DNA of 64,000 nt from NCBI GenBank assembly GCA_035606695.1, contig DATNEW010000034.1:1-64000 (forward strand), given 5' to 3'. The notes under the pieces are model-generated. The model was not told the origin of the DNA and made no database searches. It was given only the letters and a program-made list of their open reading frames with translations. This DNA is from Gemmatimonadaceae bacterium. Its GTDB lineage: Bacteria; Gemmatimonadota; Gemmatimonadetes; Gemmatimonadales; Gemmatimonadaceae. The position numbers and the translations under genes are program-made. Positions 1 to 64,000 of this stretch are shown piece after piece (the first letter of the stretch is position 1; each line of letters opens with the position of its first letter).

Positions 1-243
1 CTCCTCTCGCATACCGCTACGCGACGAAGCGCGGCGGCATCATTCCATTTGAAGTCGCGAACGCGACGCGCTCGCTCCTCTCTCCTCTCGCATACCGCTA
101 CGCGACGAAGCGCGGCGGCATCATTCCATTTGAAGTCGCGAACGCGACGCGTTCGCTCCTTTCTCCTCTCGCATACCGCTACGCGGCGAAGCGCGGCGGC
201 ATCATTCCATTTGAAGTCGCGAACGCGACGCGTTCGCTCTTCG
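1..243. repeat. Three tandem 81-bp repeats
   Basis: The segment starting CTCCTCTCGCATACC recurs at 1, 82 and 163, giving a period of 81 bp with only a few differences between copies. The array may continue left of the window. Because 81 is divisible by three, one frame stays open through the whole array (a repetitive peptide), but that frame has no ribosome binding site and runs into the tRNA genes, so it is not called as a gene. The array lies downstream of tRNA-Trp on the minus strand. Function unknown; it could be a structural intergenic repeat. Confidence 0.9.
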
Positions 244-299
244 TCCGTTCCGTCGATCAATTATCAAACAAGCGATGCCCCGCGCCGCATCGCACCCTA

Positions 300-372
300 C
301 AGGCCGGGAGGGACTCGAACCCCCAACCGCTGGTTTTGGAGACCAGTGCTCTACCAATTGAGCTACCGACCT
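300..372 (-). tRNA. tRNA-Trp (anticodon CCA)
   Basis: Read on the minus strand, the molecule folds as a full cloverleaf: acceptor AGGTCGG against CCGGCCT (one T-G wobble), D-arm with TAGCTCAATTGGTAGAGCA, anticodon loop CTCCAAA giving anticodon CCA (Trp), and T-arm with GGTTCGAGTCC. The discriminator base (complement of position 300) is G, as expected for tRNA-Trp. The 3' CCA is not encoded. It lies 28 bp downstream of tRNA-His and is probably co-transcribed with it. In many bacteria tRNA-Trp precedes secE-nusG; the first 300 bp of this window do not contain secE. Confidence 0.95.
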
Positions 373-400
373 ACGCTCCACCCGCTCGTGCCTTGCTGAG

Positions 401-475
401 GGTGACTGACGGGAATTGAACCCGCAACCCCCGGAGCCACAGTCCGGTGCTCTAACCGATTGAGCTACAGTCACC
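401..475 (-). tRNA. tRNA-His (anticodon GTG)
   Basis: The minus strand reads GGTGACTGTAGCTC and ends in CAGTCACC, forming a complete cloverleaf with anticodon GTG (His). The 5' end carries the extra G(-1) typical of histidine tRNA, which faces C73, so the identity element is encoded. The 3' CCA is not encoded. It is the upstream member of a two-tRNA unit with tRNA-Trp. Confidence 0.95.
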
Positions 476-479
476 ATGG

Positions 480-502
480 AAGAGCATAGCCCTCATGCTC
501 TT
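480..502 (-). other. Hairpin just upstream of tRNA-His
   Basis: AAGAGCAT (480-487) and ATGCTCTT (495-502) form a perfect 8-bp stem with a 7-base loop. It ends 4 bp from the 5' end of tRNA-His on the transcribed strand, so it would lie in the tRNA precursor leader or overlap its promoter. Role not determinable. Confidence 0.45.
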
Positions 503-627
503 ACAAGCAGACTCGAAGCTTAATCGAACTCGATCCCGCGATCAATCTCCGCGAGACCGCTGAGACCTGCGAACTCCTCGAGATCCTCGAGATGTTTTGC
601 GGCCAGCGACTCAGAACGACCGGCCGC

Positions 628-657
628 CTTCGCGCACCGTCGCTTCGCGCACCGTCG
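628..657. repeat. 15-bp direct duplication downstream of efp
   Basis: CTTCGCGCACCGTCG occurs twice back to back (628-642, 643-657) just past the efp stop. ACCGTC (651-656) and GACGGT (665-670) can also pair across an 8-base loop, but there is no U-tract, so a terminator is not claimed. Confidence 0.5.
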
Positions 658-669
658 CGTCGCGGACGG

Positions 670-1233
670 TCACTTCGCCCGCTCCTGATACTCGCCCGTC
701 GACGGATTCACCTTCACCTTGTCACCCGTCCCCACGAACTCCGGCACGTTGATCGTCACGCCATTCTCGAGCTTGGCCGGCTTCGTCGACGCGGTCTTCG
801 TCGCCGTCTTCATCACCGGCGCCGTGTCCACGATCTCCAGCACCAACGAGTTCGGCAGCTTGATGCCCACCGGACGGCCATCGTAATACTCGGCCTGAAT
901 CTTCATCCCCGGCTGCATCCACTGCGCGTTGTCGCCCAACGTCTCCTCGTCCATCTCGAGCTGATCGTAGTTCTCCGTATTCATGAAGTGGTACGTATCG
1001 CCACCCTGATACAGGAACTCGAGATCGTGCGTTTCCATCGACGCCGGATCGATCGAGTCCGCGGCGCGAAAGCGATGCTCGAAGCTCGAACCCGTCCGAA
1101 GATTCTTGAGCTTCGCCTGCACCATCGCGCGCAAGTTTCCAGGGGTGTGGTGGCGAAATTCGACGATGCGACACGGTTCGCCCTCGAACACGATCACCAT
1201 GCCGCGGCGAATCTGGGTTGCCGGAATTGCCAT
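670..1233 (-). CDS. efp: Elongation factor P
   Basis: The 187-residue product has the three-domain EF-P layout: N-terminal KOW-like domain, central OB domain (GDTYHFMN, GDNAQWM) and C-terminal OB domain with the family signature VPEFVGTGDKVKV...STGEYQERAK. EF-P binds between the ribosomal P and E sites and relieves stalling at polyproline. The start MAIPATQIRRG was chosen because family members begin there; the open frame extends upstream only with unrelated sequence. The loop that reaches the peptidyl-tRNA reads TPGNLRA, so the tip residue is Asn33 where E. coli has the modified Lys34 and Pseudomonas an Arg. That implies neither EpmA lysylation nor EarP rhamnosylation acts on it. Monocistronic as seen, and divergent from the downstream receptor gene. 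Confidence 0.96.
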   Translation of the reverse strand: MAIPATQIRRGMVIVFEGEPCRIVEFRHHTPGNLRAMVQAKLKNLRTGSSFEHRFRAADSIDPASMETHDLEFLYQGGDTYHFMNTENYDQLEMDEETLGDNAQWMQPGMKIQAEYYDGRPVGIKLPNSLVLEIVDTAPVMKTATKTASTKPAKLENGVTINVPEFVGTGDKVKVNPSTGEYQERAK

Positions 1234-1334
1234 AACGCTGAACTCGATCGGGAAAACGGGTGAAAAACGCGAGGAAATCAGGACTAAAGCAAGACAGCCT
1301 TTGAACTTAGACAGTGTCAAGGACGAGGTCAAGC

Positions 1335-1435
1335 GCGCTGGGCGCTGGGCGCTGGGCGCTAACGGCAACGGGCGATGGGACCCTCGGTCGCCCTTAGGCT
1401 TTCACGCCCGGCGCCCAGCACCCATCGCCCAGCGC
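1335..1435. repeat. 7-bp tandem repeats and long inverted repeat between efp and the receptor gene
   Basis: CGCTGGG is repeated three times from 1336 (1336-1356) and followed by CGCT. GCGCTGGGCG at 1335-1344 is the exact complement of CGCCCAGCGC at 1426-1435, and GCGCCCAGC at 1411-1419 pairs with the other copies. GGGCGA (1370-1375) and TCGCCC (1388-1393) form a nested stem. This sits in the 329-bp divergent intergenic region 1234-1562, which otherwise holds no gene. A cruciform or a strong RNA structure is possible; function unknown. Confidence 0.6.
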
Positions 1436-1562
1436 AAAACCCAACCATTGCAACTTTCAAATGCTCTAAAGCGTACACCACTCCCGGACGGACTCGGCCC
1501 TTGACGAATCCGTCCCACAGATGCACTGTATTATATCACCGATACAGTCTGAGGACGCCCCG

Positions 1563-4500
1563 ATGCACGCCACCGCCCGCGCCATCGCCCTCGCCGCCTC
1601 CCTCGTCCTCGCCCGCTCGAGTCTGCTCGCCCCCCGACTCGGCGCGCAACAAGCCCAACAACCCCAGCAACCCCAGCCGCGCACCGACATCGTCCGCGGC
1701 CGAGTGATCGGCGCCGACACCATGCCGATCGCCAATGCGCAGGTCACCGCCGTCGACACGGCCGCCAAAGTACCGAAGCAGATGCGCACCGACGCCAAGG
1801 GCGCCTTCGCTTTCACCTTCGACAACGGCGGCGGCAGCTACATGGTCGCCGTCACCATGCTCGGCTACGCGCCCCAACGCCGTGTCGTCACCCGCGGCGC
1901 CGACGGGAAAATTCCGGATCTCCAATTCAAGATGTCGCAGGTCGCCGCGCAGCTCGGCGCCGTCCGCTCGGTCGGCGAACGGCCGCGCCCGCCGCGCTCC
2001 GAAGCCCAGGGCGACGCCGGCGTCGGTGGAACGCAAACCTTCACCTCGCTGTCGAACGGCCTCACGGGGGACGTCACGGGTGATCTCACCGCGGCACTCG
2101 CCACCATTCCCGGCATCACCATCACGCCCAGTGCCACGGGCGGCCTCGCCTCGGTCTCGGCGTTCGGAATTCCCGGCGAACAGAATTCCATCACGCTCAA
2201 CGGACTCGGCTTCGGCGGCAACGTTCCCCGCGACGGCTTCTCGATGAGCGTCGTCTCCGCGTCGTACGACCCCAGCAAGGGCGGATTCGCCGGCGTGCAG
2301 CAATCACTCCGCATGCAGTCCGGCAGCAACTTCATCACGCGATCGATCCACGCCACGCTCGATGCGCCGACGCTGCAGTGGACCACGCCCGTCGCCTCGA
2401 CGCTCAACACGCGCTACGATCAGCAAATCCTGAGCGGGACGCTCGCGGGCCCGATCGTGACGGACCATGTGTTCTACGCGACGTCATACCAGTTGCAGCG
2501 GCGAACCAGCGGTCTCACGAGTCTCGCCACGGCGGACGCGGCCTCGCTCGAGGCTCTGCGGATCAGCCCCGACTCGGTCAGCAAACTGTTCATCGCACTC
2601 GGACCGAACGGCATTCCGGTTCGCACGCCCGGCGTGCCGTCGCAGCGCGAGAACATGGAGACGCGCCTCGCGACGCGCATCGACTGGATTCCGCATCCGC
2701 AACCCGCGCCGTCGGGCGTCTTCTTCTTCGGGCCGCCGAGCGTCACGCAGGATGCGTATTACGTGGAGGCGGGTGGTTCGGTCCGGAACAATGACGGCGC
2801 CATGATCGGCGCGACGTCCGTGCCGTCGTTCGGCGGCGCACAGACGCATCGCGACGGCTGGGCGCAATTCACCGCCGCCAAGTATCTCCCGAAGTCGGTG
2901 CTCAACGAAACAAGCGTGAGCGTCAGCGGTGGCGTCGACCGCACCGACCCGTACCTCGCGCTTCCCACGGCGAACATTCTCGTCACCTCCAATCTCGACG
3001 ACGGACAGCTCGGTCTCTCGTCGCTGCAGGTGGGCGGCAGCAGCCAGCCACGGAGCTCGTCGCGCAACTGGCTGACGGAAGTCCGCAATCAAACGTCGTT
3101 CACGACGTGGAATCGCAAGCACTCGGCCGCGCTGTCGCTGAGCGCATCCGAAGACGGCTACTCGTTTACGCAGGACGCCACCAACGGCGCGTTCACCTTC
3201 AATTCACTGGCCGATTTCGAGAATGGTGTGCCAGCGAGTTTTTCGAGAACACTCACGGACCAGCGGCGGAGCGGCAACGGGATGGCGGCCGCCATCGGCA
3301 TTGGCGACGTGTACACGCCGAAGCAGCCCGACCCTCAGCGCGGACAGACCGGTCCCGTGATGCAGTACGGCGTGCGGTTCGAGGCGAATCGCATCGGCGT
3401 CCATCCGGCGTTCAACCGCGAGGTGGATTCGGTGTTCGGTCTTCGCACCGACCACGTTCCGACGACCACTGGCATTCTGCCGATGCTCGGCTTCCGCTGG
3501 CCGGTGTTCGGGAATTACACGACCTCGAGCGGCATCAATTTCGGCACGCGCGGGCAGTTGAGCGGCGGCATTCGCAAATATCGCGGAGCATTCAGCGCGC
3601 GAAGCATCGACTCGTACGCGCGACAGACGGGATTGCCCGACGCCGTGCAGCAGCTCTTCTGCGTCGGCTCGGCCGCGCCGGCGCCGACGTGGCAGAACTA
3701 TGACGCGTCGACGGGTGCCATTCCCGGCGCGTGCGCGGATGGTTCCATCGGCAGCGCGCTCGCCCAGACCACGCCGCCCGTCGCCGTGCTCGCGCCGAAT
3801 TATCAGTTGTTCGAGAGCTGGCGTCCGGCGCTCAACTTGTTGTATCGCGCCACGGATTGGCTGCAGACCACGATCAACGGAACGTTCGCGTCGAATCGCA
3901 ACATGGCGTCGCCGGTGGACGTGAACTTCAACGGCGTCCAGCGATTCACGCTGCCATTGGAAGGCAACCGGCCGGTGTATGTCTCGCCACTGAGCGTCGT
4001 GCCGACGACCGGCGCGGCGGCGTGGACGGATTCACGCGTGTCGCCGCTCTTCGCGCACGTGGCGGAGACGCGATCCGACTTGCGAAGCGAGTCGTTCACG
4101 CTTGGCGGCACGCTCGGCTACTTCCCGATCTCTTTCAACATCACGAGCTGGTCGTTCAACGCCCAGCTTGGCTACTCGTACAGCGACTCGCGCGAGCAAT
4201 TCCGCGGGTTCACGGGGGGCACCGACGGCGATCCGCGCGAGGTGGGTTGGTCGCGCGGTATTCAGGCGCGTCATTCGGTCACGATGCAGTTCACGGCGCG
4301 CCGCGATCGCTTGGGGTACGTGCAGCTCTTCGGGCGCATGCAGTCGGGCGCGGCGTATACGCCGACGGTGGCGGGCGACATCAACGGCGACGGATACTCG
4401 AACGACCGCGCGTTCATCTTCAATCCGTCGGCGACGGCGGACACGAGCATCGGGAACGCGATGTCGCGTCTGCTCTCATCGGCGCCGAGCGGCGCGCGCG

Positions 4501-5354
4501 CCTGCCTCGAGCGTCAGCTCGGCACCGTGGCCGGCCGGGCGAGTTGCGTGGCGCCGTGGGCGTTCACGAATCTCAGCGTGTCGATCAATCCGGATTCGTA
4601 TCGACTGGGCCTGGGCAATCGCGGCAGTGTCTCGATTCTCGTCAACAACATTCTGAGCGGCGTCGATCAAGCGCTGCATGGCTCGAATAATCTGCACGGG
4701 TGGGGACAAGCCGCGATCGCGCAATCGCAACTGCTCACGGTGCGCGGGTTCGATCCGGCGACGCAGCGATTCCTGTATACGGTGAATCCGCAGTTCGGGA
4801 GCACCTCCGTGTTCCGCAATACGTTCCGGCAGCCGTTCCAGATTACACTCGATTTCCGGATGGACGTGTCACCCGATCGGGAATCGCAGTATCTCGAGTC
4901 GCTGCTTCGGCCGCGCAAGGCCGATGGCGTGAGCGTGTTGAGCGAGCAGCAGATCAAGCAAAAAATTGCGCGCGCGTACAATCCGATCGACGCATTGATC
5001 AATGTGAAGGACAGCCTCAAGCTCACCGATTCGCAGATCGACATGATGCGAAAAGGCTCGGCGAGGTACATGGCATCGCGTGATTCGGTCGTGACGCGGA
5101 TCGCGAAATACCTGGCGTCGCGGAACGGGGACTACAGCGGCGAAGACGTGCGGCAGCGTTGGCACGAGGCGGGCCTGCAAACCTACGCCGCGTTTCTGAA
5201 CGGCTATCGCTCCATTCTCGCGCTGCTGACGCCGGAACAAGTCGCGCGGGCGAACAAACTGCCGCAGACAGCGGGGCTGATCTCGCAGATCAACTCGATC
5301 AAGGAAGGCGACCTGGCGAACATGTTCCGCTCACCGTTGTCGTCGTTGCCGTAG
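1563..5354 (+). CDS. TonB-dependent receptor-like outer-membrane protein with carboxypeptidase-regulatory domain
   Basis: A 1263-residue secreted protein. The start at 1563 (MHATARAIALAAS) gives a signal peptide ending near LGAQ and has GAGGA 7 bp upstream, better than the ATG at 1521. Residues about 40-130 are a CarboxypepD_reg-like domain (VRGRVIGADTMPIANAQV, DAKGAFAF). A plug-like region follows (ALATIPGITI, LNGLGFGG), then a long beta-barrel ending in the aromatic-rich FRQPFQITLDFRMDVS. Such proteins import ligands or act as adhesins (Oar-like); the substrate cannot be read. The last roughly 125 residues after the barrel are unusual: charged and probably helical (LSEQQIKQKIARAYNP, LTPEQVARANKLP), somewhat like Spy/CpxP-type periplasmic helical segments. 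No TonB or ExbBD gene is nearby. Confidence 0.85.
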   Translation: MHATARAIALAASLVLARSSLLAPRLGAQQAQQPQQPQPRTDIVRGRVIGADTMPIANAQVTAVDTAAKVPKQMRTDAKGAFAFTFDNGGGSYMVAVTMLGYAPQRRVVTRGADGKIPDLQFKMSQVAAQLGAVRSVGERPRPPRSEAQGDAGVGGTQTFTSLSNGLTGDVTGDLTAALATIPGITITPSATGGLASVSAFGIPGEQNSITLNGLGFGGNVPRDGFSMSVVSASYDPSKGGFAGVQQSLRMQSGSNFITRSIHATLDAPTLQWTTPVASTLNTRYDQQILSGTLAGPIVTDHVFYATSYQLQRRTSGLTSLATADAASLEALRISPDSVSKLFIALGPNGIPVRTPGVPSQRENMETRLATRIDWIPHPQPAPSGVFFFGPPSVTQDAYYVEAGGSVRNNDGAMIGATSVPSFGGAQTHRDGWAQFTAAKYLPKSVLNETSVSVSGGVDRTDPYLALPTANILVTSNLDDGQLGLSSLQVGGSSQPRSSSRNWLTEVRNQTSFTTWNRKHSAALSLSASEDGYSFTQDATNGAFTFNSLADFENGVPASFSRTLTDQRRSGNGMAAAIGIGDVYTPKQPDPQRGQTGPVMQYGVRFEANRIGVHPAFNREVDSVFGLRTDHVPTTTGILPMLGFRWPVFGNYTTSSGINFGTRGQLSGGIRKYRGAFSARSIDSYARQTGLPDAVQQLFCVGSAAPAPTWQNYDASTGAIPGACADGSIGSALAQTTPPVAVLAPNYQLFESWRPALNLLYRATDWLQTTINGTFASNRNMASPVDVNFNGVQRFTLPLEGNRPVYVSPLSVVPTTGAAAWTDSRVSPLFAHVAETRSDLRSESFTLGGTLGYFPISFNITSWSFNAQLGYSYSDSREQFRGFTGGTDGDPREVGWSRGIQARHSVTMQFTARRDRLGYVQLFGRMQSGAAYTPTVAGDINGDGYSNDRAFIFNPSATADTSIGNAMSRLLSSAPSGARACLERQLGTVAGRASCVAPWAFTNLSVSINPDSYRLGLGNRGSVSILVNNILSGVDQALHGSNNLHGWGQAAIAQSQLLTVRGFDPATQRFLYTVNPQFGSTSVFRNTFRQPFQITLDFRMDVSPDRESQYLESLLRPRKADGVSVLSEQQIKQKIARAYNPIDALINVKDSLKLTDSQIDMMRKGSARYMASRDSVVTRIAKYLASRNGDYSGEDVRQRWHEAGLQTYAAFLNGYRSILALLTPEQVARANKLPQTAGLISQINSIKEGDLANMFRSPLSSLP

Positions 5355-5362
5355 TGATTTCT

Positions 5363-5493
5363 GTCATCGCGAGCGGAAGCGCGTGGTTTGTCATCCCGAG
5401 CGACGGCGCATAGCGCCGGAGTCGAGGGACCTCCGCCCCGACGGAGGAGCTCTCCTCGGCGACCGAGGGGTCCTTCGCTTCGCTCAGGATGAC
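5363..5493. repeat. Dispersed palindromic repeat, copy A
   Basis: The element starts with GTCATCGCGAGCG (5363) and GTCATCCCGAGCG (5390), contains GTCGAGGGACC and a CTCCGCCCC/ACGGAGGAG segment, and ends with CGCTCAGGATGAC (5481-5493), the near-complement of the left motif. Same architecture as 15656-15839 and 29512-29653. It fills the gap between two convergent genes, where its hairpins could end transcription from both sides. Confidence 0.8.
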
Positions 5494-5496
5494 AAC

Positions 5497-6231
5497 TTAT
5501 CGAACCGAATCCAACACCGGCCGCAGCGCGCGCCACACATTTCCCGCCACGATCTTCTCGCCGGCGTCGTTCGGATGCACACCGTCGCCTTGATTGAGCT
5601 CACGCTTGCCGGCCACGTCGTTCAAGAGAAAGGGCAATAACGTCACATGCTCGCGCCGAGCGACGTTGGTGTACAGCTCGTGAATGCCGCCGGCGTATTG
5701 CGGACCGAGATTCGGCAGCGCCTCCATCTGCACGAGCGCGATGCGCGCATCGGGACGTGCCAGTTTGACGCGGTGCACGATAGTATCGAGATTCGCCTTC
5801 AGCGTCGCGACCGGAATGCCGCGCAACATGTCGTTGGCGCCGGTCTCGATGACCAGCACGTCGAACTTGCCGCGCAGCAGCCAGTCCAGCCTGTCGAGCA
5901 GGCCGGATGAGGTCTCACCGCTGACTCCCGCATTCGTAACCTCGAATGGCAGTCCGGCCGAGTCGATCTTGCGCTGAATGAGCATGGGATAGGCGCTGTC
6001 GGGGTTGAGCCCGAGCCCCGCCGTGAGGCTGGTCCCCGCAAAGACGATCATGTGCCGTCGTGACGATGTCGCGGGCGCCGCCGGCGCCGCGGGCGTAGTG
6101 ACACCAGCCTTAGATTTCGCCGTATCGTTGGAGAGCGAGGCGGTCGTGTCCGAGGCGCGCTTCGCGCCGCCGGCGCTGCACGCGGCGCACACCGCGAGGA
6201 TCGCCGCCAATAACCGTCCGTCGAGTCGCAT
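5497..6231 (-). CDS. tesA: GDSL-type lysophospholipase/arylesterase, TesA-like, exported
   Basis: A 244-residue SGNH hydrolase. Block I reads FAGTSLTAGLGL (Ser nucleophile, Thr where classic GDSL has Asp), block III GANDML, and block V GVHPNDAG with the Asp-His pair, so the catalytic set looks complete. The N-terminus MRLDGRLLAAILAVCAACS is a signal or lipoprotein-like leader, followed by a low-complexity Ala/Thr/Pro linker to about residue 60. The start at 6231 is preferred; MGPW four codons upstream (6243) is possible and would overlap the opposite gene. In E. coli tesA is likewise divergent from ybbA-ybbP, and that arrangement is kept here. Likely hydrolyses acyl or aryl esters in the periplasm. 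Confidence 0.85.
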   Translation of the reverse strand: MRLDGRLLAAILAVCAACSAGGAKRASDTTASLSNDTAKSKAGVTTPAAPAAPATSSRRHMIVFAGTSLTAGLGLNPDSAYPMLIQRKIDSAGLPFEVTNAGVSGETSSGLLDRLDWLLRGKFDVLVIETGANDMLRGIPVATLKANLDTIVHRVKLARPDARIALVQMEALPNLGPQYAGGIHELYTNVARREHVTLLPFLLNDVAGKRELNQGDGVHPNDAGEKIVAGNVWRALRPVLDSVR

Positions 6232-6241
6232 CCAGGGTCCC

Positions 6242-6925
6242 ATGCTCGTTGCTCGAGATCTCTCCAAGGAATATCGCAGCGGTGACAATACGCTCGCCGT
6301 ACTCCGCGACGTGTCGTTCACCGTGCCGCAGGGCGCATTTGTCGCCATCATCGGGCCGTCGGGCAGCGGGAAGACGACGCTCCTCGGACTGCTCGCCGGA
6401 CTTGATACCCCGTCGCGCGGCCAGGTGCTCCTGGACGGTGAAGATTTCACCGCGATGTCCGAAGACGAGCGCGCGCAGTTGCGTGGCCAGAAGGTTGGCT
6501 TCGTCTTTCAAAGTTTTCAGTTGATCGCGACGCTCACGGCGCTCGAGAACGTGCAGGTGCCGCTCGAGCTGCGCGGCGAGAGCGGCGCGGCGGAACGCGC
6601 GCGCGACTTGTTGCGGCGCGTCGGTCTCGGCGATCGCGTCGACCACTTCCCCACGCAATTGTCCGGCGGCGAGCAGCAGCGCGTGGCCATTGCGCGCGCG
6701 TTCGCGAATCAGCCGCGCATCCTGTTTGCCGACGAGCCCACCGGCAACCTCGACAGTGACACGGGAGCGCGGATCGTCGAATTGCTCGAAGCGCTCAATC
6801 GCGAATCGAAGACGACGATCATCCTCGTAACGCACGATCAGTCGCTGGCCGCGCGCGCGCAGCGCATCATTCGCTTGAGCGACGGACGCGTCATCTCTGA
6901 CACTGAAACAGAGCGGGCCGCCTGA
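6242..6925 (+). CDS. ybbA: ABC transporter ATP-binding protein, YbbA/LolD-like
   Basis: A 227-residue nucleotide-binding subunit with Walker [13 protein letters not shown]-loop FVFQSFQL, signature [15 protein letters not shown], Walker [13 protein letters not shown] and switch His in VTHDQS. Length and signature match the MacB/LolD/FtsE class that drives mechanotransmission by FtsX-fold permeases. The start at 6242 follows the family; the open frame extends further upstream but that part is opposite tesA. The stop overlaps the permease start by one base (TGATG), so the two are translationally coupled. The 10-bp spacing to tesA leaves no room for ordinary separate promoters. Confidence 0.93.
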
Positions 6926-9510
6926 TGCCCGGCACGGGAAAACTCTTCGGACTTGCGTGGCGGGAGAGCAGAACCGCGCGGCGGCGGTTGCTCCTCTACA
7001 TGTCGTCGATCTCGCTCGGCGTCGCGGCGCTGGTGGCGATCGACTCATTCTCCGAGAACGTCATTCGCTCGGTGCACGAGCAATCGCGCGCGCTCCTCGG
7101 CGGCGACGTGCAGTCGATTCGCCACGCCCCGCCAACGCCGGCGATCGATTCGATGCTCGACTCGCTGCGCTCCCGCGGCATGCCGTCGGTGACGGCGACG
7201 AACTTCACGTCGATGGCGCTCGTGCTTCGCTCCGGCGGCACGCGGCTCGTGCAAGTGCACGCGGTATCGGCCGGCTATCCGTTCTACGGAAAGATCGTCA
7301 CGGCGCCCGCGGCCGCGTGGAACACGCTGCAAGGCGCGCACAACATCGTCGTCGACCCTTCACTGCTCGTCTCGCTCGACGCCAAGCTTGGCGATTCCGT
7401 GGTGCTCGGCAACGCGCGCTTTCAGATCACCGGCGAATTGGAGAGCGTCCCCGGCGACGTCGGCATCAGCGCGGCGATCGGGCCACGCGTCTATATCGCC
7501 GAGCGGTACGTGCCGGAGACTGGACTCGTGGTGTTCGGCAGCCGCGTGGACTACGAGACGTTGTTCAAGCTCCCCGCGAATGTGGCGCCGAATTTCTTCA
7601 TCGCGCGCTTCAGCCGGCGGATGCAGCATGGTACGACGGGCAACATGCGCAATGCGGGCTACAATGAATCTCGATTGGCGAGCGCGATCGATTCACTGCA
7701 CGACTATCTCGCGATCGTCGGCCTCGTCGCGCTGCTGCTCGGCGGCATCGGCGTCGCGAGCGGCGTGCACGCGTTCGCGATGCGGAAGATCGATCCCGTC
7801 GCGATCTTCCGCTGCTTGGGCGCCACGAGTTGGCAGGTGCTGGCGATCTACACCGTGCAGGCCGCGATCATGGGCTTCGTCGGGGCGCTCGGCGGCGTTG
7901 TCTTGGGACTTGGCATTCAATTTCTGATGCCGATCGCGTTGAAGGATTTCCTGCCGGTCGACGTCGAAGTGCAACTCGCGCCAAATTCGATATTGCTCGG
8001 GCTGGGGATCGGCGTCTGGGTCGCGCTGCTGTTCGCCATGCGTCCGCTCGTGGCGCTGCGCAGCGTATCGCCGCTTCAGGCGTTGCGCCGGCAGGCCGAC
8101 TCCGAGGCACTCAAGCGCGCGCGACGCGATCCGTTGCGCATCGTGTTGTCACTCGCGATCGCGGTGAGCGTGCTCGAGCTGGGACTGAGTCGCGCGAACA
8201 CGTGGCAGCGCGGCGTCGGCTTCACCGTCGCGATCGCGTTTGCGATCGGCGTATTGTGGATGAGCGCCGTCGCGTTGTCGTGGCTCGCGCGCCGCGCGAT
8301 TCGGCCATCATGGCCATTCCCGATGCGGCAAGGCATCGCCAGTCTCTATCGTCCCGGCAACCAAACGCGCGCGGTCGTGCTGGCGCTCGGCTTCGGCGTG
8401 TTCCTGATGGGCACCATCTATCAAGTGCAGCACAACATTCTGCGCGCGCTCAGCGTGCGCATGGGCGAAGCGCGCGCGAACGTCGTCTTCTTCGACGTGC
8501 AGGAGAATCAGCACATCGCGATCGATTCGATCGTGCGCGCGGGGCACAATGAACTGATCGACGAGACACCGATCGTGGCGATGCGCATTGCATCGATCAA
8601 TGGAAAAGCGACGGCGGACATCATCGCGGAAGTCGAGCGCAGCTGGAAGGCGTCGGGACGCGGCGGTCGTCCGCGCGACCGGCGTGGTCCGTGGGCGCTG
8701 CGGCGGGAGTTTCGTTCGACCTATCGCGATACGCTCACGGCGTCGGAGCATCTCGTTGCCGGACGTTGGTTCAATCTCGATCGCAAAGGCGGCCTGGGCG
8801 AAGTGTCGCTGGACTCGAGCGTCGCCGGCGAGCTCGGTGTAAAGCTGCGCGACACGGTCACGTGGAACGTGCAGGGCGTCGAGGTGCCGACGATCGTCAC
8901 GAGTTTGCGCGAGGTGAAGTGGGAGACGTTCGCGCCAAATTTCTTCGCCGTGTTCGATCCGAAATCGCTGGAGCACGCGCCGAAGCAGTTCGCGATTCTC
9001 GCGCGCGCCCCAAATGGTTCGGCGATCGCGCATCTCCAGCGCGACGTCGTCGCGGCGTATCCGAGCGTATCGAGTCTGGATCTTTCGCTCGTGCAGAAGA
9101 CCGTGGCCAACGTGCTCGGCAAGGTGATCATGGCCGTGCGCTTCCTGGCGTTGATCAGTCTTGCGTTGGCGATTCCCGTGCTGTTCAGCGCCGTGTCCGC
9201 GACACGACGCGAGCGACTGCGCGAGGGCGTGCTGCTCAAGACACTAGGTGCGACGCGGCGTCAGATCGGACGGATCATGCTGGCCGAATACGCGTTGCTC
9301 GGGGCGCTCGGGGCGATAACGGGCGTGGTGTTGTCGACGCTGGCGGGCTGGGGGCTCATCCACTTCATCTTCCGGCAATCCTTCTCGCCGGCGGTGGGGC
9401 CGCTGGTGATCGTCGCGGGAGCGATGATCGGGTTGGCGGTGGCGATTGGTCTGCTCACCGGACGCGACGTGTTCGCGGAGACTCCGATGGCGGCGCTCAG
9501 GGAGAGCTAG
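6925..9510 (+). CDS. ybbP: FtsX-like ABC transporter permease, YbbP-like
   Basis: An 861-residue inner-membrane permease with duplicated architecture: N-terminal membrane helix, extracytoplasmic domain, FtsX module (around 270-370, LVALLLGGIGVASGVHAFAM), further helices, a second periplasmic domain (about 500-700) and a C-terminal FtsX module (LISLALAIPVLFSAVSA, ETPMAALRES). This is the YbbP form and pairs with the preceding ATPase. The E. coli system is linked genetically to TesA; its substrate is not firmly established, and lipid or lipoprotein handling is the usual suggestion. One-base overlap with ybbA. Confidence 0.9.
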   Translation: MPGTGKLFGLAWRESRTARRRLLLYMSSISLGVAALVAIDSFSENVIRSVHEQSRALLGGDVQSIRHAPPTPAIDSMLDSLRSRGMPSVTATNFTSMALVLRSGGTRLVQVHAVSAGYPFYGKIVTAPAAAWNTLQGAHNIVVDPSLLVSLDAKLGDSVVLGNARFQITGELESVPGDVGISAAIGPRVYIAERYVPETGLVVFGSRVDYETLFKLPANVAPNFFIARFSRRMQHGTTGNMRNAGYNESRLASAIDSLHDYLAIVGLVALLLGGIGVASGVHAFAMRKIDPVAIFRCLGATSWQVLAIYTVQAAIMGFVGALGGVVLGLGIQFLMPIALKDFLPVDVEVQLAPNSILLGLGIGVWVALLFAMRPLVALRSVSPLQALRRQADSEALKRARRDPLRIVLSLAIAVSVLELGLSRANTWQRGVGFTVAIAFAIGVLWMSAVALSWLARRAIRPSWPFPMRQGIASLYRPGNQTRAVVLALGFGVFLMGTIYQVQHNILRALSVRMGEARANVVFFDVQENQHIAIDSIVRAGHNELIDETPIVAMRIASINGKATADIIAEVERSWKASGRGGRPRDRRGPWALRREFRSTYRDTLTASEHLVAGRWFNLDRKGGLGEVSLDSSVAGELGVKLRDTVTWNVQGVEVPTIVTSLREVKWETFAPNFFAVFDPKSLEHAPKQFAILARAPNGSAIAHLQRDVVAAYPSVSSLDLSLVQKTVANVLGKVIMAVRFLALISLALAIPVLFSAVSATRRERLREGVLLKTLGATRRQIGRIMLAEYALLGALGAITGVVLSTLAGWGLIHFIFRQSFSPAVGPLVIVAGAMIGLAVAIGLLTGRDVFAETPMAALRES

Positions 9511-9537
9511 TTCCGGGCGCGGCCGGAGCGTTCCCGT

Positions 9538-9672
9538 CTATCGGCTGACGGCGACCGGCGCAGGCGGCGTCTGCCCATTCGCCGCCGAGATGCGCGCCGC
9601 GCACGCCAGGAACAAACCGGTCGTGAACGCGAGCAGGGCGCGCTGTAGGAATAACTTCTTGTCGAAATGCAT
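9538..9672 (-). CDS. Possible 44-residue exported peptide
   Basis: A short minus-strand frame from ATG (9670-9672) to TAG (9538-9540). It begins MHFDKKLFLQRALLAF and continues with a hydrophobic stretch and LACAARISAANGQ, resembling a short signal or lipoprotein leader, then a Pro/Ala tail. No good ribosome binding site is visible and no family is recognised. It sits in the 245-bp gap between ybbP and the RCC1 gene, downstream of the RCC1 gene on the same strand. Could be chance coding in GC-rich DNA. Confidence 0.3.
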   Translation of the reverse strand: MHFDKKLFLQRALLAFTTGLFLACAARISAANGQTPPAPVAVSR

Positions 9673-9755
9673 GTCGGGGAAAACGAAGGGAGGGATCGTG
9701 CTTCTCTATGACGACCGAGCCCGGCTCGGCGTCATGGTTCACTCGACGTAGACCG

Positions 9756-11021
9756 CTATGCGCGCGGCGGTTCCGTCACGCGTATCGGCGTCGCGCTGGC
9801 ATTGGACATCGAGCCGTCGCCGCGCTGGCCCGAGCCGCCCAGGCCCCAGCAATACAGGTTGCCCTTGAGCGTCACGCCGCAGGTGTGGCTGCCGAATCCC
9901 GTGCTGATCTCTTCGAACTGCTGGCGGCCCACGACCGCCACGGGACGCGTCGCGCATGGCAGTGTGCCGTCGACGCAGCGTTCAGCCAACGCGCTGCCAG
10001 GAACACCGAGCTGGCCGAAGGAGTTGTCGCCCCAGCAATACGCCGTGCCACTCGTACTCAGGCCGCACGTCTGAAGAATACCCGCCGTCATCTGCACGAA
10101 TTGCAGCGCGCCGGCGATCGGTTCCGGCGTCGTGCTGCCGTCCAGCGTGCCGGTTCCCATTCCGCCGCGCGGATTGGCTTCCCAGCAATAAGCGAGTCCC
10201 GTGCGATCGGTGCCGCATGTGGTGAACGAGCCCACCGTCACGGACGCGAGCGACGGCGCACCCGGAACCGCCTGCGGTGTGACCTGCGCGCGTGTGAACT
10301 CCAATCCATTCTGGCGATACTGCCAGATGGCACCCCAGCAGAACACGCTGCCCGACGTCGTGCGCGCGCACGTGCGCGACTGGCCGGTCGCGACCGAGGC
10401 GACGGCACCGGAGAGTGACGCGCGCACCAAGCCGTTCCCCGAGCCCACGCCGCCGTTGCCAAGCTGGCCGCGATCGTTCGAGCCCCAGCAAAAGAGCACG
10501 CCGTCGGAACGCACCGCGCACGAATGCGTATAGCCTGCGCTCACCTGCACCCACGGAAGCGTTCCCGGAACCTGCATCATCGTCGGGCCGCCATTGCCGA
10601 TATCGCTGACCTGCCCGGCGTCGTTGCCGCCCCAGCAGAAGGCGCGGCGGTCCGTGGTGATCGCGCACGTGTGGCGCTGGCCGGCGCTGATCGAACTAAA
10701 CTTCAGGCCGCCCGGCACGAGCTGCGGCGTGAGACTGCATGCGTACTTGTTGCCCTTCAGCCCACAGGCCGTGTCCGTGCGCGCCAGCCCCAGCTGGCCG
10801 TACTGGTTGCTTCCCCAGCAGTAGGCGGTACCGTCCGTCTTGATCGCGCAGGTATGATCGCCGCCGGCCGATACGCTCGCCCAGTCGCTCTGGCCGACGT
10901 CGTCGAGCACGGCGAAGCGCCGCACGGGCGCCGTCGTATCGCGGCACGAGATGCAGAAAGCCAGAACGAATGCGCCGGCAACGGCGAGCGCCGCGCGGCG
11001 CGCGAGCATGTTCAACGACAT
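9756..11021 (-). CDS. RCC1-repeat beta-propeller lipoprotein
   Basis: A 421-residue protein with an N-terminal leader (MLARRAALAVAGAFVLAF, then CISC) suggesting lipoprotein export. It has seven RCC1-type blades, each with the pattern TCA..TDG..YCWG.N..GQLG (for example HTCAIKTDGTAYCWG, HSCAVRSDGVLFCWG, HTCGVTLKGNLYCWG). Every blade has two Cys ten positions apart, fitting an intra-blade disulphide in an oxidising compartment. RCC1 repeats mediate protein or ligand binding in eukaryotes; bacterial secreted versions have no fixed role. Start at 11021 (MSLNML) or 11009 (MLARR). No Shine-Dalgarno is present, but a TATAGT lies six bases upstream, suggesting a leaderless transcript. Confidence 0.85.
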   Translation of the reverse strand: MSLNMLARRAALAVAGAFVLAFCISCRDTTAPVRRFAVLDDVGQSDWASVSAGGDHTCAIKTDGTAYCWGSNQYGQLGLARTDTACGLKGNKYACSLTPQLVPGGLKFSSISAGQRHTCAITTDRRAFCWGGNDAGQVSDIGNGGPTMMQVPGTLPWVQVSAGYTHSCAVRSDGVLFCWGSNDRGQLGNGGVGSGNGLVRASLSGAVASVATGQSRTCARTTSGSVFCWGAIWQYRQNGLEFTRAQVTPQAVPGAPSLASVTVGSFTTCGTDRTGLAYCWEANPRGGMGTGTLDGSTTPEPIAGALQFVQMTAGILQTCGLSTSGTAYCWGDNSFGQLGVPGSALAERCVDGTLPCATRPVAVVGRQQFEEISTGFGSHTCGVTLKGNLYCWGLGGSGQRGDGSMSNASATPIRVTEPPRA

Positions 11022-11027
11022 TAGCAA

Positions 11028-11033
11028 ACTATA
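11028..11033 (-). promoter_or_regulatory. TATAGT, candidate -10 element of a leaderless RCC1 gene
   Basis: On the minus strand TATAGT is followed by TTGCTA and then the ATG at 11021. A six-base gap from the -10 hexamer to the A of ATG is the spacing expected when transcription starts at the start codon. No convincing -35 box is seen 17 bp upstream. Confidence 0.45.
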
Positions 11034-11047
11034 AAACCAGGCTTCGG

Positions 11048-11206
11048 ATGGAGAATTCGGACGAGAACGGCGACCCCGCGGGCGAGGACGATCGGTCGCG
11101 ACCGCGCAAAACACCAGAGGGGCGCCCGCTGAAGGTTGCTTTGATTTTCGGCGTGGTCGCCGCCACACTGGAGTTGGGACTGCTGCTGTGGTTCGCCTAC
11201 TGCTAG
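11048..11206 (+). CDS. Small single-pass membrane protein, unknown
   Basis: A 52-residue frame: a charged N-terminal half (MENSDENGDPAGEDDRSRP) followed by one strong transmembrane helix (VALIFGVVAATLELGLLLWF) ending AYC. An AGG lies 7 bp upstream as a weak binding site. It is divergent from the RCC1 gene with 26 bp between starts. No family recognised. The acidic tail plus C-terminal helix would put the N-terminus in the cytoplasm (inference). Confidence 0.5.
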   Translation: MENSDENGDPAGEDDRSRPRKTPEGRPLKVALIFGVVAATLELGLLLWFAYC

Positions 11207-11222
11207 TGGACGGCGCGGCCGG

Positions 11223-13034
11223 TCATAAAGGAGGACGGTTGAACCGGCCCTGACCCTGACGACCGCCGCGTGCTCCAGCAAGCAGCTGTTGGCAGTTGAA
11301 GTTCGGTGGGAAGTGATGCGTGCTGTCGGCCGTAGCTGCCCGGCACGTCTGAAACAGGCGCGCACCGGCATTCCGGACCATCATCTCCAGGTGAATGCTA
11401 TCGGCCGCCGCGGGAAAAAGCAGCCGGAACATCTGCGTCTCGGACGAGAGGTCGCGCAGCTCGGACCGCACGTGAGGCACGTCGGCGGCCTGCATGAACT
11501 GATTGGCGCGCACGGCGTGGCCGCGGATTTCTTCACCCAGCAAACGAATGCGGTCCGCGTCGGTCGCGGAGGGCCCGAGCGTGCGCGCGGCGCCCGAATC
11601 GCCGTTGGCGCGGAGCCAACTGTGTCCGCCGGCCCGGGCGAAGGCGCGGCCAGTCACGCTGGGGGCGGTTGGCGGCGTGGAGGTGGCGGCCGGTGTTGAG
11701 TCTGTTGAGTCGGGCCTCGGCGCCGACGCGGGCGTCGGAGCAGCCGGTTTCGTTAGGTGCGGTACAGCTTGCTGCGCAACGTGCTGGACGGCGGGCCGAG
11801 AGCCCGCTGTCTGCGCACCGCGCTGCGCGACCGGCTGAGAGTCAGCCTTCGGCGCGACCGGTGGTGTTGCCGAGGGAGCGGCCCGAGTCGCGGGGGCCGT
11901 GGCGACAACCGCAGCCGCCGACGGTACGAACGCGTGCTGTCGCGAGCGATAGACAAGGTACCCCGCGTCCGCGCCGCCCACCGTCGCGAGCACGATACCC
12001 ACCGCGACGAGCGATGCGCGCATCGGAGACCGGCTGGGCGTCGCTGGAGGAGGTGGAGGAGGACTGACGCGCACCGTCGGCCCCGACAACCGTGCGGTCT
12101 TCTGCTCGACGCGCACCGTTGCCGCGGGATCGAATCCGGCGATCGCCTTCACGACGTCATTCCCGAAATCGGTGACCGACTCGTAGCGATCCGCCACGTC
12201 GGGCGCGAGCGCGCGATCGAGCGCCGCCTGCAATGCCGCCGGCCACGCCACGCGCGGCGCAGTCTCCGCCAGCGTGTGAGGCTTCGACGTCAGGCGCCGC
12301 ACCAGCGTCTCGCGCGACGTCACCTTCGGATAGGGCAGGTCGCCCGTCAGCATGTTGAACAACACGAGACCCAGCGAATACAGGTCCGTGCGCGAATCCA
12401 ACCGTTCGCCCGCGAGCTGCTCGGGGCTCATGTACTCGGGCGTGCCGAGCGATACGCCGGCGGTCGTGACGGTCTGCGACCCCGAGCCAGGATCGCCGCT
12501 CCCCTGCACCGTCTTCGCGATGCCGAAGTCGACGACCTTCACCCAGTCCGAACCATCATGATGATGCCCGATCATGATGTTGTCGGGCTTGAGATCGCGA
12601 TGCACGATCCCCAAGTGATGCGCCGCCGAAAGCGCGTCGGCGATCTGCTTCGTCAGCGCCGCGGCGCGCGCCGGCGGCAGCGGCCCGAATCGCTCGACGT
12701 TGCTGCGCAGCGTCTGCCCCTCCACGAATTCCATCGCGAGATAGAGCACGCCATCCTCCGTCTCGCCGAAATCATAGATCTGCGCGACGTTCGGATGATT
12801 GATGCGGCTGGCGTTCGCGGCTTCGCGATTGAATCGCGTGATCGCGTCCGCCGAGAGCGCGAGATTGGGGCTCATCACCTTGACGGCGCTCTTCCGGCCC
12901 ATGCGAACGTGCTCGGCGAGATAGACGCGGCCCATGCCGCCCTCACCGAGCACTTCCAGGATTTGATAGCGGTCGGCGACGACCCGCCCGATCAGCCGGT
13001 CATCGCCTTGGGGTGGCACACTCACCAATCGCAC
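11223..13034 (-). CDS. PknB-like Ser/Thr protein kinase with transmembrane helix and external domain
   Basis: A 603-residue protein starting at GTG (13034). The kinase domain spans residues about 20-300: glycine loop GEGGMGRVYLA (30-40), Lys52 in AVKVM, catalytic HRDLKPDN (145-152), DFG (169-171), activation segment GTPEYMSPEQ. A Pro-rich linker leads to one transmembrane helix at about 339-362. A long Ala/Pro/Gln low-complexity stretch follows, then a C-terminal region of about 110 residues (from SWLRANGDSG) that contains two Cys (QTCRA, NFNCQ). It is the usual bacterial Hanks-type receptor kinase, but the external part has no PASTA repeats. Targets cannot be read. Convergent with the 52-residue gene and divergent from the HDOD gene. 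Confidence 0.92.
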   Translation of the reverse strand: MRLVSVPPQGDDRLIGRVVADRYQILEVLGEGGMGRVYLAEHVRMGRKSAVKVMSPNLALSADAITRFNREAANASRINHPNVAQIYDFGETEDGVLYLAMEFVEGQTLRSNVERFGPLPPARAAALTKQIADALSAAHHLGIVHRDLKPDNIMIGHHHDGSDWVKVVDFGIAKTVQGSGDPGSGSQTVTTAGVSLGTPEYMSPEQLAGERLDSRTDLYSLGLVLFNMLTGDLPYPKVTSRETLVRRLTSKPHTLAETAPRVAWPAALQAALDRALAPDVADRYESVTDFGNDVVKAIAGFDPAATVRVEQKTARLSGPTVRVSPPPPPPATPSRSPMRASLVAVGIVLATVGGADAGYLVYRSRQHAFVPSAAAVVATAPATRAAPSATPPVAPKADSQPVAQRGAQTAGSRPAVQHVAQQAVPHLTKPAAPTPASAPRPDSTDSTPAATSTPPTAPSVTGRAFARAGGHSWLRANGDSGAARTLGPSATDADRIRLLGEEIRGHAVRANQFMQAADVPHVRSELRDLSSETQMFRLLFPAAADSIHLEMMVRNAGARLFQTCRAATADSTHHFPPNFNCQQLLAGARGGRQGQGRFNRPPL

Positions 13035-13195
13035 CTTGAGCTGGGCTTCCTAGAGAGACGCCGTCCGCGCGGCAATGTTACGCTAAGGATCGGCGCCAAG
13101 GGGCGGAATCAGGGGTCGCGACGGCCCCGTCCGCTTGATTCCATCTCCGTTCAGACGTCTTCAGATGGATCCCCGACGCGCCGATACTGGTCTGC

Positions 13196-14419
13196 ATGGA
13201 GATTCTCGTCGCCCGACAGCCCGTATTTGACCGCCGGGAGCAGCTCTACGGCTACGACCTGGTGTTGCGCCGGGCCGGCCAGGGCGACTCCGCGGAACCG
13301 CTCCCTGAGCAACTCGTTGCCGACACCTTTCTTGGCATCGGCATCGATCAGGTCGCGGCGGGGCGTCGCGCATTCGTGACCGTCGATCGCGACATGCTGA
13401 TGGGCGGCGCGGTTCGCCTGCTTCCCGCTGACCGCGTGGTGCTTCAACTCTCCGGCCGCCTGACGGACGATCCCGAGCTGCTTCAGGTCTGCGATCAGCT
13501 GGTGTGGAGCGGCTACCGCTTCTCGCTCGAGAGCGATCGCCCCGAGGAGCTCCCCGAGGAATTTCTGCGCCTCGCCGAGATCGTGAAGATCGACGTCTCG
13601 AACACGGAGCGGCAGTTCCTGAGCGATCTCGCGGCGTGGCTGCGCGGCTTTCACGTGCGCATGCTCGCGAAGCACGTGCGGCATCGCATCGAACGCGATC
13701 TGTGCACCAACATCGGCTTCGAGCTGTTCGAGGGCTATCGCTTCACCGCGCCGGAAACGTTGACGCGCCGCGACCTGCCGATCGAGCACGTGATGACGTT
13801 CCGTCTCCTCAAGATGGTGCGCGACAACAAGACGCAGGACGGCGAGATCGAGGAAGTGCTGCGCCGCGACGTCGCGCTGTCGTACAAGCTGCTCCGCATG
13901 GTGAACTCGGCGACGGTGGGTGGACGCGACATCTGGTCGATCGGCCACGCGCTGCGCCTGTTGGGACGCGAGCAGGTGTCGCGGTGGCTCGGACTCCTCC
14001 TGGTCACCGACGGCGCGAAGGACGGCGTACGCGCCGAGTTGATGAATCTCGCGCTCGTGCGCGCGCGCATGTGTGAGATGCTGGCCGATGCCTCGGGCGT
14101 ACCGCGCGCGCGCGGCCCTCTGTTCCTCGTCGGCATGCTGTCGATTCTGGATCAGCTGCTCGAGACGCCGATGGAAACGCTGTGCGACTCCATGGAGCTG
14201 GCGCCCGACGTTCGCCTGGCGCTCCTCAAGCGCGAAGAATTCTACGGCGCGACGCTCGGCCTGGTCGAAGCGTACGAGCAAGGCTCGTGGGAGCAGGTCG
14301 ATGCGCTGGCAACCACCGTGGGCGTGAGCCCGGTGGCGCTCGCCCCGATGTATCTCGACGCGCTGGCATGGGCATCTGAGCATCAGAAACCCGTGGAGCC
14401 GGTCAAGGTCGCGTTGTAA
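13196..14419 (+). CDS. EAL-HDOD signalling protein with degenerate EAL domain
   Basis: A 407-residue YuxH/CdgJ-type protein. Residues about 1-190 align with the EAL fold start (MEILVARQPVFDRREQLYGY) but have DLVLR where active enzymes have the EAL motif, and they lack the DDFGTGYS loop. Only KIDVS remains, so c-di-GMP hydrolysis is unlikely. The HDOD domain follows (about 200-390: ALSYKLLRMVNSATVGG, SIGHALRLLGREQVSRW). HDOD proteins act as protein-interaction modules in motility and second-messenger control. No good Shine-Dalgarno is seen at 13196. A strong hairpin lies a few bases past the stop. Confidence 0.88.
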   Translation: MEILVARQPVFDRREQLYGYDLVLRRAGQGDSAEPLPEQLVADTFLGIGIDQVAAGRRAFVTVDRDMLMGGAVRLLPADRVVLQLSGRLTDDPELLQVCDQLVWSGYRFSLESDRPEELPEEFLRLAEIVKIDVSNTERQFLSDLAAWLRGFHVRMLAKHVRHRIERDLCTNIGFELFEGYRFTAPETLTRRDLPIEHVMTFRLLKMVRDNKTQDGEIEEVLRRDVALSYKLLRMVNSATVGGRDIWSIGHALRLLGREQVSRWLGLLLVTDGAKDGVRAELMNLALVRARMCEMLADASGVPRARGPLFLVGMLSILDQLLETPMETLCDSMELAPDVRLALLKREEFYGATLGLVEAYEQGSWEQVDALATTVGVSPVALAPMYLDALAWASEHQKPVEPVKVAL

Positions 14420-14424
14420 GCGAT

Positions 14425-14449
14425 TTTTCGCGCAACGTTTGCGCGGAAA
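14425..14449 (+). terminator. Hairpin downstream of the HDOD gene, possible terminator
   Basis: TTTTCGCGCAA (14425-14435) pairs with TTGCGCGGAAA (14439-14449), an 11-bp stem with one T-G pair and a three-base loop, 5 bp past the stop codon. The run of T lies on the 5' side and no U-tract follows on the plus strand, so intrinsic termination of the HDOD transcript is uncertain. Confidence 0.4.
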
Positions 14450-14514
14450 GCACTGTCGAATTGATCGATCACGGGCTAACGTCGCAGTCACCTGCGACCC
14501 CGTGACTCCGACCA

Positions 14515-15591
14515 ATGCATCGACTTCTTTCTCTGCTCACTCTTCCCTCACTGCTCGCCGGGCGTGCCGTCGCGCAGAATGCGCCGAGCACTCCTCCCGG
14601 CGCCGACTACGTCATTCACAATTTCAAATTCGAGAGCGGCGAGACGCTGCCCGAGCTGCGGCTGCACTACATCGCACTTGGGCACCCGCGCAAGGATGCG
14701 CGCGGCATCGTACGCAACGCCGTCGTGATCAACCACGGAACCGGCGGCAGCGGCGCCGGTTTTCTGAGCCGAACGTTCGGCGGCCAGTTGTTCGGCCCCG
14801 GCCAGCTCCTGGACACGAGCAAGTATTACATCGTGCTGCAGGATGGCATCGGCCACGGCAAGTCGAGCAAGCCGAGCAACGGCATGCATGCGCACTTTCC
14901 GAGCTATACCTACGACGACATGGTCGATGCGCAGCACGAGCTGCTTACCAAAGGGCTGGGCGTGAATCATCTGCGCCTGGCCATGGGCACCTCGATGGGC
15001 TGCATGCACGCGTGGGTGTGGGGCGAACGCTATCCCGACTTCGTCGACGGGCTGGTGCCGCTGGCGTGCGCGCCGACGCAGATCGCCGGCCGCAATCGCA
15101 TGATCCGCACGATGATCATGGATGCCATCCGCAACGATCCGGGCTACGACGGCGGCGAGTACACGACCGAGCCGCGCGGCCTGCGCGACGCCGAAGGGTT
15201 CTTGTTCATCATGACGTCGGCGCCCAAGGTGCAGCAGAAGCAGGCGCCGACGCGCGACAAGGCCGACTCGGTGATCCGCGCCTATCAGGATCGCGGATCG
15301 CGCACAGCGGACGCGAACGACATGCTCTACCAGTTCAACGCGTCGCGCAACTACGACCCCTCGCACGATCTGGAGAAGATCACGGCGCCGGTGCTGGCCA
15401 TCAACTCGGCGGACGACTTCGTGAATCCGCCGGAGTTGGGCCTGATGGAGCAGCTGATGCCGCGGGTGAAGCACGGCAAATACGTCCTGCTGCCGATCAC
15501 CGACCAAACGCGCGGACACGGCACGCATTCGCTGCCGGCGGTGTGGGGCGGGTATCTCGCGGAGTTCTTGAAGAACTTACCAGAACGGTAA
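14515..15591 (+). CDS. Secreted MetX-like alpha/beta hydrolase
   Basis: A 358-residue alpha/beta-hydrolase of the homoserine O-acetyltransferase (MetX) superfamily. N-terminal signal peptide (MHRLLSLLTLPSLLAG...VAQ). The nucleophile elbow is AMGTSMGC (Ser160), the acid lies in NSADDFVNP (Asp300/301), and the base is His338 in GHGTHSL. Oxyanion region NHGTGGSG. MetX enzymes are cytoplasmic acyltransferases; an exported member without other methionine genes nearby is more likely a hydrolase or acyltransferase on an extracytoplasmic substrate (inference). No clear ribosome binding site. Same strand as the next two genes, but separated from them by a repeat element. Confidence 0.85.
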   Translation: MHRLLSLLTLPSLLAGRAVAQNAPSTPPGADYVIHNFKFESGETLPELRLHYIALGHPRKDARGIVRNAVVINHGTGGSGAGFLSRTFGGQLFGPGQLLDTSKYYIVLQDGIGHGKSSKPSNGMHAHFPSYTYDDMVDAQHELLTKGLGVNHLRLAMGTSMGCMHAWVWGERYPDFVDGLVPLACAPTQIAGRNRMIRTMIMDAIRNDPGYDGGEYTTEPRGLRDAEGFLFIMTSAPKVQQKQAPTRDKADSVIRAYQDRGSRTADANDMLYQFNASRNYDPSHDLEKITAPVLAINSADDFVNPPELGLMEQLMPRVKHGKYVLLPITDQTRGHGTHSLPAVWGGYLAEFLKNLPER

Positions 15592-15655
15592 TATGAATAT
15601 CAATAACACCGTGTCGTGCCAAGCGAGCGAGGCCGCCGCGAGCGGGGCGGTCGCC

Positions 15656-15839
15656 GTCATCCCGAGCGGCGGCGCGCAGCGCTCCCCCCTCTTTGTCATC
15701 CCGAGCGCAGGCGCGCAGCGCCGCAGTCGAGGGACCCCTGTCTCAGCGGAGCGCTGCATACGGCTCCTCCGTCAGGACGGAGGTCCCTCGACTCCCCTTT
15801 CCCTTCGCTACGCTCAGCGTCAGGGTCGCTCGGGATGAC
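15656..15839. repeat. Dispersed palindromic repeat, copy B (supplies a start codon)
   Basis: GTCATCCCGAGCG occurs at 15656 and 15695; GTCGAGGGACC and a CTCCGTCAGGACGGAG hairpin lie inside, and the copy ends with CGCTCGGGATGAC (15827-15839). The ATG inside that end motif (15835) is the best start of the following barrel gene. This copy lies between two same-strand genes. Confidence 0.8.
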
Positions 15840-16746
15840 AACACTATCCCACCGCGTCCTTGCTGCAATGCTGCTTTTGTTGAGCGCGGCAACCACCGCC
15901 CGCGCCCAAGCCGGCACCCGCGCGCCGATCATCCTCGAGCTGCCCGCCGGCGTGCGGACGCTGGGATTGGGCAATACCGGCGTCGCGGGCCGCGACGACG
16001 ACGTGATCTTTTACAATCCGGCGCAGGTGGCGGTCGCGAACGGATTCAGCGTCTCCGGCGAGCGCTTCTCGACAAGCGCGGGCAGCGGCGCTCTCTCGGC
16101 GGTCACGCGGTTCAACGGCGGCGGCATCGCGATCGGAATGCAGATGCTGAATTACGACCTTCCGAATTTCTTTCCCGCGTCGCGGCTCTCGATTCTGGAC
16201 GGCGGCCTGACCCCCGCCATGTCCGCGGAAGCCATCATCGCGTTCGCCCAGCCGATCAAGGGCACGCGCGTCGGCATCGCGGCAAAGTACGCGGAAGACG
16301 ACATGTCGTCGATTCGTCTGGGCAGGGCGCTCGCCGACGTCGGCGTGTCTCGACTGTGGTTCGGCAACACGATCGGGCTGGCCGTTCAGAACATCGGCGA
16401 GGATCTGGGTCGGAACGCCGTTCCTCCCGACACGCATCTGCCCACGCGCACCACGCTCGGCGTCTCGCGCGGTACCCAAGCCGGCCCGCTCGATCTGTTC
16501 GGCACGGCGGCGGTGTCGATGCTCCGTACCGATCGCGTCGATGCCTCGGGGGGTCTCGAGGCCGCGTATAGTTGGCTGAGCGGATATAGCGTCGCGCTGC
16601 GTGCGGGCGTCCGCCGCCGCGACGTCGGCATCGAGCCGCTCACCCTGGGCGCCGGCCTCACGATGGACCGTATGACCTTCGACTACGCCATGGAAACGCT
16701 CAGCAACCAACGGTTGGGCCACCGCTTCGGCATTCGGGTTCGCTAA
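15835..16746 (+). CDS. UPF0164/PorV-like outer-membrane barrel protein
   Basis: A 303-residue exported protein. Signal peptide MTTLSHRVLAAMLLLLSAATTARAQ (cleavage after ARA or AQA). The mature start LGLGNTGVAGRDDDVIFYNP matches the UPF0164/PorV/FadL-like pattern 'G.gnt.va..dd....yNPA', and alternating beta strands run to the C-terminus (GHRFGIRVR). An ATG at 15868 is an alternative start but leaves a shorter leader. Role likely outer-membrane; PorV homologues serve type IX secretion, but no T9SS gene is seen here. Its stop overlaps the next start by one base, so the two are co-translated. Confidence 0.7.
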   Translation: MTTLSHRVLAAMLLLLSAATTARAQAGTRAPIILELPAGVRTLGLGNTGVAGRDDDVIFYNPAQVAVANGFSVSGERFSTSAGSGALSAVTRFNGGGIAIGMQMLNYDLPNFFPASRLSILDGGLTPAMSAEAIIAFAQPIKGTRVGIAAKYAEDDMSSIRLGRALADVGVSRLWFGNTIGLAVQNIGEDLGRNAVPPDTHLPTRTTLGVSRGTQAGPLDLFGTAAVSMLRTDRVDASGGLEAAYSWLSGYSVALRAGVRRRDVGIEPLTLGAGLTMDRMTFDYAMETLSNQRLGHRFGIRVR

Positions 16747-18677
16747 TGCGCCGTTTTCTCCCCGTCCTGATCACCGTGGGCGCCGTCGCGGCCGCCTCGT
16801 GCACGCAGGCGCTCAAACTCAGCAAGGACGACTCAGAGGTCGTTCTCTCGCACCAGTTGATCTCGGCGCCCAATCCCGGCGAGAAAGGCAGCTACGCGGT
16901 CAAGACCATGTACTACGGCAGCGGCACGGACAAGCGCCGCCGCGAGTACCGCGACTCGGTGACGATCAAGACGAGGTCCGTCGACGGGTCGCCGTTCGTG
17001 TCGACGACGCCGGACAACGCCAGGGACCGCGAGAAGGACTGGGGCTTCGGCTTCAGCAAGATGCCGATCAACGGGCGGGTGTGGTATCCGGTCGGCGACG
17101 GCCCGTTCCCGCTCGTGCTGATCGTCCACGGCAATCACGACCCGCTCGACTACTCCGATCCTGGATACGGCTACCTGGGCGAGCTGCTCGCCTCCAGAGG
17201 ATTTATATTAGTATCCGTTGATGAGAATTTCATCAACGGCAACCTGCGCGGCGAGAGCGACGGGCGCGCGTGGCTCCTGCTCAAGCACCTCGAGGACTGG
17301 AAGCGCTGGAACGACAGCTCGGCCGGGCCGTTCTCGCACAAGGTCGACATGCATCACATCGGGATCATGGGCCATTCGCGCGGCGGCGAGGCCGTGGGCA
17401 TCGCCGCCGCGTTCAATCGCCTGAGCCACTATCCCGACGACGCGAACATCAAGTTCAACTTCAATTTCGACATCAAGGCCGTGTTCGCGATCGCGCCCGT
17501 CGACGGCCAGTACAAGCCCGCCGGCATGTGGACGCCGATCGAGAACGTGAACTACATGGTGATTCACGGCTCGCACGACGGCGACGTGTCGTCGTTCAAC
17601 GGGCTGCGCACCTTCCAGCGCATCAAGTACACCGACGGGAAGCCGTACTTCAAGGCGGCGTGGTACGTGTATCGCGCCAACCATGGCCAGTGGAACACCG
17701 TGTGGGGCAACAAGGACAACGGCCCGCGGAGCGGGCGGTCACTCGATCTGCGCGGACTGCTCACGCCCGACCAGCAGCGGCAGTTCAGCAAAGTCGTAAT
17801 CGGCGCGTTTCTCGAGACGACGCTGCACGATCGCACGGAATACCTGCCGATGTTCCGCGATCATCGCGTCGCCGGCGCGTGGCTGCCGAAGACGATGTAC
17901 ATCACGCGCTTCGAGGAAAGCGGATTCAAGCCCCTCGCCACATTCGAGGAGGACGTCGACGTCACCACCGGCTCCGTGCCGGGTGTGACGATCAGTGCCG
18001 AAAGTCTCGCGACATGGAAGGAAAACGCGCTGAACCTGCGCAGCGGCCAGAACGATCCCATCAACACGCAGGTCGTCACGCTCGGCTGGAACAATCACCT
18101 CCGGTCCGATACGACGAAGCTCGGCAAGCCGGCGTCGTACACGATTGCGTTGAGCGATTCACTCACGACCGCATACACGATCGGCCGGGAGTCGTCGGTG
18201 TACTTGTCGCTCGCGCCAACCGATGCGAAGCCCGGGCCGCGCGCGCCGGCGCGCGACTCCACCCGGCGCGCCGACAGCACGCGCGGCGGCGGACGAAACG
18301 CACCACGTCGCCCTGCCGCGAAGGACGCGCCGAAAGACACGACGCCCGTCGATCTCACGGTGGAGTTGACTGACGCCTCGGGCCACACCGCGCGGCTGCC
18401 GCTGAGCAAGTTCGGCGTGCCGCGCCGCCCGCTCGAGATTCACATTCTCCGCCGCGCGGACCAGGAACGCCAACGCTTCCCGACGACGTACGAGATGGTG
18501 TTGCAGACGTACGTCATGCCGATATCCGATTTCGTGCAAGCCGCCCCGCAATTCGATCCCGCGCATTTGCGCTCGATTCGCCTGGTGTTCGATCGCTTGC
18601 AGGCGGGCACGGTGGTCGTCGACGACATCGGGGTGTCGGGACGTGCCGGGCCGTTCGAGACGCTGGGAGAACCGTAG
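16746..18677 (+). CDS. Large alpha/beta-hydrolase lipoprotein
   Basis: A 643-residue protein with a lipoprotein signal (MRRFLPVLITVGAVAAASC, Cys19). The hydrolase core is at about 105-390: VLIVHGNHDP (oxyanion loop), IMGHSRGGEA (Ser211), then possible acid and base residues in HGSHDG and RANHGQW. A long C-terminal part (about 400-643) is beta-rich and interrupted by a basic Arg/Pro/Asp-rich low-complexity segment around 505-545. Family resembles secreted dienelactone-hydrolase or PETase-like esterases; substrate unknown. Starts inside the preceding stop (TAATG). Confidence 0.8.
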   Translation: MRRFLPVLITVGAVAAASCTQALKLSKDDSEVVLSHQLISAPNPGEKGSYAVKTMYYGSGTDKRRREYRDSVTIKTRSVDGSPFVSTTPDNARDREKDWGFGFSKMPINGRVWYPVGDGPFPLVLIVHGNHDPLDYSDPGYGYLGELLASRGFILVSVDENFINGNLRGESDGRAWLLLKHLEDWKRWNDSSAGPFSHKVDMHHIGIMGHSRGGEAVGIAAAFNRLSHYPDDANIKFNFNFDIKAVFAIAPVDGQYKPAGMWTPIENVNYMVIHGSHDGDVSSFNGLRTFQRIKYTDGKPYFKAAWYVYRANHGQWNTVWGNKDNGPRSGRSLDLRGLLTPDQQRQFSKVVIGAFLETTLHDRTEYLPMFRDHRVAGAWLPKTMYITRFEESGFKPLATFEEDVDVTTGSVPGVTISAESLATWKENALNLRSGQNDPINTQVVTLGWNNHLRSDTTKLGKPASYTIALSDSLTTAYTIGRESSVYLSLAPTDAKPGPRAPARDSTRRADSTRGGGRNAPRRPAAKDAPKDTTPVDLTVELTDASGHTARLPLSKFGVPRRPLEIHILRRADQERQRFPTTYEMVLQTYVMPISDFVQAAPQFDPAHLRSIRLVFDRLQAGTVVVDDIGVSGRAGPFETLGEP

Positions 18678-18682
18678 CGCGA

Positions 18683-20974
18683 CTACGTAATCCCCGCCCC
18701 AATGAACTCTTTCACGCGCGTGAGCAATGCTTCCGCCGTGAACGGCTTCGCGAGCACCGCCTCGGAGTCCGCGAACGCTCGCCGGACCGATTCCTCGTCC
18801 ATGTAGCCGGACATCAGAAGCACCGGCGTGCCGGGCTGCAGCCGATGGAAGTGCTGCACGAGCTCGCTGCCGTTCATGCGTGGCATCATCACGTCGGAGA
18901 TGAGCAGGTCAACCGGCTCCGAGAGTTTCTTGAGCGTGTCGAGCGCATCGACGCCGTCGCAACCTTCGAACACCTTGTAGCCCGCGTCGACGAGCAGACG
19001 CACCGTCAGCGCGCGCACGCCCTCGTTGTCTTCGGCAATGAGGATCGTGTTCCCCGCCGATGAGCGCGGCGTCGTACCGATCGCGCCATGCTCGCCGCTG
19101 CTCGAGACGACGGTCGCCGGAAGATGAATGGTGAACGTGGTGCCGGCGCCGACGCTGCTCGCCACGGAGATGTGTCCGCCGCTCTGCATCACGATACCGT
19201 ACACTGTCGCGAGACCAAGTCCCGGGCGCCCGTTCGGATCCTTCGTCGTGAAGAACGGCTCGAACGCGCGGGCGCGCGTGTCCTCATTCATGCCCACGCC
19301 GGAATCGGTCACCTCGAGCACCACGTACTTGCCCGGCGGGATCACCGCTTCGCCCGGGTTCGGCTCGATGACGACGTTGCGCGTCTCGATGTGCAGGCGG
19401 CCGCCGTCGCTCATCGCGTCGCGCGCGTTCAACGCGAGATTGAGCAGCACCTGCTCGAGCTGGCCCGGATCGGCGCGCACCGTCCACACGCTGCCGTCGA
19501 GCGCGGTCTCCACCGCGATCGTCTCGCCGAGCAGGCGGCGGACGATCTTGGTCATGTCCTCGACGATCGCGTTGATGTTCAGCGGCTCCAGCCGCAGGAT
19601 CTGGCGTTTGCTGAAGGCCAGCAGCTGTCGCGTCAGCGCCGCGGCGCGTTCCGTCGCCTTGAGGATTTCGGCAATGTCCTTGCGGCGCGGATCGCCCTGC
19701 TCGACGCTCCGCGCGAGCAGATCGCTGAAGCCGCGAATGGACGTGAGCAGATTGTTGAAGTCATGCGCCACACCGCCCGCGAGCTGGCCGACCGCTTCCA
19801 TTTTTTGCGCCTGGCGCAGCTCTTCTTCCATGCGGCGCCGCTCGGTGACGTCCCGCGACACGGAAAGGACTTCGGCCGCCATACCCGTCTTCGCGTCGCG
19901 CACCGCCTGGCTCGTCGTCTCGAACCAGACGTAGTGCCCGTCGCGCCGGCGAACGCGATACGTGAAGGTCTCGATGCCGTGGTGGCCGAGCAGCCGCGCG
20001 CTCGCCGCGCGGACGATCTCGAGGTCGTCGGTATGACAGAACTCGAATACCGAGCGGCCAACCAGCTCCTCGGCGGGAAAGCCGAGCAGCTCGAGACAGA
20101 CGGGCGACGTGTAGAGGATCGTGCCGTTCGGCAGCGTCCGCGCCAGCATGTCCGTGGAATTCTCGGCGAGGAAGCGATGCCGCTCCTCGCTCTCGCGCAG
20201 CGCCAGCTCGGCGTTCTTGCGTTCCGTGATGTCGCGCGCGACGGCGAAGAGCGAAACGACGCGGCCGTCGCGCTGCTCGATGTGCACGTTCTGGCCAATC
20301 CACAGCTCGCGGCCATCGACCGCGATCGCGGGAAATTCCCAGTATGTGACGGGAATGCGCTCGGTCATCTGCCGCTTGTACAGCTCGATGCCCTGCGCAT
20401 GATGGTCGCGGCGCACGAAGTCGAGGTACATCCGTCCGACGATGCCCGCCTCATCGGCCTTGAAGCCGAGCAGTCGCGAGGCCACCGGATTGGCGTAGGT
20501 GAAGATGCCGTGCGGGTCGATGCGGTAGATGCCGTCACTCGCCGACTCGACCAGCAGCCGATACCGCGCCTCGCTCTCGGCAAGAGAATTCTGAATTTCC
20601 TTACGCTTGGTGATGTCGCGCGACGTGATCGCGATGCCGTCGTCCACGCGCACGATCTGGTGCCGGACCCACAGCTCCTGGCCGTCGTCGTCCTTGAAAC
20701 AGAGCTCTTCCTCGATCGACTCCCCGGTCTCGACCACGCGCGCCATCTTGGCGAGGAGTCCGCTTTCGCCGATCGTCGCCGCGATGTCCGTGGCGAGCTG
20801 GCCCACGAGCTCGTCTCGGCGGCGTCCGAGGAACGCTTCGCCGCGCTCGTTCACCTCGACGATGCGAAAGTCGACGATCCGCCCGCCTTCACGCACGCTC
20901 TCGCACAGAAAGAACGCGTCGAGGCTTGCCGCGATCGCGCCGCGAAAGCGCGTCTCGATGACCGCGAGCGACAT
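18683..20974 (-). CDS. Multi-PAS hybrid histidine kinase with C-terminal receiver
   Basis: A soluble 763-residue hybrid kinase with no membrane helices. Three PAS domains in series: about 3-110 (RFRGAIAASLDAFFL), about 125-240 (SEARYRLLVESASDGIYRI) and about 255-375 (SEERHRFLAENSTDMLART). Then a dimerisation/phosphoacceptor domain (VAHDFNNLL, His404), an ATPase domain (NLALNARDAM, DSGVGM, GLGLATVYG) and a receiver domain with phospho-Asp694 (ISDVMMPRMNG) and Lys in LAKPF. The H-box and receiver are those of the HWE-free 'HDFNNLL' class common in soil bacteria. The start at 20974 (MSLAVIETRF) precedes the first PAS; upstream in-frame GTGs are possible. No output regulator adjacent. Confidence 0.9.
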   Translation of the reverse strand: MSLAVIETRFRGAIAASLDAFFLCESVREGGRIVDFRIVEVNERGEAFLGRRRDELVGQLATDIAATIGESGLLAKMARVVETGESIEEELCFKDDDGQELWVRHQIVRVDDGIAITSRDITKRKEIQNSLAESEARYRLLVESASDGIYRIDPHGIFTYANPVASRLLGFKADEAGIVGRMYLDFVRRDHHAQGIELYKRQMTERIPVTYWEFPAIAVDGRELWIGQNVHIEQRDGRVVSLFAVARDITERKNAELALRESEERHRFLAENSTDMLARTLPNGTILYTSPVCLELLGFPAEELVGRSVFEFCHTDDLEIVRAASARLLGHHGIETFTYRVRRRDGHYVWFETTSQAVRDAKTGMAAEVLSVSRDVTERRRMEEELRQAQKMEAVGQLAGGVAHDFNNLLTSIRGFSDLLARSVEQGDPRRKDIAEILKATERAAALTRQLLAFSKRQILRLEPLNINAIVEDMTKIVRRLLGETIAVETALDGSVWTVRADPGQLEQVLLNLALNARDAMSDGGRLHIETRNVVIEPNPGEAVIPPGKYVVLEVTDSGVGMNEDTRARAFEPFFTTKDPNGRPGLGLATVYGIVMQSGGHISVASSVGAGTTFTIHLPATVVSSSGEHGAIGTTPRSSAGNTILIAEDNEGVRALTVRLLVDAGYKVFEGCDGVDALDTLKKLSEPVDLLISDVMMPRMNGSELVQHFHRLQPGTPVLLMSGYMDEESVRRAFADSEAVLAKPFTAEALLTRVKEFIGAGIT

Positions 20975-21153
20975 GGAGTCGTCGCTCAACGGCGAAGATG
21001 CCGACGAAGTCGACGCGGAATGCGGGGGATTCACGACGATGAGACGAAGACGCGAGGCGGAGGAAACGAGTCTCTCCGCAATCGTCTGCAGGGTGACTGC
21101 CCCTAATTTGCGTGAGTTGCAGAGGATGGCAACTGTCAGAGACACAATCGCGC

Positions 21154-22869
21154 ATGCTCCCACTGACGCTGAAGGTTTTTCGGGTCGTCGCACTCGTCCA
21201 GCTCGTGTCGCGGCCGGGACATCCTGTCCGTTCGCAGGCGCCGGTTTCCGCGCCGGACTCCGCGCGACTGGCGCGCGATGTCCGCTCCGCGCAATCGTCC
21301 TTCGAGGGGTTTCGCCGCTCCCGCCTGCCTACCGGCGACCGAATGGGCGGCGAATGCGACGTTCGAATCGGCCGCTACTGCTACTGGCGAGGCGACGACG
21401 AAGAACCGGATCCGCCGGCGGAGCCCAAAGCAATAGGCGAACGCCGCAGGTCACTGCTCCGCTTGCTCGACAGCGTTGGGTCAATAATTCCGGGCGACGC
21501 GTGGGTCGCCGGTCAATACGTCCGCTACCTCGTGGAGGCTGGTCGGTACGACGACGCGCTTTCGTACACGCGGCGATGTGCCGCGGGTACGAGCTGGTGT
21601 CTCGCGCTCGCGGGCTACGCCGCGCATAGCGCCGGCAAGTTCGCGCTGGCCGACAGTGCGTTTCACGCCGCACTCGCCGCGATGCCCGATGCCGAGCGCT
21701 GCCGTTGGCTCGATATCTCGGACGTGCTTGACGATCCGCTGCGCGACCGATTCAACCGCATCCCGTGTGAACGGCGCGAGGCGTTCGTGCGGCATGTGCT
21801 TCGAATCGGTGCACCTTTGTATTCAGTCACGACGTCGGATTTGCTCACCGAGCATTTGTCGCGACTGACGCGCGCGAAAATCGCCGAGCGTGCGGCGACA
21901 GTCGACGGTGAGTCGTGGGCGGACGATCAGCGGGAGCTCGTCATTCGCTACGGCTGGCCGCGCTGGTATACGCGATGGGAGCCGGCGTTCGGGTCGCAGA
22001 TGCAGCGATCCATCACCGGCCACGACGTGGGCATGCCGTTCGATTTCATTCCGTCATTGCGCGCGGTCGACAGCGTGAGTGAAGCGTCGGACGACGACTG
22101 GCATCTCGACGACGCGCGCGCGATGACGGGCTACGCGCCCGCATTCGCCAAAACGGTGCATTCGCTGCCGGCGCAGCTCGCGTTCTTTCGTCGCGGCGAC
22201 TCGCTGCTCGTCGTCGCCGCGTGGGATGCGCGGCGCGATACGAGCATGCTCGGGCGCGTCGTAAATGCGTCGGTGGCGGCGCTCGATGATTCTGTCGTTC
22301 GAGTTTCGCGCGCCGACAGCGTGCAGGCGCGCGGAAGAATGTCGGCGACGTTCCGAATGGATTCGGGCATCGTGAGCCTCGAGCTGCTTGCGCCGCACGA
22401 GCGCCGCGCGGCGCGAAGGCGACATGGTTTCGCCGCGCGGTCTCCGTCGGGCGTGGCGCTCTCCGATCTTCTGCTCTACACGCCCGGCGACTCCACGCCC
22501 GGCAACCTGGCCGAGGCGCGCGATAGTGCGTTGGCATCCGATGAGGTCAACGCCTCGCATCCGATCGGTGTGTTCTGGGAGACGTACGGCCTGCGAGCGT
22601 CGGGACAGCCCGTGAAATTCACGTTGAGCGTCGAGCAAGTTGGCGTGACATGGCTCCGCCGCGCGGCGGAGCGCATGCATCTCTCCGATCGGAGCAGCGC
22701 CGTTCGCATCCAGTGGGACGAGGTGCCGCGCCAGCAGAATGGAATCGCGCCACGCGGTGTTCGGCTCGATCTTTCACGACTGCGGTCAGGTCAGTATCGC
22801 GTCCAACTGACGGCGGCGGCCGCCGGTGCGGAGCCTGTTGTCACGACGAGACTGGTTCGCGTTCGCTGA
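21154..22869 (+). CDS. Exported protein with tetratricopeptide-like and GWxTD-like regions
   Basis: A 571-residue protein starting at MLPLTLKVFRVVALVQL (signal peptide). Residues about 100-190 look like short helical repeats (AGRYDDALSYTRRCAAG, SAGKFALADSAFHAAL). The central ELVIRYGWPRWYTRWEP resembles the GWxTD domain motif found in Bacteroidota, Acidobacteriota and Gemmatimonadota secreted proteins. The C-terminal part is beta-rich (LYTPGDSTPG, QVGVTWLRRA, RSGQYRVQLT). Function unknown. Divergent from the hybrid kinase (starts 180 bp apart), so the two may share regulation. Confidence 0.65.
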   Translation: MLPLTLKVFRVVALVQLVSRPGHPVRSQAPVSAPDSARLARDVRSAQSSFEGFRRSRLPTGDRMGGECDVRIGRYCYWRGDDEEPDPPAEPKAIGERRRSLLRLLDSVGSIIPGDAWVAGQYVRYLVEAGRYDDALSYTRRCAAGTSWCLALAGYAAHSAGKFALADSAFHAALAAMPDAERCRWLDISDVLDDPLRDRFNRIPCERREAFVRHVLRIGAPLYSVTTSDLLTEHLSRLTRAKIAERAATVDGESWADDQRELVIRYGWPRWYTRWEPAFGSQMQRSITGHDVGMPFDFIPSLRAVDSVSEASDDDWHLDDARAMTGYAPAFAKTVHSLPAQLAFFRRGDSLLVVAAWDARRDTSMLGRVVNASVAALDDSVVRVSRADSVQARGRMSATFRMDSGIVSLELLAPHERRAARRRHGFAARSPSGVALSDLLLYTPGDSTPGNLAEARDSALASDEVNASHPIGVFWETYGLRASGQPVKFTLSVEQVGVTWLRRAAERMHLSDRSSAVRIQWDEVPRQQNGIAPRGVRLDLSRLRSGQYRVQLTAAAAGAEPVVTTRLVRVR

Positions 22870-22910
22870 GCACGACCTCTGCAACAGAAACGCGCGGAGG
22901 TTTCAACTTC

Positions 22911-23414
22911 ATGAAACGAAAGAAACGCCCCAGCCCGCTCGAGAGTGCCGCGCGCGGTGCGATCGCCGGACTCGTTGGCGGCGGCGCGCTCGTGCTGGCG
23001 CATCGGTCCGTGCTCCCGCGCTTGCCGGACAGAAAAAAGCCGCGCGTCGACCCGTGGGACAAACAGGTTGCTTCGCTCGCCGGCCGGGTCGGGTGGGCGA
23101 TGACACCCCGCTCGCGCATGGCCACCGGCGTCGCTGCACAGATCGCCGCCTCCGTCATCCTCGGCGCCGCCTATACGCTGATCGTCGAGCAGCTCGAGCC
23201 GCCCAAACACGCCGAACAGTTGCTCGACGCGGGGCTGGTGTTCGCGGCGTCATTGATTGCGCCGGAGCTCGAGCGAACGCGAAAGCCTCGCGGCCGGCGG
23301 AGACAGCTTCAACGCAAGGCGCTCGAGCGCATCAACGGGCCCAAGGTGTTCGGGAAGGCAACCACCGTCACGCTGAAGGCGCTCGCCCGCTACAGCGCCC
23401 GCTACAGCGCTTAA
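22911..23414 (+). CDS. Small basic membrane protein, unknown
   Basis: A 167-residue protein with GGAGG 10 bp upstream, which fixes the start. Basic N-terminus (MKRKKRPSP), a glycine-rich hydrophobic segment (ARGAIAGLVGGGALVLAH), a second membrane segment (VAAQIAASVILGAAYTLIV), a possible third (LVFAASLIA) and a very basic C-terminal tail (RKPRGRRRQLQRKALER). No family recognised with confidence; the layout is loosely like DUF1440/YagU inner-membrane proteins. Lies between the GWxTD-like gene and an S9 peptidase on the same strand. Confidence 0.6.
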   Translation: MKRKKRPSPLESAARGAIAGLVGGGALVLAHRSVLPRLPDRKKPRVDPWDKQVASLAGRVGWAMTPRSRMATGVAAQIAASVILGAAYTLIVEQLEPPKHAEQLLDAGLVFAASLIAPELERTRKPRGRRRQLQRKALERINGPKVFGKATTVTLKALARYSARYSA

Positions 23415-23481
23415 GTCGCTCTGGCGAGGAGCCCGGACGCTGACCCAGATTCATGGCGCCCCTCCTCACCGAGTGATTCGT

Positions 23482-25755
23482 ATGCGCCGCACCTTCGCCG
23501 CCGTCCTCGCCTCGTCGTTCGTCGTTTGCAGCGTCGCCGCGCCATGTCGCGCGCAGTCGCGACAAGCCGGCAATGCGGCGTCGAGCGCAGCGAGCACGAC
23601 GTTCACCGCCGAGGATGCGCTCGCGGTGAATGCAGCGACGATCGGCGATCTCACCCCCGACGGCCGATACCTCGCCGTCATCTCGACGATGCGCCGCGAT
23701 CAATTCGGCCAGGATTTCCGCCGCGACGGAGATCCCAGCTACGCGCGCTCGATTCCGGCTCGCCTGCTCGTGATCGATACGAAATCAGGCGAGACACAAT
23801 CCGTGTTCGCTGATAAGAAGAGCGTCAAGGACGTGCGCTGGTCGCCCGACGGCAAACGCCTGGCCATGTTCATCTTCAACGGCGGCGTGTCGGAGCCGGT
23901 GATCTGGGATCGCGCGACCGGAAAGTCGACGACCGCACGCTTGCCCGCCGGAAAATACGTGGCCGAGAACAGCGACCTGCGCTGGTCGGCGGATGGGAAG
24001 CAGCTCGTGTTCGCGGTTCACACGACGGACTGGCGGAAGAAAGCACGCGACACATTCGCCAACATGACGACGGGTCCCGTGTTCGTGCAGTCGAGCCTCG
24101 ATCCGTTTCTCGCGTGGGATGACATTCGCCGCATGGCGAACGTGCGCAGCGTCGTCGCGCTCGATCTCCAGACGAATCAGCTGCACGAGCTGATTCCCGA
24201 AGTGATGGTGAGCAACTACACGCTCGCTGAAGATGGAACCGCCATCACCTTCAATCGGGACATTCAGAAAAAGACCGACTACGACAGCTTCGGGTCGGAG
24301 ACGTCACTGCACTCGCGAGCCGTGAACGGCGGAGCCGAACGCACGATTCTGCCGACCACGAAAGGCATGCAGGTTCAGTTCGCGGAAGACGGGAAGCATT
24401 ACGCATACTCGAAGGATGGCCGCGTATACGTCGGCTCCATCGACGACAAGGACGCACGGCTTCTCGTGGGTCCGCCTGAAACTCGGCGCGGCGAACCGCA
24501 GGACACCTCGAAGGCTGCCCGCGAGCGCCTGGCGAAGGAGCGCTTCAGTCTGGTGCGCTACAGCCCGGCGGGCGACGCGTTACTCGTGTCGAATCGCGAA
24601 GGAATGTGGCTCGTCGACGTCGGCTCCGGCACTCGCGAGCAAGTCATCGCGACGGACGATTCGAGCGCGACGGCCCCGCGCATCGCGTTCGCCGCATGGA
24701 GCGACGACGGCCAGCATCTGTATCTCACGAAGGCGTCGCGCCAGAAGTGGGAGCGCGGCGTCGTCCGCTACGACCGTCCAAACAAGTCGCTGACGGAGCT
24801 GGTGAAGGACGGCCGTGTGTATTCGGGGCTCAGATTATCGAAGGACGGCAAGACGGCGGTGCTCGCGATCGCGAACGGCAATCGGCCGGCGGACATCTAC
24901 GTCGGAAACGCCGACCTCACGGACCTGCGGCGCGTCGTGGAGTCGAACCCGCAGCTGGCGCAGAAGCAGATCGGCGGCACGGAGCTGGTGTCGTTCCTCG
25001 ACGCGGACGGCCACCCGAAGAACGCGGTGGTCTACTACCCTGCGGATTATCAGAAAGGCAAGGCATATCCCACTGTCTTCGAGGTCTATGAGGATTTCTT
25101 CGACGACAACTACGACATTCGGGCGAACGTTCTCACCGGGCACGGATATGTCGTCGTGCATCCCTCCGTCGACTTCGACATCGGATTCCCGGGCGAGGCA
25201 TGGCTCAAGGGCGTCACCGCCGCGGCGAACAAGTTGATCGAGATGGGCGTCGCCGATTCGGCGCGCCTCGCGGTACAAGGGCAAAGCTACGGCGGCTATG
25301 CGGTCAATCTTCTCGTCACGCAGACCAACCGGTTCAAGGCGGCGGTGAACATCTCCGGCAAGGTCGATCTCATCAGCTTCTACACCGACAGCCCGCGACT
25401 CGGCGTGCGGAACGTGAACGCCGCGGAAAAGACGCAGGATCGCATTGGCGCCACGCTGTGGGAGCAGCCGCAGAAATACGAGGCGCACAGCGCGATATTA
25501 TATGCGGACCGCATCAAGACGCCGCTGCTGCTCATCACGGGCGAGCAGGACTCGAACGTGCCGGCCGACAACACCCGAGAGATGTATTACGCGCTCAGAC
25601 GGCTCGGGAAGGAAGTCGTGTGGGTGAACTACATGAACGGCGGTCACGGCGGCGGTACCGCGTCGGCGGACGATTTTCTGGACATGCAGCGCCGGATTCT
25701 CCAATGGTACGATACCAAGCTGAAGCCGGCGGGCAGCAAGGTGGCCAGCAACTAA
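23482..25755 (+). CDS. Secreted S9 family (prolyl oligopeptidase) serine peptidase
   Basis: A 757-residue exported peptidase. Start MRRTFAAVLASSFV gives a clean signal peptide; the GTG three codons upstream (23473) is less likely. The N-terminal two-thirds form a beta-propeller of WD/PD40-like repeats (VRWSPDGKRLAMF, LRWSADGKQLVF, AAWSDDGQHLYL). The C-terminal hydrolase domain has the nucleophile GQSYGGYAV (Ser602), the acid in GEQDSNVP and the base in NGGHGGG. It would cleave short peptides, often after Pro or Ala, in the periplasm or outside the cell, supporting a peptide-scavenging lifestyle together with the DPP4-like enzyme at 50 kb. Confidence 0.93.
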   Translation: MRRTFAAVLASSFVVCSVAAPCRAQSRQAGNAASSAASTTFTAEDALAVNAATIGDLTPDGRYLAVISTMRRDQFGQDFRRDGDPSYARSIPARLLVIDTKSGETQSVFADKKSVKDVRWSPDGKRLAMFIFNGGVSEPVIWDRATGKSTTARLPAGKYVAENSDLRWSADGKQLVFAVHTTDWRKKARDTFANMTTGPVFVQSSLDPFLAWDDIRRMANVRSVVALDLQTNQLHELIPEVMVSNYTLAEDGTAITFNRDIQKKTDYDSFGSETSLHSRAVNGGAERTILPTTKGMQVQFAEDGKHYAYSKDGRVYVGSIDDKDARLLVGPPETRRGEPQDTSKAARERLAKERFSLVRYSPAGDALLVSNREGMWLVDVGSGTREQVIATDDSSATAPRIAFAAWSDDGQHLYLTKASRQKWERGVVRYDRPNKSLTELVKDGRVYSGLRLSKDGKTAVLAIANGNRPADIYVGNADLTDLRRVVESNPQLAQKQIGGTELVSFLDADGHPKNAVVYYPADYQKGKAYPTVFEVYEDFFDDNYDIRANVLTGHGYVVVHPSVDFDIGFPGEAWLKGVTAAANKLIEMGVADSARLAVQGQSYGGYAVNLLVTQTNRFKAAVNISGKVDLISFYTDSPRLGVRNVNAAEKTQDRIGATLWEQPQKYEAHSAILYADRIKTPLLLITGEQDSNVPADNTREMYYALRRLGKEVVWVNYMNGGHGGGTASADDFLDMQRRILQWYDTKLKPAGSKVASN

Positions 25756-25802
25756 ACCGCTAGGCCTGTACGCAAACGAGTGAGTATCTTAGCTTCGAGG
25801 GC

Positions 25803-26312
25803 ATGGGCGCCAATCAGATGACTCCGGCCGATTCGACAGAATCCCACGCGGTTGCGCGTTCGATGAACGCGGTGCGCAGCATTGTGCGCGCACTCCGCAT
25901 CAACACGCGCGCGATCGAGCTGAAGATGGGCATCAGCCTGGCGCAGCTGTTCGTGCTGCAGCAGCTCGCCGAACGTTCGGCGGCCTCGCTTAACGAGCTG
26001 GCCGAGCGAACGGCGACACACCAGAGCTCCGTCTCGGTGGTGGTCCGCCGTCTGGTCGAGCGCGGCTTCGTGTCGCGCACTTCGTCGACGAGCGACAAGC
26101 GGCGCATCGAGATCGAGCTGACGGATGCCGGGCGCCGGCTGCTCGAGGGCGCACCGATGACGATTCAGGTGCAGATGATGACGGCGCTGCACCGCATGGA
26201 CAGCCACGAGAGCAGGACGCTGGCCGATCTGCTCGAAAAGTGGCTGCGGGAGTCGAAGATCGACTTCACCTCGCCGCCGATGCTCGGCGAGCTCGAGGAA
26301 GTGGAGAGCTGA
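25803..26312 (+). CDS. MarR family transcriptional regulator
   Basis: A 169-residue winged-helix regulator: helix pair ISLAQLFVLQQLAERS, recognition region TATHQSSVSVVVRRLVERG, wing SSTSDKRRIEIELTDAGRR. MarR dimers usually repress transporter or stress genes and release DNA on binding small aromatics. Start at 25803; GAGG lies only 2 bp upstream, and MTPADS at 25818 is an alternative. Its target is not evident: it follows the S9 peptidase by 47 bp and is convergent with the DedA-PAP2 gene. Confidence 0.92.
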   Translation: MGANQMTPADSTESHAVARSMNAVRSIVRALRINTRAIELKMGISLAQLFVLQQLAERSAASLNELAERTATHQSSVSVVVRRLVERGFVSRTSSTSDKRRIEIELTDAGRRLLEGAPMTIQVQMMTALHRMDSHESRTLADLLEKWLRESKIDFTSPPMLGELEEVES

Positions 26313-26325
26313 CACTCCGACAAGG

Positions 26326-26377
26326 TCCGACAACTTCTGGCCAGATCAGTTTCGAGACTCGGTCAGGTGTTGTCGGA
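26326..26377. repeat. 9-bp inverted repeat between marR-like and dedA-like genes
   Basis: TCCGACAAC (26326-26334) and GTTGTCGGA (26369-26377) are exact complements 34 bp apart; CTCCGACAAGG just upstream is a further partial copy. It lies in the 82-bp gap between convergent genes. It may be a weak bidirectional terminator or a binding site. Confidence 0.4.
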
Positions 26378-26394
26378 TGGTGTCGTGTTGCAGC

Positions 26395-27774
26395 TTAACC
26401 GCCCCCGCGCGACAGGCTCTTCCAATCCCGCTGCCGCGCGATCTCGATCCCCGAGATGCACGCCGCCAGCCACACGAAGCCCGCGGCCACGCCAGCGCTG
26501 ACGTCGCTCACGTACCCTTGTCCGAGATACAGACGGGCCGTGACGATCGCCACGATCAGCGCTGTTGCCAGAATTATAATGAGCATACGCATAACAGCGC
26601 CCTTCACGGCAGCGTAGAGGAGATACGCCAGCATGCCGAAGCCGAGCACCACGCCGAGCGCGTGACCGCTCGCGAGGCCCGTTCCCCAGTCGAGCAGCAC
26701 CAGGTCCGCGAACGGCAGCTCCGACCGCCGCACGACGAATCGCAGCGACGCGTCGAGCAGCGAACCGCCGATGAACGCCACGACCCAGCCCGCGAGCTCG
26801 AGCCCGCGCCGGCGGACCGCATACCAGATCGCGCCGGCGAACAACAGCAGCGTCATCGCGCCGCGAGCCCCGAGGCTGCTCAGCACATTGAAGGCATCGA
26901 ACACCGACGGCGCGAGCGATTGCCGCAGATAGTTGGCGACGGTCACGTCGAAGCGAGTGAGCGGCGACCCTTCGACCAACCCCTCGGTGATCGACGCGAA
27001 GATCGCGATGACCGCCAGGCTGATCACGAAGCCGATGCCCAGGTGCACGGCGAGATACTCGCTGTGGGCGTAGCGTCCCGACAGAATCTGAAACGCGCGC
27101 GGGTGGCGACGACGCATTCCACTGACGCGCGGACCGGCGGCGGCGCGCTCGAACGACTCCTCGAGCGACGCGACCACGCTCGTGCGATTCTTCGCGAACC
27201 AGCGCCACAGGAAGACCACCGCGACGACGACGGCGATGAGCAGCGCCAGCACCAGGCTCACGCGCCCGATGTCGTGCACGAGACGCGGCAGATTCCGTCC
27301 AAAGACGTATCCAAGAATGCTGAATGCCGCCACCCACACGCTGCCGCCGATCGCGTTGTAGGTCGCGAATTGGCGCATCGGCATCTGCGTGATTCCGGCG
27401 AAGATGCCGACGAAGCTGCGCACCACGGCGACGAATCGCCCGAGCAGCACCGTCTTCGAGCCATGCTGGTCGAAGAAGCGGCGCGTGCGCTCGAGATGCT
27501 TCGGGCTCAGGCCCACCCACTTCCCATGACGGTGCACGAACCTCGTGCCGCCGCGGGCGCCGATCCAATACCCGGTGTGGCCGCCGAGGATGGTGCCGAT
27601 GGCGCCCGCGATGATCACTCCGGCGAGCGAGAGCGTCCCTCGTCCGGCCAGCGCGGCCGCGGTCACGAGCGCGGTCTCGCCGGGCACCGGCACGCCGGCA
27701 CCCTCGACCAGCAGGAAGAGCGCGACGAGAACGTAGCCGTAATGGGCAACCCACTGGCTTACGACGTCGAGCAT
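26395..27774 (-). CDS. DedA family membrane protein fused to a degenerate PAP2 domain
   Basis: A 459-residue polytopic protein. Residues about 1-205 are DedA/VTT: EGAGVPVPGETALVTAAALAG, GRFVAVVRSFVGIFAG, QFATYNAIGGSVWV. Residues about 245-450 are a PAP2 fold, but the catalytic motifs are altered. C1 reads RRSELPF instead of KxxxxxxRP, C2 is LASGH instead of PSGH, and C3 is ARLYLGQGYVSD, with Gly where the nucleophilic His of SRxYLGVHYPSD should be. DedA proteins flip polyprenyl or phospholipids; PAP2 domains dephosphorylate the same lipids, so the fusion makes sense, but this PAP2 half is probably inactive. Start at 27774 by DedA family; no clear binding site. The intact PAP2 at 39459-40178 provides a contrast. 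Confidence 0.9.
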   Translation of the reverse strand: MLDVVSQWVAHYGYVLVALFLLVEGAGVPVPGETALVTAAALAGRGTLSLAGVIIAGAIGTILGGHTGYWIGARGGTRFVHRHGKWVGLSPKHLERTRRFFDQHGSKTVLLGRFVAVVRSFVGIFAGITQMPMRQFATYNAIGGSVWVAAFSILGYVFGRNLPRLVHDIGRVSLVLALLIAVVVAVVFLWRWFAKNRTSVVASLEESFERAAAGPRVSGMRRRHPRAFQILSGRYAHSEYLAVHLGIGFVISLAVIAIFASITEGLVEGSPLTRFDVTVANYLRQSLAPSVFDAFNVLSSLGARGAMTLLLFAGAIWYAVRRRGLELAGWVVAFIGGSLLDASLRFVVRRSELPFADLVLLDWGTGLASGHALGVVLGFGMLAYLLYAAVKGAVMRMLIIILATALIVAIVTARLYLGQGYVSDVSAGVAAGFVWLAACISGIEIARQRDWKSLSRGGG

Positions 27775-27851
27775 TCCGTGTTCAGCAGAGCGGGTGGGTA
27801 GACACGCGGCATGCGAAGCTGGAAACTTAGGCGTCTCCACGACGATAATCG

Positions 27852-28928
27852 ATGCTCGACATACTGAACCTCGACAGTTTGGAAGCGCGGGCGCGCGAGC
27901 GCCTGGACCCGATGCTGTTCGACTACATCGCCGGCGGCGCGGCCGACGAATGGACGCTGCGCGAGAACCGCGAGGCCTGGTCGCGCTACCAATTGTTGCC
28001 GCGCATGCTGCGCGGCGTCTCGGCGCGATCGCTCGGCACGACTGTCCTCGGAACAGCCGTATCCATGCCCGTCCTCGTGCCCCCGATGGGCTTTCATGGC
28101 CTCTGTCATGATGACGCCGAAGAAGCCACTGCCGCCGCCGCGGCGGCGGAGCAGACGATCTTCTGCGCGAGCACCGTCTCGAACTGCAGTCTCGAGGCGA
28201 TCGCGAAGGCATCGGACGGGCCGCGATGGTTTCAGTTGTACGTCTATCGCGACAAGGCGATCACGCGCTCGCTCGTCGAACGCGCGGCCGCGGCAGGCTA
28301 TTCCGCGCTCTGCCTCACGGTCGATACGCCGATGGCCGGGCCGCGCGAGCGCGATCGCCGAAACAACCTGCGCATGCCCGGCCACCTCGAGCTCGGAAAC
28401 TTCTCGGCCGAGCATACGGCGATGCATCATCACGGCGGCGGCGAAGGGTCGTCGCTCGCGGCGTACATCGCGTCGCAGTGGGATCCGGGCCTGACGTGGG
28501 ACGACGTCGCATGGCTGCGGTCGATCGCGCCGATGCCGGTCGTCGTGAAAGGAATTCTGGCTCCGGCAGACGCCGCGCTCGCCATCGAGCATGGCGCGGC
28601 GGCGGTGATCGTTTCGAATCACGGCGGCCGACAGCTCGACTCGGTCCCCGCCCCGATCAGCGTGTTGGAACGCGTCGTCGAGGCAGTCGGCGGACGCGGT
28701 GACGTCCTGCTCGATGGTGGAGTACGCCGTGGGACGGATGTGCTCAAGGCACTCGCGTTCGGGGCACGCGCTGTGCTCGTCGGAAGGCCTGTGTTGTGGG
28801 GGCTGACGCTTGGCGGCTACGACGGCGTACGCGCGGTGCTTCAGCACATTCGCGCGGAAACGGACCTCGCGATGGCACTCGCGGGCTGCGCGAAGATCAC
28901 CGACGTCACTCGGGAACTGATCGCATGA
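27852..28928 (+). CDS. FMN-dependent alpha-hydroxyacid oxidase/dehydrogenase
   Basis: A 358-residue TIM-barrel flavoenzyme of the lactate/glycolate oxidase family. Active-site set visible: Tyr25 (FDYIAGGA), Lys233 (VVVKGIL), His257 and Arg260 (SNHGGRQLD), and the FMN phosphate site DGGVRRGTDVLKALAFGA. It oxidises an L-2-hydroxyacid to the 2-oxoacid; substrate (lactate, glycolate, mandelate) cannot be fixed. Divergent from the DedA-PAP2 gene with 77 bp between starts. Its stop overlaps the next ATG (ATGA), coupling it to the isochorismatase-like gene. Confidence 0.92.
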   Translation: MLDILNLDSLEARARERLDPMLFDYIAGGAADEWTLRENREAWSRYQLLPRMLRGVSARSLGTTVLGTAVSMPVLVPPMGFHGLCHDDAEEATAAAAAAEQTIFCASTVSNCSLEAIAKASDGPRWFQLYVYRDKAITRSLVERAAAAGYSALCLTVDTPMAGPRERDRRNNLRMPGHLELGNFSAEHTAMHHHGGGEGSSLAAYIASQWDPGLTWDDVAWLRSIAPMPVVVKGILAPADAALAIEHGAAAVIVSNHGGRQLDSVPAPISVLERVVEAVGGRGDVLLDGGVRRGTDVLKALAFGARAVLVGRPVLWGLTLGGYDGVRAVLQHIRAETDLAMALAGCAKITDVTRELIA

Positions 28929-29521
28929 CAGATACGACGAATTCGGCGAACGTAACACTCGACCCCAAGACCACGGCGCTGGTCGTGATCGATCTGCAAC
29001 AAGGCATCGTTGGCGCGCAGACCGCGCCGTACACCGCGGCCGACGTGGTGGAACGGTCGGCGCGTTTGGCGAAGCGGTTTCGCGAAGCCGGAGCGACAGT
29101 GGTGCTCGTGCACGTCGATCCCGGTCCGAATGGCGTGTTGTTTCCGCGGCCGCTGGCCGACATCGAGCGGCCGCGCATGGCCTCGAACCCCGACTTCGCG
29201 ACGATCGTGTCCGACGTGGGCCCCGAGGCGGGCGACGTCGTCGTCACGAAGCACTCGCCGAGCGCGTTCTTCGCGACCGATCTCGAGCTGCAGTTACGGC
29301 GGCGAAAGATCGACACGATCGTGCTGTGTGGCATCGCGACCAACATCGGCGTCGAAGCGACGGCGCGCACCGGGTATGAGCACGGGTTCAATCTCGTGTT
29401 CGCGTCGGACGCGATGACGGCGCGCGATGGAGAGCTGCACGAGATCGTGGTCAGGAAATTCTTTCCGACGATCGGGCGGGTGAGGACAGCGGAGGAGATT
29501 CTTAAGGCAATGTCATCCTGA
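28925..29521 (+). CDS. Isochorismatase-like hydrolase, YecD-type, without catalytic Cys
   Basis: A 198-residue alpha/beta protein of the cysteine-hydrolase/isochorismatase superfamily. Asp23 (VIDLQQG) and Lys109 (VTKHSPSAF) are present, but the position of the catalytic Cys (nicotinamidase TDYCV) is Gly142 in GIATNIGVEAT. Isochorismatase proper and YecD share this Cys loss, so amidase chemistry is unlikely. Coupled to the hydroxyacid oxidase by ATGA overlap. The last three codons and the stop (ATG TCA TCC TGA) lie in the first motif of dispersed repeat copy C, so the C-terminus has been set by that insertion. Confidence 0.88.
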   Translation: MTDTTNSANVTLDPKTTALVVIDLQQGIVGAQTAPYTAADVVERSARLAKRFREAGATVVLVHVDPGPNGVLFPRPLADIERPRMASNPDFATIVSDVGPEAGDVVVTKHSPSAFFATDLELQLRRRKIDTIVLCGIATNIGVEATARTGYEHGFNLVFASDAMTARDGELHEIVVRKFFPTIGRVRTAEEILKAMSS

Positions 29522-29653
29522 GCGAAGTAAGCGCACTATTGTCATCCCGAGCGAAGGCGCACAGCGCCGAAGTCGAGGGACCCCCGTCTCGACGGAGGAG
29601 TTCTCCTCGGCGGAAGGGGGTCCCTCGACTCGCTGACGCTCGCTCGGGATGAC
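29512..29653. repeat. Dispersed palindromic repeat, copy C (supplies a stop codon)
   Basis: GTCATCCTGAGCG (29512) and GTCATCCCGAGCG (29541) on the left, GTCGAGGGACC and CTCCTCGGCGGA inside, CGCTCGGGATGAC (29641-29653) on the right. The TGA of the left motif is the stop of the isochorismatase-like gene. The element fills nearly all of the gap between two convergent genes. Confidence 0.8.
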
Positions 29654-29662
29654 GATTGCTCT

Positions 29663-30691
29663 CTAATGTGTAATCTTGATCAACCACGCCCCGATGATCG
29701 GGCCGCGCGGTCCTCTTCCCCGCCCGTTCGCCGGCGGCGTCGCACCGGCCGGCGGCGGGCCATACTCCGGCGTAAACACGTACGCCGCGTGCGACTTTGT
29801 ATCGACGCCGATCGTGCGCGCGCCGCGCATCGTCTGCACCGTGGCGATCACGGTGTACTTGTCCGGCGAATCTTCGTGCACGACGGTCACGTTGCCGTCG
29901 CCGCTCGGGATGTACATCAGCTTCTGCGACTGGTCCCAGCCAAGCGCATCGACGCTGCCGCCATTCTTGATGCGCGCCACGATGTTTCCGTTCGACGCGT
30001 CGAGCACCAGCGATTCATCGTCGCACGCCGAGAAGATGCGATTCGCCGCGCGATCCATCGCGATGCCCGTGGCGCCCTCGCACGTCGCATAGTGCCCGAT
30101 CACCTTCCACGTCTTTGAATCGATGACGTCGATCTGCTTGTTGTCTTCGTTGTTGATGAAGATGCGATCCTTGCCGTTGCTCACGCCGCCTTCGGGACCC
30201 TTCCCCGACAGCTCGATCGTCGTCACGACGTCGCCCGTCTTCGCGTCGATCACGATGGTGCTGCCGATCGGCTTGCTGTGATTGATCGTCAGGATCTTGT
30301 CCGTCGCATCGTCGTACATGATGCCGTCGAGACCGTCCTTGCCCGCGTGGATCTTCTTGATGACGTCGAACGTCTTCGGGTCGAACATCGTCGACGTCGA
30401 ATCGCCGCCGTTCGTCGTGAAGCCGTGATTGTCCTTCACCGAGAAGGCGGCGCCGTGCACGCGCGGCGTATCCAGGATGTCGTGCAGCACTTTGCCCGTC
30501 GCACCGTCGACGACCATCATGTGCGTGCCGCGCGATACATATACGTTGCCGCTGCTCGGATCGACGGCGACGTAATCGAACGCGCCCTCGCCGCCGATGT
30601 TGAACTTCTCGGTCTTGAACGTTTGCGCCGCGAGCAGGCTGGGAGCGGCAGCCATGCCTGCCAGTGCGGCGCCGAGCAGAATGCGTCTCAT
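29663..30691 (-). CDS. YncE-like seven-bladed beta-propeller, exported
   Basis: A 342-residue exported propeller (signal MRRILLGAALAGMAAAPSLLAAQ) with YVTN/YncE-type repeats: DYVAVDPSSGNVYVSRG, GKDGLDGIMYDDATDKIL, ATGIAMDRAANRIFSACDD, GARTIGVDTKSHAAYVF. The C-terminal PPANGRGRGPRGP is a low-complexity loop before the last strand. YncE proteins are periplasmic and can bind DNA or other ligands; no enzyme activity is implied. It is the last gene of the TolC-adaptor-RND unit: its ATG overlaps the RND stop by four bases, so it is co-translated with the pump. A paralogue lies at 42455-43594. Confidence 0.88.
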   Translation of the reverse strand: MRRILLGAALAGMAAAPSLLAAQTFKTEKFNIGGEGAFDYVAVDPSSGNVYVSRGTHMMVVDGATGKVLHDILDTPRVHGAAFSVKDNHGFTTNGGDSTSTMFDPKTFDVIKKIHAGKDGLDGIMYDDATDKILTINHSKPIGSTIVIDAKTGDVVTTIELSGKGPEGGVSNGKDRIFINNEDNKQIDVIDSKTWKVIGHYATCEGATGIAMDRAANRIFSACDDESLVLDASNGNIVARIKNGGSVDALGWDQSQKLMYIPSGDGNVTVVHEDSPDKYTVIATVQTMRGARTIGVDTKSHAAYVFTPEYGPPPAGATPPANGRGRGPRGPIIGAWLIKITH

Positions 30692-33600
30692 ACGGACCTC
30701 GATGGAGTGGAAAGCTCTGGAGCGGGAGACAAGGGAGTCACGGGAGACAAGCGATGTTCCCGGCCGCGGATCGCGACGAGCAGCGTGGGAACGACGAACA
30801 GCGTGATCGGCGTGGACAGCGCGAGGCCGCCGATGACGGCGAGCGCGAGCGGCTTCTGCATTTCGCTGCCCGAGCCGAGGCCGAGCGCGAGCGGCAAGAG
30901 ACCAAAGAGCGTACAGAGCGTCGTCATGAGGATGGGACGCAGGCGAATACGCGCCGCCTCGCGAATGGCCGGCTCGAGCGCTTCACCGTCGACACGCATG
31001 CGATGCCGCGTGAAGTCGAGCAGAATGATGCCGTTCTTCACGATCAGGCCGACGAGCAGAATCAAGCCCATGAACGACGACACGTTCAGCGGCGTGCCCG
31101 TGATGAGCAGCAGGAACATCGCGCCGACGAACGACAGCGGCGCCGCGAGCAGCACCACCAGCGGTTCGACGAATGACTCGAACTGAATCACCATCACGGC
31201 GACGACGCTCAGGCTCGCGATCGCCAACACCAACAACAGCGCATGAAAGGCCGCCTGCTGGTTGGCGTACTGCCCCGCGATCTCGAGGCGCACGCCCGAC
31301 GGAGGCGGGTTGTCGGCGACGACTTTCTTCACGTCGTTCATGATGGTGCCGAGCGAGCGGCTGCTGATGTCCGCCGTCACGTCGATCATCTGCTGCTGAT
31401 TCTCGCGCAGCAGCTCGGCGCGCGACTCGCCGGTTTGAAATGACGCGAGGGCGTTGAGTGGAACGGCCGTGTGCGTCGTCGAGGAAATGATGGGCAGCGA
31501 TCCGAGCAGCAACGGATTGTATCGCACGGAATCGGGCGCGCGCACGCGAGCGCCGACGGAACGATCCTCCAACCGAACCGCGCCCGCATCGGCGCCGAGC
31601 AGCGCACTCGATACTTGCGCGCTGACTTGATCCGGCGTGAGTCCAATACGATTCGCTTCCGCCTCGTCGATCGTCATGGACATCTCGGCGCTCGGCTCCG
31701 AAACGCCGTTGAAGAGATCTTCGACACCGTCGACCTTCGCCACCTTTTCGCCCAGCTTCGCGCCGTAGGCTTCTAGCTGGTTCAAGTCCGCTCCGAAGAG
31801 CTTGATCTCGACCGGGCGCGCCGCACCGGCGAGATCGTTGATCACGTCGGACAGAATCTGCACGAACTCGACGCGCAGCCGCGGCACCGCCGCCTGAATC
31901 TTGGGCCGAACGTCATCGATCACCTCCTGGCTCGAGCGATCGCGCTGACCGGGATCCTTGAGCCGGACCGCGATGTCACCGCGATTTTGCAACGTCGCGA
32001 ACAATCCCAGCTCCGCGCCGGTTCGGCGCGACGTGCCGGCGATCTCGGGCGTCGCCAGCAGCTTGCTCTCGACGATGTGCACCATACGGTCGGTTTCGTT
32101 GAGCGCCGTTCCGCCCGGACTGTAATAGTCGAGCACGAACGCGCCTTCGTCCATCTCGGGCAGGAAGCCCGAGCCAACGAACCGGTGCACGACCACTCCG
32201 GCGATCACGAGCACGACCGCCGCGCCGATCATCAATCGCGTGTGGTGCAGCGACGACGCAAGCGCGCGCTCGTACTTGTCGGACAGCGCGTCGATCGCGC
32301 CGCCGACGCGCGCCAGGAATCCGCGCGGCCGCCCAGTGGCGTCAGGCTCGGCCTGCTCGACGTCGAGATATTGCTCGCTCAACAGTGGAATGATCGTGAG
32401 CGCGAGCAGCAGCGAGATCATCACGGCGATCGTCAGCGTGATCGACAGCGCGTGAAAGAATTGGCCTTCTACACCAGTGAGCAGGCCGAGCGGCAGAAAG
32501 ACGACGACGGTGGTGATCGTCGACGTCGTCACCGGCCAGATGAGCTCCTGCACGGCTTCGCGCACCGCGGTGTCGCGATCGGGATTGATGCGCAGGTGAC
32601 GCACGATGTTCTCCGTCACGACGACCGCGTCGTCGATGACGAGTCCGATCGCGATCGCCATCGCGCCCAGCGTCATGAGGTTGAACGTCTGCCCGAGCAG
32701 CGACATCACGTAGACGGTGATCGCCATCGTCAGCGGAATCGACGACGCGCTGATCGCCGTCACCCGGCCATGTCGCAGAAAGAGCAGCAGGATGATCACG
32801 GCGAGTATGGCGCCGATCAGCATGGCGTCGCGCACCGACTTCACCGCGTCGCGCACGAGCGCGGCTTGATCGTACACCGGCTTGAGCTTAACGCCGGACG
32901 GCAGCGTCGACGCGAGGTTCTTCGCGATGTTCGCGATGCTGTCGGCGATCTGCACCGTGTTGCCGCCGAGCTGCCGCGTGATGTTGAGCAGCGCGGCGGG
33001 CCGCCCGTCGCCGGCCACGATTCGCACGTGATCCTCGGTCCCCGGCGTCACCGTGGCGAGGTCGCGTACCCGCAACCCGTGCGCGACGACGACGTTCGCG
33101 ATGTCGTCGGCCGACTTCGCTTCGTTCGTCGTGACGATGAGATATTGTCGATAATCCGCCGGCACGCGCCCCACCGCCTGCACCGTCGTCGACGTCTTGA
33201 TCGCGTTCGCCAGATCGTCGTACGTCATACCCTGTGCGGCCAAGCGGCCCGGATCGGCGACGATCTCGATCTCGCGCACGTCGCTCGCCTGCACGTCGAC
33301 GCGCCCCACGCCGGGTACGCGCGAGAACAACGGACGAATCTGATACTGGGCGATGTCGTACAGCGTCGGCGGGTCGCCGCCCTCGAGATTGTATGAGAGA
33401 ATTGGAAAGAGCGACGGCGTGAGGCGCTCGACTTCGATCTCGACACCGGCCGGCAGCGTGCCCGACACCTGGTTCACGCGCGCCTGCACTTGCTGCAGCG
33501 CGTACTGCATGTCGGTGCTGCCGGAGAAGGTCACGTTGATCTCGCTGCCGCCGCGAATCGACCGCGATTGCACGCGCGTCACTCCCGGCACGACCCCCAC

Positions 33601-33828
33601 CGCTTCCTCGATCGGGCGCGTGATCGCGAACAGAATCTGCCGCGCGCCGAGCGCGGAGCCCTGCGTCACGACCGTGATCCGCGAGAATTGCAGCTCGGGA
33701 TAGATCGCCGACGGCAGCTGCAGCGCCGCCCAGATGCCCGCGGCACTGAGCAACGTAACCACGAGATAGACGAATCGCCGCTGCTCCGCGAGCAGCGCGA
33801 ACCACGTTCGGTTGCGCGTCGACGTCAT
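30688..33828 (-). CDS. RND efflux pump, HAE-1 type
   Basis: A 1046-residue inner-membrane pump with the AcrB layout: first helix (FVYLVVTLLSAAGIWAALQL), two large periplasmic loops, and twelve helices with the proton-relay Asp pair in GLVIDDAVVVTENIVRHL. The double Asp (not Asp-Gly) supports drug/organic-compound export rather than the heavy-metal class. The N-terminal pore domain reads SAIYPELQFSRITVVTQG. It overlaps the adaptor upstream and the propeller downstream by ATGA. It would form a tripartite pump with the products of the two preceding genes. The substrate is not evident. Confidence 0.94.
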   Translation of the reverse strand: MTSTRNRTWFALLAEQRRFVYLVVTLLSAAGIWAALQLPSAIYPELQFSRITVVTQGSALGARQILFAITRPIEEAVGVVPGVTRVQSRSIRGGSEINVTFSGSTDMQYALQQVQARVNQVSGTLPAGVEIEVERLTPSLFPILSYNLEGGDPPTLYDIAQYQIRPLFSRVPGVGRVDVQASDVREIEIVADPGRLAAQGMTYDDLANAIKTSTTVQAVGRVPADYRQYLIVTTNEAKSADDIANVVVAHGLRVRDLATVTPGTEDHVRIVAGDGRPAALLNITRQLGGNTVQIADSIANIAKNLASTLPSGVKLKPVYDQAALVRDAVKSVRDAMLIGAILAVIILLLFLRHGRVTAISASSIPLTMAITVYVMSLLGQTFNLMTLGAMAIAIGLVIDDAVVVTENIVRHLRINPDRDTAVREAVQELIWPVTTSTITTVVVFLPLGLLTGVEGQFFHALSITLTIAVMISLLLALTIIPLLSEQYLDVEQAEPDATGRPRGFLARVGGAIDALSDKYERALASSLHHTRLMIGAAVVLVIAGVVVHRFVGSGFLPEMDEGAFVLDYYSPGGTALNETDRMVHIVESKLLATPEIAGTSRRTGAELGLFATLQNRGDIAVRLKDPGQRDRSSQEVIDDVRPKIQAAVPRLRVEFVQILSDVINDLAGAARPVEIKLFGADLNQLEAYGAKLGEKVAKVDGVEDLFNGVSEPSAEMSMTIDEAEANRIGLTPDQVSAQVSSALLGADAGAVRLEDRSVGARVRAPDSVRYNPLLLGSLPIISSTTHTAVPLNALASFQTGESRAELLRENQQQMIDVTADISSRSLGTIMNDVKKVVADNPPPSGVRLEIAGQYANQQAAFHALLLVLAIASLSVVAVMVIQFESFVEPLVVLLAAPLSFVGAMFLLLITGTPLNVSSFMGLILLVGLIVKNGIILLDFTRHRMRVDGEALEPAIREAARIRLRPILMTTLCTLFGLLPLALGLGSGSEMQKPLALAVIGGLALSTPITLFVVPTLLVAIRGREHRLSPVTPLSPAPELSTPSRSV

Positions 33829-34958
33829 GACTTGTCGCTGTCGGGCTTCGCGGCACCCTTCGCGGCGGGTGTCGCGGCTGGCGCCGCACCACGTCCCACG
33901 GCCGGCACCGGCGCAGCCTTGAGCGGCTCGACCTTCGCGCTGTCCGACATGCCGTACGCGCCATACGTCACGATGCGCTCGCCGGCCTTCAATCCCTCCG
34001 TGATCTCGGCAACCTTGTCGGTGCGGCCGCCGACCTTCACGTCACGCTCGTGCGCGACATTGGTCGCATCGACGACGAACACCTTGTACGCCTCGCCCTC
34101 GGGCACCAATGCCTCGAGCGGAACGACGATGGCATTCGGCACCGTTGCCACCGCGACCTGCCCGAACACCGTCTCGCCGATCTTGAGCGGCCGACGGGTC
34201 GTCGGCACCTGCACGCGAATCTGCACGCCGCGCGTCGCGGTGTCGATCGTCGCACCGATGTCCGTCACGCGACCGATGCCGAGCGGCTCGCCCGTCGCGC
34301 TTTGTCCGGCGGAAAGCGTGACGACAGCGCCGCGCTGCACGCGCCCCGCCGCACTCGGCGTGAGCGTCAGCAGGATGTCGAGCGTCTGCGGATCGGAAAT
34401 CTCGACGAGCGGCTGCGACGGATCTGCCGATGCGCCGAGTGTGGCGTTCATCTTCGTGACGACGCCGGCGATCGGCGAGCGCAGCGTGGCGAGCGACGCC
34501 TCACGCTCCGCCGTCGTCAAATCAGATTTCGCGCGCGCCAGATCCGCGGCCGCCGTTTCGGCATCCTTACGCGGGACGATCCCCTCGTTGGCAAGGCGCT
34601 CGGAACGCTCGTAGTTGCGCGAGGCCGCGTCGACCGCGCTCTGCGCACTCTTGAGCGCCGCTTCGAAGGTCGTGGGATCGAGCGTCACCAATGGCTGGCC
34701 GACCGCGACGGCTTGGCCGGTCGAGACATTCACACTCGCGATGCGGCCAGGCGCGCCGGCGCTCAACGTCGCGACGTGTCCGGCGCGACCGACGACGACA
34801 CCGATCGCACCCACTGTCTCGGTGAATGCCTGGGGCGCGACGACGATCGTGTTCGCGTTGACCACCGCCGGCGGAGCATCGTCGTCGCCCGCTTTCTCGC
34901 CGCCCTTGCAGCCGACGGAGATCGTGCAACAGACCAGCATCCAGACCGATCGTCTCAT
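33825..34958 (-). CDS. RND adaptor (membrane fusion) lipoprotein
   Basis: A 377-residue periplasmic adaptor. Start at 34958 (MRRSVWMLVCCTISVGC) gives a lipobox SVGC with the acylated Cys17. Biotinyl/lipoyl half-motif (SAGAPGRIASVNVSTGQAVAVGQPL), helical hairpin (about 100-150), second lipoyl half (LATLRSPIAGVVTKMNATLG), then beta-barrel and membrane-proximal domains (LEALVPEGEAYKVFVV). Ala/Pro/Lys-rich C-terminal tail. It connects the RND pump to the TolC-like channel encoded just upstream. Both ends overlap neighbours by ATGA. Confidence 0.93.
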   Translation of the reverse strand: MRRSVWMLVCCTISVGCKGGEKAGDDDAPPAVVNANTIVVAPQAFTETVGAIGVVVGRAGHVATLSAGAPGRIASVNVSTGQAVAVGQPLVTLDPTTFEAALKSAQSAVDAASRNYERSERLANEGIVPRKDAETAAADLARAKSDLTTAEREASLATLRSPIAGVVTKMNATLGASADPSQPLVEISDPQTLDILLTLTPSAAGRVQRGAVVTLSAGQSATGEPLGIGRVTDIGATIDTATRGVQIRVQVPTTRRPLKIGETVFGQVAVATVPNAIVVPLEALVPEGEAYKVFVVDATNVAHERDVKVGGRTDKVAEITEGLKAGERIVTYGAYGMSDSAKVEPLKAAPVPAVGRGAAPAATPAAKGAAKPDSDKS

Positions 34959-36160
34959 GGCAACGGAGTCGTCGAAGTGAGTGAGAAGATTCGCAGCTCG
35001 GCCGTGGCGATCCACGCCGCCGCGAGATCGTCGATGTATTGCGAGATGACGTCGCGCGCGCTGCGCTGTGCCTGGAGCACGTTCGGCAGCGACTGCGCGC
35101 CCTCGCGATATGCCGTGATGGACATCTGCGCCACCCGCTCGGCACTCGTCACGAGCTGGCGGTCGCGCTCGACGCGCGCCAGCGCGTTCGATCGCTCGCG
35201 GATCGCGTGCGCGATCTGATTTCGAGCCTCGACCTGCGCGAGCGTCAACTCCGCCTGCGCGCGAATGCGTTCGGCTTGTGCCTGCGCGATTGGACCGCGG
35301 TTGCGATCAAATAGTGGCAATCCGATACCAATTCCGAACGTCGGAAGAATGCCAGGCTCCGCCTCCGGATCGCCGCCCGTCTCGATGCCGCCGGTAATGC
35401 TGAACTGCGACCACACCGAACGCCGTTGGAGCCGCTCGCTCAATTGCGCGGACTCGAGCGAAAGGCTCGCGGCGGACTCGTTGAGCGTCACCTGCCCCGT
35501 CGTCGCCGGCACGGGTGGTGTGGCGAGTGAATCCGTCGCGTTCACTTTCAGCGCGTCGCTCGCGATACCCAGCACCGCTTGCAGGTCGAGCAGCGCGGAG
35601 ATCCACGTCAGCGAGTCCGCCGCGGCGGCGTTCGCCTGCTGTCCGGCGTTGACGCGCGCCAGCTCCACATCCATGTCGGCCGCATCGCCCGCGTCGCGGC
35701 GCCGCTCGACCATGTGCAGCAGGCTATCCGCGTCGAGCGCGTTGCGGCGCGATAGTACGAGCTTCTCGCGCGCGGCAATGGCGTGCGTGTACGTCGTGTC
35801 GGCGTCCAGCGCGATCGACGCGCGCGCGAACTGATACCGCAGTTGTGCCGCTTGCACACCGACCTGCGCGGCGCGAATGCGCAGCTGCCGCAGCATCGGA
35901 AAATCGATCGGCACGTCCACCGTGAAGTGATACCGCGGGCGCGCCTTGCTGTACGCCGCGCTCAGCGTGGGATTCGGCAGCGCGCGCGCGCCGATCAGTG
36001 CCGCTGTCGCGACCGCGGTGTCGGCGCGTGCCACGCCCAACCGGGCACCGCGATCGAGTGCGGTCTCGACGGCGCTCGCGCGCGAGTATGGAGTGGCTTG
36101 TGCATGAATGGACGCGGCGGGAATGACACAGGCCGCGGCCAGGGCAATGCGAAGTCGCAT
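34955..36160 (-). CDS. TolC-like outer-membrane efflux protein
   Basis: A 401-residue outer-membrane factor with signal peptide (MRLRIALAAACVIPAASIHAQ) and two OEP repeats of long helices (ALPNPTLSAAYSKARP; ERVAQMSITAYREGAQSLP, VLQAQRSARD). First gene of the four-gene efflux unit and 46 bp downstream of the histidine kinase, so probably under the same two-component control. Together with the adaptor and pump it spans the whole envelope. Confidence 0.92.
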   Translation of the reverse strand: MRLRIALAAACVIPAASIHAQATPYSRASAVETALDRGARLGVARADTAVATAALIGARALPNPTLSAAYSKARPRYHFTVDVPIDFPMLRQLRIRAAQVGVQAAQLRYQFARASIALDADTTYTHAIAAREKLVLSRRNALDADSLLHMVERRRDAGDAADMDVELARVNAGQQANAAAADSLTWISALLDLQAVLGIASDALKVNATDSLATPPVPATTGQVTLNESAASLSLESAQLSERLQRRSVWSQFSITGGIETGGDPEAEPGILPTFGIGIGLPLFDRNRGPIAQAQAERIRAQAELTLAQVEARNQIAHAIRERSNALARVERDRQLVTSAERVAQMSITAYREGAQSLPNVLQAQRSARDVISQYIDDLAAAWIATAELRIFSLTSTTPLP

Positions 36161-36206
36161 GTCCTCGGGTTTGGGGCGTGACGCCGAAGCCTACGGCGCA
36201 AACCTG

Positions 36207-37514
36207 TCAGGAGAATGACAGCGAGGCGGAATCGGCCGGGGGAAAGTGAACGGCGACCCTGGTGCCTTGTCCAGCCTCCGACGCCACGTCGATGCGCGCG
36301 TCATGCGCGTCGGCAATCCATCGCGCGATCGAGAGGCCGAGGCCGGCGCCTTGCGCGGCATCACCACTGCCGCGCGTGCGCGCGGGATCGCCGCGAAAGA
36401 ATCGCTCGAAGATTCGCGGAAGCTGGTCGGGCGGAATACCACAGCCCGTGTCCGCCACACGCAGCGTCGGCTGGCCGTTCACCGACTCGACGTCGACGCG
36501 CACCTCGCCGCCCGCACCGGTGAACTTGACCGCGTTGTCGAGGAGAATGAGCACGAGCTGTCGAAGCAGCGCGGGATCGCCGGCGACAGGCGCTTCGTCG
36601 AATGCGCCGACGTCGAGCCGCACGCCCTTGCGATCGGCGATCGCGCGTGCGGCGGTCGCGGCATCCAGCGTGATGTCGTCGAGGAAAACGCGCGCGCGTT
36701 CGATCGGTCGCTCGCCCGAATCCGCGCGGGCGAGCGTGAGCAAATCCTCAACGATTCTCCCGAGCCGCTCCGCCTCGTGCTCGATGCCGAGAAGAGCCTC
36801 CGTATAGTCCTCGGGATTCCGCGACCGCTGCAGCGCGATCTCGGCACGGCTGCGCACGACGGTGATCGGCGTGCGCAGCTCGTGCGCGGCGTCAGCCATG
36901 AACTGGCGCATGTGGTCGATTGCGCGCTCGACGGGTCGCGTGGACTGGCGCGCGACGAACCACCCGCCTGCCGACCCCAGAACGACAGCGAACAACGCGG
37001 CTGCACCGAATGCCGCGATCAGCGTCGTGTATCGATCCTCGAGCTCGACCTCGTCGGCGACGGCGACCGCGACGTACGTGTCCCGGCCCGCGCGAAACGC
37101 GCGCGCCTGCGCACGGAGAATGCGATCGGCACCGACGCCGTGCGATGCCGACGCCGTCCCGGCTCGCGCCGCTCGACTCGCGACTTCGCCGACCCACGGC
37201 TCGGTCAGTGCGCTGTCGGACGCGAGGAGCGCACCGCCGGCGGAATACACGAGCAAATGACGATCGGGCACGCGGAGTGCGCGCGGTGCCTCGGTCACGC
37301 CTCGCTCCTGCGCGACGCCGGCGAGATGTGCCGATGCATCGCGCAACGACGCATCCAGATCGGCGTCGAAGCGCTGCGTGATCGCCGCGAACACGCCGAT
37401 GCCCAGCAGCGTGAGGATGACGAGGATCGTGCCGGCGTACCACGCCGTGAGTCGCAGACGCAAGCCACGCAGCGACGTGGTCAAAATGGGACGCCGCTCC
37501 AGCGTCTCGCTCAC
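36207..37514 (-). CDS. Sensor histidine kinase of the envelope/efflux cluster
   Basis: A 435-residue membrane kinase. GTG start (37514) overlaps the response-regulator stop (GTGA), deciding the start over the longer open frame. First helix at about 24-46, periplasmic loop to about 163, second helix about 164-186, short HAMP-like linker, phosphoacceptor FMADAAHELRTP (His211), then N-box LILLDNAVKF, DTGCGI, FERFF and GAGLGLSIARW. QseC/BasS-class layout with a periplasmic sensor of about 115 residues of no recognised type. Partner is the OmpR-type regulator encoded just before it. Confidence 0.93.
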   Translation of the reverse strand: MSETLERRPILTTSLRGLRLRLTAWYAGTILVILTLLGIGVFAAITQRFDADLDASLRDASAHLAGVAQERGVTEAPRALRVPDRHLLVYSAGGALLASDSALTEPWVGEVASRAARAGTASASHGVGADRILRAQARAFRAGRDTYVAVAVADEVELEDRYTTLIAAFGAAALFAVVLGSAGGWFVARQSTRPVERAIDHMRQFMADAAHELRTPITVVRSRAEIALQRSRNPEDYTEALLGIEHEAERLGRIVEDLLTLARADSGERPIERARVFLDDITLDAATAARAIADRKGVRLDVGAFDEAPVAGDPALLRQLVLILLDNAVKFTGAGGEVRVDVESVNGQPTLRVADTGCGIPPDQLPRIFERFFRGDPARTRGSGDAAQGAGLGLSIARWIADAHDARIDVASEAGQGTRVAVHFPPADSASLSFS

Positions 37515-38179
37515 GGACCGAGGCGGTAGCCGGCGCCGCGCAGAGTGTGAATCAGCTTGACGTCGAACTCGTCGTCGATCTTGCGGCGCAGCCTCCGCAC
37601 CAGCACCTCGAGCACGTTCGTGAACGGGTCGTGATTCTCGTCCCACACGTGCGCCGTGATCGCCGCGCGATCGACCACCTGCCCCGCATGCCGCGCGAAG
37701 AATTCGAGGAGCGCGAACTCTTTCGCCGTGAGCTCGATGCGCGCCCCGCCCCGCCGCACCTGGTGCGAGCGCATGTCCACCTCGAGATCCGCGACGCGAA
37801 CGACTTCCGGAAGCGTCGACGGCGGCCGGCGCGCGAGTGCCCGAATGCGCGCCACGAGCTCGCGAAACGCGAACGGCTTCGGCAGGTAATCGTCGGCGCC
37901 GGAATCCAAACCGCGCACGCGATCCTCGACGGCGTCGCGCGCCGTCAGCATCAGCACCGGCGTCGCGACCCCCCGCGCCCGCAGGGTGCGACAGAGCTCG
38001 AATCCGTCGCCGCCGGGGAGCATGACGTCGAGCACGATGACGTCGAACGCGCCGAGGATGGCGCGCGATTTCCCGCCGTCGAACGTGGATTCCCGAACGA
38101 CCTGAAACCCGTCTTCCGTCAGTCCTTCGCGAAGAATCGAGGCCAGCTCGGCGTCGTCCTCGACGAGGAGAATGCGCAT
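37511..38179 (-). CDS. OmpR/PhoB family response regulator
   Basis: A 222-residue regulator: receiver with acidic pair Glu7/Asp8/Asp9 (VEDDAE), phospho-Asp51 (VIVLDVMLPGG), Thr79 (MLTARD) and Lys101 (LPKPF); C-terminal winged helix (LTAKEFALLEFFARH, NVLEVLVRRLRRKID, HTLRGAGYRL). It starts 3 bp after the stop of the permease gene and overlaps the kinase start. Likely controls its own cluster and possibly the efflux genes downstream. Confidence 0.95.
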   Translation of the reverse strand: MRILLVEDDAELASILREGLTEDGFQVVRESTFDGGKSRAILGAFDVIVLDVMLPGGDGFELCRTLRARGVATPVLMLTARDAVEDRVRGLDSGADDYLPKPFAFRELVARIRALARRPPSTLPEVVRVADLEVDMRSHQVRRGGARIELTAKEFALLEFFARHAGQVVDRAAITAHVWDENHDPFTNVLEVLVRRLRRKIDDEFDVKLIHTLRGAGYRLGP

Positions 38180-38182
38180 GCG

Positions 38183-39397
38183 TTATTCGTAGCGCAGTGC
38201 GGCGATGGGATCAAGCGACGACGCGCGCCGGGCAGGCCAGACTCCGAACAACACGCCCACACCCGCCGCGAAGAGAAACGCCAATACGATCGACGTCGGA
38301 CCAATCGCGGTGCTCCACCCGAACGAGTTGCGAAGCACGACCGCGCCGCCGACACCCAGCACGATGCCGATCGTGCCGCCGAGCAGACACAACGTCACGG
38401 CTTCGACCAGAAACTGAAACAGAATCGTTCGCTTCGTGGCGCCGAGTGCCTTCCGAATGCCGATCTCGCGCGTACGCTCGGTCACCGACACGAGCATGAT
38501 GTTCATGATGCCGATGCCGCCGACCAGCAGCGACACCGCGGCGATGCCCGCCAACAGGCTCGTGAACACCTGCGTCGTCTCACCCAGCGTCGCCAGCAGG
38601 TCCGCCTGATTGCGAATGCGAAAATCATCGGCATCGTCCGGCCGCAGATGATGTGAGCGCCTCAGCGCCTGACCGATCTCGCCCATCGCTTCCGGCAACG
38701 CGGCTTCGTTCTCCGCGAGCGCGAAGAGGTCGTCCAATCGCTCCGTCTTGAACAGGCGATATCGCCCCGTGCCGAACGGAATGAACACTTGGTCGTCGGC
38801 GCTGCCGAATCCCGCGCCCGCTCCCTTGGACTGCAGCACGCCGATGACCTGAAACTGCATGCCGCCAATGCGCACGTTCTCGCCGATCAACGCGCCCGGG
38901 TCGCGAACGCCGAGCAGGCTCGGCACGTTCGAGCCGAGCACCGCGACGCGCTGCCGTCCGATGTCTTCACCCGAGGTGAACATGCGGCCGCGGTCGATCA
39001 CGAAGTGTTGCACCTGCGCGAAATTCGCCGTCGCGCCGACGATCTTGGTACTCGCATTGTGATCGGTCCACTGGATCTGCAGATCCTTGTCCTGCTGCGG
39101 CTCGACGGCAAGCACATGCTCCGCGTGCTCGTTGATCGAGGCCACGTCGTCCATCGTCACGCGCTTGCGGACGTTCGTCTGGATGCCGTTCGTGCGCACC
39201 CACTGCGCGTCGATTTGGAGGGTGGTGGTACCGAGCCGAGCGATGCGATCGCGCACCGACGCCTGCGCGCCGTCGCCCAGGGCGATCATGGCGATGACCG
39301 CGGCCACTCCAATCACGATACCCAGCATGGTGAGCAACGAACGGAGCACGTTCGCGCGCAGCGCAGCGAACGCGATCTGTATGACTTCGAGCGGCAC
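38183..39397 (-). CDS. MacB-type ABC permease lacking an ATPase domain
   Basis: A 404-residue FtsX-fold permease: N-terminal helix (LLTMLGIVIGVAAVIAMIAL), MacB periplasmic core domain (about 50-240) and three C-terminal helices (VSLLVGGIGIMNIMLVSVTERTREIGIRKALGATKRT... in the FtsX module), ending with the conserved DPIAALRYE. GTG start at 39397 has GAGGA about 6 bp upstream. MacB normally carries its own ATPase, or has a LolD-like partner beside it; neither is present in this cluster. It may borrow an ATPase from elsewhere, or act as a passive partner of the two-component system, as BceAB permeases do (inference). Confidence 0.92.
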   Translation of the reverse strand: MPLEVIQIAFAALRANVLRSLLTMLGIVIGVAAVIAMIALGDGAQASVRDRIARLGTTTLQIDAQWVRTNGIQTNVRKRVTMDDVASINEHAEHVLAVEPQQDKDLQIQWTDHNASTKIVGATANFAQVQHFVIDRGRMFTSGEDIGRQRVAVLGSNVPSLLGVRDPGALIGENVRIGGMQFQVIGVLQSKGAGAGFGSADDQVFIPFGTGRYRLFKTERLDDLFALAENEAALPEAMGEIGQALRRSHHLRPDDADDFRIRNQADLLATLGETTQVFTSLLAGIAAVSLLVGGIGIMNIMLVSVTERTREIGIRKALGATKRTILFQFLVEAVTLCLLGGTIGIVLGVGGAVVLRNSFGWSTAIGPTSIVLAFLFAAGVGVLFGVWPARRASSLDPIAALRYE

Positions 39398-39458
39398 GAC
39401 GGACGTTCCTCGGGCGGGTGGAGGCGGTGCTACCGCCGGAACGTATGGCGGCGACCTG

Positions 39459-40178
39459 TCACGAGGATGACAGCGTAAACCCTCTGTGATGGAGGACGAT
39501 TCCCGCCACGCTGATGCAGATCGCCAGCCAGGCGGCCCCAGCGGCCCATCCGCCCAGCACGTCGCTCGGGTAGTGAACGCCGAGATAAATCCGGCTGGCG
39601 CCGACGAGCATCACGAAGATCGCGGCGGCGCCGATCGCGACCGCGTGTCCACCGCGCCCAAGCTGTCGTGAAACGAAGAGCAGATAGACGAGCATGCCGC
39701 AGCCGATGATCGACGCCATCGCGTGACCTGACGGAAAGCTGAACGAATTGCCGGTGAGATACTGCGTGCCATAGGGCGGACGCGTGCGATGCACGACCGC
39801 CTTGAGCAGCCGTTCGAGCAAGCCGCCGCCCGCGAACGCCGCGACCCACGTGACGAACAGCGTGGGCCATCGCCGCGCGAGCAGATAGATACCGCCGACG
39901 ATCGCGAGAATGGTCATCGCGACGGGAGATCCAACGCGCGACATGAAATTGAAGAACGCCAACCCGGCCGGCGTGGTCTGCGCATGGATCATTCGGTCCG
40001 CGAACTTGTCGAAGCGAACGAGAAATGCGTTGTCGAGCACCGCATCGAGCAATGATGCGAACAGCCACAGCGCGCCCGCGACCACGACGAGCCCCAGCGT
40101 CAAATGCAGGCCGAGAAACGTGGACGTGTCGAGGCGTCGTTCGAGAAATTTCCTGAAGTGGACCGGCGAAACGTTCAA
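39459..40178 (-). CDS. PAP2 family lipid phosphatase (intact catalytic motifs)
   Basis: A 239-residue six-helix membrane phosphatase. All three motifs are intact: C1 LKAVVHRTRPPYG, C2 FPSGHAMAS, C3 GASRIYLGVHYPSD. It would dephosphorylate undecaprenyl-, phosphatidylglycerol- or lipid A-type phosphates at the periplasmic face (PgpB/LpxT-like). The start is TTG at 40178, overlapping the PepSY stop (TTGA); no alternative ATG precedes the first helix, so coupling to the PepSY gene is likely. 61 bp separate it from the permease. Confidence 0.92.
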   Translation of the reverse strand: MNVSPVHFRKFLERRLDTSTFLGLHLTLGLVVVAGALWLFASLLDAVLDNAFLVRFDKFADRMIHAQTTPAGLAFFNFMSRVGSPVAMTILAIVGGIYLLARRWPTLFVTWVAAFAGGGLLERLLKAVVHRTRPPYGTQYLTGNSFSFPSGHAMASIIGCGMLVYLLFVSRQLGRGGHAVAIGAAAIFVMLVGASRIYLGVHYPSDVLGGWAAGAAWLAICISVAGIVLHHRGFTLSSS

Positions 40179-40558
40179 GGTTTCTTCTTTCCCTTCTTCG
40201 CCTCGGCCCTCTCCGCCTTCGCCTCGGCTTGTTCGGCCGCGGCGCTCTCGTGCTGCACCTTGCCGATCATTTTGCCTGTTTTGGCGTCGACGTTGACTTC
40301 GTCGGTGCCCGACTTGCCGGCGGCCTTCACGTCCATCGAATAGATGAGCCGGCCGCCTTCGCGTTCGAGCTCGATGCTCGACACTTTCCCGTTCGGCACG
40401 GCCTTCTTCGCGACCGCGATCGCGGCGGCTTCAGTGACCCTGGCTTGCCGCGCGAGGGAATCCGGAAGATCCCGCTTGTAGCTCGGCTGCTGCGCCAACG
40501 CGGGGGTCGCGGTGAATCCGATCGCGGCCACGCCCCCGAACAGCGTCAGACGTCGCAT
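40175..40558 (-). CDS. PepSY domain periplasmic protein
   Basis: A 127-residue exported protein. Strong ribosome binding site GGGAGGAG 5-6 bp upstream fixes the ATG at 40558 (MRRLTLFGGVAAIGF, cleavage near ALAQ). The mature region is a PepSY domain (AAAIAVAKKAVPNGKVSSIE, YSMDVKAAGKSGTDEVNVDA) with a Lys/Ala/Glu-rich C-terminal tail. PepSY proteins modulate peptidases or sensor kinases in the periplasm and often accompany two-component systems. First gene of the nine-gene minus-strand cluster. The frame stays open upstream through a 9-bp tandem repeat that supplies extra ATG/GTG codons. Confidence 0.88.
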   Translation of the reverse strand: MRRLTLFGGVAAIGFTATPALAQQPSYKRDLPDSLARQARVTEAAAIAVAKKAVPNGKVSSIELEREGGRLIYSMDVKAAGKSGTDEVNVDAKTGKMIGKVQHESAAAEQAEAKAERAEAKKGKKKP

Positions 40559-40573
40559 GAGACTCCTCCCGAG

Positions 40574-40627
40574 ATGAAGTACGTGAAGTACGTGAAGCAC
40601 GTGAAGCATGTGAACCATGTGAAGCAA
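40574..40627 (-). repeat. Six 9-bp tandem repeats in the pepSY leader
   Basis: Units of the form GTGAAGTAC/GTGAAGCAC (plus strand) repeat six times. On the mRNA strand they read ATGCTTCAC or GTGCTTCAC and are in frame with the PepSY gene, giving a Leu-His-Met/Val peptide if translated. The array ends 7 bp before the Shine-Dalgarno, so copy-number change would alter the leader by whole codons. Confidence 0.8.
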
Positions 40628-40745
40628 TTCGTGAACGCACCGTGCGCGTGAGGAAGCTGATGGAACGTACCTGTCCGCAGCGTGACATCGAATCGACCGA
40701 CACTCCGGACTCAGCCACGGTCAGATATTTGCTTTCGCGCAGGGT

Positions 40746-42440
40746 ATGATCGCCGCCCTGCTCCTGACCGCCCTGATCGCGAAGGCCGACACGAATGCCG
40801 ACTCGAGCGCTACGTGCAAGGGCGAGCGCGTGTCGGCCGTTTCGATCAACGCTCGGCGCCCCAGCTTTGGCGGCAGCGCGAGCAAATGGCGGACGATCGC
40901 GCACGCGTTGGGTCTCCATCACGTGACGACCCGGTCGGGCGTCATTCGCGCGTTTTCGTTCGTCCACCCGGGCGACGAGTGCACCACCCAGCGCATGCAG
41001 GAGACCGAGCGCGTGCTTCGCGCGCTGCCGTTTCTCGCCGACGCATCCGTTCGGGCGGTGCCCTCCGACAGCGGCATGGTCGCTGTCGAGATCGAGACGA
41101 CGGACGAAGTGCCCGTGCTCGCCGCCGGTGGGTTGCGACACGCCGTTCCCACTTCCTTCTCGGTCGGCAACGAAAATCTGTTCGGGTTGGGTACGATGGT
41201 CGACTTCGGCATCGGCAGCAACTCGCCCTACCGCACGTCGGGCTTCGTCAGAGGTTCCGTGTACGGCGTATTCGGCAGCCCAACGCTCGCCACCGCCAAC
41301 GCAACGCGCGAGCGACTCGGCGATCATGTCGATCTCGCGCTCTCGCGACTCCTGCTGTCCGATCTCCAGCGCGTTGCCTGGAATGCGACGTATCGCGCCG
41401 GCGACGACTTCCCGATCGTCGTGAGGCCGGTGGGCGACGACCAATCGGTTGAGGTCCACGATCACCGCTGGTCGGTCGGCACGATCCATCGCGTCAACTT
41501 CGGCGCCACGCCATTCCTCATCGGTCCCGTAGTGCTCGGCAACTCGATATCGCCTGCCTCGACGTCGATCGTCGTGTCCGACTCCGGTGCGGTGGTGCAG
41601 CGCGACAGCGCGTTGCTCGCGCGCTTTCAGCCGTTTCACGCGATGCGTCTGGGCGCGCTCGTCGGCGCACGGCGCGTTCGGTTCGTCACGCGGAACGGAT
41701 TCGACGCGCTCTTCGCGCCACAGGATTTGATGGTCGGATGGCAGGCCGGCACGCTCGCCGCACCGTCGCTGACGCACGACGGCGGACACGACTTTCTTCT
41801 GGCGCCGAGTATCTACGTCGGAGCCGCGTCACGCAGGACAGCGATTCTTGCCGACCTCGAGGGAGAAGCCCGCCGCGAATTCGACAGCGGCACCACGGCG
41901 ACCATCGCCAACGTGCACGCGACCGCTTACGTGAAGCCGAGCGAGCGGCTGCTGCTGTCGGCGGAAGACAATTTTTCCGTCATCGACCGCGCCGCGTTGC
42001 CGACGCAGCTCACGATGAGCGATGCACTCGGTGGTCCGCGCGGTTTCGCCGGCTCGCCGCTCCTTGGCGCGCGGCGCGACGTGCTTCGTCTCGAGGCGCG
42101 CTTCGCCGTTCCCGCTCTCGTACACCGCGCCGATCTCGGTGTCGCGTTATTCGCTGATGCAGGTTGGATCGACGCCGGCAACGTACCCTTCGGCACGACG
42201 GGCACCGCGCACAGCGTTGGCTTCAGTCTCATCGGCGCATACCCGACGCGGTCGAAGCACACGTATCGTCTCGACGTCGCCTTTCCGACCGGCGGTACGG
42301 GAGGTACCGGCATTCACCGCGTGCAGGTGCGGTTCATCAACGGCGATCCCACGTCGAACTTCGCCGTGGAACCGGGCGACGTGACACAGGCGCGCATGGC
42401 GCCCGTGCCCTCGTCGCTGTTCACATGGCCCGGTCGTTAG
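40746..42440 (+). CDS. Omp85-family outer-membrane protein with reduced POTRA region
   Basis: A 564-residue protein with a short signal (MIAALLLTALIAKA). Residues about 55-115 resemble a single POTRA-like element (ERVLRALPFLADASVRAVP, VAVEIETTDEVPVLAAGG). A barrel of about 430 residues follows with the Omp85 hallmark near the end (LGGPRGFAGSPLLGARR, then LRLEARFAVP), and it closes with beta strands (RVQVRFINGD). BamA has five POTRA domains and TamA three; here only one fits. It could insert or secrete a dedicated substrate, or be a two-partner-secretion-like pore. No partner gene is visible. Convergent with a YncE-like gene. Confidence 0.7.
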   Translation: MIAALLLTALIAKADTNADSSATCKGERVSAVSINARRPSFGGSASKWRTIAHALGLHHVTTRSGVIRAFSFVHPGDECTTQRMQETERVLRALPFLADASVRAVPSDSGMVAVEIETTDEVPVLAAGGLRHAVPTSFSVGNENLFGLGTMVDFGIGSNSPYRTSGFVRGSVYGVFGSPTLATANATRERLGDHVDLALSRLLLSDLQRVAWNATYRAGDDFPIVVRPVGDDQSVEVHDHRWSVGTIHRVNFGATPFLIGPVVLGNSISPASTSIVVSDSGAVVQRDSALLARFQPFHAMRLGALVGARRVRFVTRNGFDALFAPQDLMVGWQAGTLAAPSLTHDGGHDFLLAPSIYVGAASRRTAILADLEGEARREFDSGTTATIANVHATAYVKPSERLLLSAEDNFSVIDRAALPTQLTMSDALGGPRGFAGSPLLGARRDVLRLEARFAVPALVHRADLGVALFADAGWIDAGNVPFGTTGTAHSVGFSLIGAYPTRSKHTYRLDVAFPTGGTGGTGIHRVQVRFINGDPTSNFAVEPGDVTQARMAPVPSSLFTWPGR

Positions 42441-42454
42441 GCGAAACGCTCGCG

Positions 42455-43594
42455 CTATTTCCCGATCATCAAAATCGTGAACGATCCCGGAATCGCCGGG
42501 GCGAAACCGCCGCGTCCACCGCCCGGCGGCGGCGGCGGTGCCGGTCCCCGCTCCTGGCTCATCGCGAAAACGTGGCCCGTCTTCGGATCGAACGTGATCG
42601 TGCGCGCGCCGTTCATCGTCTGAAGATTCTGCTCGACCTCGAACGTCGCGGGGCTGGTCTCCTTCACCACCGTCAACGTCCCGTTGCCGTGCGTGCTGAA
42701 CGCTTCCATCGTCGCGGGATTGAACGTCGCCCCGTCGGACCCGCCGGCCAGCGGCAGTGTCGTCAGAATCTTTCCATCCTTTGCGCTGAGGATCACCATC
42801 TTCGGCTGCGCCGGCTGCACCGGCGGATTGCCGGATTGGGCGCACGCGGCGAACAGCACGTGATTCTTCGTGTCGATCGCAAGGCCGTTGCATCCGCCGA
42901 CATCGCCGAAGGAGTAGTGTGTCGTCGTCTTCATCGCTCGCGTGTCCACGACGGCGACGCCACCCTCCGGCCGATCCTGCATCACGACGTACAACGTGCC
43001 GTTGCCGTCGGACACCGCTTGCTCGGGTGTGCCGCCGAGCGGAATGCGTCCCAGCACCGTGCCGGTCTTCGAGTCGATCACGGTGGCGTCTTTCGTCGGA
43101 TGACTGAAAACGTAGACGCGATCGTTGAAGTTGTCGAAGTAGATGCCATCCGGACCGACGCCCGAATCGATCGGGATGCTCTTGATGATCTGCAGCGACT
43201 TCGTGTCGAACATCGTGATCTGCGGCCGGCTGCTCGAAAACCCGTGTCCGGATTTTGGATCGACCGCAACGCCGTTGCCCTGCGAGTTTGGCGCGGTGAG
43301 AATCTGACCGACCGATGTGAGATCATCGAGGTTGTACACCTCGATGCGCGGCGCGACAGCCTCGCGCGCGGGTGTGCTGTCGGTGGCCGCCGCCGCGCGA
43401 ATGCCACCGCGCGGGATGTACAGGCGGCGTCCGACGGGATCGGCCTGGATGTAATCCCAACCGCCTTCGCCGCCGACACGGGCGCGCGTCAACACCTTGT
43501 ACGGTGATTCACTGAACGACACGGGCTGCTGCGCTGAAAGCGTCGCGGCAACGCCGAGTGCGCCGAATGCGCAGAGCAGCGGAATGCGAGTCAT
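42455..43594 (-). CDS. YncE-like beta-propeller, second copy
   Basis: A 379-residue exported propeller (signal MTRIPLLCAFGALGVAATLSAQ), paralogue of 29663-30691: shared GGEGGWDYIQADPVGRRLY versus GGEGAFDYVAVDPSSGNVY, QTMNGARTITFDPKTGHVF versus QTMRGARTIGVDTKSHAAY. Low-complexity PPPPPGGGRGG loop before the last strand, as in the paralogue. GAGGG about 9 bp upstream supports the start. Unlike its paralogue it stands alone, convergent with the Omp85 gene. Confidence 0.87.
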   Translation of the reverse strand: MTRIPLLCAFGALGVAATLSAQQPVSFSESPYKVLTRARVGGEGGWDYIQADPVGRRLYIPRGGIRAAAATDSTPAREAVAPRIEVYNLDDLTSVGQILTAPNSQGNGVAVDPKSGHGFSSSRPQITMFDTKSLQIIKSIPIDSGVGPDGIYFDNFNDRVYVFSHPTKDATVIDSKTGTVLGRIPLGGTPEQAVSDGNGTLYVVMQDRPEGGVAVVDTRAMKTTTHYSFGDVGGCNGLAIDTKNHVLFAACAQSGNPPVQPAQPKMVILSAKDGKILTTLPLAGGSDGATFNPATMEAFSTHGNGTLTVVKETSPATFEVEQNLQTMNGARTITFDPKTGHVFAMSQERGPAPPPPPGGGRGGFAPAIPGSFTILMIGK

Positions 43595-43756
43595 GATCGA
43601 GCCCTCGTGCGAGGAGATGAACCTGCCGCCAAAGCTACTACCAGTTAGCGGCGCTGCACCACCAGCACCACGAACGAGCCGGGTATGACCTTCGGCCGTT
43701 GTCGCGATCCCGCGGGTACCCCGCCTTGCAGTCCGAGATCACCACTCGCCGACGGC

Positions 43757-46375
43757 TCACTCCGCCCGCAACGCGCGTACCGGATCGACTCGACTCGCCC
43801 GGCGCGCCGGAATCCACGCCGCGATCACCGACACACCAATGAGCAGGCCCGCCACCGCCGCGAAGGTGAACGGGTCATACACGCTCGTGCCGAACACCAT
43901 CGTGCGCATCACTCGCACCCCGAACATGGCGACGCCGAATCCGATCGCCGTGCCCATGACGGCCAGTGTCACACCTTGACCCAGCACGAGCCGCGTGACG
44001 CGGCGTGGATCCGCGCCGAGCGCAACGCGAATGCCGATCTCGCGCGTCCGCTGCAAGACGAGATCGGCGAGCATGCCGTACAGACCGATCACGGCCAACA
44101 ACGCGGCGAGCCCCGCAAATGCACCGAGCAGGAAGAACGTGAACTGTCGCGGAGCGAGCGCCTGGTCGACCACGTGCTCCATCGTGTCGAACTTGGGAGG
44201 CGCGAGCGCCGGGTCCATGCTTCTCACGATCGCGATGATCGTCGGCTCGAGTGATTCAGCCGGCGTCGTCGCGCGAACGATCACGGTCTCGAACGTCTCG
44301 ACGCCCGATTGCCCGATCGGGAGATAGGCGGTCGGCGCGGCGCCCTGCTCCAGATCGTCGTGCAGAACGTCCCTCGCCACGCCGACAATGCGGAGCGGAT
44401 GATCCAAATACGGGAGCGTTCGCCCCAATACATCCGTCGTGCCGAACATACGACGCGCGAGTGCCGCGTCGACCACCGCGACGGGCAAGGCACCTGCGCG
44501 ATCGGCGTCGGTGAACGTGCGTCCGTGCAGCAGCGTCGCGCCGATCGTCTCGAAGTAGTCCCGGCCCGCCGCCACCACGTCGATCCGCGGGATCGTATCT
44601 CCGTTGACGTCGTGCGTCCCGTACCGCATGCGCACGCCGTACGCCAGCGGCGGACCATCGGTGAGCGCCGCCGACCGAACGCCGGGAAGGCCGCGAACAC
44701 GCTCGATGAGCGTTCTATAAAACACGTCCGGCCGCGCCTCGGTGTACCGGCTCGACGGCAATCGGATACCGAAGAGAAAGGCGCCGCTCGGACGGAATCC
44801 CGGGTCGATCGCCGCCACCCGCCAGAACGTTCGCGCAACCAGGCCGGCGCCGGTCAGGAGCACGAGCGCCGTCGCGAGTTGCGCTACCACCAGCAGCCGT
44901 CGTACGACGAGTTGCGCGGCGCTGCCGGCGCTTCGAGGCGCCGAGGTGGCCAGAGCGGCGTGCACGTCACCGCGCGACGCGACGATGGCGGGCACCAAGC
45001 CGAACGCAACGCTCGTCGCGACGGCCATGAGCAGTGTGAAGAGCAACACCGCGCTGTCGATGTGAATCCCTTGCATGTTCCCGACCGACGCCGGACTCAA
45101 GCGAATGGCGTACGCCACGGCCCCGCGCGCCACGAGCAATCCGGCGAGTGCACCGCCGAGCGACAAGAGCACGCTCTCACATAACAAGCCACGCACGACA
45201 CGCCAACGTCCCGCGCCCAGCACGAGACGCAGCGACAATTCACGCTGCCTCCCGGCCGCGCGAGCGAGCGTGAGATTGGCCAGATTCGCGCACGCGATGG
45301 CGAGCAGCACGCCGACGGCGGCGAAGAGCACGAGCAGTGGTTTCCGGCGATTGCCGTATCGCCGCTCGTGCAGCGTCATCAGAATCGGCCGCAGCCCTTG
45401 CTCGGCGCCGATTCGGTCTTCGCGCACTCGCTCGGTGATCGTCGTCAGTTCGGCGCGCGCCGCATCCATGGTATAGCCCGACCGCAGCCGAGCGATCGGC
45501 GTGTAGAAGAACGTCGCGCGCCCGGTCGGCGGCTCGATCCGATACGGCCGCCACCACTCGGCGCCGCGATCCTGAAACCACGCGGGCATGACGCCCACGA
45601 TCGTCGCGGCATGGCCATCGACGCTCGCGCTCTTGCCGACGATCGCGGGATCGGCGTTGAACGACGCGCGCCACAGTCGCTCGCCAAGGATGATCGCGGG
45701 AATGCCGGGCTGCCGAAGCTCGTCGTCATTGAACGTTCGCCCGAGAATCGGAGTCGCGCCAAACACGGCGAAGTAGTCGCGCGTCGCGCGCGCGCCGGGT
45801 ACATCGACCGCGCCATCGGGTAGCGCGAACACGGCGGTGGTATATGACGTCGCGGCGAGATCGACCGACTTCGCCGACTCGAGCCACGCGAAATAGTTAC
45901 GATCGTCGACGACGTGCCGATCCTCGCCCGGCCGGCCGAGCGAGATCGCGACGATGCGATCGGCATCGGGATATGGCAGTGGACGGAACACCACCGCGTT
46001 CACGATCGTGAACATCGCGCTGTTCGCGCCGATGCCCAGCGCGAGCGTGAGAATCATCGCGATGGTATACGCAGGCTTGTTGCGAAGCGTACGCATCGCG
46101 TAGCGGAGGTCCGTTGCCCATTGCTCGATCTGTGGCAGGCCGCGCCGTTCGCGCACGGCCTCGACGGCGAGCGTCACGCCGCCGGCCGCGATGAGCGCAG
46201 CCCGCCGAGCTTCGTCCGGCGACATGCCTCGCCGTACATGCTCGGCGATGTCCATCTCGAGATGCGCCTCGAGCTCGGCGCGCAGATCGTCGTCGGCCCG
46301 TCGGGAGCCGAGTGCCGCGCGGCCGGCGCCCACGAGACGAATGACGAACGCGCGCACGCCGCGCAGCGCGCTCAT
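43757..46375 (-). CDS. ADOP-type FtsX/MacB permease 1
   Basis: An 872-residue 'acidobacterial duplicated orphan permease'. Cytoplasmic N-terminal prefix (DDDLRAELEAHLEMDIAEHV, MSPDEARRAAL), first membrane helix (IAMILTLALGIGANSAMFTIV), MacB core domain, FtsX module (LLVLFAAVGVLLAIACANLANLTLARA...), second core domain and C-terminal FtsX module ending RASRVDPVRALRAE. ADOP permeases have no dedicated ATPase and are nearly always paired with PadR regulators, as here: the start at 46375 overlaps the PadR stop (ATGA). Transport role unproven in the family. Confidence 0.92.
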   Translation of the reverse strand: MSALRGVRAFVIRLVGAGRAALGSRRADDDLRAELEAHLEMDIAEHVRRGMSPDEARRAALIAAGGVTLAVEAVRERRGLPQIEQWATDLRYAMRTLRNKPAYTIAMILTLALGIGANSAMFTIVNAVVFRPLPYPDADRIVAISLGRPGEDRHVVDDRNYFAWLESAKSVDLAATSYTTAVFALPDGAVDVPGARATRDYFAVFGATPILGRTFNDDELRQPGIPAIILGERLWRASFNADPAIVGKSASVDGHAATIVGVMPAWFQDRGAEWWRPYRIEPPTGRATFFYTPIARLRSGYTMDAARAELTTITERVREDRIGAEQGLRPILMTLHERRYGNRRKPLLVLFAAVGVLLAIACANLANLTLARAAGRQRELSLRLVLGAGRWRVVRGLLCESVLLSLGGALAGLLVARGAVAYAIRLSPASVGNMQGIHIDSAVLLFTLLMAVATSVAFGLVPAIVASRGDVHAALATSAPRSAGSAAQLVVRRLLVVAQLATALVLLTGAGLVARTFWRVAAIDPGFRPSGAFLFGIRLPSSRYTEARPDVFYRTLIERVRGLPGVRSAALTDGPPLAYGVRMRYGTHDVNGDTIPRIDVVAAGRDYFETIGATLLHGRTFTDADRAGALPVAVVDAALARRMFGTTDVLGRTLPYLDHPLRIVGVARDVLHDDLEQGAAPTAYLPIGQSGVETFETVIVRATTPAESLEPTIIAIVRSMDPALAPPKFDTMEHVVDQALAPRQFTFFLLGAFAGLAALLAVIGLYGMLADLVLQRTREIGIRVALGADPRRVTRLVLGQGVTLAVMGTAIGFGVAMFGVRVMRTMVFGTSVYDPFTFAAVAGLLIGVSVIAAWIPARRASRVDPVRALRAE

Positions 46376-46716
46376 GCGCGCTCCGGCCGCAGCGCGAAGA
46401 ACGACTCGATGAGCTGTGCCGTCTCGCGCCATTCTCGCGTCTCACGCGCGAGTTGCTTCTGGCCGGCGGCCGTCAGATGGTAGAATTTGGCGCGCCGGTT
46501 GTTCTCCGACGCGCCCCACTCGCCATGAATGAAGCCTTCCTGCTCCAGTTTGAGGAGCGCCGGGTAGAGCGTTCCGTAGTTGAGCGCCAGGCGGTCGCCG
46601 CTCGTTTCCTCGATGCGCCGCGCGATGCCGTAGCCATGCAGCGGCCCGAGGACCTCGAGGGTACGCAGCACCATGAGCGACAGTGTGCCCTGCTGGACGT
46701 CGATGCGGTCCGCCAC
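46372..46716 (-). CDS. PadR-like regulator 1 (minus-strand pair)
   Basis: A 114-residue PadR winged-helix protein: GTLSLMVLRTLEVLGPLHGYGIARRI, LNYGTLYPALLKLEQEGFI, KFYHLTAAGQKQL. The GTG start at 46716 is chosen because it has GGGAG about 5 bp upstream and because PadR-s2 proteins begin about eight residues before QGTL; the longer frame to ATG 46752 or 46833 would read through two palindromes. Co-translated with ADOP permease 1. Probably an autorepressor acting on the shared divergent region. Confidence 0.9.
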   Translation of the reverse strand: MADRIDVQQGTLSLMVLRTLEVLGPLHGYGIARRIEETSGDRLALNYGTLYPALLKLEQEGFIHGEWGASENNRRAKFYHLTAAGQKQLARETREWRETAQLIESFFALRPERA

Positions 46717-46727
46717 GGCGACTCCCG

Positions 46728-46742
46728 TATGGGTTACCCATA
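46728..46742. promoter_or_regulatory. 15-bp palindrome upstream of PadR 1, candidate operator
   Basis: TATGGGTTACCCATA is a perfect palindrome around a single central T, 12 bp upstream of the chosen GTG start and just outside the Shine-Dalgarno. Position and symmetry suit a dimeric PadR repressor. Evidence is positional only. Confidence 0.5.
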
Positions 46743-46756
46743 TGACTACCATGTTT

Positions 46757-46775
46757 CCTATTGGAAAGCAATAGG
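46757..46775. promoter_or_regulatory. Inverted repeat CCTATTG-5-CAATAGG, candidate operator
   Basis: CCTATTG (46757-46763) and CAATAGG (46769-46775) are exact complements around GAAAG. It lies between the two divergent PadR genes, in locally AT-rich DNA typical of a promoter. It could bind either PadR. Confidence 0.5.
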
Positions 46776-46829
46776 GACCGGGGGCATGGCTCTTGACGCC
46801 CAGGCTATCCCATGCCAGGTTGTGATACA

Positions 46830-46840
46830 TCAATTATTGA
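46830..46840. promoter_or_regulatory. 11-bp palindrome upstream of PadR 2
   Basis: TCAATTATTGA is a perfect palindrome around a central T, 25 bp before the PadR 2 start. It shares the CAAT/ATTG core with the inverted repeat at 46757-46775, suggesting related sites. Confidence 0.45.
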
Positions 46841-46865
46841 GGCATCATCATCAAATGGCTCAATC

Positions 46866-47195
46866 ATGGAAGTAATGCCGGGCACGCTCGACACCCTCAT
46901 CCTTCGCGGTCTCATCTGGGGGCCACGGCACGGCTACGCCGTCGCCCGGTGGATCGAGCAGAGCTCTGGCGAGGCGCTCGTCGTGCTCGACGGCGCGCTC
47001 TACACCGCCCTGCACCGCATGGAAGAGCGCGAGCTCATTGCCGCGGAGTGGGGAGTGTCGCCCACCGGCCGGCGCGCCAAGTTCTATCGGCTCACGCCGC
47101 GAGGCCGCGCTCACCTCAAGCAGGAAACGCGCGGGTGGGACGACTACGTCGACGCGGTCGCGCGCGTGATGCGCACACGCACACAGCCCACGTGA
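46866..47195 (+). CDS. PadR-like regulator 2 (plus-strand pair)
   Basis: A 109-residue PadR protein: MPGTLDTLILRGLIWGPRHGYAVARWI, VVLDGALYTALHRMEERELI, KFYRLTPRGRAHL. The start MEVMPGTLD at 46866 follows the family; no clear Shine-Dalgarno. 16 bp separate it from ADOP permease 2. Divergent from PadR 1 with 149 bp between starts; the two regulators are only distantly alike, so cross-regulation is possible but not shown. Confidence 0.9.
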   Translation: MEVMPGTLDTLILRGLIWGPRHGYAVARWIEQSSGEALVVLDGALYTALHRMEERELIAAEWGVSPTGRRAKFYRLTPRGRAHLKQETRGWDDYVDAVARVMRTRTQPT

Positions 47196-47211
47196 TTTCC
47201 GGAGTCCGGCC

Positions 47212-49986
47212 ATGCCTGCACTGCCCGACGAACCGCGTTGGCGCCGCTACCTCCGCTTTTGGCGGCGCAACGTAGCCGCCGACGTCAACGACGAGCTGGC
47301 GTTTCATTTCGAGCAGCGCGTCGCCGAGTTCATGGCGGCGGGCGCGACGCGCGAGGCTGCGGAGTGCCGCGCTCGTGAGCGATTCGGGAACGAACGCCAG
47401 GCGCGCGATGAGTTGCTGAGCATCGGCAAGCGCGTGAATCAGCGGCGCGATCGCATGCAGGTGCTCGACAACGTGTGGTACGACGCCGTGTTCGCGGTGC
47501 GCGGGTTGCGGCGATCGCATGGGTTGGCCATCGCATGCATCGTGACGATTGCGCTCGGAGTTGGGGCGAACGGCGCCATGTTTTCGTTGGCCGATCGATT
47601 GTTCAATCGGCCGCCCTCGGGAATTGTGCGCCCGGACGAACTGCGCCGGCTCTATGTGCGAACGACGTGGACCGTCGGTGAAGTCGCCGGAATCCGCGAC
47701 ATCTTCCCCTATCCCGTGTACACGCTGCTCGACAGCAGCCTCGCGCCGCGCGCACAGGTTGCGGGATATACCAAGCCGGACACGGTGCCGGCGGTCGTCG
47801 ATAACGCGCCGATGACGCTGCACGGCGCGTACGTGACGACCGGGTACATGTCGGCACTCGGCGTGCACCCGGCGATGGGCCGCTTCTTCGCGCCGGACGA
47901 GCAGGTCATGGGCGCGCCCGCGTATGTCGCGGTGATTAGCGATCGGCTCTGGCATCGCGTGTTCGACGCCGCGCCGAACGTCATCGGGAAGGTCGTGGAG
48001 ATCAATCGCCAGCGTACGACAATCATCGGCGTCGCGGCGCGCGGGTTCGACGGACCGGATCTCAGCGCCACCGACGTCTGGATGCCGTTCGCGTCGATCC
48101 CCGAGTCGCTCAACGATCACGATTGGTATACGAGCTATTTCTCGGGCACGCGCATGCGGCTGCTCGTGCGCGTTGCGCCCGGCACGTCGAACGAATGGCT
48201 CGAGAGCGCCGCGACGACGATCGTTCGCCGCACAGTGGTGCCGGAGGGCCGCGGCGCCACCACCAACGCCGTGCGCGACACCGGCGGGGTGATGCTGGCC
48301 GGACCGATCCTCGAGTCGCTGGCGCCGTCGATCAAGCCGGTTCCCGAAGTCGCGATCGCGCGGCGGCTGATCGGTGTCACGATCATCGTGTTGCTGATCG
48401 CGTGCGCGAACGTGGCGAGTCTGTTACTGGCTCGGGCAATGGGACGGCGCCGGGAAATCGCGGTGCGCATCGCCCTCGGCGTGTCGCGGGCACGCCTCGT
48501 GTCGCAGCTTCTGTGCGAAGGAATCATTCTCGCGGCCGTTGCGGCGGTCGCCGCGCTCATGGTCAGCGTGTGGGCCGGCAATGCGCTGCGCGCGTTGCTC
48601 ATGCCGGCGACGTATTGGACCGATTCCGCGATCGACGCGCGCGTCGTCGCATTCATTGGTTTCATCGCGATTGCGACCGGCGTGCTCGCCGGGTTGGTGC
48701 CCGCTGTGCAAGCGAGTCGCCCGGAGCTCACGGAGGCGCTCAAGAGCGGCGCACGCGACGGCGGTGCGGGCGCGCACCGTTCGCGGCTGCGGCAACTGCT
48801 CCTCGTGGCGCAGGTGGCGATGACGGTTCTGTTGCTCTATGGCGCCGGCCTCTATGTGCATAGTCTCATGCGACTGCGCGCGATCGATCTCGGGTTCGAC
48901 GCCGATCGGGTAGTGTATGGATCAGCGTATCCGCTCGATTCCACCGGCCGTTATTTGGACTGGGGACGCTTTCATTCCCCACAAATCGGCCTCGGTCTCA
49001 TGGCGGCCGGTAAGCGGCTCGAGGGTGCGCCGGCCATCCAGGCGATGGCGCTCAGCACGGGTGGCCCGATGGAAGGCTACTCGATGATCGGCGTCTACTT
49101 TGCCAACGGCGAGCGGGTCCCGAGTCTCGACAAGCGCGATCCCACGTGGAATGCCACGACCTCTACCTATCTCGCGGCGACGGGGGCGAAGATGGCGCGC
49201 GGCCGATTCTTCACCGATGCCGATCGCGACGGCGCACCCGTGCTCGTCGTGAACGAGACGGCAGCGCAATTCTACTGGCCGCGGCAGGATGCCCTTGGCA
49301 AATGTCTTCGCGTGCTCACCGCCAAGGAACCGTGCAGCGTCGTGATAGGCGTCATGCGCGATTCACACGTCTCCGATGTCGTCGAGAAGCCGGTGATTCA
49401 GCTCATTACGCCCTTCGGTTATGACCCCGCCGGCCGGCCGCGCGGACCGAACACGATCATTGCGCGCGCGAAACCAGGACAGACAGCGGTCGTCGAACGG
49501 CTCATTCGCGGCGAGCTCACGCGCGTATTTGGCCGAACGGCGGTCGCGTACGTACAATCGGTTCCAGCACTCATGGAGCCGCAGCTTCGCCCGTGGCACG
49601 TCGGGCTGCTCCTCTTCGGCGGCTTCGGGCTCCTCGCGCTCACCGTCGCCGCTCTGGGCACCTATAGCGTTCTCTCATACTCCGTCTCTCAACGGCTGCA
49701 CGAGATCAGCGTGCGCATCGCGCTTGGCGCACGCGGCGCGGACGTATTGCGCCTCGTCGTGGGCCAGGGCGTCCGCCTGACGATGATCGGCGTCGCGCTC
49801 GGACTGCTGATCGCGCTCGCCGTGTCGCGCGTGATGCAAACGCTGCTCTACGATACCTCGCCGCGCGAACCGCTCGTGACACTCGGCGTCGCGGCGCTGC
49901 TCGTCGCCATCGCCGCGGTGGCGAGCGCGCTGCCGGCGCTCCGGGCGGCGCGAGTGGATCCCGTCGGCGTGCTACGGGCGGAATGA
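47212..49986 (+). CDS. ADOP-type FtsX/MacB permease 2
   Basis: A 924-residue permease with the same plan as permease 1: N-terminal prefix (DVNDELAFHFEQRVAEFMAA, REAAECRARERFG), helix with GVGANGAMFSLADRLF, MacB core domain, FtsX module (IACANVASLLLARAMGRRREIAVRIALG), second core domain and a final FtsX module (GLLALTVAALGTYSVLSYSV) ending RAARVDPVGVLRAE. GGAG lies about 7 bp upstream. Sequence differs clearly from permease 1, so the two pairs are not a recent duplication. Convergent with the DPP4-like gene. Confidence 0.92.
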   Translation: MPALPDEPRWRRYLRFWRRNVAADVNDELAFHFEQRVAEFMAAGATREAAECRARERFGNERQARDELLSIGKRVNQRRDRMQVLDNVWYDAVFAVRGLRRSHGLAIACIVTIALGVGANGAMFSLADRLFNRPPSGIVRPDELRRLYVRTTWTVGEVAGIRDIFPYPVYTLLDSSLAPRAQVAGYTKPDTVPAVVDNAPMTLHGAYVTTGYMSALGVHPAMGRFFAPDEQVMGAPAYVAVISDRLWHRVFDAAPNVIGKVVEINRQRTTIIGVAARGFDGPDLSATDVWMPFASIPESLNDHDWYTSYFSGTRMRLLVRVAPGTSNEWLESAATTIVRRTVVPEGRGATTNAVRDTGGVMLAGPILESLAPSIKPVPEVAIARRLIGVTIIVLLIACANVASLLLARAMGRRREIAVRIALGVSRARLVSQLLCEGIILAAVAAVAALMVSVWAGNALRALLMPATYWTDSAIDARVVAFIGFIAIATGVLAGLVPAVQASRPELTEALKSGARDGGAGAHRSRLRQLLLVAQVAMTVLLLYGAGLYVHSLMRLRAIDLGFDADRVVYGSAYPLDSTGRYLDWGRFHSPQIGLGLMAAGKRLEGAPAIQAMALSTGGPMEGYSMIGVYFANGERVPSLDKRDPTWNATTSTYLAATGAKMARGRFFTDADRDGAPVLVVNETAAQFYWPRQDALGKCLRVLTAKEPCSVVIGVMRDSHVSDVVEKPVIQLITPFGYDPAGRPRGPNTIIARAKPGQTAVVERLIRGELTRVFGRTAVAYVQSVPALMEPQLRPWHVGLLLFGGFGLLALTVAALGTYSVLSYSVSQRLHEISVRIALGARGADVLRLVVGQGVRLTMIGVALGLLIALAVSRVMQTLLYDTSPREPLVTLGVAALLVAIAAVASALPALRAARVDPVGVLRAE

Positions 49987-50008
49987 GGCTCCGCGTTCTG
50001 CGTCGTCC

Positions 50009-52231
50009 TTATCGCAGAAGATTCCGCTCCCAGAACTCGATCATCGTTTGATACAAATGGCGGCGCGCCGGGCGATCGCCTATCTCGTGCTTGCGCATCG
50101 GATAAACCATGTAGTCGAACGTCTTCCCCGCCCGCACCAGCGCGTCGATGAACGCCTGCTCGTTCTGCGGATGCACGTTGTCGTCGTATGACCCGTGCAC
50201 CAGCAGCAATCGGCCGTGGAGATTCGCCGCTCGCAACACCACGGATGCGCTGTCGTAGCCCGCCGGATTCGCCTGCGGCATGCCAAGGAATGCCTCGGAC
50301 CATTTGGTGTCGTAATAGCGCCAATCCGTCACAGGCGCCACGGAGATACCGGCCGCAAACTGCGTCGTGCGCGTGAGCAAATTGAGCGTCACGTAGCCGC
50401 CGTTGCTCCATCCCCACACGCCGATGCGTGAGGAGTCCACCCACGGCTGCGATGCGAGCCACGTCGCCGCATCGCCAAGGTCGGCGACCTCGGAGCGTCC
50501 GACAGTTCCATAGGCGACGTCTTCCAGCCGCTTGCTGATCGCGGTCGCCGCGCGGTTGTCGACCTGCACGATGAGGAAGCCTTTGTCGACCAGCAATTGG
50601 TACAGAAGCGTCCACGAGTACCACGCATCCTCGACGATGGGCGACGACGCCCCGCCGTAAACCTCCATGATCACGGGATAGCGATGCGTCGCATCGAAGT
50701 TCCGCGGGCGCCTGATCGTCGCCGGCATTAGAAACCCGTCGCGCGCCGGAATGCGAATGAGCTCGGGATACGAGATGTTGAAACTCGCCAGCGCACCCGT
50801 GTTCGAGGCCAGCTCAATGCCAGATGTCGTCGCGCCGGCACCGCGGACCTCGAGCGTCGGCGGCTGGTCGGCGGTCGAGTGAACGTCGACGAACCATGTT
50901 GCATCCGGCGACATGCTGATCTGGTGCGTGCCGTGCGTCGTCGTGAGACGTGTCAGTCCGCTGCCGTCGAGATGAACGCGGTACAAATGCCGCTCGGTGG
51001 GCGACTGGCGCATGGACGTGAAGTACATCCAATCGTGCGCTTCGTCGACGCCGAGGACGGATTGCCTCACCCATGGTACGCCGCCCGACGACGCCTCGGC
51101 AAAATCGCCGCTCGTGACCTGGTTCAGCAGCCTGCCAGTGTCGTCATACCGATAGACGTGGTAGTAGCCGTCGCGCTCCGAGGCCCAGAGGAACGACTTC
51201 CCGTCGCGCAGGAAATGCAGGTCGTCGTGAACGTTCACCCAGGCCGAGTCGTGTTCGTCCAGAATGTGCATCGCTCGGCCGCTCACTGGATCCGCAAACG
51301 CGAGCGTGAGTGTATGCTGATCGCGCGTGAGCGTTTCGATCGCAAGGCGCGCCGAGCCCGGAAGCCAGTTCACGCGCAACAGCAGGCCGTTGGCCGCGTC
51401 GACGTGCATCCACGCCGGCGTCGACGGATTTCGCACGTCGATCACGCCGACGCGTACGCGCGGGTTCGGGTCGCCCGCCTTGGAATACCGCTGCGTGATG
51501 ATGCGCGGATGCACGGGCGCGACGTCCACGAACGTCGCGATCGGCACGCGCGACTCGTCGGTTTGCAGAAACGCGATGCGCTTGGAATCAGGCGACCACC
51601 AGTAGCCGACGTCGTGGCGGCCGAACACTTCCTCCCAATACAACCACGAGAGCGTGCCGTTGAGCGTGGTCGCCGATCCGTCATGGGTGAGACGTGTCTC
51701 ACGATGCGTGCGCACATCGACGACGAACAAATCGTTCTCGCGCACAAAAGACACCATGCGCCCATCCGGCGAAAAATCGGCCGAGTGCTCCTCGGTCGGC
51801 GTGTGCGTCAAGCGATCGAAGCGCGCCGACGCGAGATCGAGGACAAACAGGTCGCCGTCGATGACGTAGAGCGCGTGCGCACCGGTCGCATCGAACGCAT
51901 CCGGCCAGTCGAGCGCAACCTGCCGGGCCGAGGCCGGGACCAGCGCGTTGAGACTGGCGATCGCGGAGTGTGCATCGACCATCACATGTCGCGCCCCCGT
52001 CGTCAGATCGACTCGCTCGATGGTTCGCTCCGTCGGCGACCGCCGAGCGTCGAACATGACGAGCCCGCCGCTCGCGAGCCAGCCCGTTTGCGGCAGCTGG
52101 GCGACGCGTCGTCCCGAATCGCTCAGCATCCAGTCGAGCGTCATCGCGCGCGAACCGCGCTGCGCGCCGGCGCGAGCAGTCGCCAACGCGCCACAGACGA
52201 CGAACGCCCCGATACGAAATCGCAGTGTCAT
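50009..52231 (-). CDS. DPP4-type (S9B) serine peptidase, exported
   Basis: A 740-residue exported dipeptidyl-peptidase IV-like enzyme. Signal MTLRFRIGAFVVCGALATARAGAQ. N-terminal propeller with the DPP4 double-Glu substrate motif (YWEEVFGR, which anchors the peptide N-terminus). C-terminal hydrolase domain with GWSNGGYV (Ser609), acid in HGSYDDNVHPQN and base in MRKHEIGD. It removes Xaa-Pro/Ala dipeptides from peptide N-termini. A 13-bp palindrome lies 2 bp upstream of the start codon and no Shine-Dalgarno is visible. Confidence 0.94.
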   Translation of the reverse strand: MTLRFRIGAFVVCGALATARAGAQRGSRAMTLDWMLSDSGRRVAQLPQTGWLASGGLVMFDARRSPTERTIERVDLTTGARHVMVDAHSAIASLNALVPASARQVALDWPDAFDATGAHALYVIDGDLFVLDLASARFDRLTHTPTEEHSADFSPDGRMVSFVRENDLFVVDVRTHRETRLTHDGSATTLNGTLSWLYWEEVFGRHDVGYWWSPDSKRIAFLQTDESRVPIATFVDVAPVHPRIITQRYSKAGDPNPRVRVGVIDVRNPSTPAWMHVDAANGLLLRVNWLPGSARLAIETLTRDQHTLTLAFADPVSGRAMHILDEHDSAWVNVHDDLHFLRDGKSFLWASERDGYYHVYRYDDTGRLLNQVTSGDFAEASSGGVPWVRQSVLGVDEAHDWMYFTSMRQSPTERHLYRVHLDGSGLTRLTTTHGTHQISMSPDATWFVDVHSTADQPPTLEVRGAGATTSGIELASNTGALASFNISYPELIRIPARDGFLMPATIRRPRNFDATHRYPVIMEVYGGASSPIVEDAWYSWTLLYQLLVDKGFLIVQVDNRAATAISKRLEDVAYGTVGRSEVADLGDAATWLASQPWVDSSRIGVWGWSNGGYVTLNLLTRTTQFAAGISVAPVTDWRYYDTKWSEAFLGMPQANPAGYDSASVVLRAANLHGRLLLVHGSYDDNVHPQNEQAFIDALVRAGKTFDYMVYPMRKHEIGDRPARRHLYQTMIEFWERNLLR

Positions 52232-52233
52232 GG

Positions 52234-52246
52234 CCGAGAATCTCGG
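52234..52246. promoter_or_regulatory. 13-bp palindrome at the DPP4-like gene start
   Basis: CCGAGAATCTCGG is a perfect palindrome around a central A, 2 bp upstream of the minus-strand ATG. It overlaps the place of the ribosome binding site, so either protein binding or an RNA hairpin could affect initiation. Confidence 0.4.
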
Positions 52247-52270
52247 ACACAGCCGTCATGCCGTCCAGAT

Positions 52271-52305
52271 CGCTGCTCGCTGCTCGCTGCTCGCTGCTCG
52301 CTGCT
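52271..52305. repeat. Five 7-bp tandem repeats (CGCTGCT)
   Basis: CGCTGCT is repeated exactly five times in the 140-bp divergent region between the DPP4-like and PfpI-like genes. Slippage-prone simple repeat in a 5' region, similar in unit length to CGCTGGG at 1336. Confidence 0.85.
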
Positions 52306-52371
52306 CGCGCCGCGGTCCGCACTTTGCCGCCATGCTCCGCGCACGTCACCACGATTCAACGGAGCACATTC

Positions 52372-53022
52372 ATGACCAACGACAAACACAGCAACCCCGG
52401 CAAACTCGGCGGAAAACGCGTCGCCATTCTCGCCACCGACGGCGTCGAGCAAGTCGAGCTCACCGAGCCGCGCAAAGCGCTCGACGAAGCAGGCGCGAAG
52501 ACCACGCTCATCTCACCCAAGAGCGGAAAGATCAAAGCGTGGCAGCACGATCACTGGGGCGATCAACTCGACGTCGACCTCGAGCTCGGCTCAGCCAGGC
52601 CCGACGACTTCGATGCGCTGCTCCTTCCCGGCGGCGTGATGAATCCCGATCACCTGCGCCAGGACACGCGCGCGGTGGAGTTCGTCAAACAGATCTTTCA
52701 AGCGGGCAAGCCTGTCGCCGCGATCTGTCATGGACCGTGGCTGCTCGTCGAAGCCGGCTGCGTGCGCGATCGCACCGTCACGTCGTGGCCGTCGTTGCAG
52801 ACGGACATTCGCAACGCCGGCGGCGATTGGGTCGATCGCGAAGTCGTGACCGACGAAGGACTCGTCACCAGCCGCAAGCCGGACGACATCCCGGCGTTCA
52901 ACAAGAAAATGATCGAGGAAATCGGCGAAGGTATTCACGATCGCCAAAGCACCTCGACGTCGGCGACGTCGTCGAGGTCAGCCCGGCCGCATCCGTCGGA
53001 TGAGAGCAGTCGTCTCGGGTGA
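52372..53022 (+). CDS. PfpI/DJ-1 superfamily protein (YhbO/YraA-like)
   Basis: A 216-residue protein: Glu29 region GVEQVELTEP, LLLPGGVMNPD, nucleophile Cys119-His120 in AAICHGPW. GGAG lies 8 bp upstream, fixing the start at 52372. The family includes glyoxalase/deglycase-type stress proteins and cysteine peptidases; the AICHGP elbow fits YhbO/PfpI. Normal members end near MIEEIGEGIH; here about 27 extra Ser/Arg-rich residues follow, coded by DNA that overlaps the end of the convergent BTAD gene by 45 bp. That tail is probably a loss of the original stop rather than a functional domain. Confidence 0.9.
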   Translation: MTNDKHSNPGKLGGKRVAILATDGVEQVELTEPRKALDEAGAKTTLISPKSGKIKAWQHDHWGDQLDVDLELGSARPDDFDALLLPGGVMNPDHLRQDTRAVEFVKQIFQAGKPVAAICHGPWLLVEAGCVRDRTVTSWPSLQTDIRNAGGDWVDREVVTDEGLVTSRKPDDIPAFNKKMIEEIGEGIHDRQSTSTSATSSRSARPHPSDESSRLG

Positions 53023-53727
53023 GGGCTCGGCGCCGAAGTCGGCCTTGAGCCGCTCGGCAAACTCGTCGTAGAGGCGGAGCGCCCCCGAGCGATCGCCGGC
53101 GCGGTCCATCAACGACACGGCGCGCCGCAGCACGCGTTCATCGTCCCACGAGAAGCGTGCGGCGCGGCGCGCCCACTTGGTGGCGATGGTGTACGAGGAA
53201 TCCTTCTCGAACATCTGCGCGAGCGCGAGCGCGGTTCCACCGGCGCGCTCGCGCAGATCGTTGCGCTGGTCGTCGAGCCAGCGCTCGAAGTCGGCGCATC
53301 CGCTCAGGTGAAAGCCGGGCATGAGATCGCCGCGGTAGAGGTCCATCGCCCGCGCGAGCCGTCCGGCTTCGACGTGCGTGACGAACTCCAGGGCGTCGCA
53401 TGTCACGGCACCCTCGGCCAGGGCGATCTCTTCGTCGCCGCGAGATAGTAGCATTTCGCTACCAACCGCGCCCCGGATGAAATGGACCGCTTTGCGCAGC
53501 GCCGTCCGCGAGTGCGCCTGATCCAGCTCCGGCCAGAGCAACGCCACGAGATGGTCGCGCCGTTGATACCGCCGCGCCGAACCGGCGAGCGCGAGATACA
53601 CGAGCAGCGCGACCAGTTTTGGCTGCACCAACACCCGCTCGGCGGCCGCCGTTTCAATCCCGCGCAGCTCGATGCCGCCCAGCAGCTCGAGCGAAAGCGG
53701 TGTGGCCGGAGTGGGTGAGGCCGTCAT
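52978..53727 (-). CDS. Short SARP-type transcriptional regulator (winged helix + BTAD)
   Basis: A 249-residue regulator. Residues about 10-90 are an OmpR-like DNA-binding domain (LSLELLGGIELRG, QPKLVALLVYLALAG, DHLVALLWPELDQAHSRTALR). Residues about 105-245 are the bacterial transcriptional activator domain (ALEFVTHVEAGRLARAMDLYRGDLMPGF, AARFSWDDERVLRRAVSLMDRAGDRSGAL). No ATPase or TPR extension follows, so it is the compact SARP form. Target unknown; the upstream 53728-53963 holds no gene I can support. Its 3' end overlaps the PfpI-like gene. Confidence 0.87.
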   Translation of the reverse strand: MTASPTPATPLSLELLGGIELRGIETAAAERVLVQPKLVALLVYLALAGSARRYQRRDHLVALLWPELDQAHSRTALRKAVHFIRGAVGSEMLLSRGDEEIALAEGAVTCDALEFVTHVEAGRLARAMDLYRGDLMPGFHLSGCADFERWLDDQRNDLRERAGGTALALAQMFEKDSSYTIATKWARRAARFSWDDERVLRRAVSLMDRAGDRSGALRLYDEFAERLKADFGAEPSPETTALIRRMRPG

Positions 53728-53963
53728 GCGAGAGCACGCGAAATGGTGTGGGTGAACCGAACTGGAGCGCGAAGGAACGCAAAAGGAACGGAAAAAGATC
53801 GCTCACGGGTCACCGCGGGAACAGTGGCGGAACTGCCGGACGATAGACTGGTTGCCGAAGTCGATGCAGCTCGCGGCACGCTGTTCGCCGCCTGCTGTAT
53901 CCGTTGCGAGGCAGTACCGAGCGGAGCACGAGAGAAGGACGGGAGATACACGAGCGAAGCACG

Positions 53964-54004
53964 AACAACAAAGGACCTCCGCAATGACGGAGGTCCTTGT
54001 TGTT
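53964..54004 (-). terminator. Rho-independent terminator of the mdtABC-like operon
   Basis: AAGGACCTCCG (53971-53981) and CGGAGGTCCTT (53988-53998) form a perfect 11-bp stem with a 6-base loop. On the minus strand it begins 17 bp after the RND stop and is followed by TTGTTGTTCG. The plus strand also reads TTGTTGTTT after the stem, so it may work in both directions. Confidence 0.85.
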
Positions 54005-54015
54005 TACAGCCAGTC

Positions 54016-57000
54016 TTACATCGGAGCCGGTTCGGGACGATGCGACCCCGGCAGCTGTGCCTCGCGCGGCGGCGTGACGCCGGGCGTCGGCCCCGCCGTG
54101 ACCTTGCGGCGCGAGAACCGCTGCTGCCACTGGTCGAGATACGTATAGAAGACGGGCGTCACGTACAGCGTCACGAGCTGCGAGAACGCCAACCCGCCGA
54201 CCACCGCGACGCCAAGCGGGCGGCGCGTCGACGCGCCCGCGCCCCAGCCGACCGCGATCGGCACCGCGCCCATCAGGGCGGCCATCGTCGTCATCATGAT
54301 CGGACGGAAACGCACGCTCGCCGCTTCGAGAATCGCTTCGGCCGGGGAGCGAGTACCGTCGCGCCGCGCTTCGATCGCGAAGTCGATCATCATGATCGCG
54401 TTCTTCTCCACGATGCCGATGAGCATGATGATCCCGACGAACCCGTAGATGTCGAGATCGAGGCCGCAGAGAATCAGCGTGACGAGCGCGCCGAATGCCG
54501 CGAAGGGCAAGCCCGTGAGAATGGTGATGGGATGAATGAAACTCTCATAGAGCACGCCGAGGATGACGTAGATCACGAACACGGCGAGCAGCATGAGGAG
54601 GAGCAATCCCTGCTGCGTGGTCACGAAGGCCTGCGCCATGCCGGAGAAGTTGGCCGCGACGGTGTTCGGAAGCACGACCTTCGAGAGCTCCTGAATCTTC
54701 TGCACCGCCGTGCCGATCGACGTGCCCGGCTCGAGATTGAACGAGACGGTCACCGACGGCAGCTGGCCCGAGTGATTCACCGTCACGGGGCCAACGGAGT
54801 AGTTGAACTTGGCGACGGTGCTGAGCGGGACGAGCGGTCCGCGCGACGAGCGCACCCAGAGCTTGCCGAGCGCGCCGACGTCCTGTTGATATTGCGGCAG
54901 GAGCTCCATCACGACCCAGTACTCGTTCGTCGACGTGTAGATCGTCGACACCTGTCGCTGGCCGAATGCGTCGTAGAGCGTGTTCTCGATCTCGCTCGCG
55001 GAGACGCCCAGCTGGCCCGACTGCTCGCGATCGATGTCGACCGTGACCTGCGGATTCTCGATCAACAGGTCGCTCGTGACGTCGACCAGGCCCGGGATCT
55101 GCCGCATGCGGCGCTCGATCTCGCGCGCCGAGGTGTTGAGCGCGTTGATGTCGCCGCTCTGGAGTGTGTACTGGTACAGCGACTTCGAGGCGAGACCACC
55201 GATCGAGATCGCCGGCGGATTCTGAATGAACACGGCGATATCCGGCACCGCGGACGTCGCGCGGGTCAGATCGTGCGCGATCTGCTCGGCGCTGCGCTTG
55301 CGCTCTTCGATCGGCTTGAGATCGATCGTGAGCTGGCCCTGGTTCGCCGCCGCGGTCGTGCCGACGGACGACGTCACCGAGCGCACGTCGGGATCCTTGC
55401 GCACGACGTCGGCGACCTGTTGCTGATGCTCGACGAGCGCGTCGAACGACACGCCTTCCGCGGCTTCGGTCGTCGCGAGCAGCTGGCCGGTGTCGTCCGT
55501 GGGGAAAAGTCCCTTGGGCGTGGACCAGAATAAGTAACCCGTTGCTACTAATATGACGAACGAGAACACCAAGGTGAGCGGACGCCGGTCCATGACCCAG
55601 GCCAGCGTCCGTTCATAGAAGCCGAGCATGCCGTCGAAGAACCGTTCGCTGGCCTGGTAGAGGCGGCCGTGCGTCTTGCCGTGATCGGACTTGAGGAACC
55701 GGCTCGACAGCATCGGCGTGAGCGTGAGCGACACGAAGCCCGACACGAGAATCGCCACGCCGATCGTCACCGCGAACTCGTGAAACAGCTTGCCGATGAT
55801 GCCGCCCATGAACAGAAACGGGATGAACACCGCGGCGAGCGAGAACGTCATTGAGAGAATCGTAAAGCCGACTTCGGCCGCGCCGTCGACCGCAGCTTCC
55901 ATCTTCGGCTTCCCCATCTCGAGATGCCGCACGATGTTCTCGAGCATCACGATCGCGTCGTCGACCACGAAGCCGACCGCGAGCGTGAGCGCCATCAGCG
56001 ACAGATTGTCGAGCGAGTAGTGCAGCAGATACATCACCGAGAACGTGCCGATGATGGACATCGGCAGCGCGAGGCTCGGGATGATCGTCGCCGACCAGTT
56101 GCGGAGAAAGACGAAGATGACGGCAACGACGAGGAAGAGCGTGAGCTCGAGCGTGAATGTCACGTCGTCGACGCTCGCCTTGATCGTCGCCGACCGGTCG
56201 TACAGCGTCGATACTTCGACGGACGGCGGAATCTCGGCCTTGAGCTTCTCGAGCGCCGTCTTGACGTGATTCGCGACGTCGACGGTGTTGGTGCCCGGCT
56301 GGCGCTGAATCGCGAGCACGATCGCGCGTTCGCCGTTGAACCAGCTGGCGGTTTTGTTGTTCTGGACGTCGTCGGTGATCTTGCCGATCTCCGCGAGGTG
56401 CACCGGCGCGCCGTTGCGATACGCCACGATCATGTTGCCGAATTCGCTCGCGCTGTCGAGCTGCCCGGTGGCCTGCACGGTGAGCGCGGTCTTCGGTCCA
56501 TACAGCACGCCCGTGGGCATGTTGACGTTCTGCTGCGTCACGGCGTTCGCGACGTCCTCGAGCGCGATGTTGCGCGTGGCGAGCTGAGCCGGATCGAGCT
56601 GGAGACGCACGGCGTATTTCTGCGCGCCGTACACGAGCACCTGCGCGACGCCGCTCACCATCGAGAGCCGCTGCGCGAGCGTCGTCTCGCCGAACTCGTC
56701 GAGCGTCGAGAGCGGCACTTCGGTGGACGTGAGCGCGAGCGTCAGAATGGGCGCGTCGGCGGGATTCGTCTTCTGATACGACGGCGGAATGATGCCTTGC
56801 GGCAGTTGGCGTCCGGTCTGCGCGATGGCGGCCTGCACGTCCTGCGCGGCGGCGTCGATGTTCCGGTCGAGCGCGAACTGAATGACGATCTGCGTCTGCC
56901 CGAGGCTCGACGTCGACGTCATGTTGTCGATGCCGGCAATGGTCGAGAACTGTTTCTCGAGCGGCGTGGCGACGGTCGCGGCCATCGTTTGCGGGCTCGT

Positions 57001-57159
57001 GCCGGGCAGCGACGCCGTGACGGTGACGGTCGGGAAGTCGACGTTCGGCAGATCGGAGACCGGCAGCTGCCGGTAGGCGACGATGCCGAACACGAGAATG
57101 CCGATCATGACGAGCGTCGTCATGACGGGGCGTTTGATGAATAACGTCGTAGAGGTCAT
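54016..57159 (-). CDS. RND efflux pump, MdtC-like (second of two)
   Basis: A 1047-residue HAE-1 pump: first helix RPVMTTLVMIGILVFGIVAY, LPVSDLPNVDFPTVTV, proton-relay GFVVDDAIVMLENIVRHLEM, large periplasmic loops and a C-terminal Pro/Arg-rich tail. It is closely related to the pump encoded upstream (both share PVMTTL, SDLP, and GFVVDDAIVMLENIVRHLEMGK). One adaptor followed by two RND genes is the mdtABC arrangement, in which MdtB and MdtC form one mixed trimer. A 183-bp repeat-rich spacer separates it from the upstream pump, and a terminator follows. Confidence 0.93.
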   Translation of the reverse strand: MTSTTLFIKRPVMTTLVMIGILVFGIVAYRQLPVSDLPNVDFPTVTVTASLPGTSPQTMAATVATPLEKQFSTIAGIDNMTSTSSLGQTQIVIQFALDRNIDAAAQDVQAAIAQTGRQLPQGIIPPSYQKTNPADAPILTLALTSTEVPLSTLDEFGETTLAQRLSMVSGVAQVLVYGAQKYAVRLQLDPAQLATRNIALEDVANAVTQQNVNMPTGVLYGPKTALTVQATGQLDSASEFGNMIVAYRNGAPVHLAEIGKITDDVQNNKTASWFNGERAIVLAIQRQPGTNTVDVANHVKTALEKLKAEIPPSVEVSTLYDRSATIKASVDDVTFTLELTLFLVVAVIFVFLRNWSATIIPSLALPMSIIGTFSVMYLLHYSLDNLSLMALTLAVGFVVDDAIVMLENIVRHLEMGKPKMEAAVDGAAEVGFTILSMTFSLAAVFIPFLFMGGIIGKLFHEFAVTIGVAILVSGFVSLTLTPMLSSRFLKSDHGKTHGRLYQASERFFDGMLGFYERTLAWVMDRRPLTLVFSFVILVATGYLFWSTPKGLFPTDDTGQLLATTEAAEGVSFDALVEHQQQVADVVRKDPDVRSVTSSVGTTAAANQGQLTIDLKPIEERKRSAEQIAHDLTRATSAVPDIAVFIQNPPAISIGGLASKSLYQYTLQSGDINALNTSAREIERRMRQIPGLVDVTSDLLIENPQVTVDIDREQSGQLGVSASEIENTLYDAFGQRQVSTIYTSTNEYWVVMELLPQYQQDVGALGKLWVRSSRGPLVPLSTVAKFNYSVGPVTVNHSGQLPSVTVSFNLEPGTSIGTAVQKIQELSKVVLPNTVAANFSGMAQAFVTTQQGLLLLMLLAVFVIYVILGVLYESFIHPITILTGLPFAAFGALVTLILCGLDLDIYGFVGIIMLIGIVEKNAIMMIDFAIEARRDGTRSPAEAILEAASVRFRPIMMTTMAALMGAVPIAVGWGAGASTRRPLGVAVVGGLAFSQLVTLYVTPVFYTYLDQWQQRFSRRKVTAGPTPGVTPPREAQLPGSHRPEPAPM

Positions 57160-57179
57160 CGACTACTCAAAAAAGAAAG

Positions 57180-57330
57180 GCAAAGGCGAGTGGAAAGCGC
57201 GAGTGGAAACGGCGAATGGAAGCATCGATTGGAAACGGCGAATGGAAACCGCGCCGCCGTTTCCAATCGCTCTTTCCATTCGCTTTCTCCAATCGCTCTT
57301 TCCCATCGCTCTTTCCATTCGCTCTTCTAA
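57180..57330. repeat. Imperfect tandem repeats and long hairpin between two RND genes
   Basis: Units like GCGAATGGAAAGA, GCGATTGGAAACG and GCGATGGGAAAGA recur across the spacer, in both orientations. CGATTGGAAACGGCG (57226-57240) and CGCCGTTTCCAATCG (57255-57269) are exact 15-bp complements around a 14-base loop. In the operon mRNA this is a very stable intercistronic stem. It could stabilise or stop part of the transcript, so lowering the dose of the second pump. Confidence 0.8.
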
Positions 57331-57342
57331 CCAAAGCCACAC

Positions 57343-60300
57343 TCAATCGCCTGCCACCGGCACCGGCTCGGTCACAGCCACCGCCCGCGCGGCGCGGCGG
57401 CCGAGCCAGGTCTGCAATTCATCGAAGTACGAGTAGAACACGGGGGTGACGTACAGCGTCACGACCTGCGAGAATGCCAGGCCACCCACCACCGCAATGC
57501 CGAGCGGACGCCGCGATGCGGCGCTCGTGCCGACGCCGATCGCGATCGGCAGCGTGCCCGCGATCGCCGACACCGTCGTCATCATGATCGGACGGAAACG
57601 CACGCTCGCCGCTTCGACGATCGCCTTCGCCGGCGAGATGCGTTCGCTCCGCTGCCGCTCGAGCGCGAAGTCGATCATCATGATTGCGTTCTTTTCCACG
57701 ATGCCGATCAGCATGATGATGCCGACGTAGCCGTACACGCCAAGCTCCACGTGCGTGAGATAGAGCGCGAGCAGCGCGCCGAACGCGGCGAACGGCAATC
57801 CAGTCAGAATCGTGACCGGATGGATGAAGCTCTCGTAGAGAATTCCGAGAATGATGTAGATGATGAAGATCGTGATCAGGAGCAGCAGGCCCATGCCCTT
57901 CTGCGAGTCCTGGAACGCCTGCGCGGTCCCCGAGAAACCACCGGTGATCGTTGCCGGCAGCATCTGGTGCGCGATCTTGTCGACGTCCGACGTCGCGGCG
58001 CCCAGCGACACGCCCGGCGCGAGGTTGAACGAGATCGTCGTCGACGCCATCTGGCCCGAGTGCGCGACGCTCAACGGCCCCGTCGTCTGCTCGAAGTACG
58101 CGACTTCGGTCAGCGGGATTTGCTTTCCGCCCGCGCCCGGCACGAAGAACTTGTCGAGCGCATTCGCGTCGAGCTGCGCACTGGGCACCGTCTCCATCAC
58201 GACGTAGTACTGATTCGTCTCGCCGAAGATCGTCGAGACTTGCTGCTGGTTGAACGCGTTCGCGAGCGCCGACTCGATACCCTGCGGCGTCACCCCGAGC
58301 TCGAGCGCGCGCTGGCGATCGATGTGAATGCGCAGAATCGGCGCGCGGTTCTGAAGATCCGAGGTCACGCCGCTCAGCATCGGATCATCCTGCAGCCGCG
58401 TGAGGAGCTTTCCGGCCTGATCGTACAGCTGCGTGATATCCGGTCCGCGCAGCGTGTACTGATACGCCGTCTTCGACCCGCGCCCACCAATGCGAATGCT
58501 CGGCGGATTGGTGACGAACACTTGCAGGCCCTGAATCCCGCGCATGCGGTCCGTCAGCTCGTGCACCATCTCGTCCGCCGGCGGACGCTGGCCCGCGGGC
58601 TTGAGCGTGATGTTCACGCCGACCTGATTCGAGCTGGCGCCCATGCCGCCGCCGGCATTGGTCGTGTACGACGCGACGTTCGTGTCCGCGTCGAGCCGGT
58701 CGCTCACGAGCTTCCGGAAACGCAGCATCTCGACGAACGTCGTGCCCTGCGCCGCTTCCGCGGTCATGTTGAGCGAGCCGGTATCGTCGGGCGGAAACAG
58801 CCCCTTCGGAATGTTCGTGAACAGAAGCGCCGTCGCCGCGAGAATCGCCGCCGAGAAGACGAGCGTGACCACCCGATGACGCATGACCCAACCCAGGCTG
58901 CGCTCGTATCCGTTCAGCAACGCCTGAAACGCGCGCTCGGTCGCGGTGAAGAAGCGGCCGTGTTCCTCGTGATGATGCTTGGCCTTGAGGAGCCGGCTGC
59001 ACAGCATTGGCGTGAGTGTGAGCGCGACGAATCCGGAGACGAGAATCGCGACACTGATCGTCACCGCGAACTCCCGGAACAACCGGCCGATCACACCGCC
59101 CATGAACATCAGCGGAATGAAGACCGCCGACAGCGACAGGCACATCGACAGCACGGTGAAGCCAACTTCCGCCGAGCCTTCGAGCGCCGCGTCCATCGGT
59201 TGCTTCCCCATCTCGAGATGCCGCACGATGTTCTCGAGCATCACGATCGCGTCGTCGACCACGAAGCCGACCGCGAGCGTGAGCGCCATCAGCGACAGAT
59301 TGTCGACGCTGAAGTCCAGCATGAACATCACCGAGAACGTGCCGATGACGGCCAAGGGCAGCGTGAGGCTCGGAATGAGCGTCGCGACCGGATTCCGCAG
59401 AAACACGAAGATCACGAGGACGACGAGCACGAGCGCGACGAGCAGCGACTCCTTCACGTCCTTCACCGCGCTCTCGATGCCGACCGAGCGATCGAACTGC
59501 ACGTGAAGCCCAAGCGTCGGCGGCAGCGACGGCCGAATCTCGTCGAGCGCGTCGCGCACACGCTTCGCGACTTCGACGGTGTTGGTTCCCGGCTGGCGAT
59601 TGATGAAGAGATTGATCGAGCGTTCCTGATCGTACCACGCCGCCGACTTGTTGTTCTGAATGTCGTCGAGCACGTTCGCGACGTCGCCCAGGCGCACCGC
59701 GGCGCCGTTCCGATAGGCGATGATCAGCCTCCGAAACTCGTTGGCGTTGTTGAGCTGCCCGGTCGCTTGAATCGTGAGCGTCTTGTCCTTGCCGTACAGC
59801 ACGCCGGTCGGCAGCATCACACTATTCTGACGAATCGCCGTCGCGACCTGCGACACGCTGATGTTGCGGCTCGCGAGCTGACTCGGATCGAGCTGCACGC
59901 GCACCGCGTACTTCGCCGAGCCCCACACGTTGACCGAGGCCACGCCTTCGATCATCGACAGGCGCTGCGCGATCGTCGTTTCGGCGTACTCGTCGACTTG
60001 CTGCATCGGCAGCACGTTCGACGTCAGCGCGATGTTGATGATCGGCGCCGCCGACTGATTCTGCTTGTGGTAATTCGGCGGGAGAATGGTCGACGGCAGG
60101 AACGGCAGCGTCTTGCCGATCGCCGCGTTCACGTCCTGCGCCGCCGCTTCGACGTCGCGGTCGAGCGAGAACGTGATGTTGATGTTCGTATTGCCGTTCC
60201 CGGAGTTCGACGTCATCTCGTCGATACCGGCGATCGCGCTGAACGCTTTTTCCAGCGGGGTCGCCACGGTCGCGGCCATGGTCTCGGGACTCGCGCCCGG

Positions 60301-60453
60301 AAGATTGGCGCCGACGCTGATCGACGGCGAATCGACGGTCGGCAGATCGCTCACCGGCAGCTTCCGGTACGACACGATGCCGAACACGAGGACGCCGATC
60401 ATGAGCAATGTCGTCATGACCGGCCGTCGCACAAACAAGCCAGTGAAGTTCAT
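57343..60453 (-). CDS. RND efflux pump, MdtB-like (first of two)
   Basis: A 1036-residue HAE-1 pump starting MNFTGLFVRRPVMTTLLM, with GAGG about 9 bp upstream. Same motifs as the downstream paralogue (LPVSDLPTVDSPSISV, GFVVDDAIVMLENIVRHLEM). Twelve predicted helices, two periplasmic loops. Begins 21 bp after the adaptor stop. Product likely exports lipophilic compounds with the adaptor and an outer-membrane channel encoded elsewhere, possibly the TolC-like protein at 36 kb. Confidence 0.93.
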   Translation of the reverse strand: MNFTGLFVRRPVMTTLLMIGVLVFGIVSYRKLPVSDLPTVDSPSISVGANLPGASPETMAATVATPLEKAFSAIAGIDEMTSNSGNGNTNINITFSLDRDVEAAAQDVNAAIGKTLPFLPSTILPPNYHKQNQSAAPIINIALTSNVLPMQQVDEYAETTIAQRLSMIEGVASVNVWGSAKYAVRVQLDPSQLASRNISVSQVATAIRQNSVMLPTGVLYGKDKTLTIQATGQLNNANEFRRLIIAYRNGAAVRLGDVANVLDDIQNNKSAAWYDQERSINLFINRQPGTNTVEVAKRVRDALDEIRPSLPPTLGLHVQFDRSVGIESAVKDVKESLLVALVLVVLVIFVFLRNPVATLIPSLTLPLAVIGTFSVMFMLDFSVDNLSLMALTLAVGFVVDDAIVMLENIVRHLEMGKQPMDAALEGSAEVGFTVLSMCLSLSAVFIPLMFMGGVIGRLFREFAVTISVAILVSGFVALTLTPMLCSRLLKAKHHHEEHGRFFTATERAFQALLNGYERSLGWVMRHRVVTLVFSAAILAATALLFTNIPKGLFPPDDTGSLNMTAEAAQGTTFVEMLRFRKLVSDRLDADTNVASYTTNAGGGMGASSNQVGVNITLKPAGQRPPADEMVHELTDRMRGIQGLQVFVTNPPSIRIGGRGSKTAYQYTLRGPDITQLYDQAGKLLTRLQDDPMLSGVTSDLQNRAPILRIHIDRQRALELGVTPQGIESALANAFNQQQVSTIFGETNQYYVVMETVPSAQLDANALDKFFVPGAGGKQIPLTEVAYFEQTTGPLSVAHSGQMASTTISFNLAPGVSLGAATSDVDKIAHQMLPATITGGFSGTAQAFQDSQKGMGLLLLITIFIIYIILGILYESFIHPVTILTGLPFAAFGALLALYLTHVELGVYGYVGIIMLIGIVEKNAIMMIDFALERQRSERISPAKAIVEAASVRFRPIMMTTVSAIAGTLPIAIGVGTSAASRRPLGIAVVGGLAFSQVVTLYVTPVFYSYFDELQTWLGRRAARAVAVTEPVPVAGD

Positions 60454-60474
60454 GGCAACGCCTCAGACTTGGGG

Positions 60475-61950
60475 CTAACGACTCCGGCGTCCGCGGCGCT
60501 GGCCTCCGCCCTGCCCTCTGCCTGCTCCGCCCGCGGAATCGGCGCGGGCGGACGGGGCATCGTCGGCATCAGCGCGCGCGGTCTCGGTGTTTGCCGGAGC
60601 CGCGGCAGCTGCAGTCGTACCGCCACGGCGACCGCCGCGACGACCACCGCCGTTATCGCTTGCGCCGCGAATGCGCACCGGGGAGTCGGGCGTCAAGCGC
60701 GACTGACCATCCGTCACCACGCGATCGCCTTCCTGAATTCCGGTCGAGACGATCGCCAGTCCGCCCGATACGCGCTCGACGATCACCGCGCGCTGGCGCG
60801 CCGTATCCGCGCGATCGACGACGTACACGTACGACCCGCGCTGACCCGTGACGATCGCCGACTGCGGAACGACCAGCGCGTTCTCCTCATCGTAGAGATG
60901 CAGCGACGTCGTCGCGAACTGTCCCGCCCACAGGCGGCCGGTCGAGTTGTCGAACGTCGCCTTGAGCTGCACCGTGCCCGTCGCGGTATCGACCGCGTTG
61001 TCGATGAACGAGAGCTTGCCGGTCATGCGCTCGCCGGCAATCGGGCCGCCCTGCTGCACCGCCTGTGTGAGCGCGCTCTGGCCGCCTACGCCGCCCGGGC
61101 CACCGGCCGCTCCCGCCCCGCCCTGCGAGTTGGAGACGCCGTGCATCGCGCCGGACGCTGCGTCGGTCGGCTGCGCCATCGCCGCGGCGGCCAACGAGTC
61201 GATCGACGGCGACGCGGGCGCAACACCGCCCGGAACCGCCGCGACCGGGAGGCCGCCTTGCGCGCCGTACTGCAGCACGACAGGCAGCTGGGACGACGGA
61301 ATCGCGAAGCGCACGAGAATTGGCCGCACCTGGTTGATCACGACGAGCGGAGCCGCGCCACCTGCATGAACCAGGTTCCCGCGCTTCACGAGCAAGCTTC
61401 CCGTCTTGCCGCCGATGGGTGCGCGAACGATGGTGTTCTCGAGGTTGAACTTCGCCTGCTCGACCGCGGCGCGGTCGGCCCGCAGCGTGGCTTCAGACGT
61501 TGCCGCGCTCGTCAGCTGCTGATCGCCTTCTTCCTGGGTGATCACCTTGGCCGTCAACAACCGCTTGTAGCGGTCGGCGTTCGCCTTGGCGTTGACCCAC
61601 GACGCACTATCTCGCGACAAGACGGCCGAGGCCTGTTCATATGCGTTCTGGTACGGCCGAGGATCGATATGGAAGAGCGGCTGGCCCTGGCGGACCTCCT
61701 GGCCTTCCTGGAAATCGACGGACACGACGATCCCATCGACCTGGGGAGTGACGGCGACACTCTGCAGCGGCGTGACGACGCCGTTGGCCTCGATCACGTA
61801 CGGGACGGTCGCCCGGCGAGCGGGCACGACGGCGACGGTCGGGACTTGGCGTTGTTGACGTTCCTGCTTGGCCTTACAGGCCGTCGACCCAAGGGCGACG
61901 ACAATAAGCGGCAACGATGCGCGACGTAGGTGCGAGCGCAATCCGGTCAT
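60475..61950 (-). CDS. RND adaptor lipoprotein, MdtA-like, with a low-complexity insertion
   Basis: A 491-residue adaptor. Start at 61950 (MTGLRSHLRRASLPLIVV), lipobox near GSTAC. Lipoyl halves VDGIVVSVDFQEGQEVRQGQPLFHID (first half) and IVRAPIGGKTGSLLVKRGNLV (second), with a helical hairpin between. An Ala/Gly/Pro-rich insertion of about 75 residues (from GGLPVAAVPGG to QSALTQAVQQGG) interrupts the beta-barrel domain between FAIPSSQLPVV and KLSFIDNAVD. Gly/Arg-rich C-terminal tail (GGGRRGGRRGG, GQRRGRRSR). First gene of the mdtABC-like operon. Adaptors are usually near 380 residues, so the insertion and tail account for the extra length. Confidence 0.9.
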   Translation of the reverse strand: MTGLRSHLRRASLPLIVVALGSTACKAKQERQQRQVPTVAVVPARRATVPYVIEANGVVTPLQSVAVTPQVDGIVVSVDFQEGQEVRQGQPLFHIDPRPYQNAYEQASAVLSRDSASWVNAKANADRYKRLLTAKVITQEEGDQQLTSAATSEATLRADRAAVEQAKFNLENTIVRAPIGGKTGSLLVKRGNLVHAGGAAPLVVINQVRPILVRFAIPSSQLPVVLQYGAQGGLPVAAVPGGVAPASPSIDSLAAAAMAQPTDAASGAMHGVSNSQGGAGAAGGPGGVGGQSALTQAVQQGGPIAGERMTGKLSFIDNAVDTATGTVQLKATFDNSTGRLWAGQFATTSLHLYDEENALVVPQSAIVTGQRGSYVYVVDRADTARQRAVIVERVSGGLAIVSTGIQEGDRVVTDGQSRLTPDSPVRIRGASDNGGGRRGGRRGGTTAAAAAPANTETARADADDAPSARADSAGGAGRGQGGGQRRGRRSR

Positions 61951-62142
61951 CTGAAGTGGCAGATCAGCGTTGAAAGGCGGCGCGCTCCTCGCGCACCAAG
62001 GCGGGCTCGGCAACCAGGAGGTGGGGGCCGAACGAGTCACTCAAAAAGTAGTACGTGCAGCGGCGCCAATCTGTTCGGAAGTTGGCGCGGGCCCCGGATC
62101 GTGCCGAGATTGCGTCACAACTCGCATCTCAGGGGGCGACTC

Positions 62143-62661
62143 GTGCTTCGGTCCGCTCATTCGTACACGCGCTCGACGCGATTCCGGCCGCTCCTCGCTG
62201 CCGGTTTTCTGGCGGCCGGATTCGTCGCGCCAGCCGCAGTGCTGTCCGCCCAGGCCGGCCCCGGAGCGCCCGTCGCGGTGGCGTCCGACCGGGCCAGACT
62301 CCTTCAGCTGGAAGACGATTGGGCCAAGGCCCTCGTCAAGCGCGACCGGGGCGTGTTTCAGCGCCTGCTCGCCCCGGGATTTGTCTACACCGAAGACGAC
62401 AAGCTTTCGACTCGCGACGAAGTTCTGCGCGACATCATCACCGCGGGCGACACGGTGAAATCGTCCCACAACGAAGACATGGTGACGCACTTCCGCGGCA
62501 GCACCGGCGTCGTGACCGGGTTGCTCGTGATCGAGGGCCGCGCGAACGGCGCGGGCTACGTCCACCGCTATCGATTCACCGACACCTGGGTCAAGAACGC
62601 CGACGGTTCGTGGCAGATCTTTGCCGCCGAAGACTATCTGATCCCGGCTAAGAAGTCTTAG
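62143..62661 (+). CDS. Secreted DUF4440/SnoaL-like NTF2-fold protein
   Basis: A 172-residue exported protein. No ATG fits; GTG at 62143 with AGGGGG 7 bp upstream is the clear start and gives a signal peptide (RFRPLLAAGFLAAGFVAPAA..., cleavage near LSAQ). The mature part is a DUF4440 cone-shaped NTF2-like fold: LLQLEDDWAKALVKRDRGVF, LAPGFVYTEDDKLSTRDEVL, YRFTDTWVKNADGSWQIFAA. Such proteins bind small molecules or act as ketosteroid-isomerase-like enzymes; no function can be assigned. Divergent from the mdtABC-like operon (192 bp) and overlapping the kinase stop by four bases. Confidence 0.8.
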   Translation: MLRSAHSYTRSTRFRPLLAAGFLAAGFVAPAAVLSAQAGPGAPVAVASDRARLLQLEDDWAKALVKRDRGVFQRLLAPGFVYTEDDKLSTRDEVLRDIITAGDTVKSSHNEDMVTHFRGSTGVVTGLLVIEGRANGAGYVHRYRFTDTWVKNADGSWQIFAAEDYLIPAKKS

Positions 62662-64000
62662 CTGGCGACCGCATTCGGCGCGTAGATCGCCAGCGCGTCG
62701 GAGATGACGCCGAACAGCCGTTCCTGGCTGAACGGCTTTTCGACGAACCAGCAGCCGATCTCGCGCAGACGCTCGGTGTCCATGGTGTCCTTGGTGTAGC
62801 CGGACATCAGTACGAGCGGAATGTTCGGGCGGCGCGAGTGCACGTGCGCGAGAAACTCCGGACCACTGATGCCGGGCATCACGGCATCGCTCAATACCAG
62901 CGTCACCTCGGCGGCGTGCGCCTCGAACGTTCGCAGCGCGTCGGCGCTCGATCGCACCGCAAGCACGCGATGCCCCCGGCGCTCGAGCGTGCGGCGTACC
63001 GACTCGAGCACGACGGATTCGTCCTCGACGAGCAGAATCGTTCCCGCCGGCGCCAGCGTTACCGTCACGGGCCGTTGCCGCGCGCGAATCACCGCGACGG
63101 GACGAATCGTTCGCGGCAGCGTGATCCGGAATTCGGCGCCCTCGCCCGGCTCGCTCTGCAGCTGGATCGAACCACCGGCTTGATGCACGATGCCGTACAC
63201 CGTGGCGAGCCCGAGGCCCGTTCCGTTCCCCGACGACTTCGTCGTGAAGAAGGGCTCGAAGACTCGCTCGCGCGTCGCGGCGTCCATGCCGTGGCCGGTG
63301 TCGCGAACGGTCAATAGCACGTGCGCGTCGTCGAGCTGCCGCGTTTCGATCGATACGATGCCGCCGTCCGGCATCGCGTCGCGCGCATTCACGACGAGGT
63401 TCACGAGCGCCTGTTCGAGCTGCCCGCGATCGGCCTCGATGAAGCAGGGGCGCGCGTCGAGCACGCACGTCAGCTGGACGCTCGCGTTGACCAGCCGGTG
63501 CAGCATGCGCTCGAGATCGCGCACCACGAGATTGACATCGAGCACCTCGGGACGAAATCCCTGCTTGCGGCTGAACGCCAGCAGCTGCCTCGTCAACAAC
63601 GCCGCGCGCTCCGCGGCGCGCTTGATCTCGATGACCTCGTCATACTGATCGCCGAACAGCACGCCTTCGTCCAGCAGCAGCTCGGCGTTGCACGTGATGC
63701 CCGCCAGCAGATTGTTGAAGTCGTGCGCGACCCCGCCGGCCAGGCGTCCGAGCGCTTCCATTTTCTGCGCGTGACGAAGCTGCTGCTCCAGGTCGCGTTG
63801 GTCGGTGACGTCCTGCGTCGTACCGACGAGAATGCGCTCACTCGGCTCCCCGTACGCTTGCACGCGCGTGTGAACGGACCGCGTCGTCGGCGCGGCGACG
63901 ATGCCGTGATACACCGTCCCCGGCGTGTGCGCGCGTTCCGCCTGCTCCACGGCGCGGCGGACTCGCTCGGCATCGGACGTGGGAATGCGCGTCCAGAAGG
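62658..64000 (-). CDS. PAS hybrid histidine kinase with C-terminal receiver (5' part outside the window)
   Basis: The frame stays open to the right edge. At the edge it encodes the end of a PAS domain (FWTRIPTSDAERVRRAVEQA, then GTTQDVTDQRDLEQ), so the N-terminus is missing. The visible 446 residues include the phosphoacceptor VAHDFNNLL, ATPase motifs (NLVVNARDAM, DTGHGM, GLGLATVYG) and a receiver with phospho-Asp in LSDAVMPGISG and Lys in VEKPF. Same architecture as the hybrid kinase at 18.7-21 kb; the HK-receiver halves are paralogous. Convergent with the DUF4440 gene (TTAG overlap). Confidence 0.9.
   Translation of the reverse strand, partial: FWTRIPTSDAERVRRAVEQAERAHTPGTVYHGIVAAPTTRSVHTRVQAYGEPSERILVGTTQDVTDQRDLEQQLRHAQKMEALGRLAGGVAHDFNNLLAGITCNAELLLDEGVLFGDQYDEVIEIKRAAERAALLTRQLLAFSRKQGFRPEVLDVNLVVRDLERMLHRLVNASVQLTCVLDARPCFIEADRGQLEQALVNLVVNARDAMPDGGIVSIETRQLDDAHVLLTVRDTGHGMDAATRERVFEPFFTTKSSGNGTGLGLATVYGIVHQAGGSIQLQSEPGEGAEFRITLPRTIRPVAVIRARQRPVTVTLAPAGTILLVEDESVVLESVRRTLERRGHRVLAVRSSADALRTFEAHAAEVTLVLSDAVMPGISGPEFLAHVHSRRPNIPLVLMSGYTKDTMDTERLREIGCWFVEKPFSQERLFGVISDALAIYAPNAVAS

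Follow-up and report, generated by a model that had tools for sequence, protein, structure and literature searches.

Propeller genes of a YncE-like family were repeatedly found beside one lineage of RND efflux pump and the stress-sensing genes that go with it, in Gemmatimonadota and at least five other phyla, and the layout of propeller and pump was not conserved. The propeller looks like a ligand-binding helper, because its position keeps shifting and the family also occurs without the pump. We give an even chance to the reading that it is a periplasmic ligand-binding accessory of an efflux module under two-component control, rather than a fixed structural subunit of the pump.

The efflux operon and its products

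The window, that is, the whole stretch of 64,000 nucleotides that was analyzed, comes from a host genome of 5.9 Mb in 50 contigs, whose nameable close relatives are Gemmatimonadota. Its minus strand carries a four-gene set for a TolC-like protein, an adaptor, an RND pump and a seven-bladed propeller with an export signal (Table 1). The permease, adaptor and outer membrane factor of a tripartite RND efflux system are thus encoded together, with scores of 772 bits for ACR_tran (cut-off 28), 180.8 for TIGR01730 (cut-off 94.9) and 103.3 for OEP (cut-off 22). The operon extends 5' of the TolC gene on the same strand and with tight spacing, and includes genes for the histidine kinase, the response regulator, the MacB-like permease, the PAP2 phosphatase and the PepSY protein. 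A long inverted repeat (CGAGGGACCCCC ... GGGGGTCCCTCG), which may be a terminator or a repeat element, lies directly 3' of the propeller stop codon (29530-29660). The plus strand between the genes for the PepSY protein and the second propeller (40746-42440) encodes a protein of 564 aa that had no Pfam match and a relative only in locus L072.

Table 1. Features of the efflux operon and its surroundings in the window
Feature	Position	Strand	Details
Propeller, exported, YncE-like, 342 aa	29663..30691	-	Seven blades after a signal peptide
ATGA shared by RND stop and propeller start	30688..30691	-	Junction sequence
RND permease, 1046 aa	30688..33828	-	ACR_tran 9e-232; HAE-type Asp-Asp and Lys; closest solved relatives ZneA and MdtB
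ATGA shared by adaptor stop and RND start	33825..33828	-	Junction sequence
RND periplasmic adaptor, probable lipoprotein	33825..34958	-	HlyD_D23 3.2e-19; TIGR01730 above cut-off; lipobox SVGC
ATGA shared by TolC stop and adaptor start	34955..34958	-	Junction sequence
TolC-like outer membrane factor	34955..36160	-	OEP 1.8e-29
Sensor histidine kinase	36207..37514	-	GTG start; 4-base overlap with regulator stop
Response regulator, OmpR/PhoB-type	37511..38179	-	
MacB-like permease	38183..39397	-	MacB_PCD and FtsX matched, ATPase domain not; counterpart in L077
PAP2-family phosphatase	39459..40178	-	Keeps recurring in related modules
PepSY-domain protein	40175..40618	-	Sole PepSY match in host genome
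Second propeller, same family	42455..43594	-	32% identical to the first; counterpart L075:825-1964

The sequence-only reading had joined the four genes by ATGA overlaps. The coordinates and the three junction sequences (CCATGAGA, TCATGACG and GTATGAGA) confirmed this, with ATGA present in all three; the TolC-adaptor overlap is valid only with the ATG at 34958 as the adaptor start, which gives a signal sequence bearing the lipobox MRRSVWMLVCCTISVGC. The further claim that the overlaps fix the stoichiometry of the products does not hold. Gene overlap favours co-translation and does not fix subunit ratios, and gaps of -4 were found in 100 of 492 same-strand neighbour pairs (20%) in related loci; ATGA alone is therefore weak evidence, and we rejected it as a sign of a fixed complex. 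The -4 gap between adaptor and RND genes was kept in most relatives. Only the window and one other case, locus L208 on a Sphingomonas plasmid, whose pump is split across frames in its record, showed an ATGA between pump and propeller.

The pump carries the motifs GLVIDDAVVV (Asp-Asp) and GLIVKNGIILLDF (Lys, VKNGI), which aligned with MdtB. It has the HAE-type proton relay, with Asp-Asp in TM4 and Lys in TM10, for which we take D407/D408/K940 of AcrB to be the reference residues. The TIGR00914 score of 540.8 lies below the cut-off of 701.45 for the HME-RND type (CusA/CzcA), and ZneA has DFGIIVDGAIVV at the position of GLVIDDAVVV. Assignment as a metal (HME) pump through the match to ZneA (9e-99) was rejected, since that to MdtB was nearly equal (1.6e-96) and the HME cut-off was missed. 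A tree of 74 pumps placed the window pump in a lineage separate from the other RND pumps of the host, with a support of 98. A tandem pair of such further RND permeases, not of the lineage of the operon pump, is encoded at 54016-60453 on the minus strand. Orthologous pumps, mostly with 65-80% identity, were present in about 30 of 59 relatives, and their constant neighbours were the regulator, kinase, TolC and adaptor genes; the propeller was not one of these. The conserved unit is regulator-kinase-TolC-adaptor-pump.

The Pfam search gave no match above cut-off for the propeller. It matched two other models weakly, the YncE equivalog NF052280 (40.9 bits, curated cut-off 400) and the PQQ-catabolism propeller TIGR03866 (59.7 bits, cut-off 287.3). 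Both names were rejected because both cut-offs were missed; the protein is YncE-like, not YncE. The AF2 model (pLDDT 92.3, pTM 0.88) had E. coli YncE (3vgz, 3vh0, 7seu), likewise an exported seven-bladed propeller, as its closest solved fold, with a Z score of 36.6 over 289 residues and an rmsd of 1.9 but only 20% identity. Fold-search matches to WDR5 and spliceosomal WD40 proteins were taken to mean the common propeller fold only.

At the equivalent position of each blade, the start of the first strand, the window propeller has a polar residue: D39, H79, D122, E167, T208, D248 and R292. D39, D122, E167 and D248 were kept in all 49 family members, position 292 was R or K in 49/49, H79 was kept in 45/49 and position 208 was T or S in 46/49. 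A broader alignment with distant plasmid members kept D39, D122 and D248 in 16/16 rows. Judged by their strand positions in the model, these seven residues would face the central opening. C223 is invariant and C204 nearly invariant in the family, and the two may form a disulfide.

The second propeller gene in the window had been described as unlinked, which is partly right. One divergent gene and a distance of 1.8 kb separate it from the PepSY gene, which lies downstream, and a relative with 61% identity is part of the pump locus in another genome of the genus (L075). The host genome also has a third paralog (G000:C6:8223-9239), 57% identical, without linkage to a pump.

Linkage of propeller and pump across genomes

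The phylum sample consisted of 395 genomes, in which 102 pump loci were found in 101 genomes, and propellers were taken at E <1e-28. At least 30 of the 102 pump loci had a propeller within 10 kb, an undercount because of contig ends, the E-value limit and counting from the matches listed. Gene calling at 31 loci found a propeller in 14. The control was another RND pump of these genomes, and a propeller lay within 10 kb in 0/54 of its loci (Fisher 7e-7). The linkage to this pump lineage is thus genuine and specific.

In the linked loci, the propeller gene was downstream on the opposite strand in 10, upstream on the same strand in 10, downstream on the same strand in 7 and upstream on the opposite strand in 3, with one overlapping convergent case (G051) entered as upstream. 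On the pump tree, the linked state must have changed at least 13 times. Among the matches listed, about 70% of the sampled pump loci were without a detected propeller inside 10 kb, so its role would often be filled from elsewhere in the genome.

Propellers were found in 93 of the 101 genomes with the pump, the other eight having none detected, as compared with 22 of the 294 without it (odds ratio 144). The control pump co-occurred with the propeller in 49 of 52 genomes (odds ratio 69), and co-occurrence at the genome level is therefore not specific. Among genomes free of the control pump, the propeller was present in 54/61 with the pump and 12/282 without it. Co-occurrence was not accepted as proof of a partnership, for which, with odds ratios of 69 and 144, it gives weak support only.

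The pairing was seen in at least six phyla. The same module parts recur in Gemmatimonadota, Acidobacteriota (L181, L189, L191, L200), Ignavibacteriota (L184), Armatimonadota (L176), Alphaproteobacteria (L198, L203, L208) and Bacteroidota (L213). On plasmid pTB1 of Sphingobium yanoikuyae the order is PepSY-TolC-adaptor-RND-YncE-PAP2, with divergent kinase and regulator genes, and pACIX902 of Granulicella tundricola has a collinear regulator-kinase-YncE-TolC-adaptor-RND. In Sphingomonas paeninsulae, PepSY-TolC-adaptor-RND-PAP2 is adjoined by regulator-kinase-YncE, and in Hymenobacter GOD-10R, regulator-kinase-TolC-adaptor-RND is adjoined by PAP2-YncE-PAP2. The loci of Acidobacteriota, Ignavibacteriota and Armatimonadota resemble these reshuffled layouts. 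Public records give "YncE family protein" next to such pumps, without a function.

The close same-strand neighbours of 72 distinct propellers were RND (9; 8 upstream and 1 downstream), histidine kinase (7), PepSY (6), PAP2 (5) and TolC (4) genes. The RND share is inflated if anything, because the propeller collection was partly gathered through the pump. The eight cases of a pump directly followed by a same-strand propeller were the window, L072, L074, L131, L181, L189, L198 and L208. Propellers also occurred where no RND pump is adjacent, in TonB, MFS and chromate loci. Some plasmid propellers have no pump annotated; one lies with a TonB receptor and ExbBD/TonB, one with PepSY and a TonB receptor, and one with PAP2, the last two adjoining a two-component pair.

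DedA and EamA genes were also among the module neighbours. A VTT (DedA-type) and PAP2 fusion protein is encoded in the window itself (26395-27774, minus strand). In three other genomes of the genus, relatives of the fusion were found at the pump loci (L069, L075, L077), where they adjoin an FMN-dependent dehydrogenase. Upstream of the second propeller gene, a PadR-type regulator lies between two large MacB/FtsX permeases of 872 and 924 aa (43757-49986).

Possible roles of the propeller

The sequence-only reading had made the propeller a fourth component of the pump. A functional tie is supported by the linkage, its absence from the control pump and its spread over phyla; a fixed component is not. 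An accessory conserved across orthologous operons, as looked for in a four-component RND pump of the CusF or MexG type, was not found, and the four-gene order largely failed the conservation check, with the propeller missing from most orthologous operons and many layouts among the linked loci. It therefore seems unlikely that the propeller joins TolC, adaptor and RND in one assembly, whether for structure or for substrate binding, in spite of the same-strand adjacency at eight loci and the ATGA in two of them; the many changes of linked state on the pump tree and the TonB, MFS and chromate loci that lack an adjacent RND pump also speak against it. The neighbour pattern is better explained by an accessory to the module as a whole than by a subunit of the pump. 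At the other extreme, propeller and pump might share gene-rich stress islands and be functionally unrelated, and the unspecific co-occurrence at the genome level would agree with this. We regard such hitch-hiking as very improbable, since the control pump showed no linkage and the linkage, together with the same companion genes, is found in six phyla.

The propeller might instead belong to the two-component system and act in the periplasm as a co-sensor; it would bind the signal and make contact with the histidine kinase, and the pump would be output only. Regulator-kinase-propeller operons with a -4 overlap of kinase and propeller genes (L143, L179) or with short gaps (L155, L171, L200, L203, L209) argue for this, as do two loci without an annotated pump (L202, L210), in which two-component genes and PepSY or PAP2 still adjoin the propeller. 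However, many propellers have no kinase nearby (among others L098, L099, L103-L107), and the pump directly precedes the propeller in L181, L189 and L198; we hold the co-sensor role to be possible but rather doubtful. An enzyme of the metal-dependent hydrolase or lactonase type, which would act beside PAP2 in modifying a toxic compound or a lipid of the envelope, is suggested by the frequent PAP2 neighbours and by the conserved polar residues that recur from blade to blade at one position, an arrangement shared with DFPase-like propellers, themselves weak profile matches. The DFPase matches reached only E 0.001-0.01 over 80 residues, a catalytic motif of a known family was not identified, and the nearest fold is that of YncE, which to our knowledge is not known as an enzyme. 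There is accordingly a small chance that the propeller is an enzyme.

On the reading that we prefer, an accessory that binds a ligand in the periplasm, the two-component system would sense a periplasmic signal together with PepSY and would drive the tripartite RND pump, the PAP2 phosphatase and the propeller, presumably under stress. The inducing or exported compound would be captured in the central opening of the propeller, near the seven near-invariant residues, and might be a metal cation or a cationic compound. The propeller could buffer this ligand, pass it to the adaptor or the pump, or present it to the kinase. The chromate clusters and the DUF305 neighbours of some unlinked propellers point weakly to metals as the substrate class; the PAP2, DedA and EamA neighbours point, equally weakly, to lipid or cationic-peptide stress as the setting. 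More tentatively, the loci might represent a modular system for envelope defence, so far undescribed and spread over at least six phyla. It would be made of a two-component system, PepSY, PAP2 and the propeller, which, with its conserved polar ring, would be an exchangeable ligand-binding subunit for the kinase as well as the transporter; the place of the transporter would be taken by one RND lineage and elsewhere by TonB-dependent or MFS systems.

Relation to known systems

The statement that standard tripartite pumps have no fourth component overlooks CusF-CusBAC and MexGHI-OpmD, four-component RND pumps that are on record (PMC4338810) and that give the proposal of a fourth partner a precedent. 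In the literature searched, no propeller was found to fill that place. A search for a link of YncE with RND pumps, or of PepSY with propellers, gave nothing relevant in a collection with few subscription journals. YncE-family propellers are common periplasmic proteins without a settled function, and the reproducible tie to one RND lineage with a two-component system, PepSY and PAP2 gives them a concrete genomic setting. If the propeller binds the substrate of the pump or the signal of the kinase, it would represent an RND accessory of a new kind and point to the natural substrate of the pump.

The module resembles CusCFBA with CusRS of E. coli in having a co-encoded periplasmic accessory, an RND pump and two-component control (PMC4338810, PMC4335983). 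However, CusF is a small metallochaperone and not a propeller, and CusA is of the HME type, whereas the window RND scores below the HME cut-off and has the HAE-type Asp-Asp and Lys. MexGHI-OpmD of P. aeruginosa likewise has an RND pump and a fourth, function-modifying operon member (PMC4338810), but MexG was proposed to be an inner membrane protein, whereas the propeller is predicted to be periplasmic and lies outside the pump operon in most genomes. In CopM-CopRS-CopBAC of Synechocystis a periplasmic binding protein, a two-component system and an RND pump also act together; CopM, a copper binder, is a DUF305 protein and not a propeller (PMC4335983), although some unlinked propellers do adjoin DUF305 genes. 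In four genomes (L099, L105, L106, L073) pump-unlinked propellers adjoin a DUF305 gene and an LVIVD-repeat gene.

The ChrZ-like YncE proteins of the chromate clusters on C. metallidurans pMOL28, where the locus is named chrY-chrZ (PMC2864759), are about 25-27% identical to the window propeller, keep D39, D122 and D248 and also belong to a resistance cluster. They differ in that an RND pump is absent from the module position and E167 is missing. Distant relatives of the propeller were found in the ChrZ position at the end of chromate-resistance clusters on Cupriavidus and Burkholderia plasmids (L199:8908-9876, L211:6878-7918), and gene order suggests that these chromate-cluster relatives are ChrZ.
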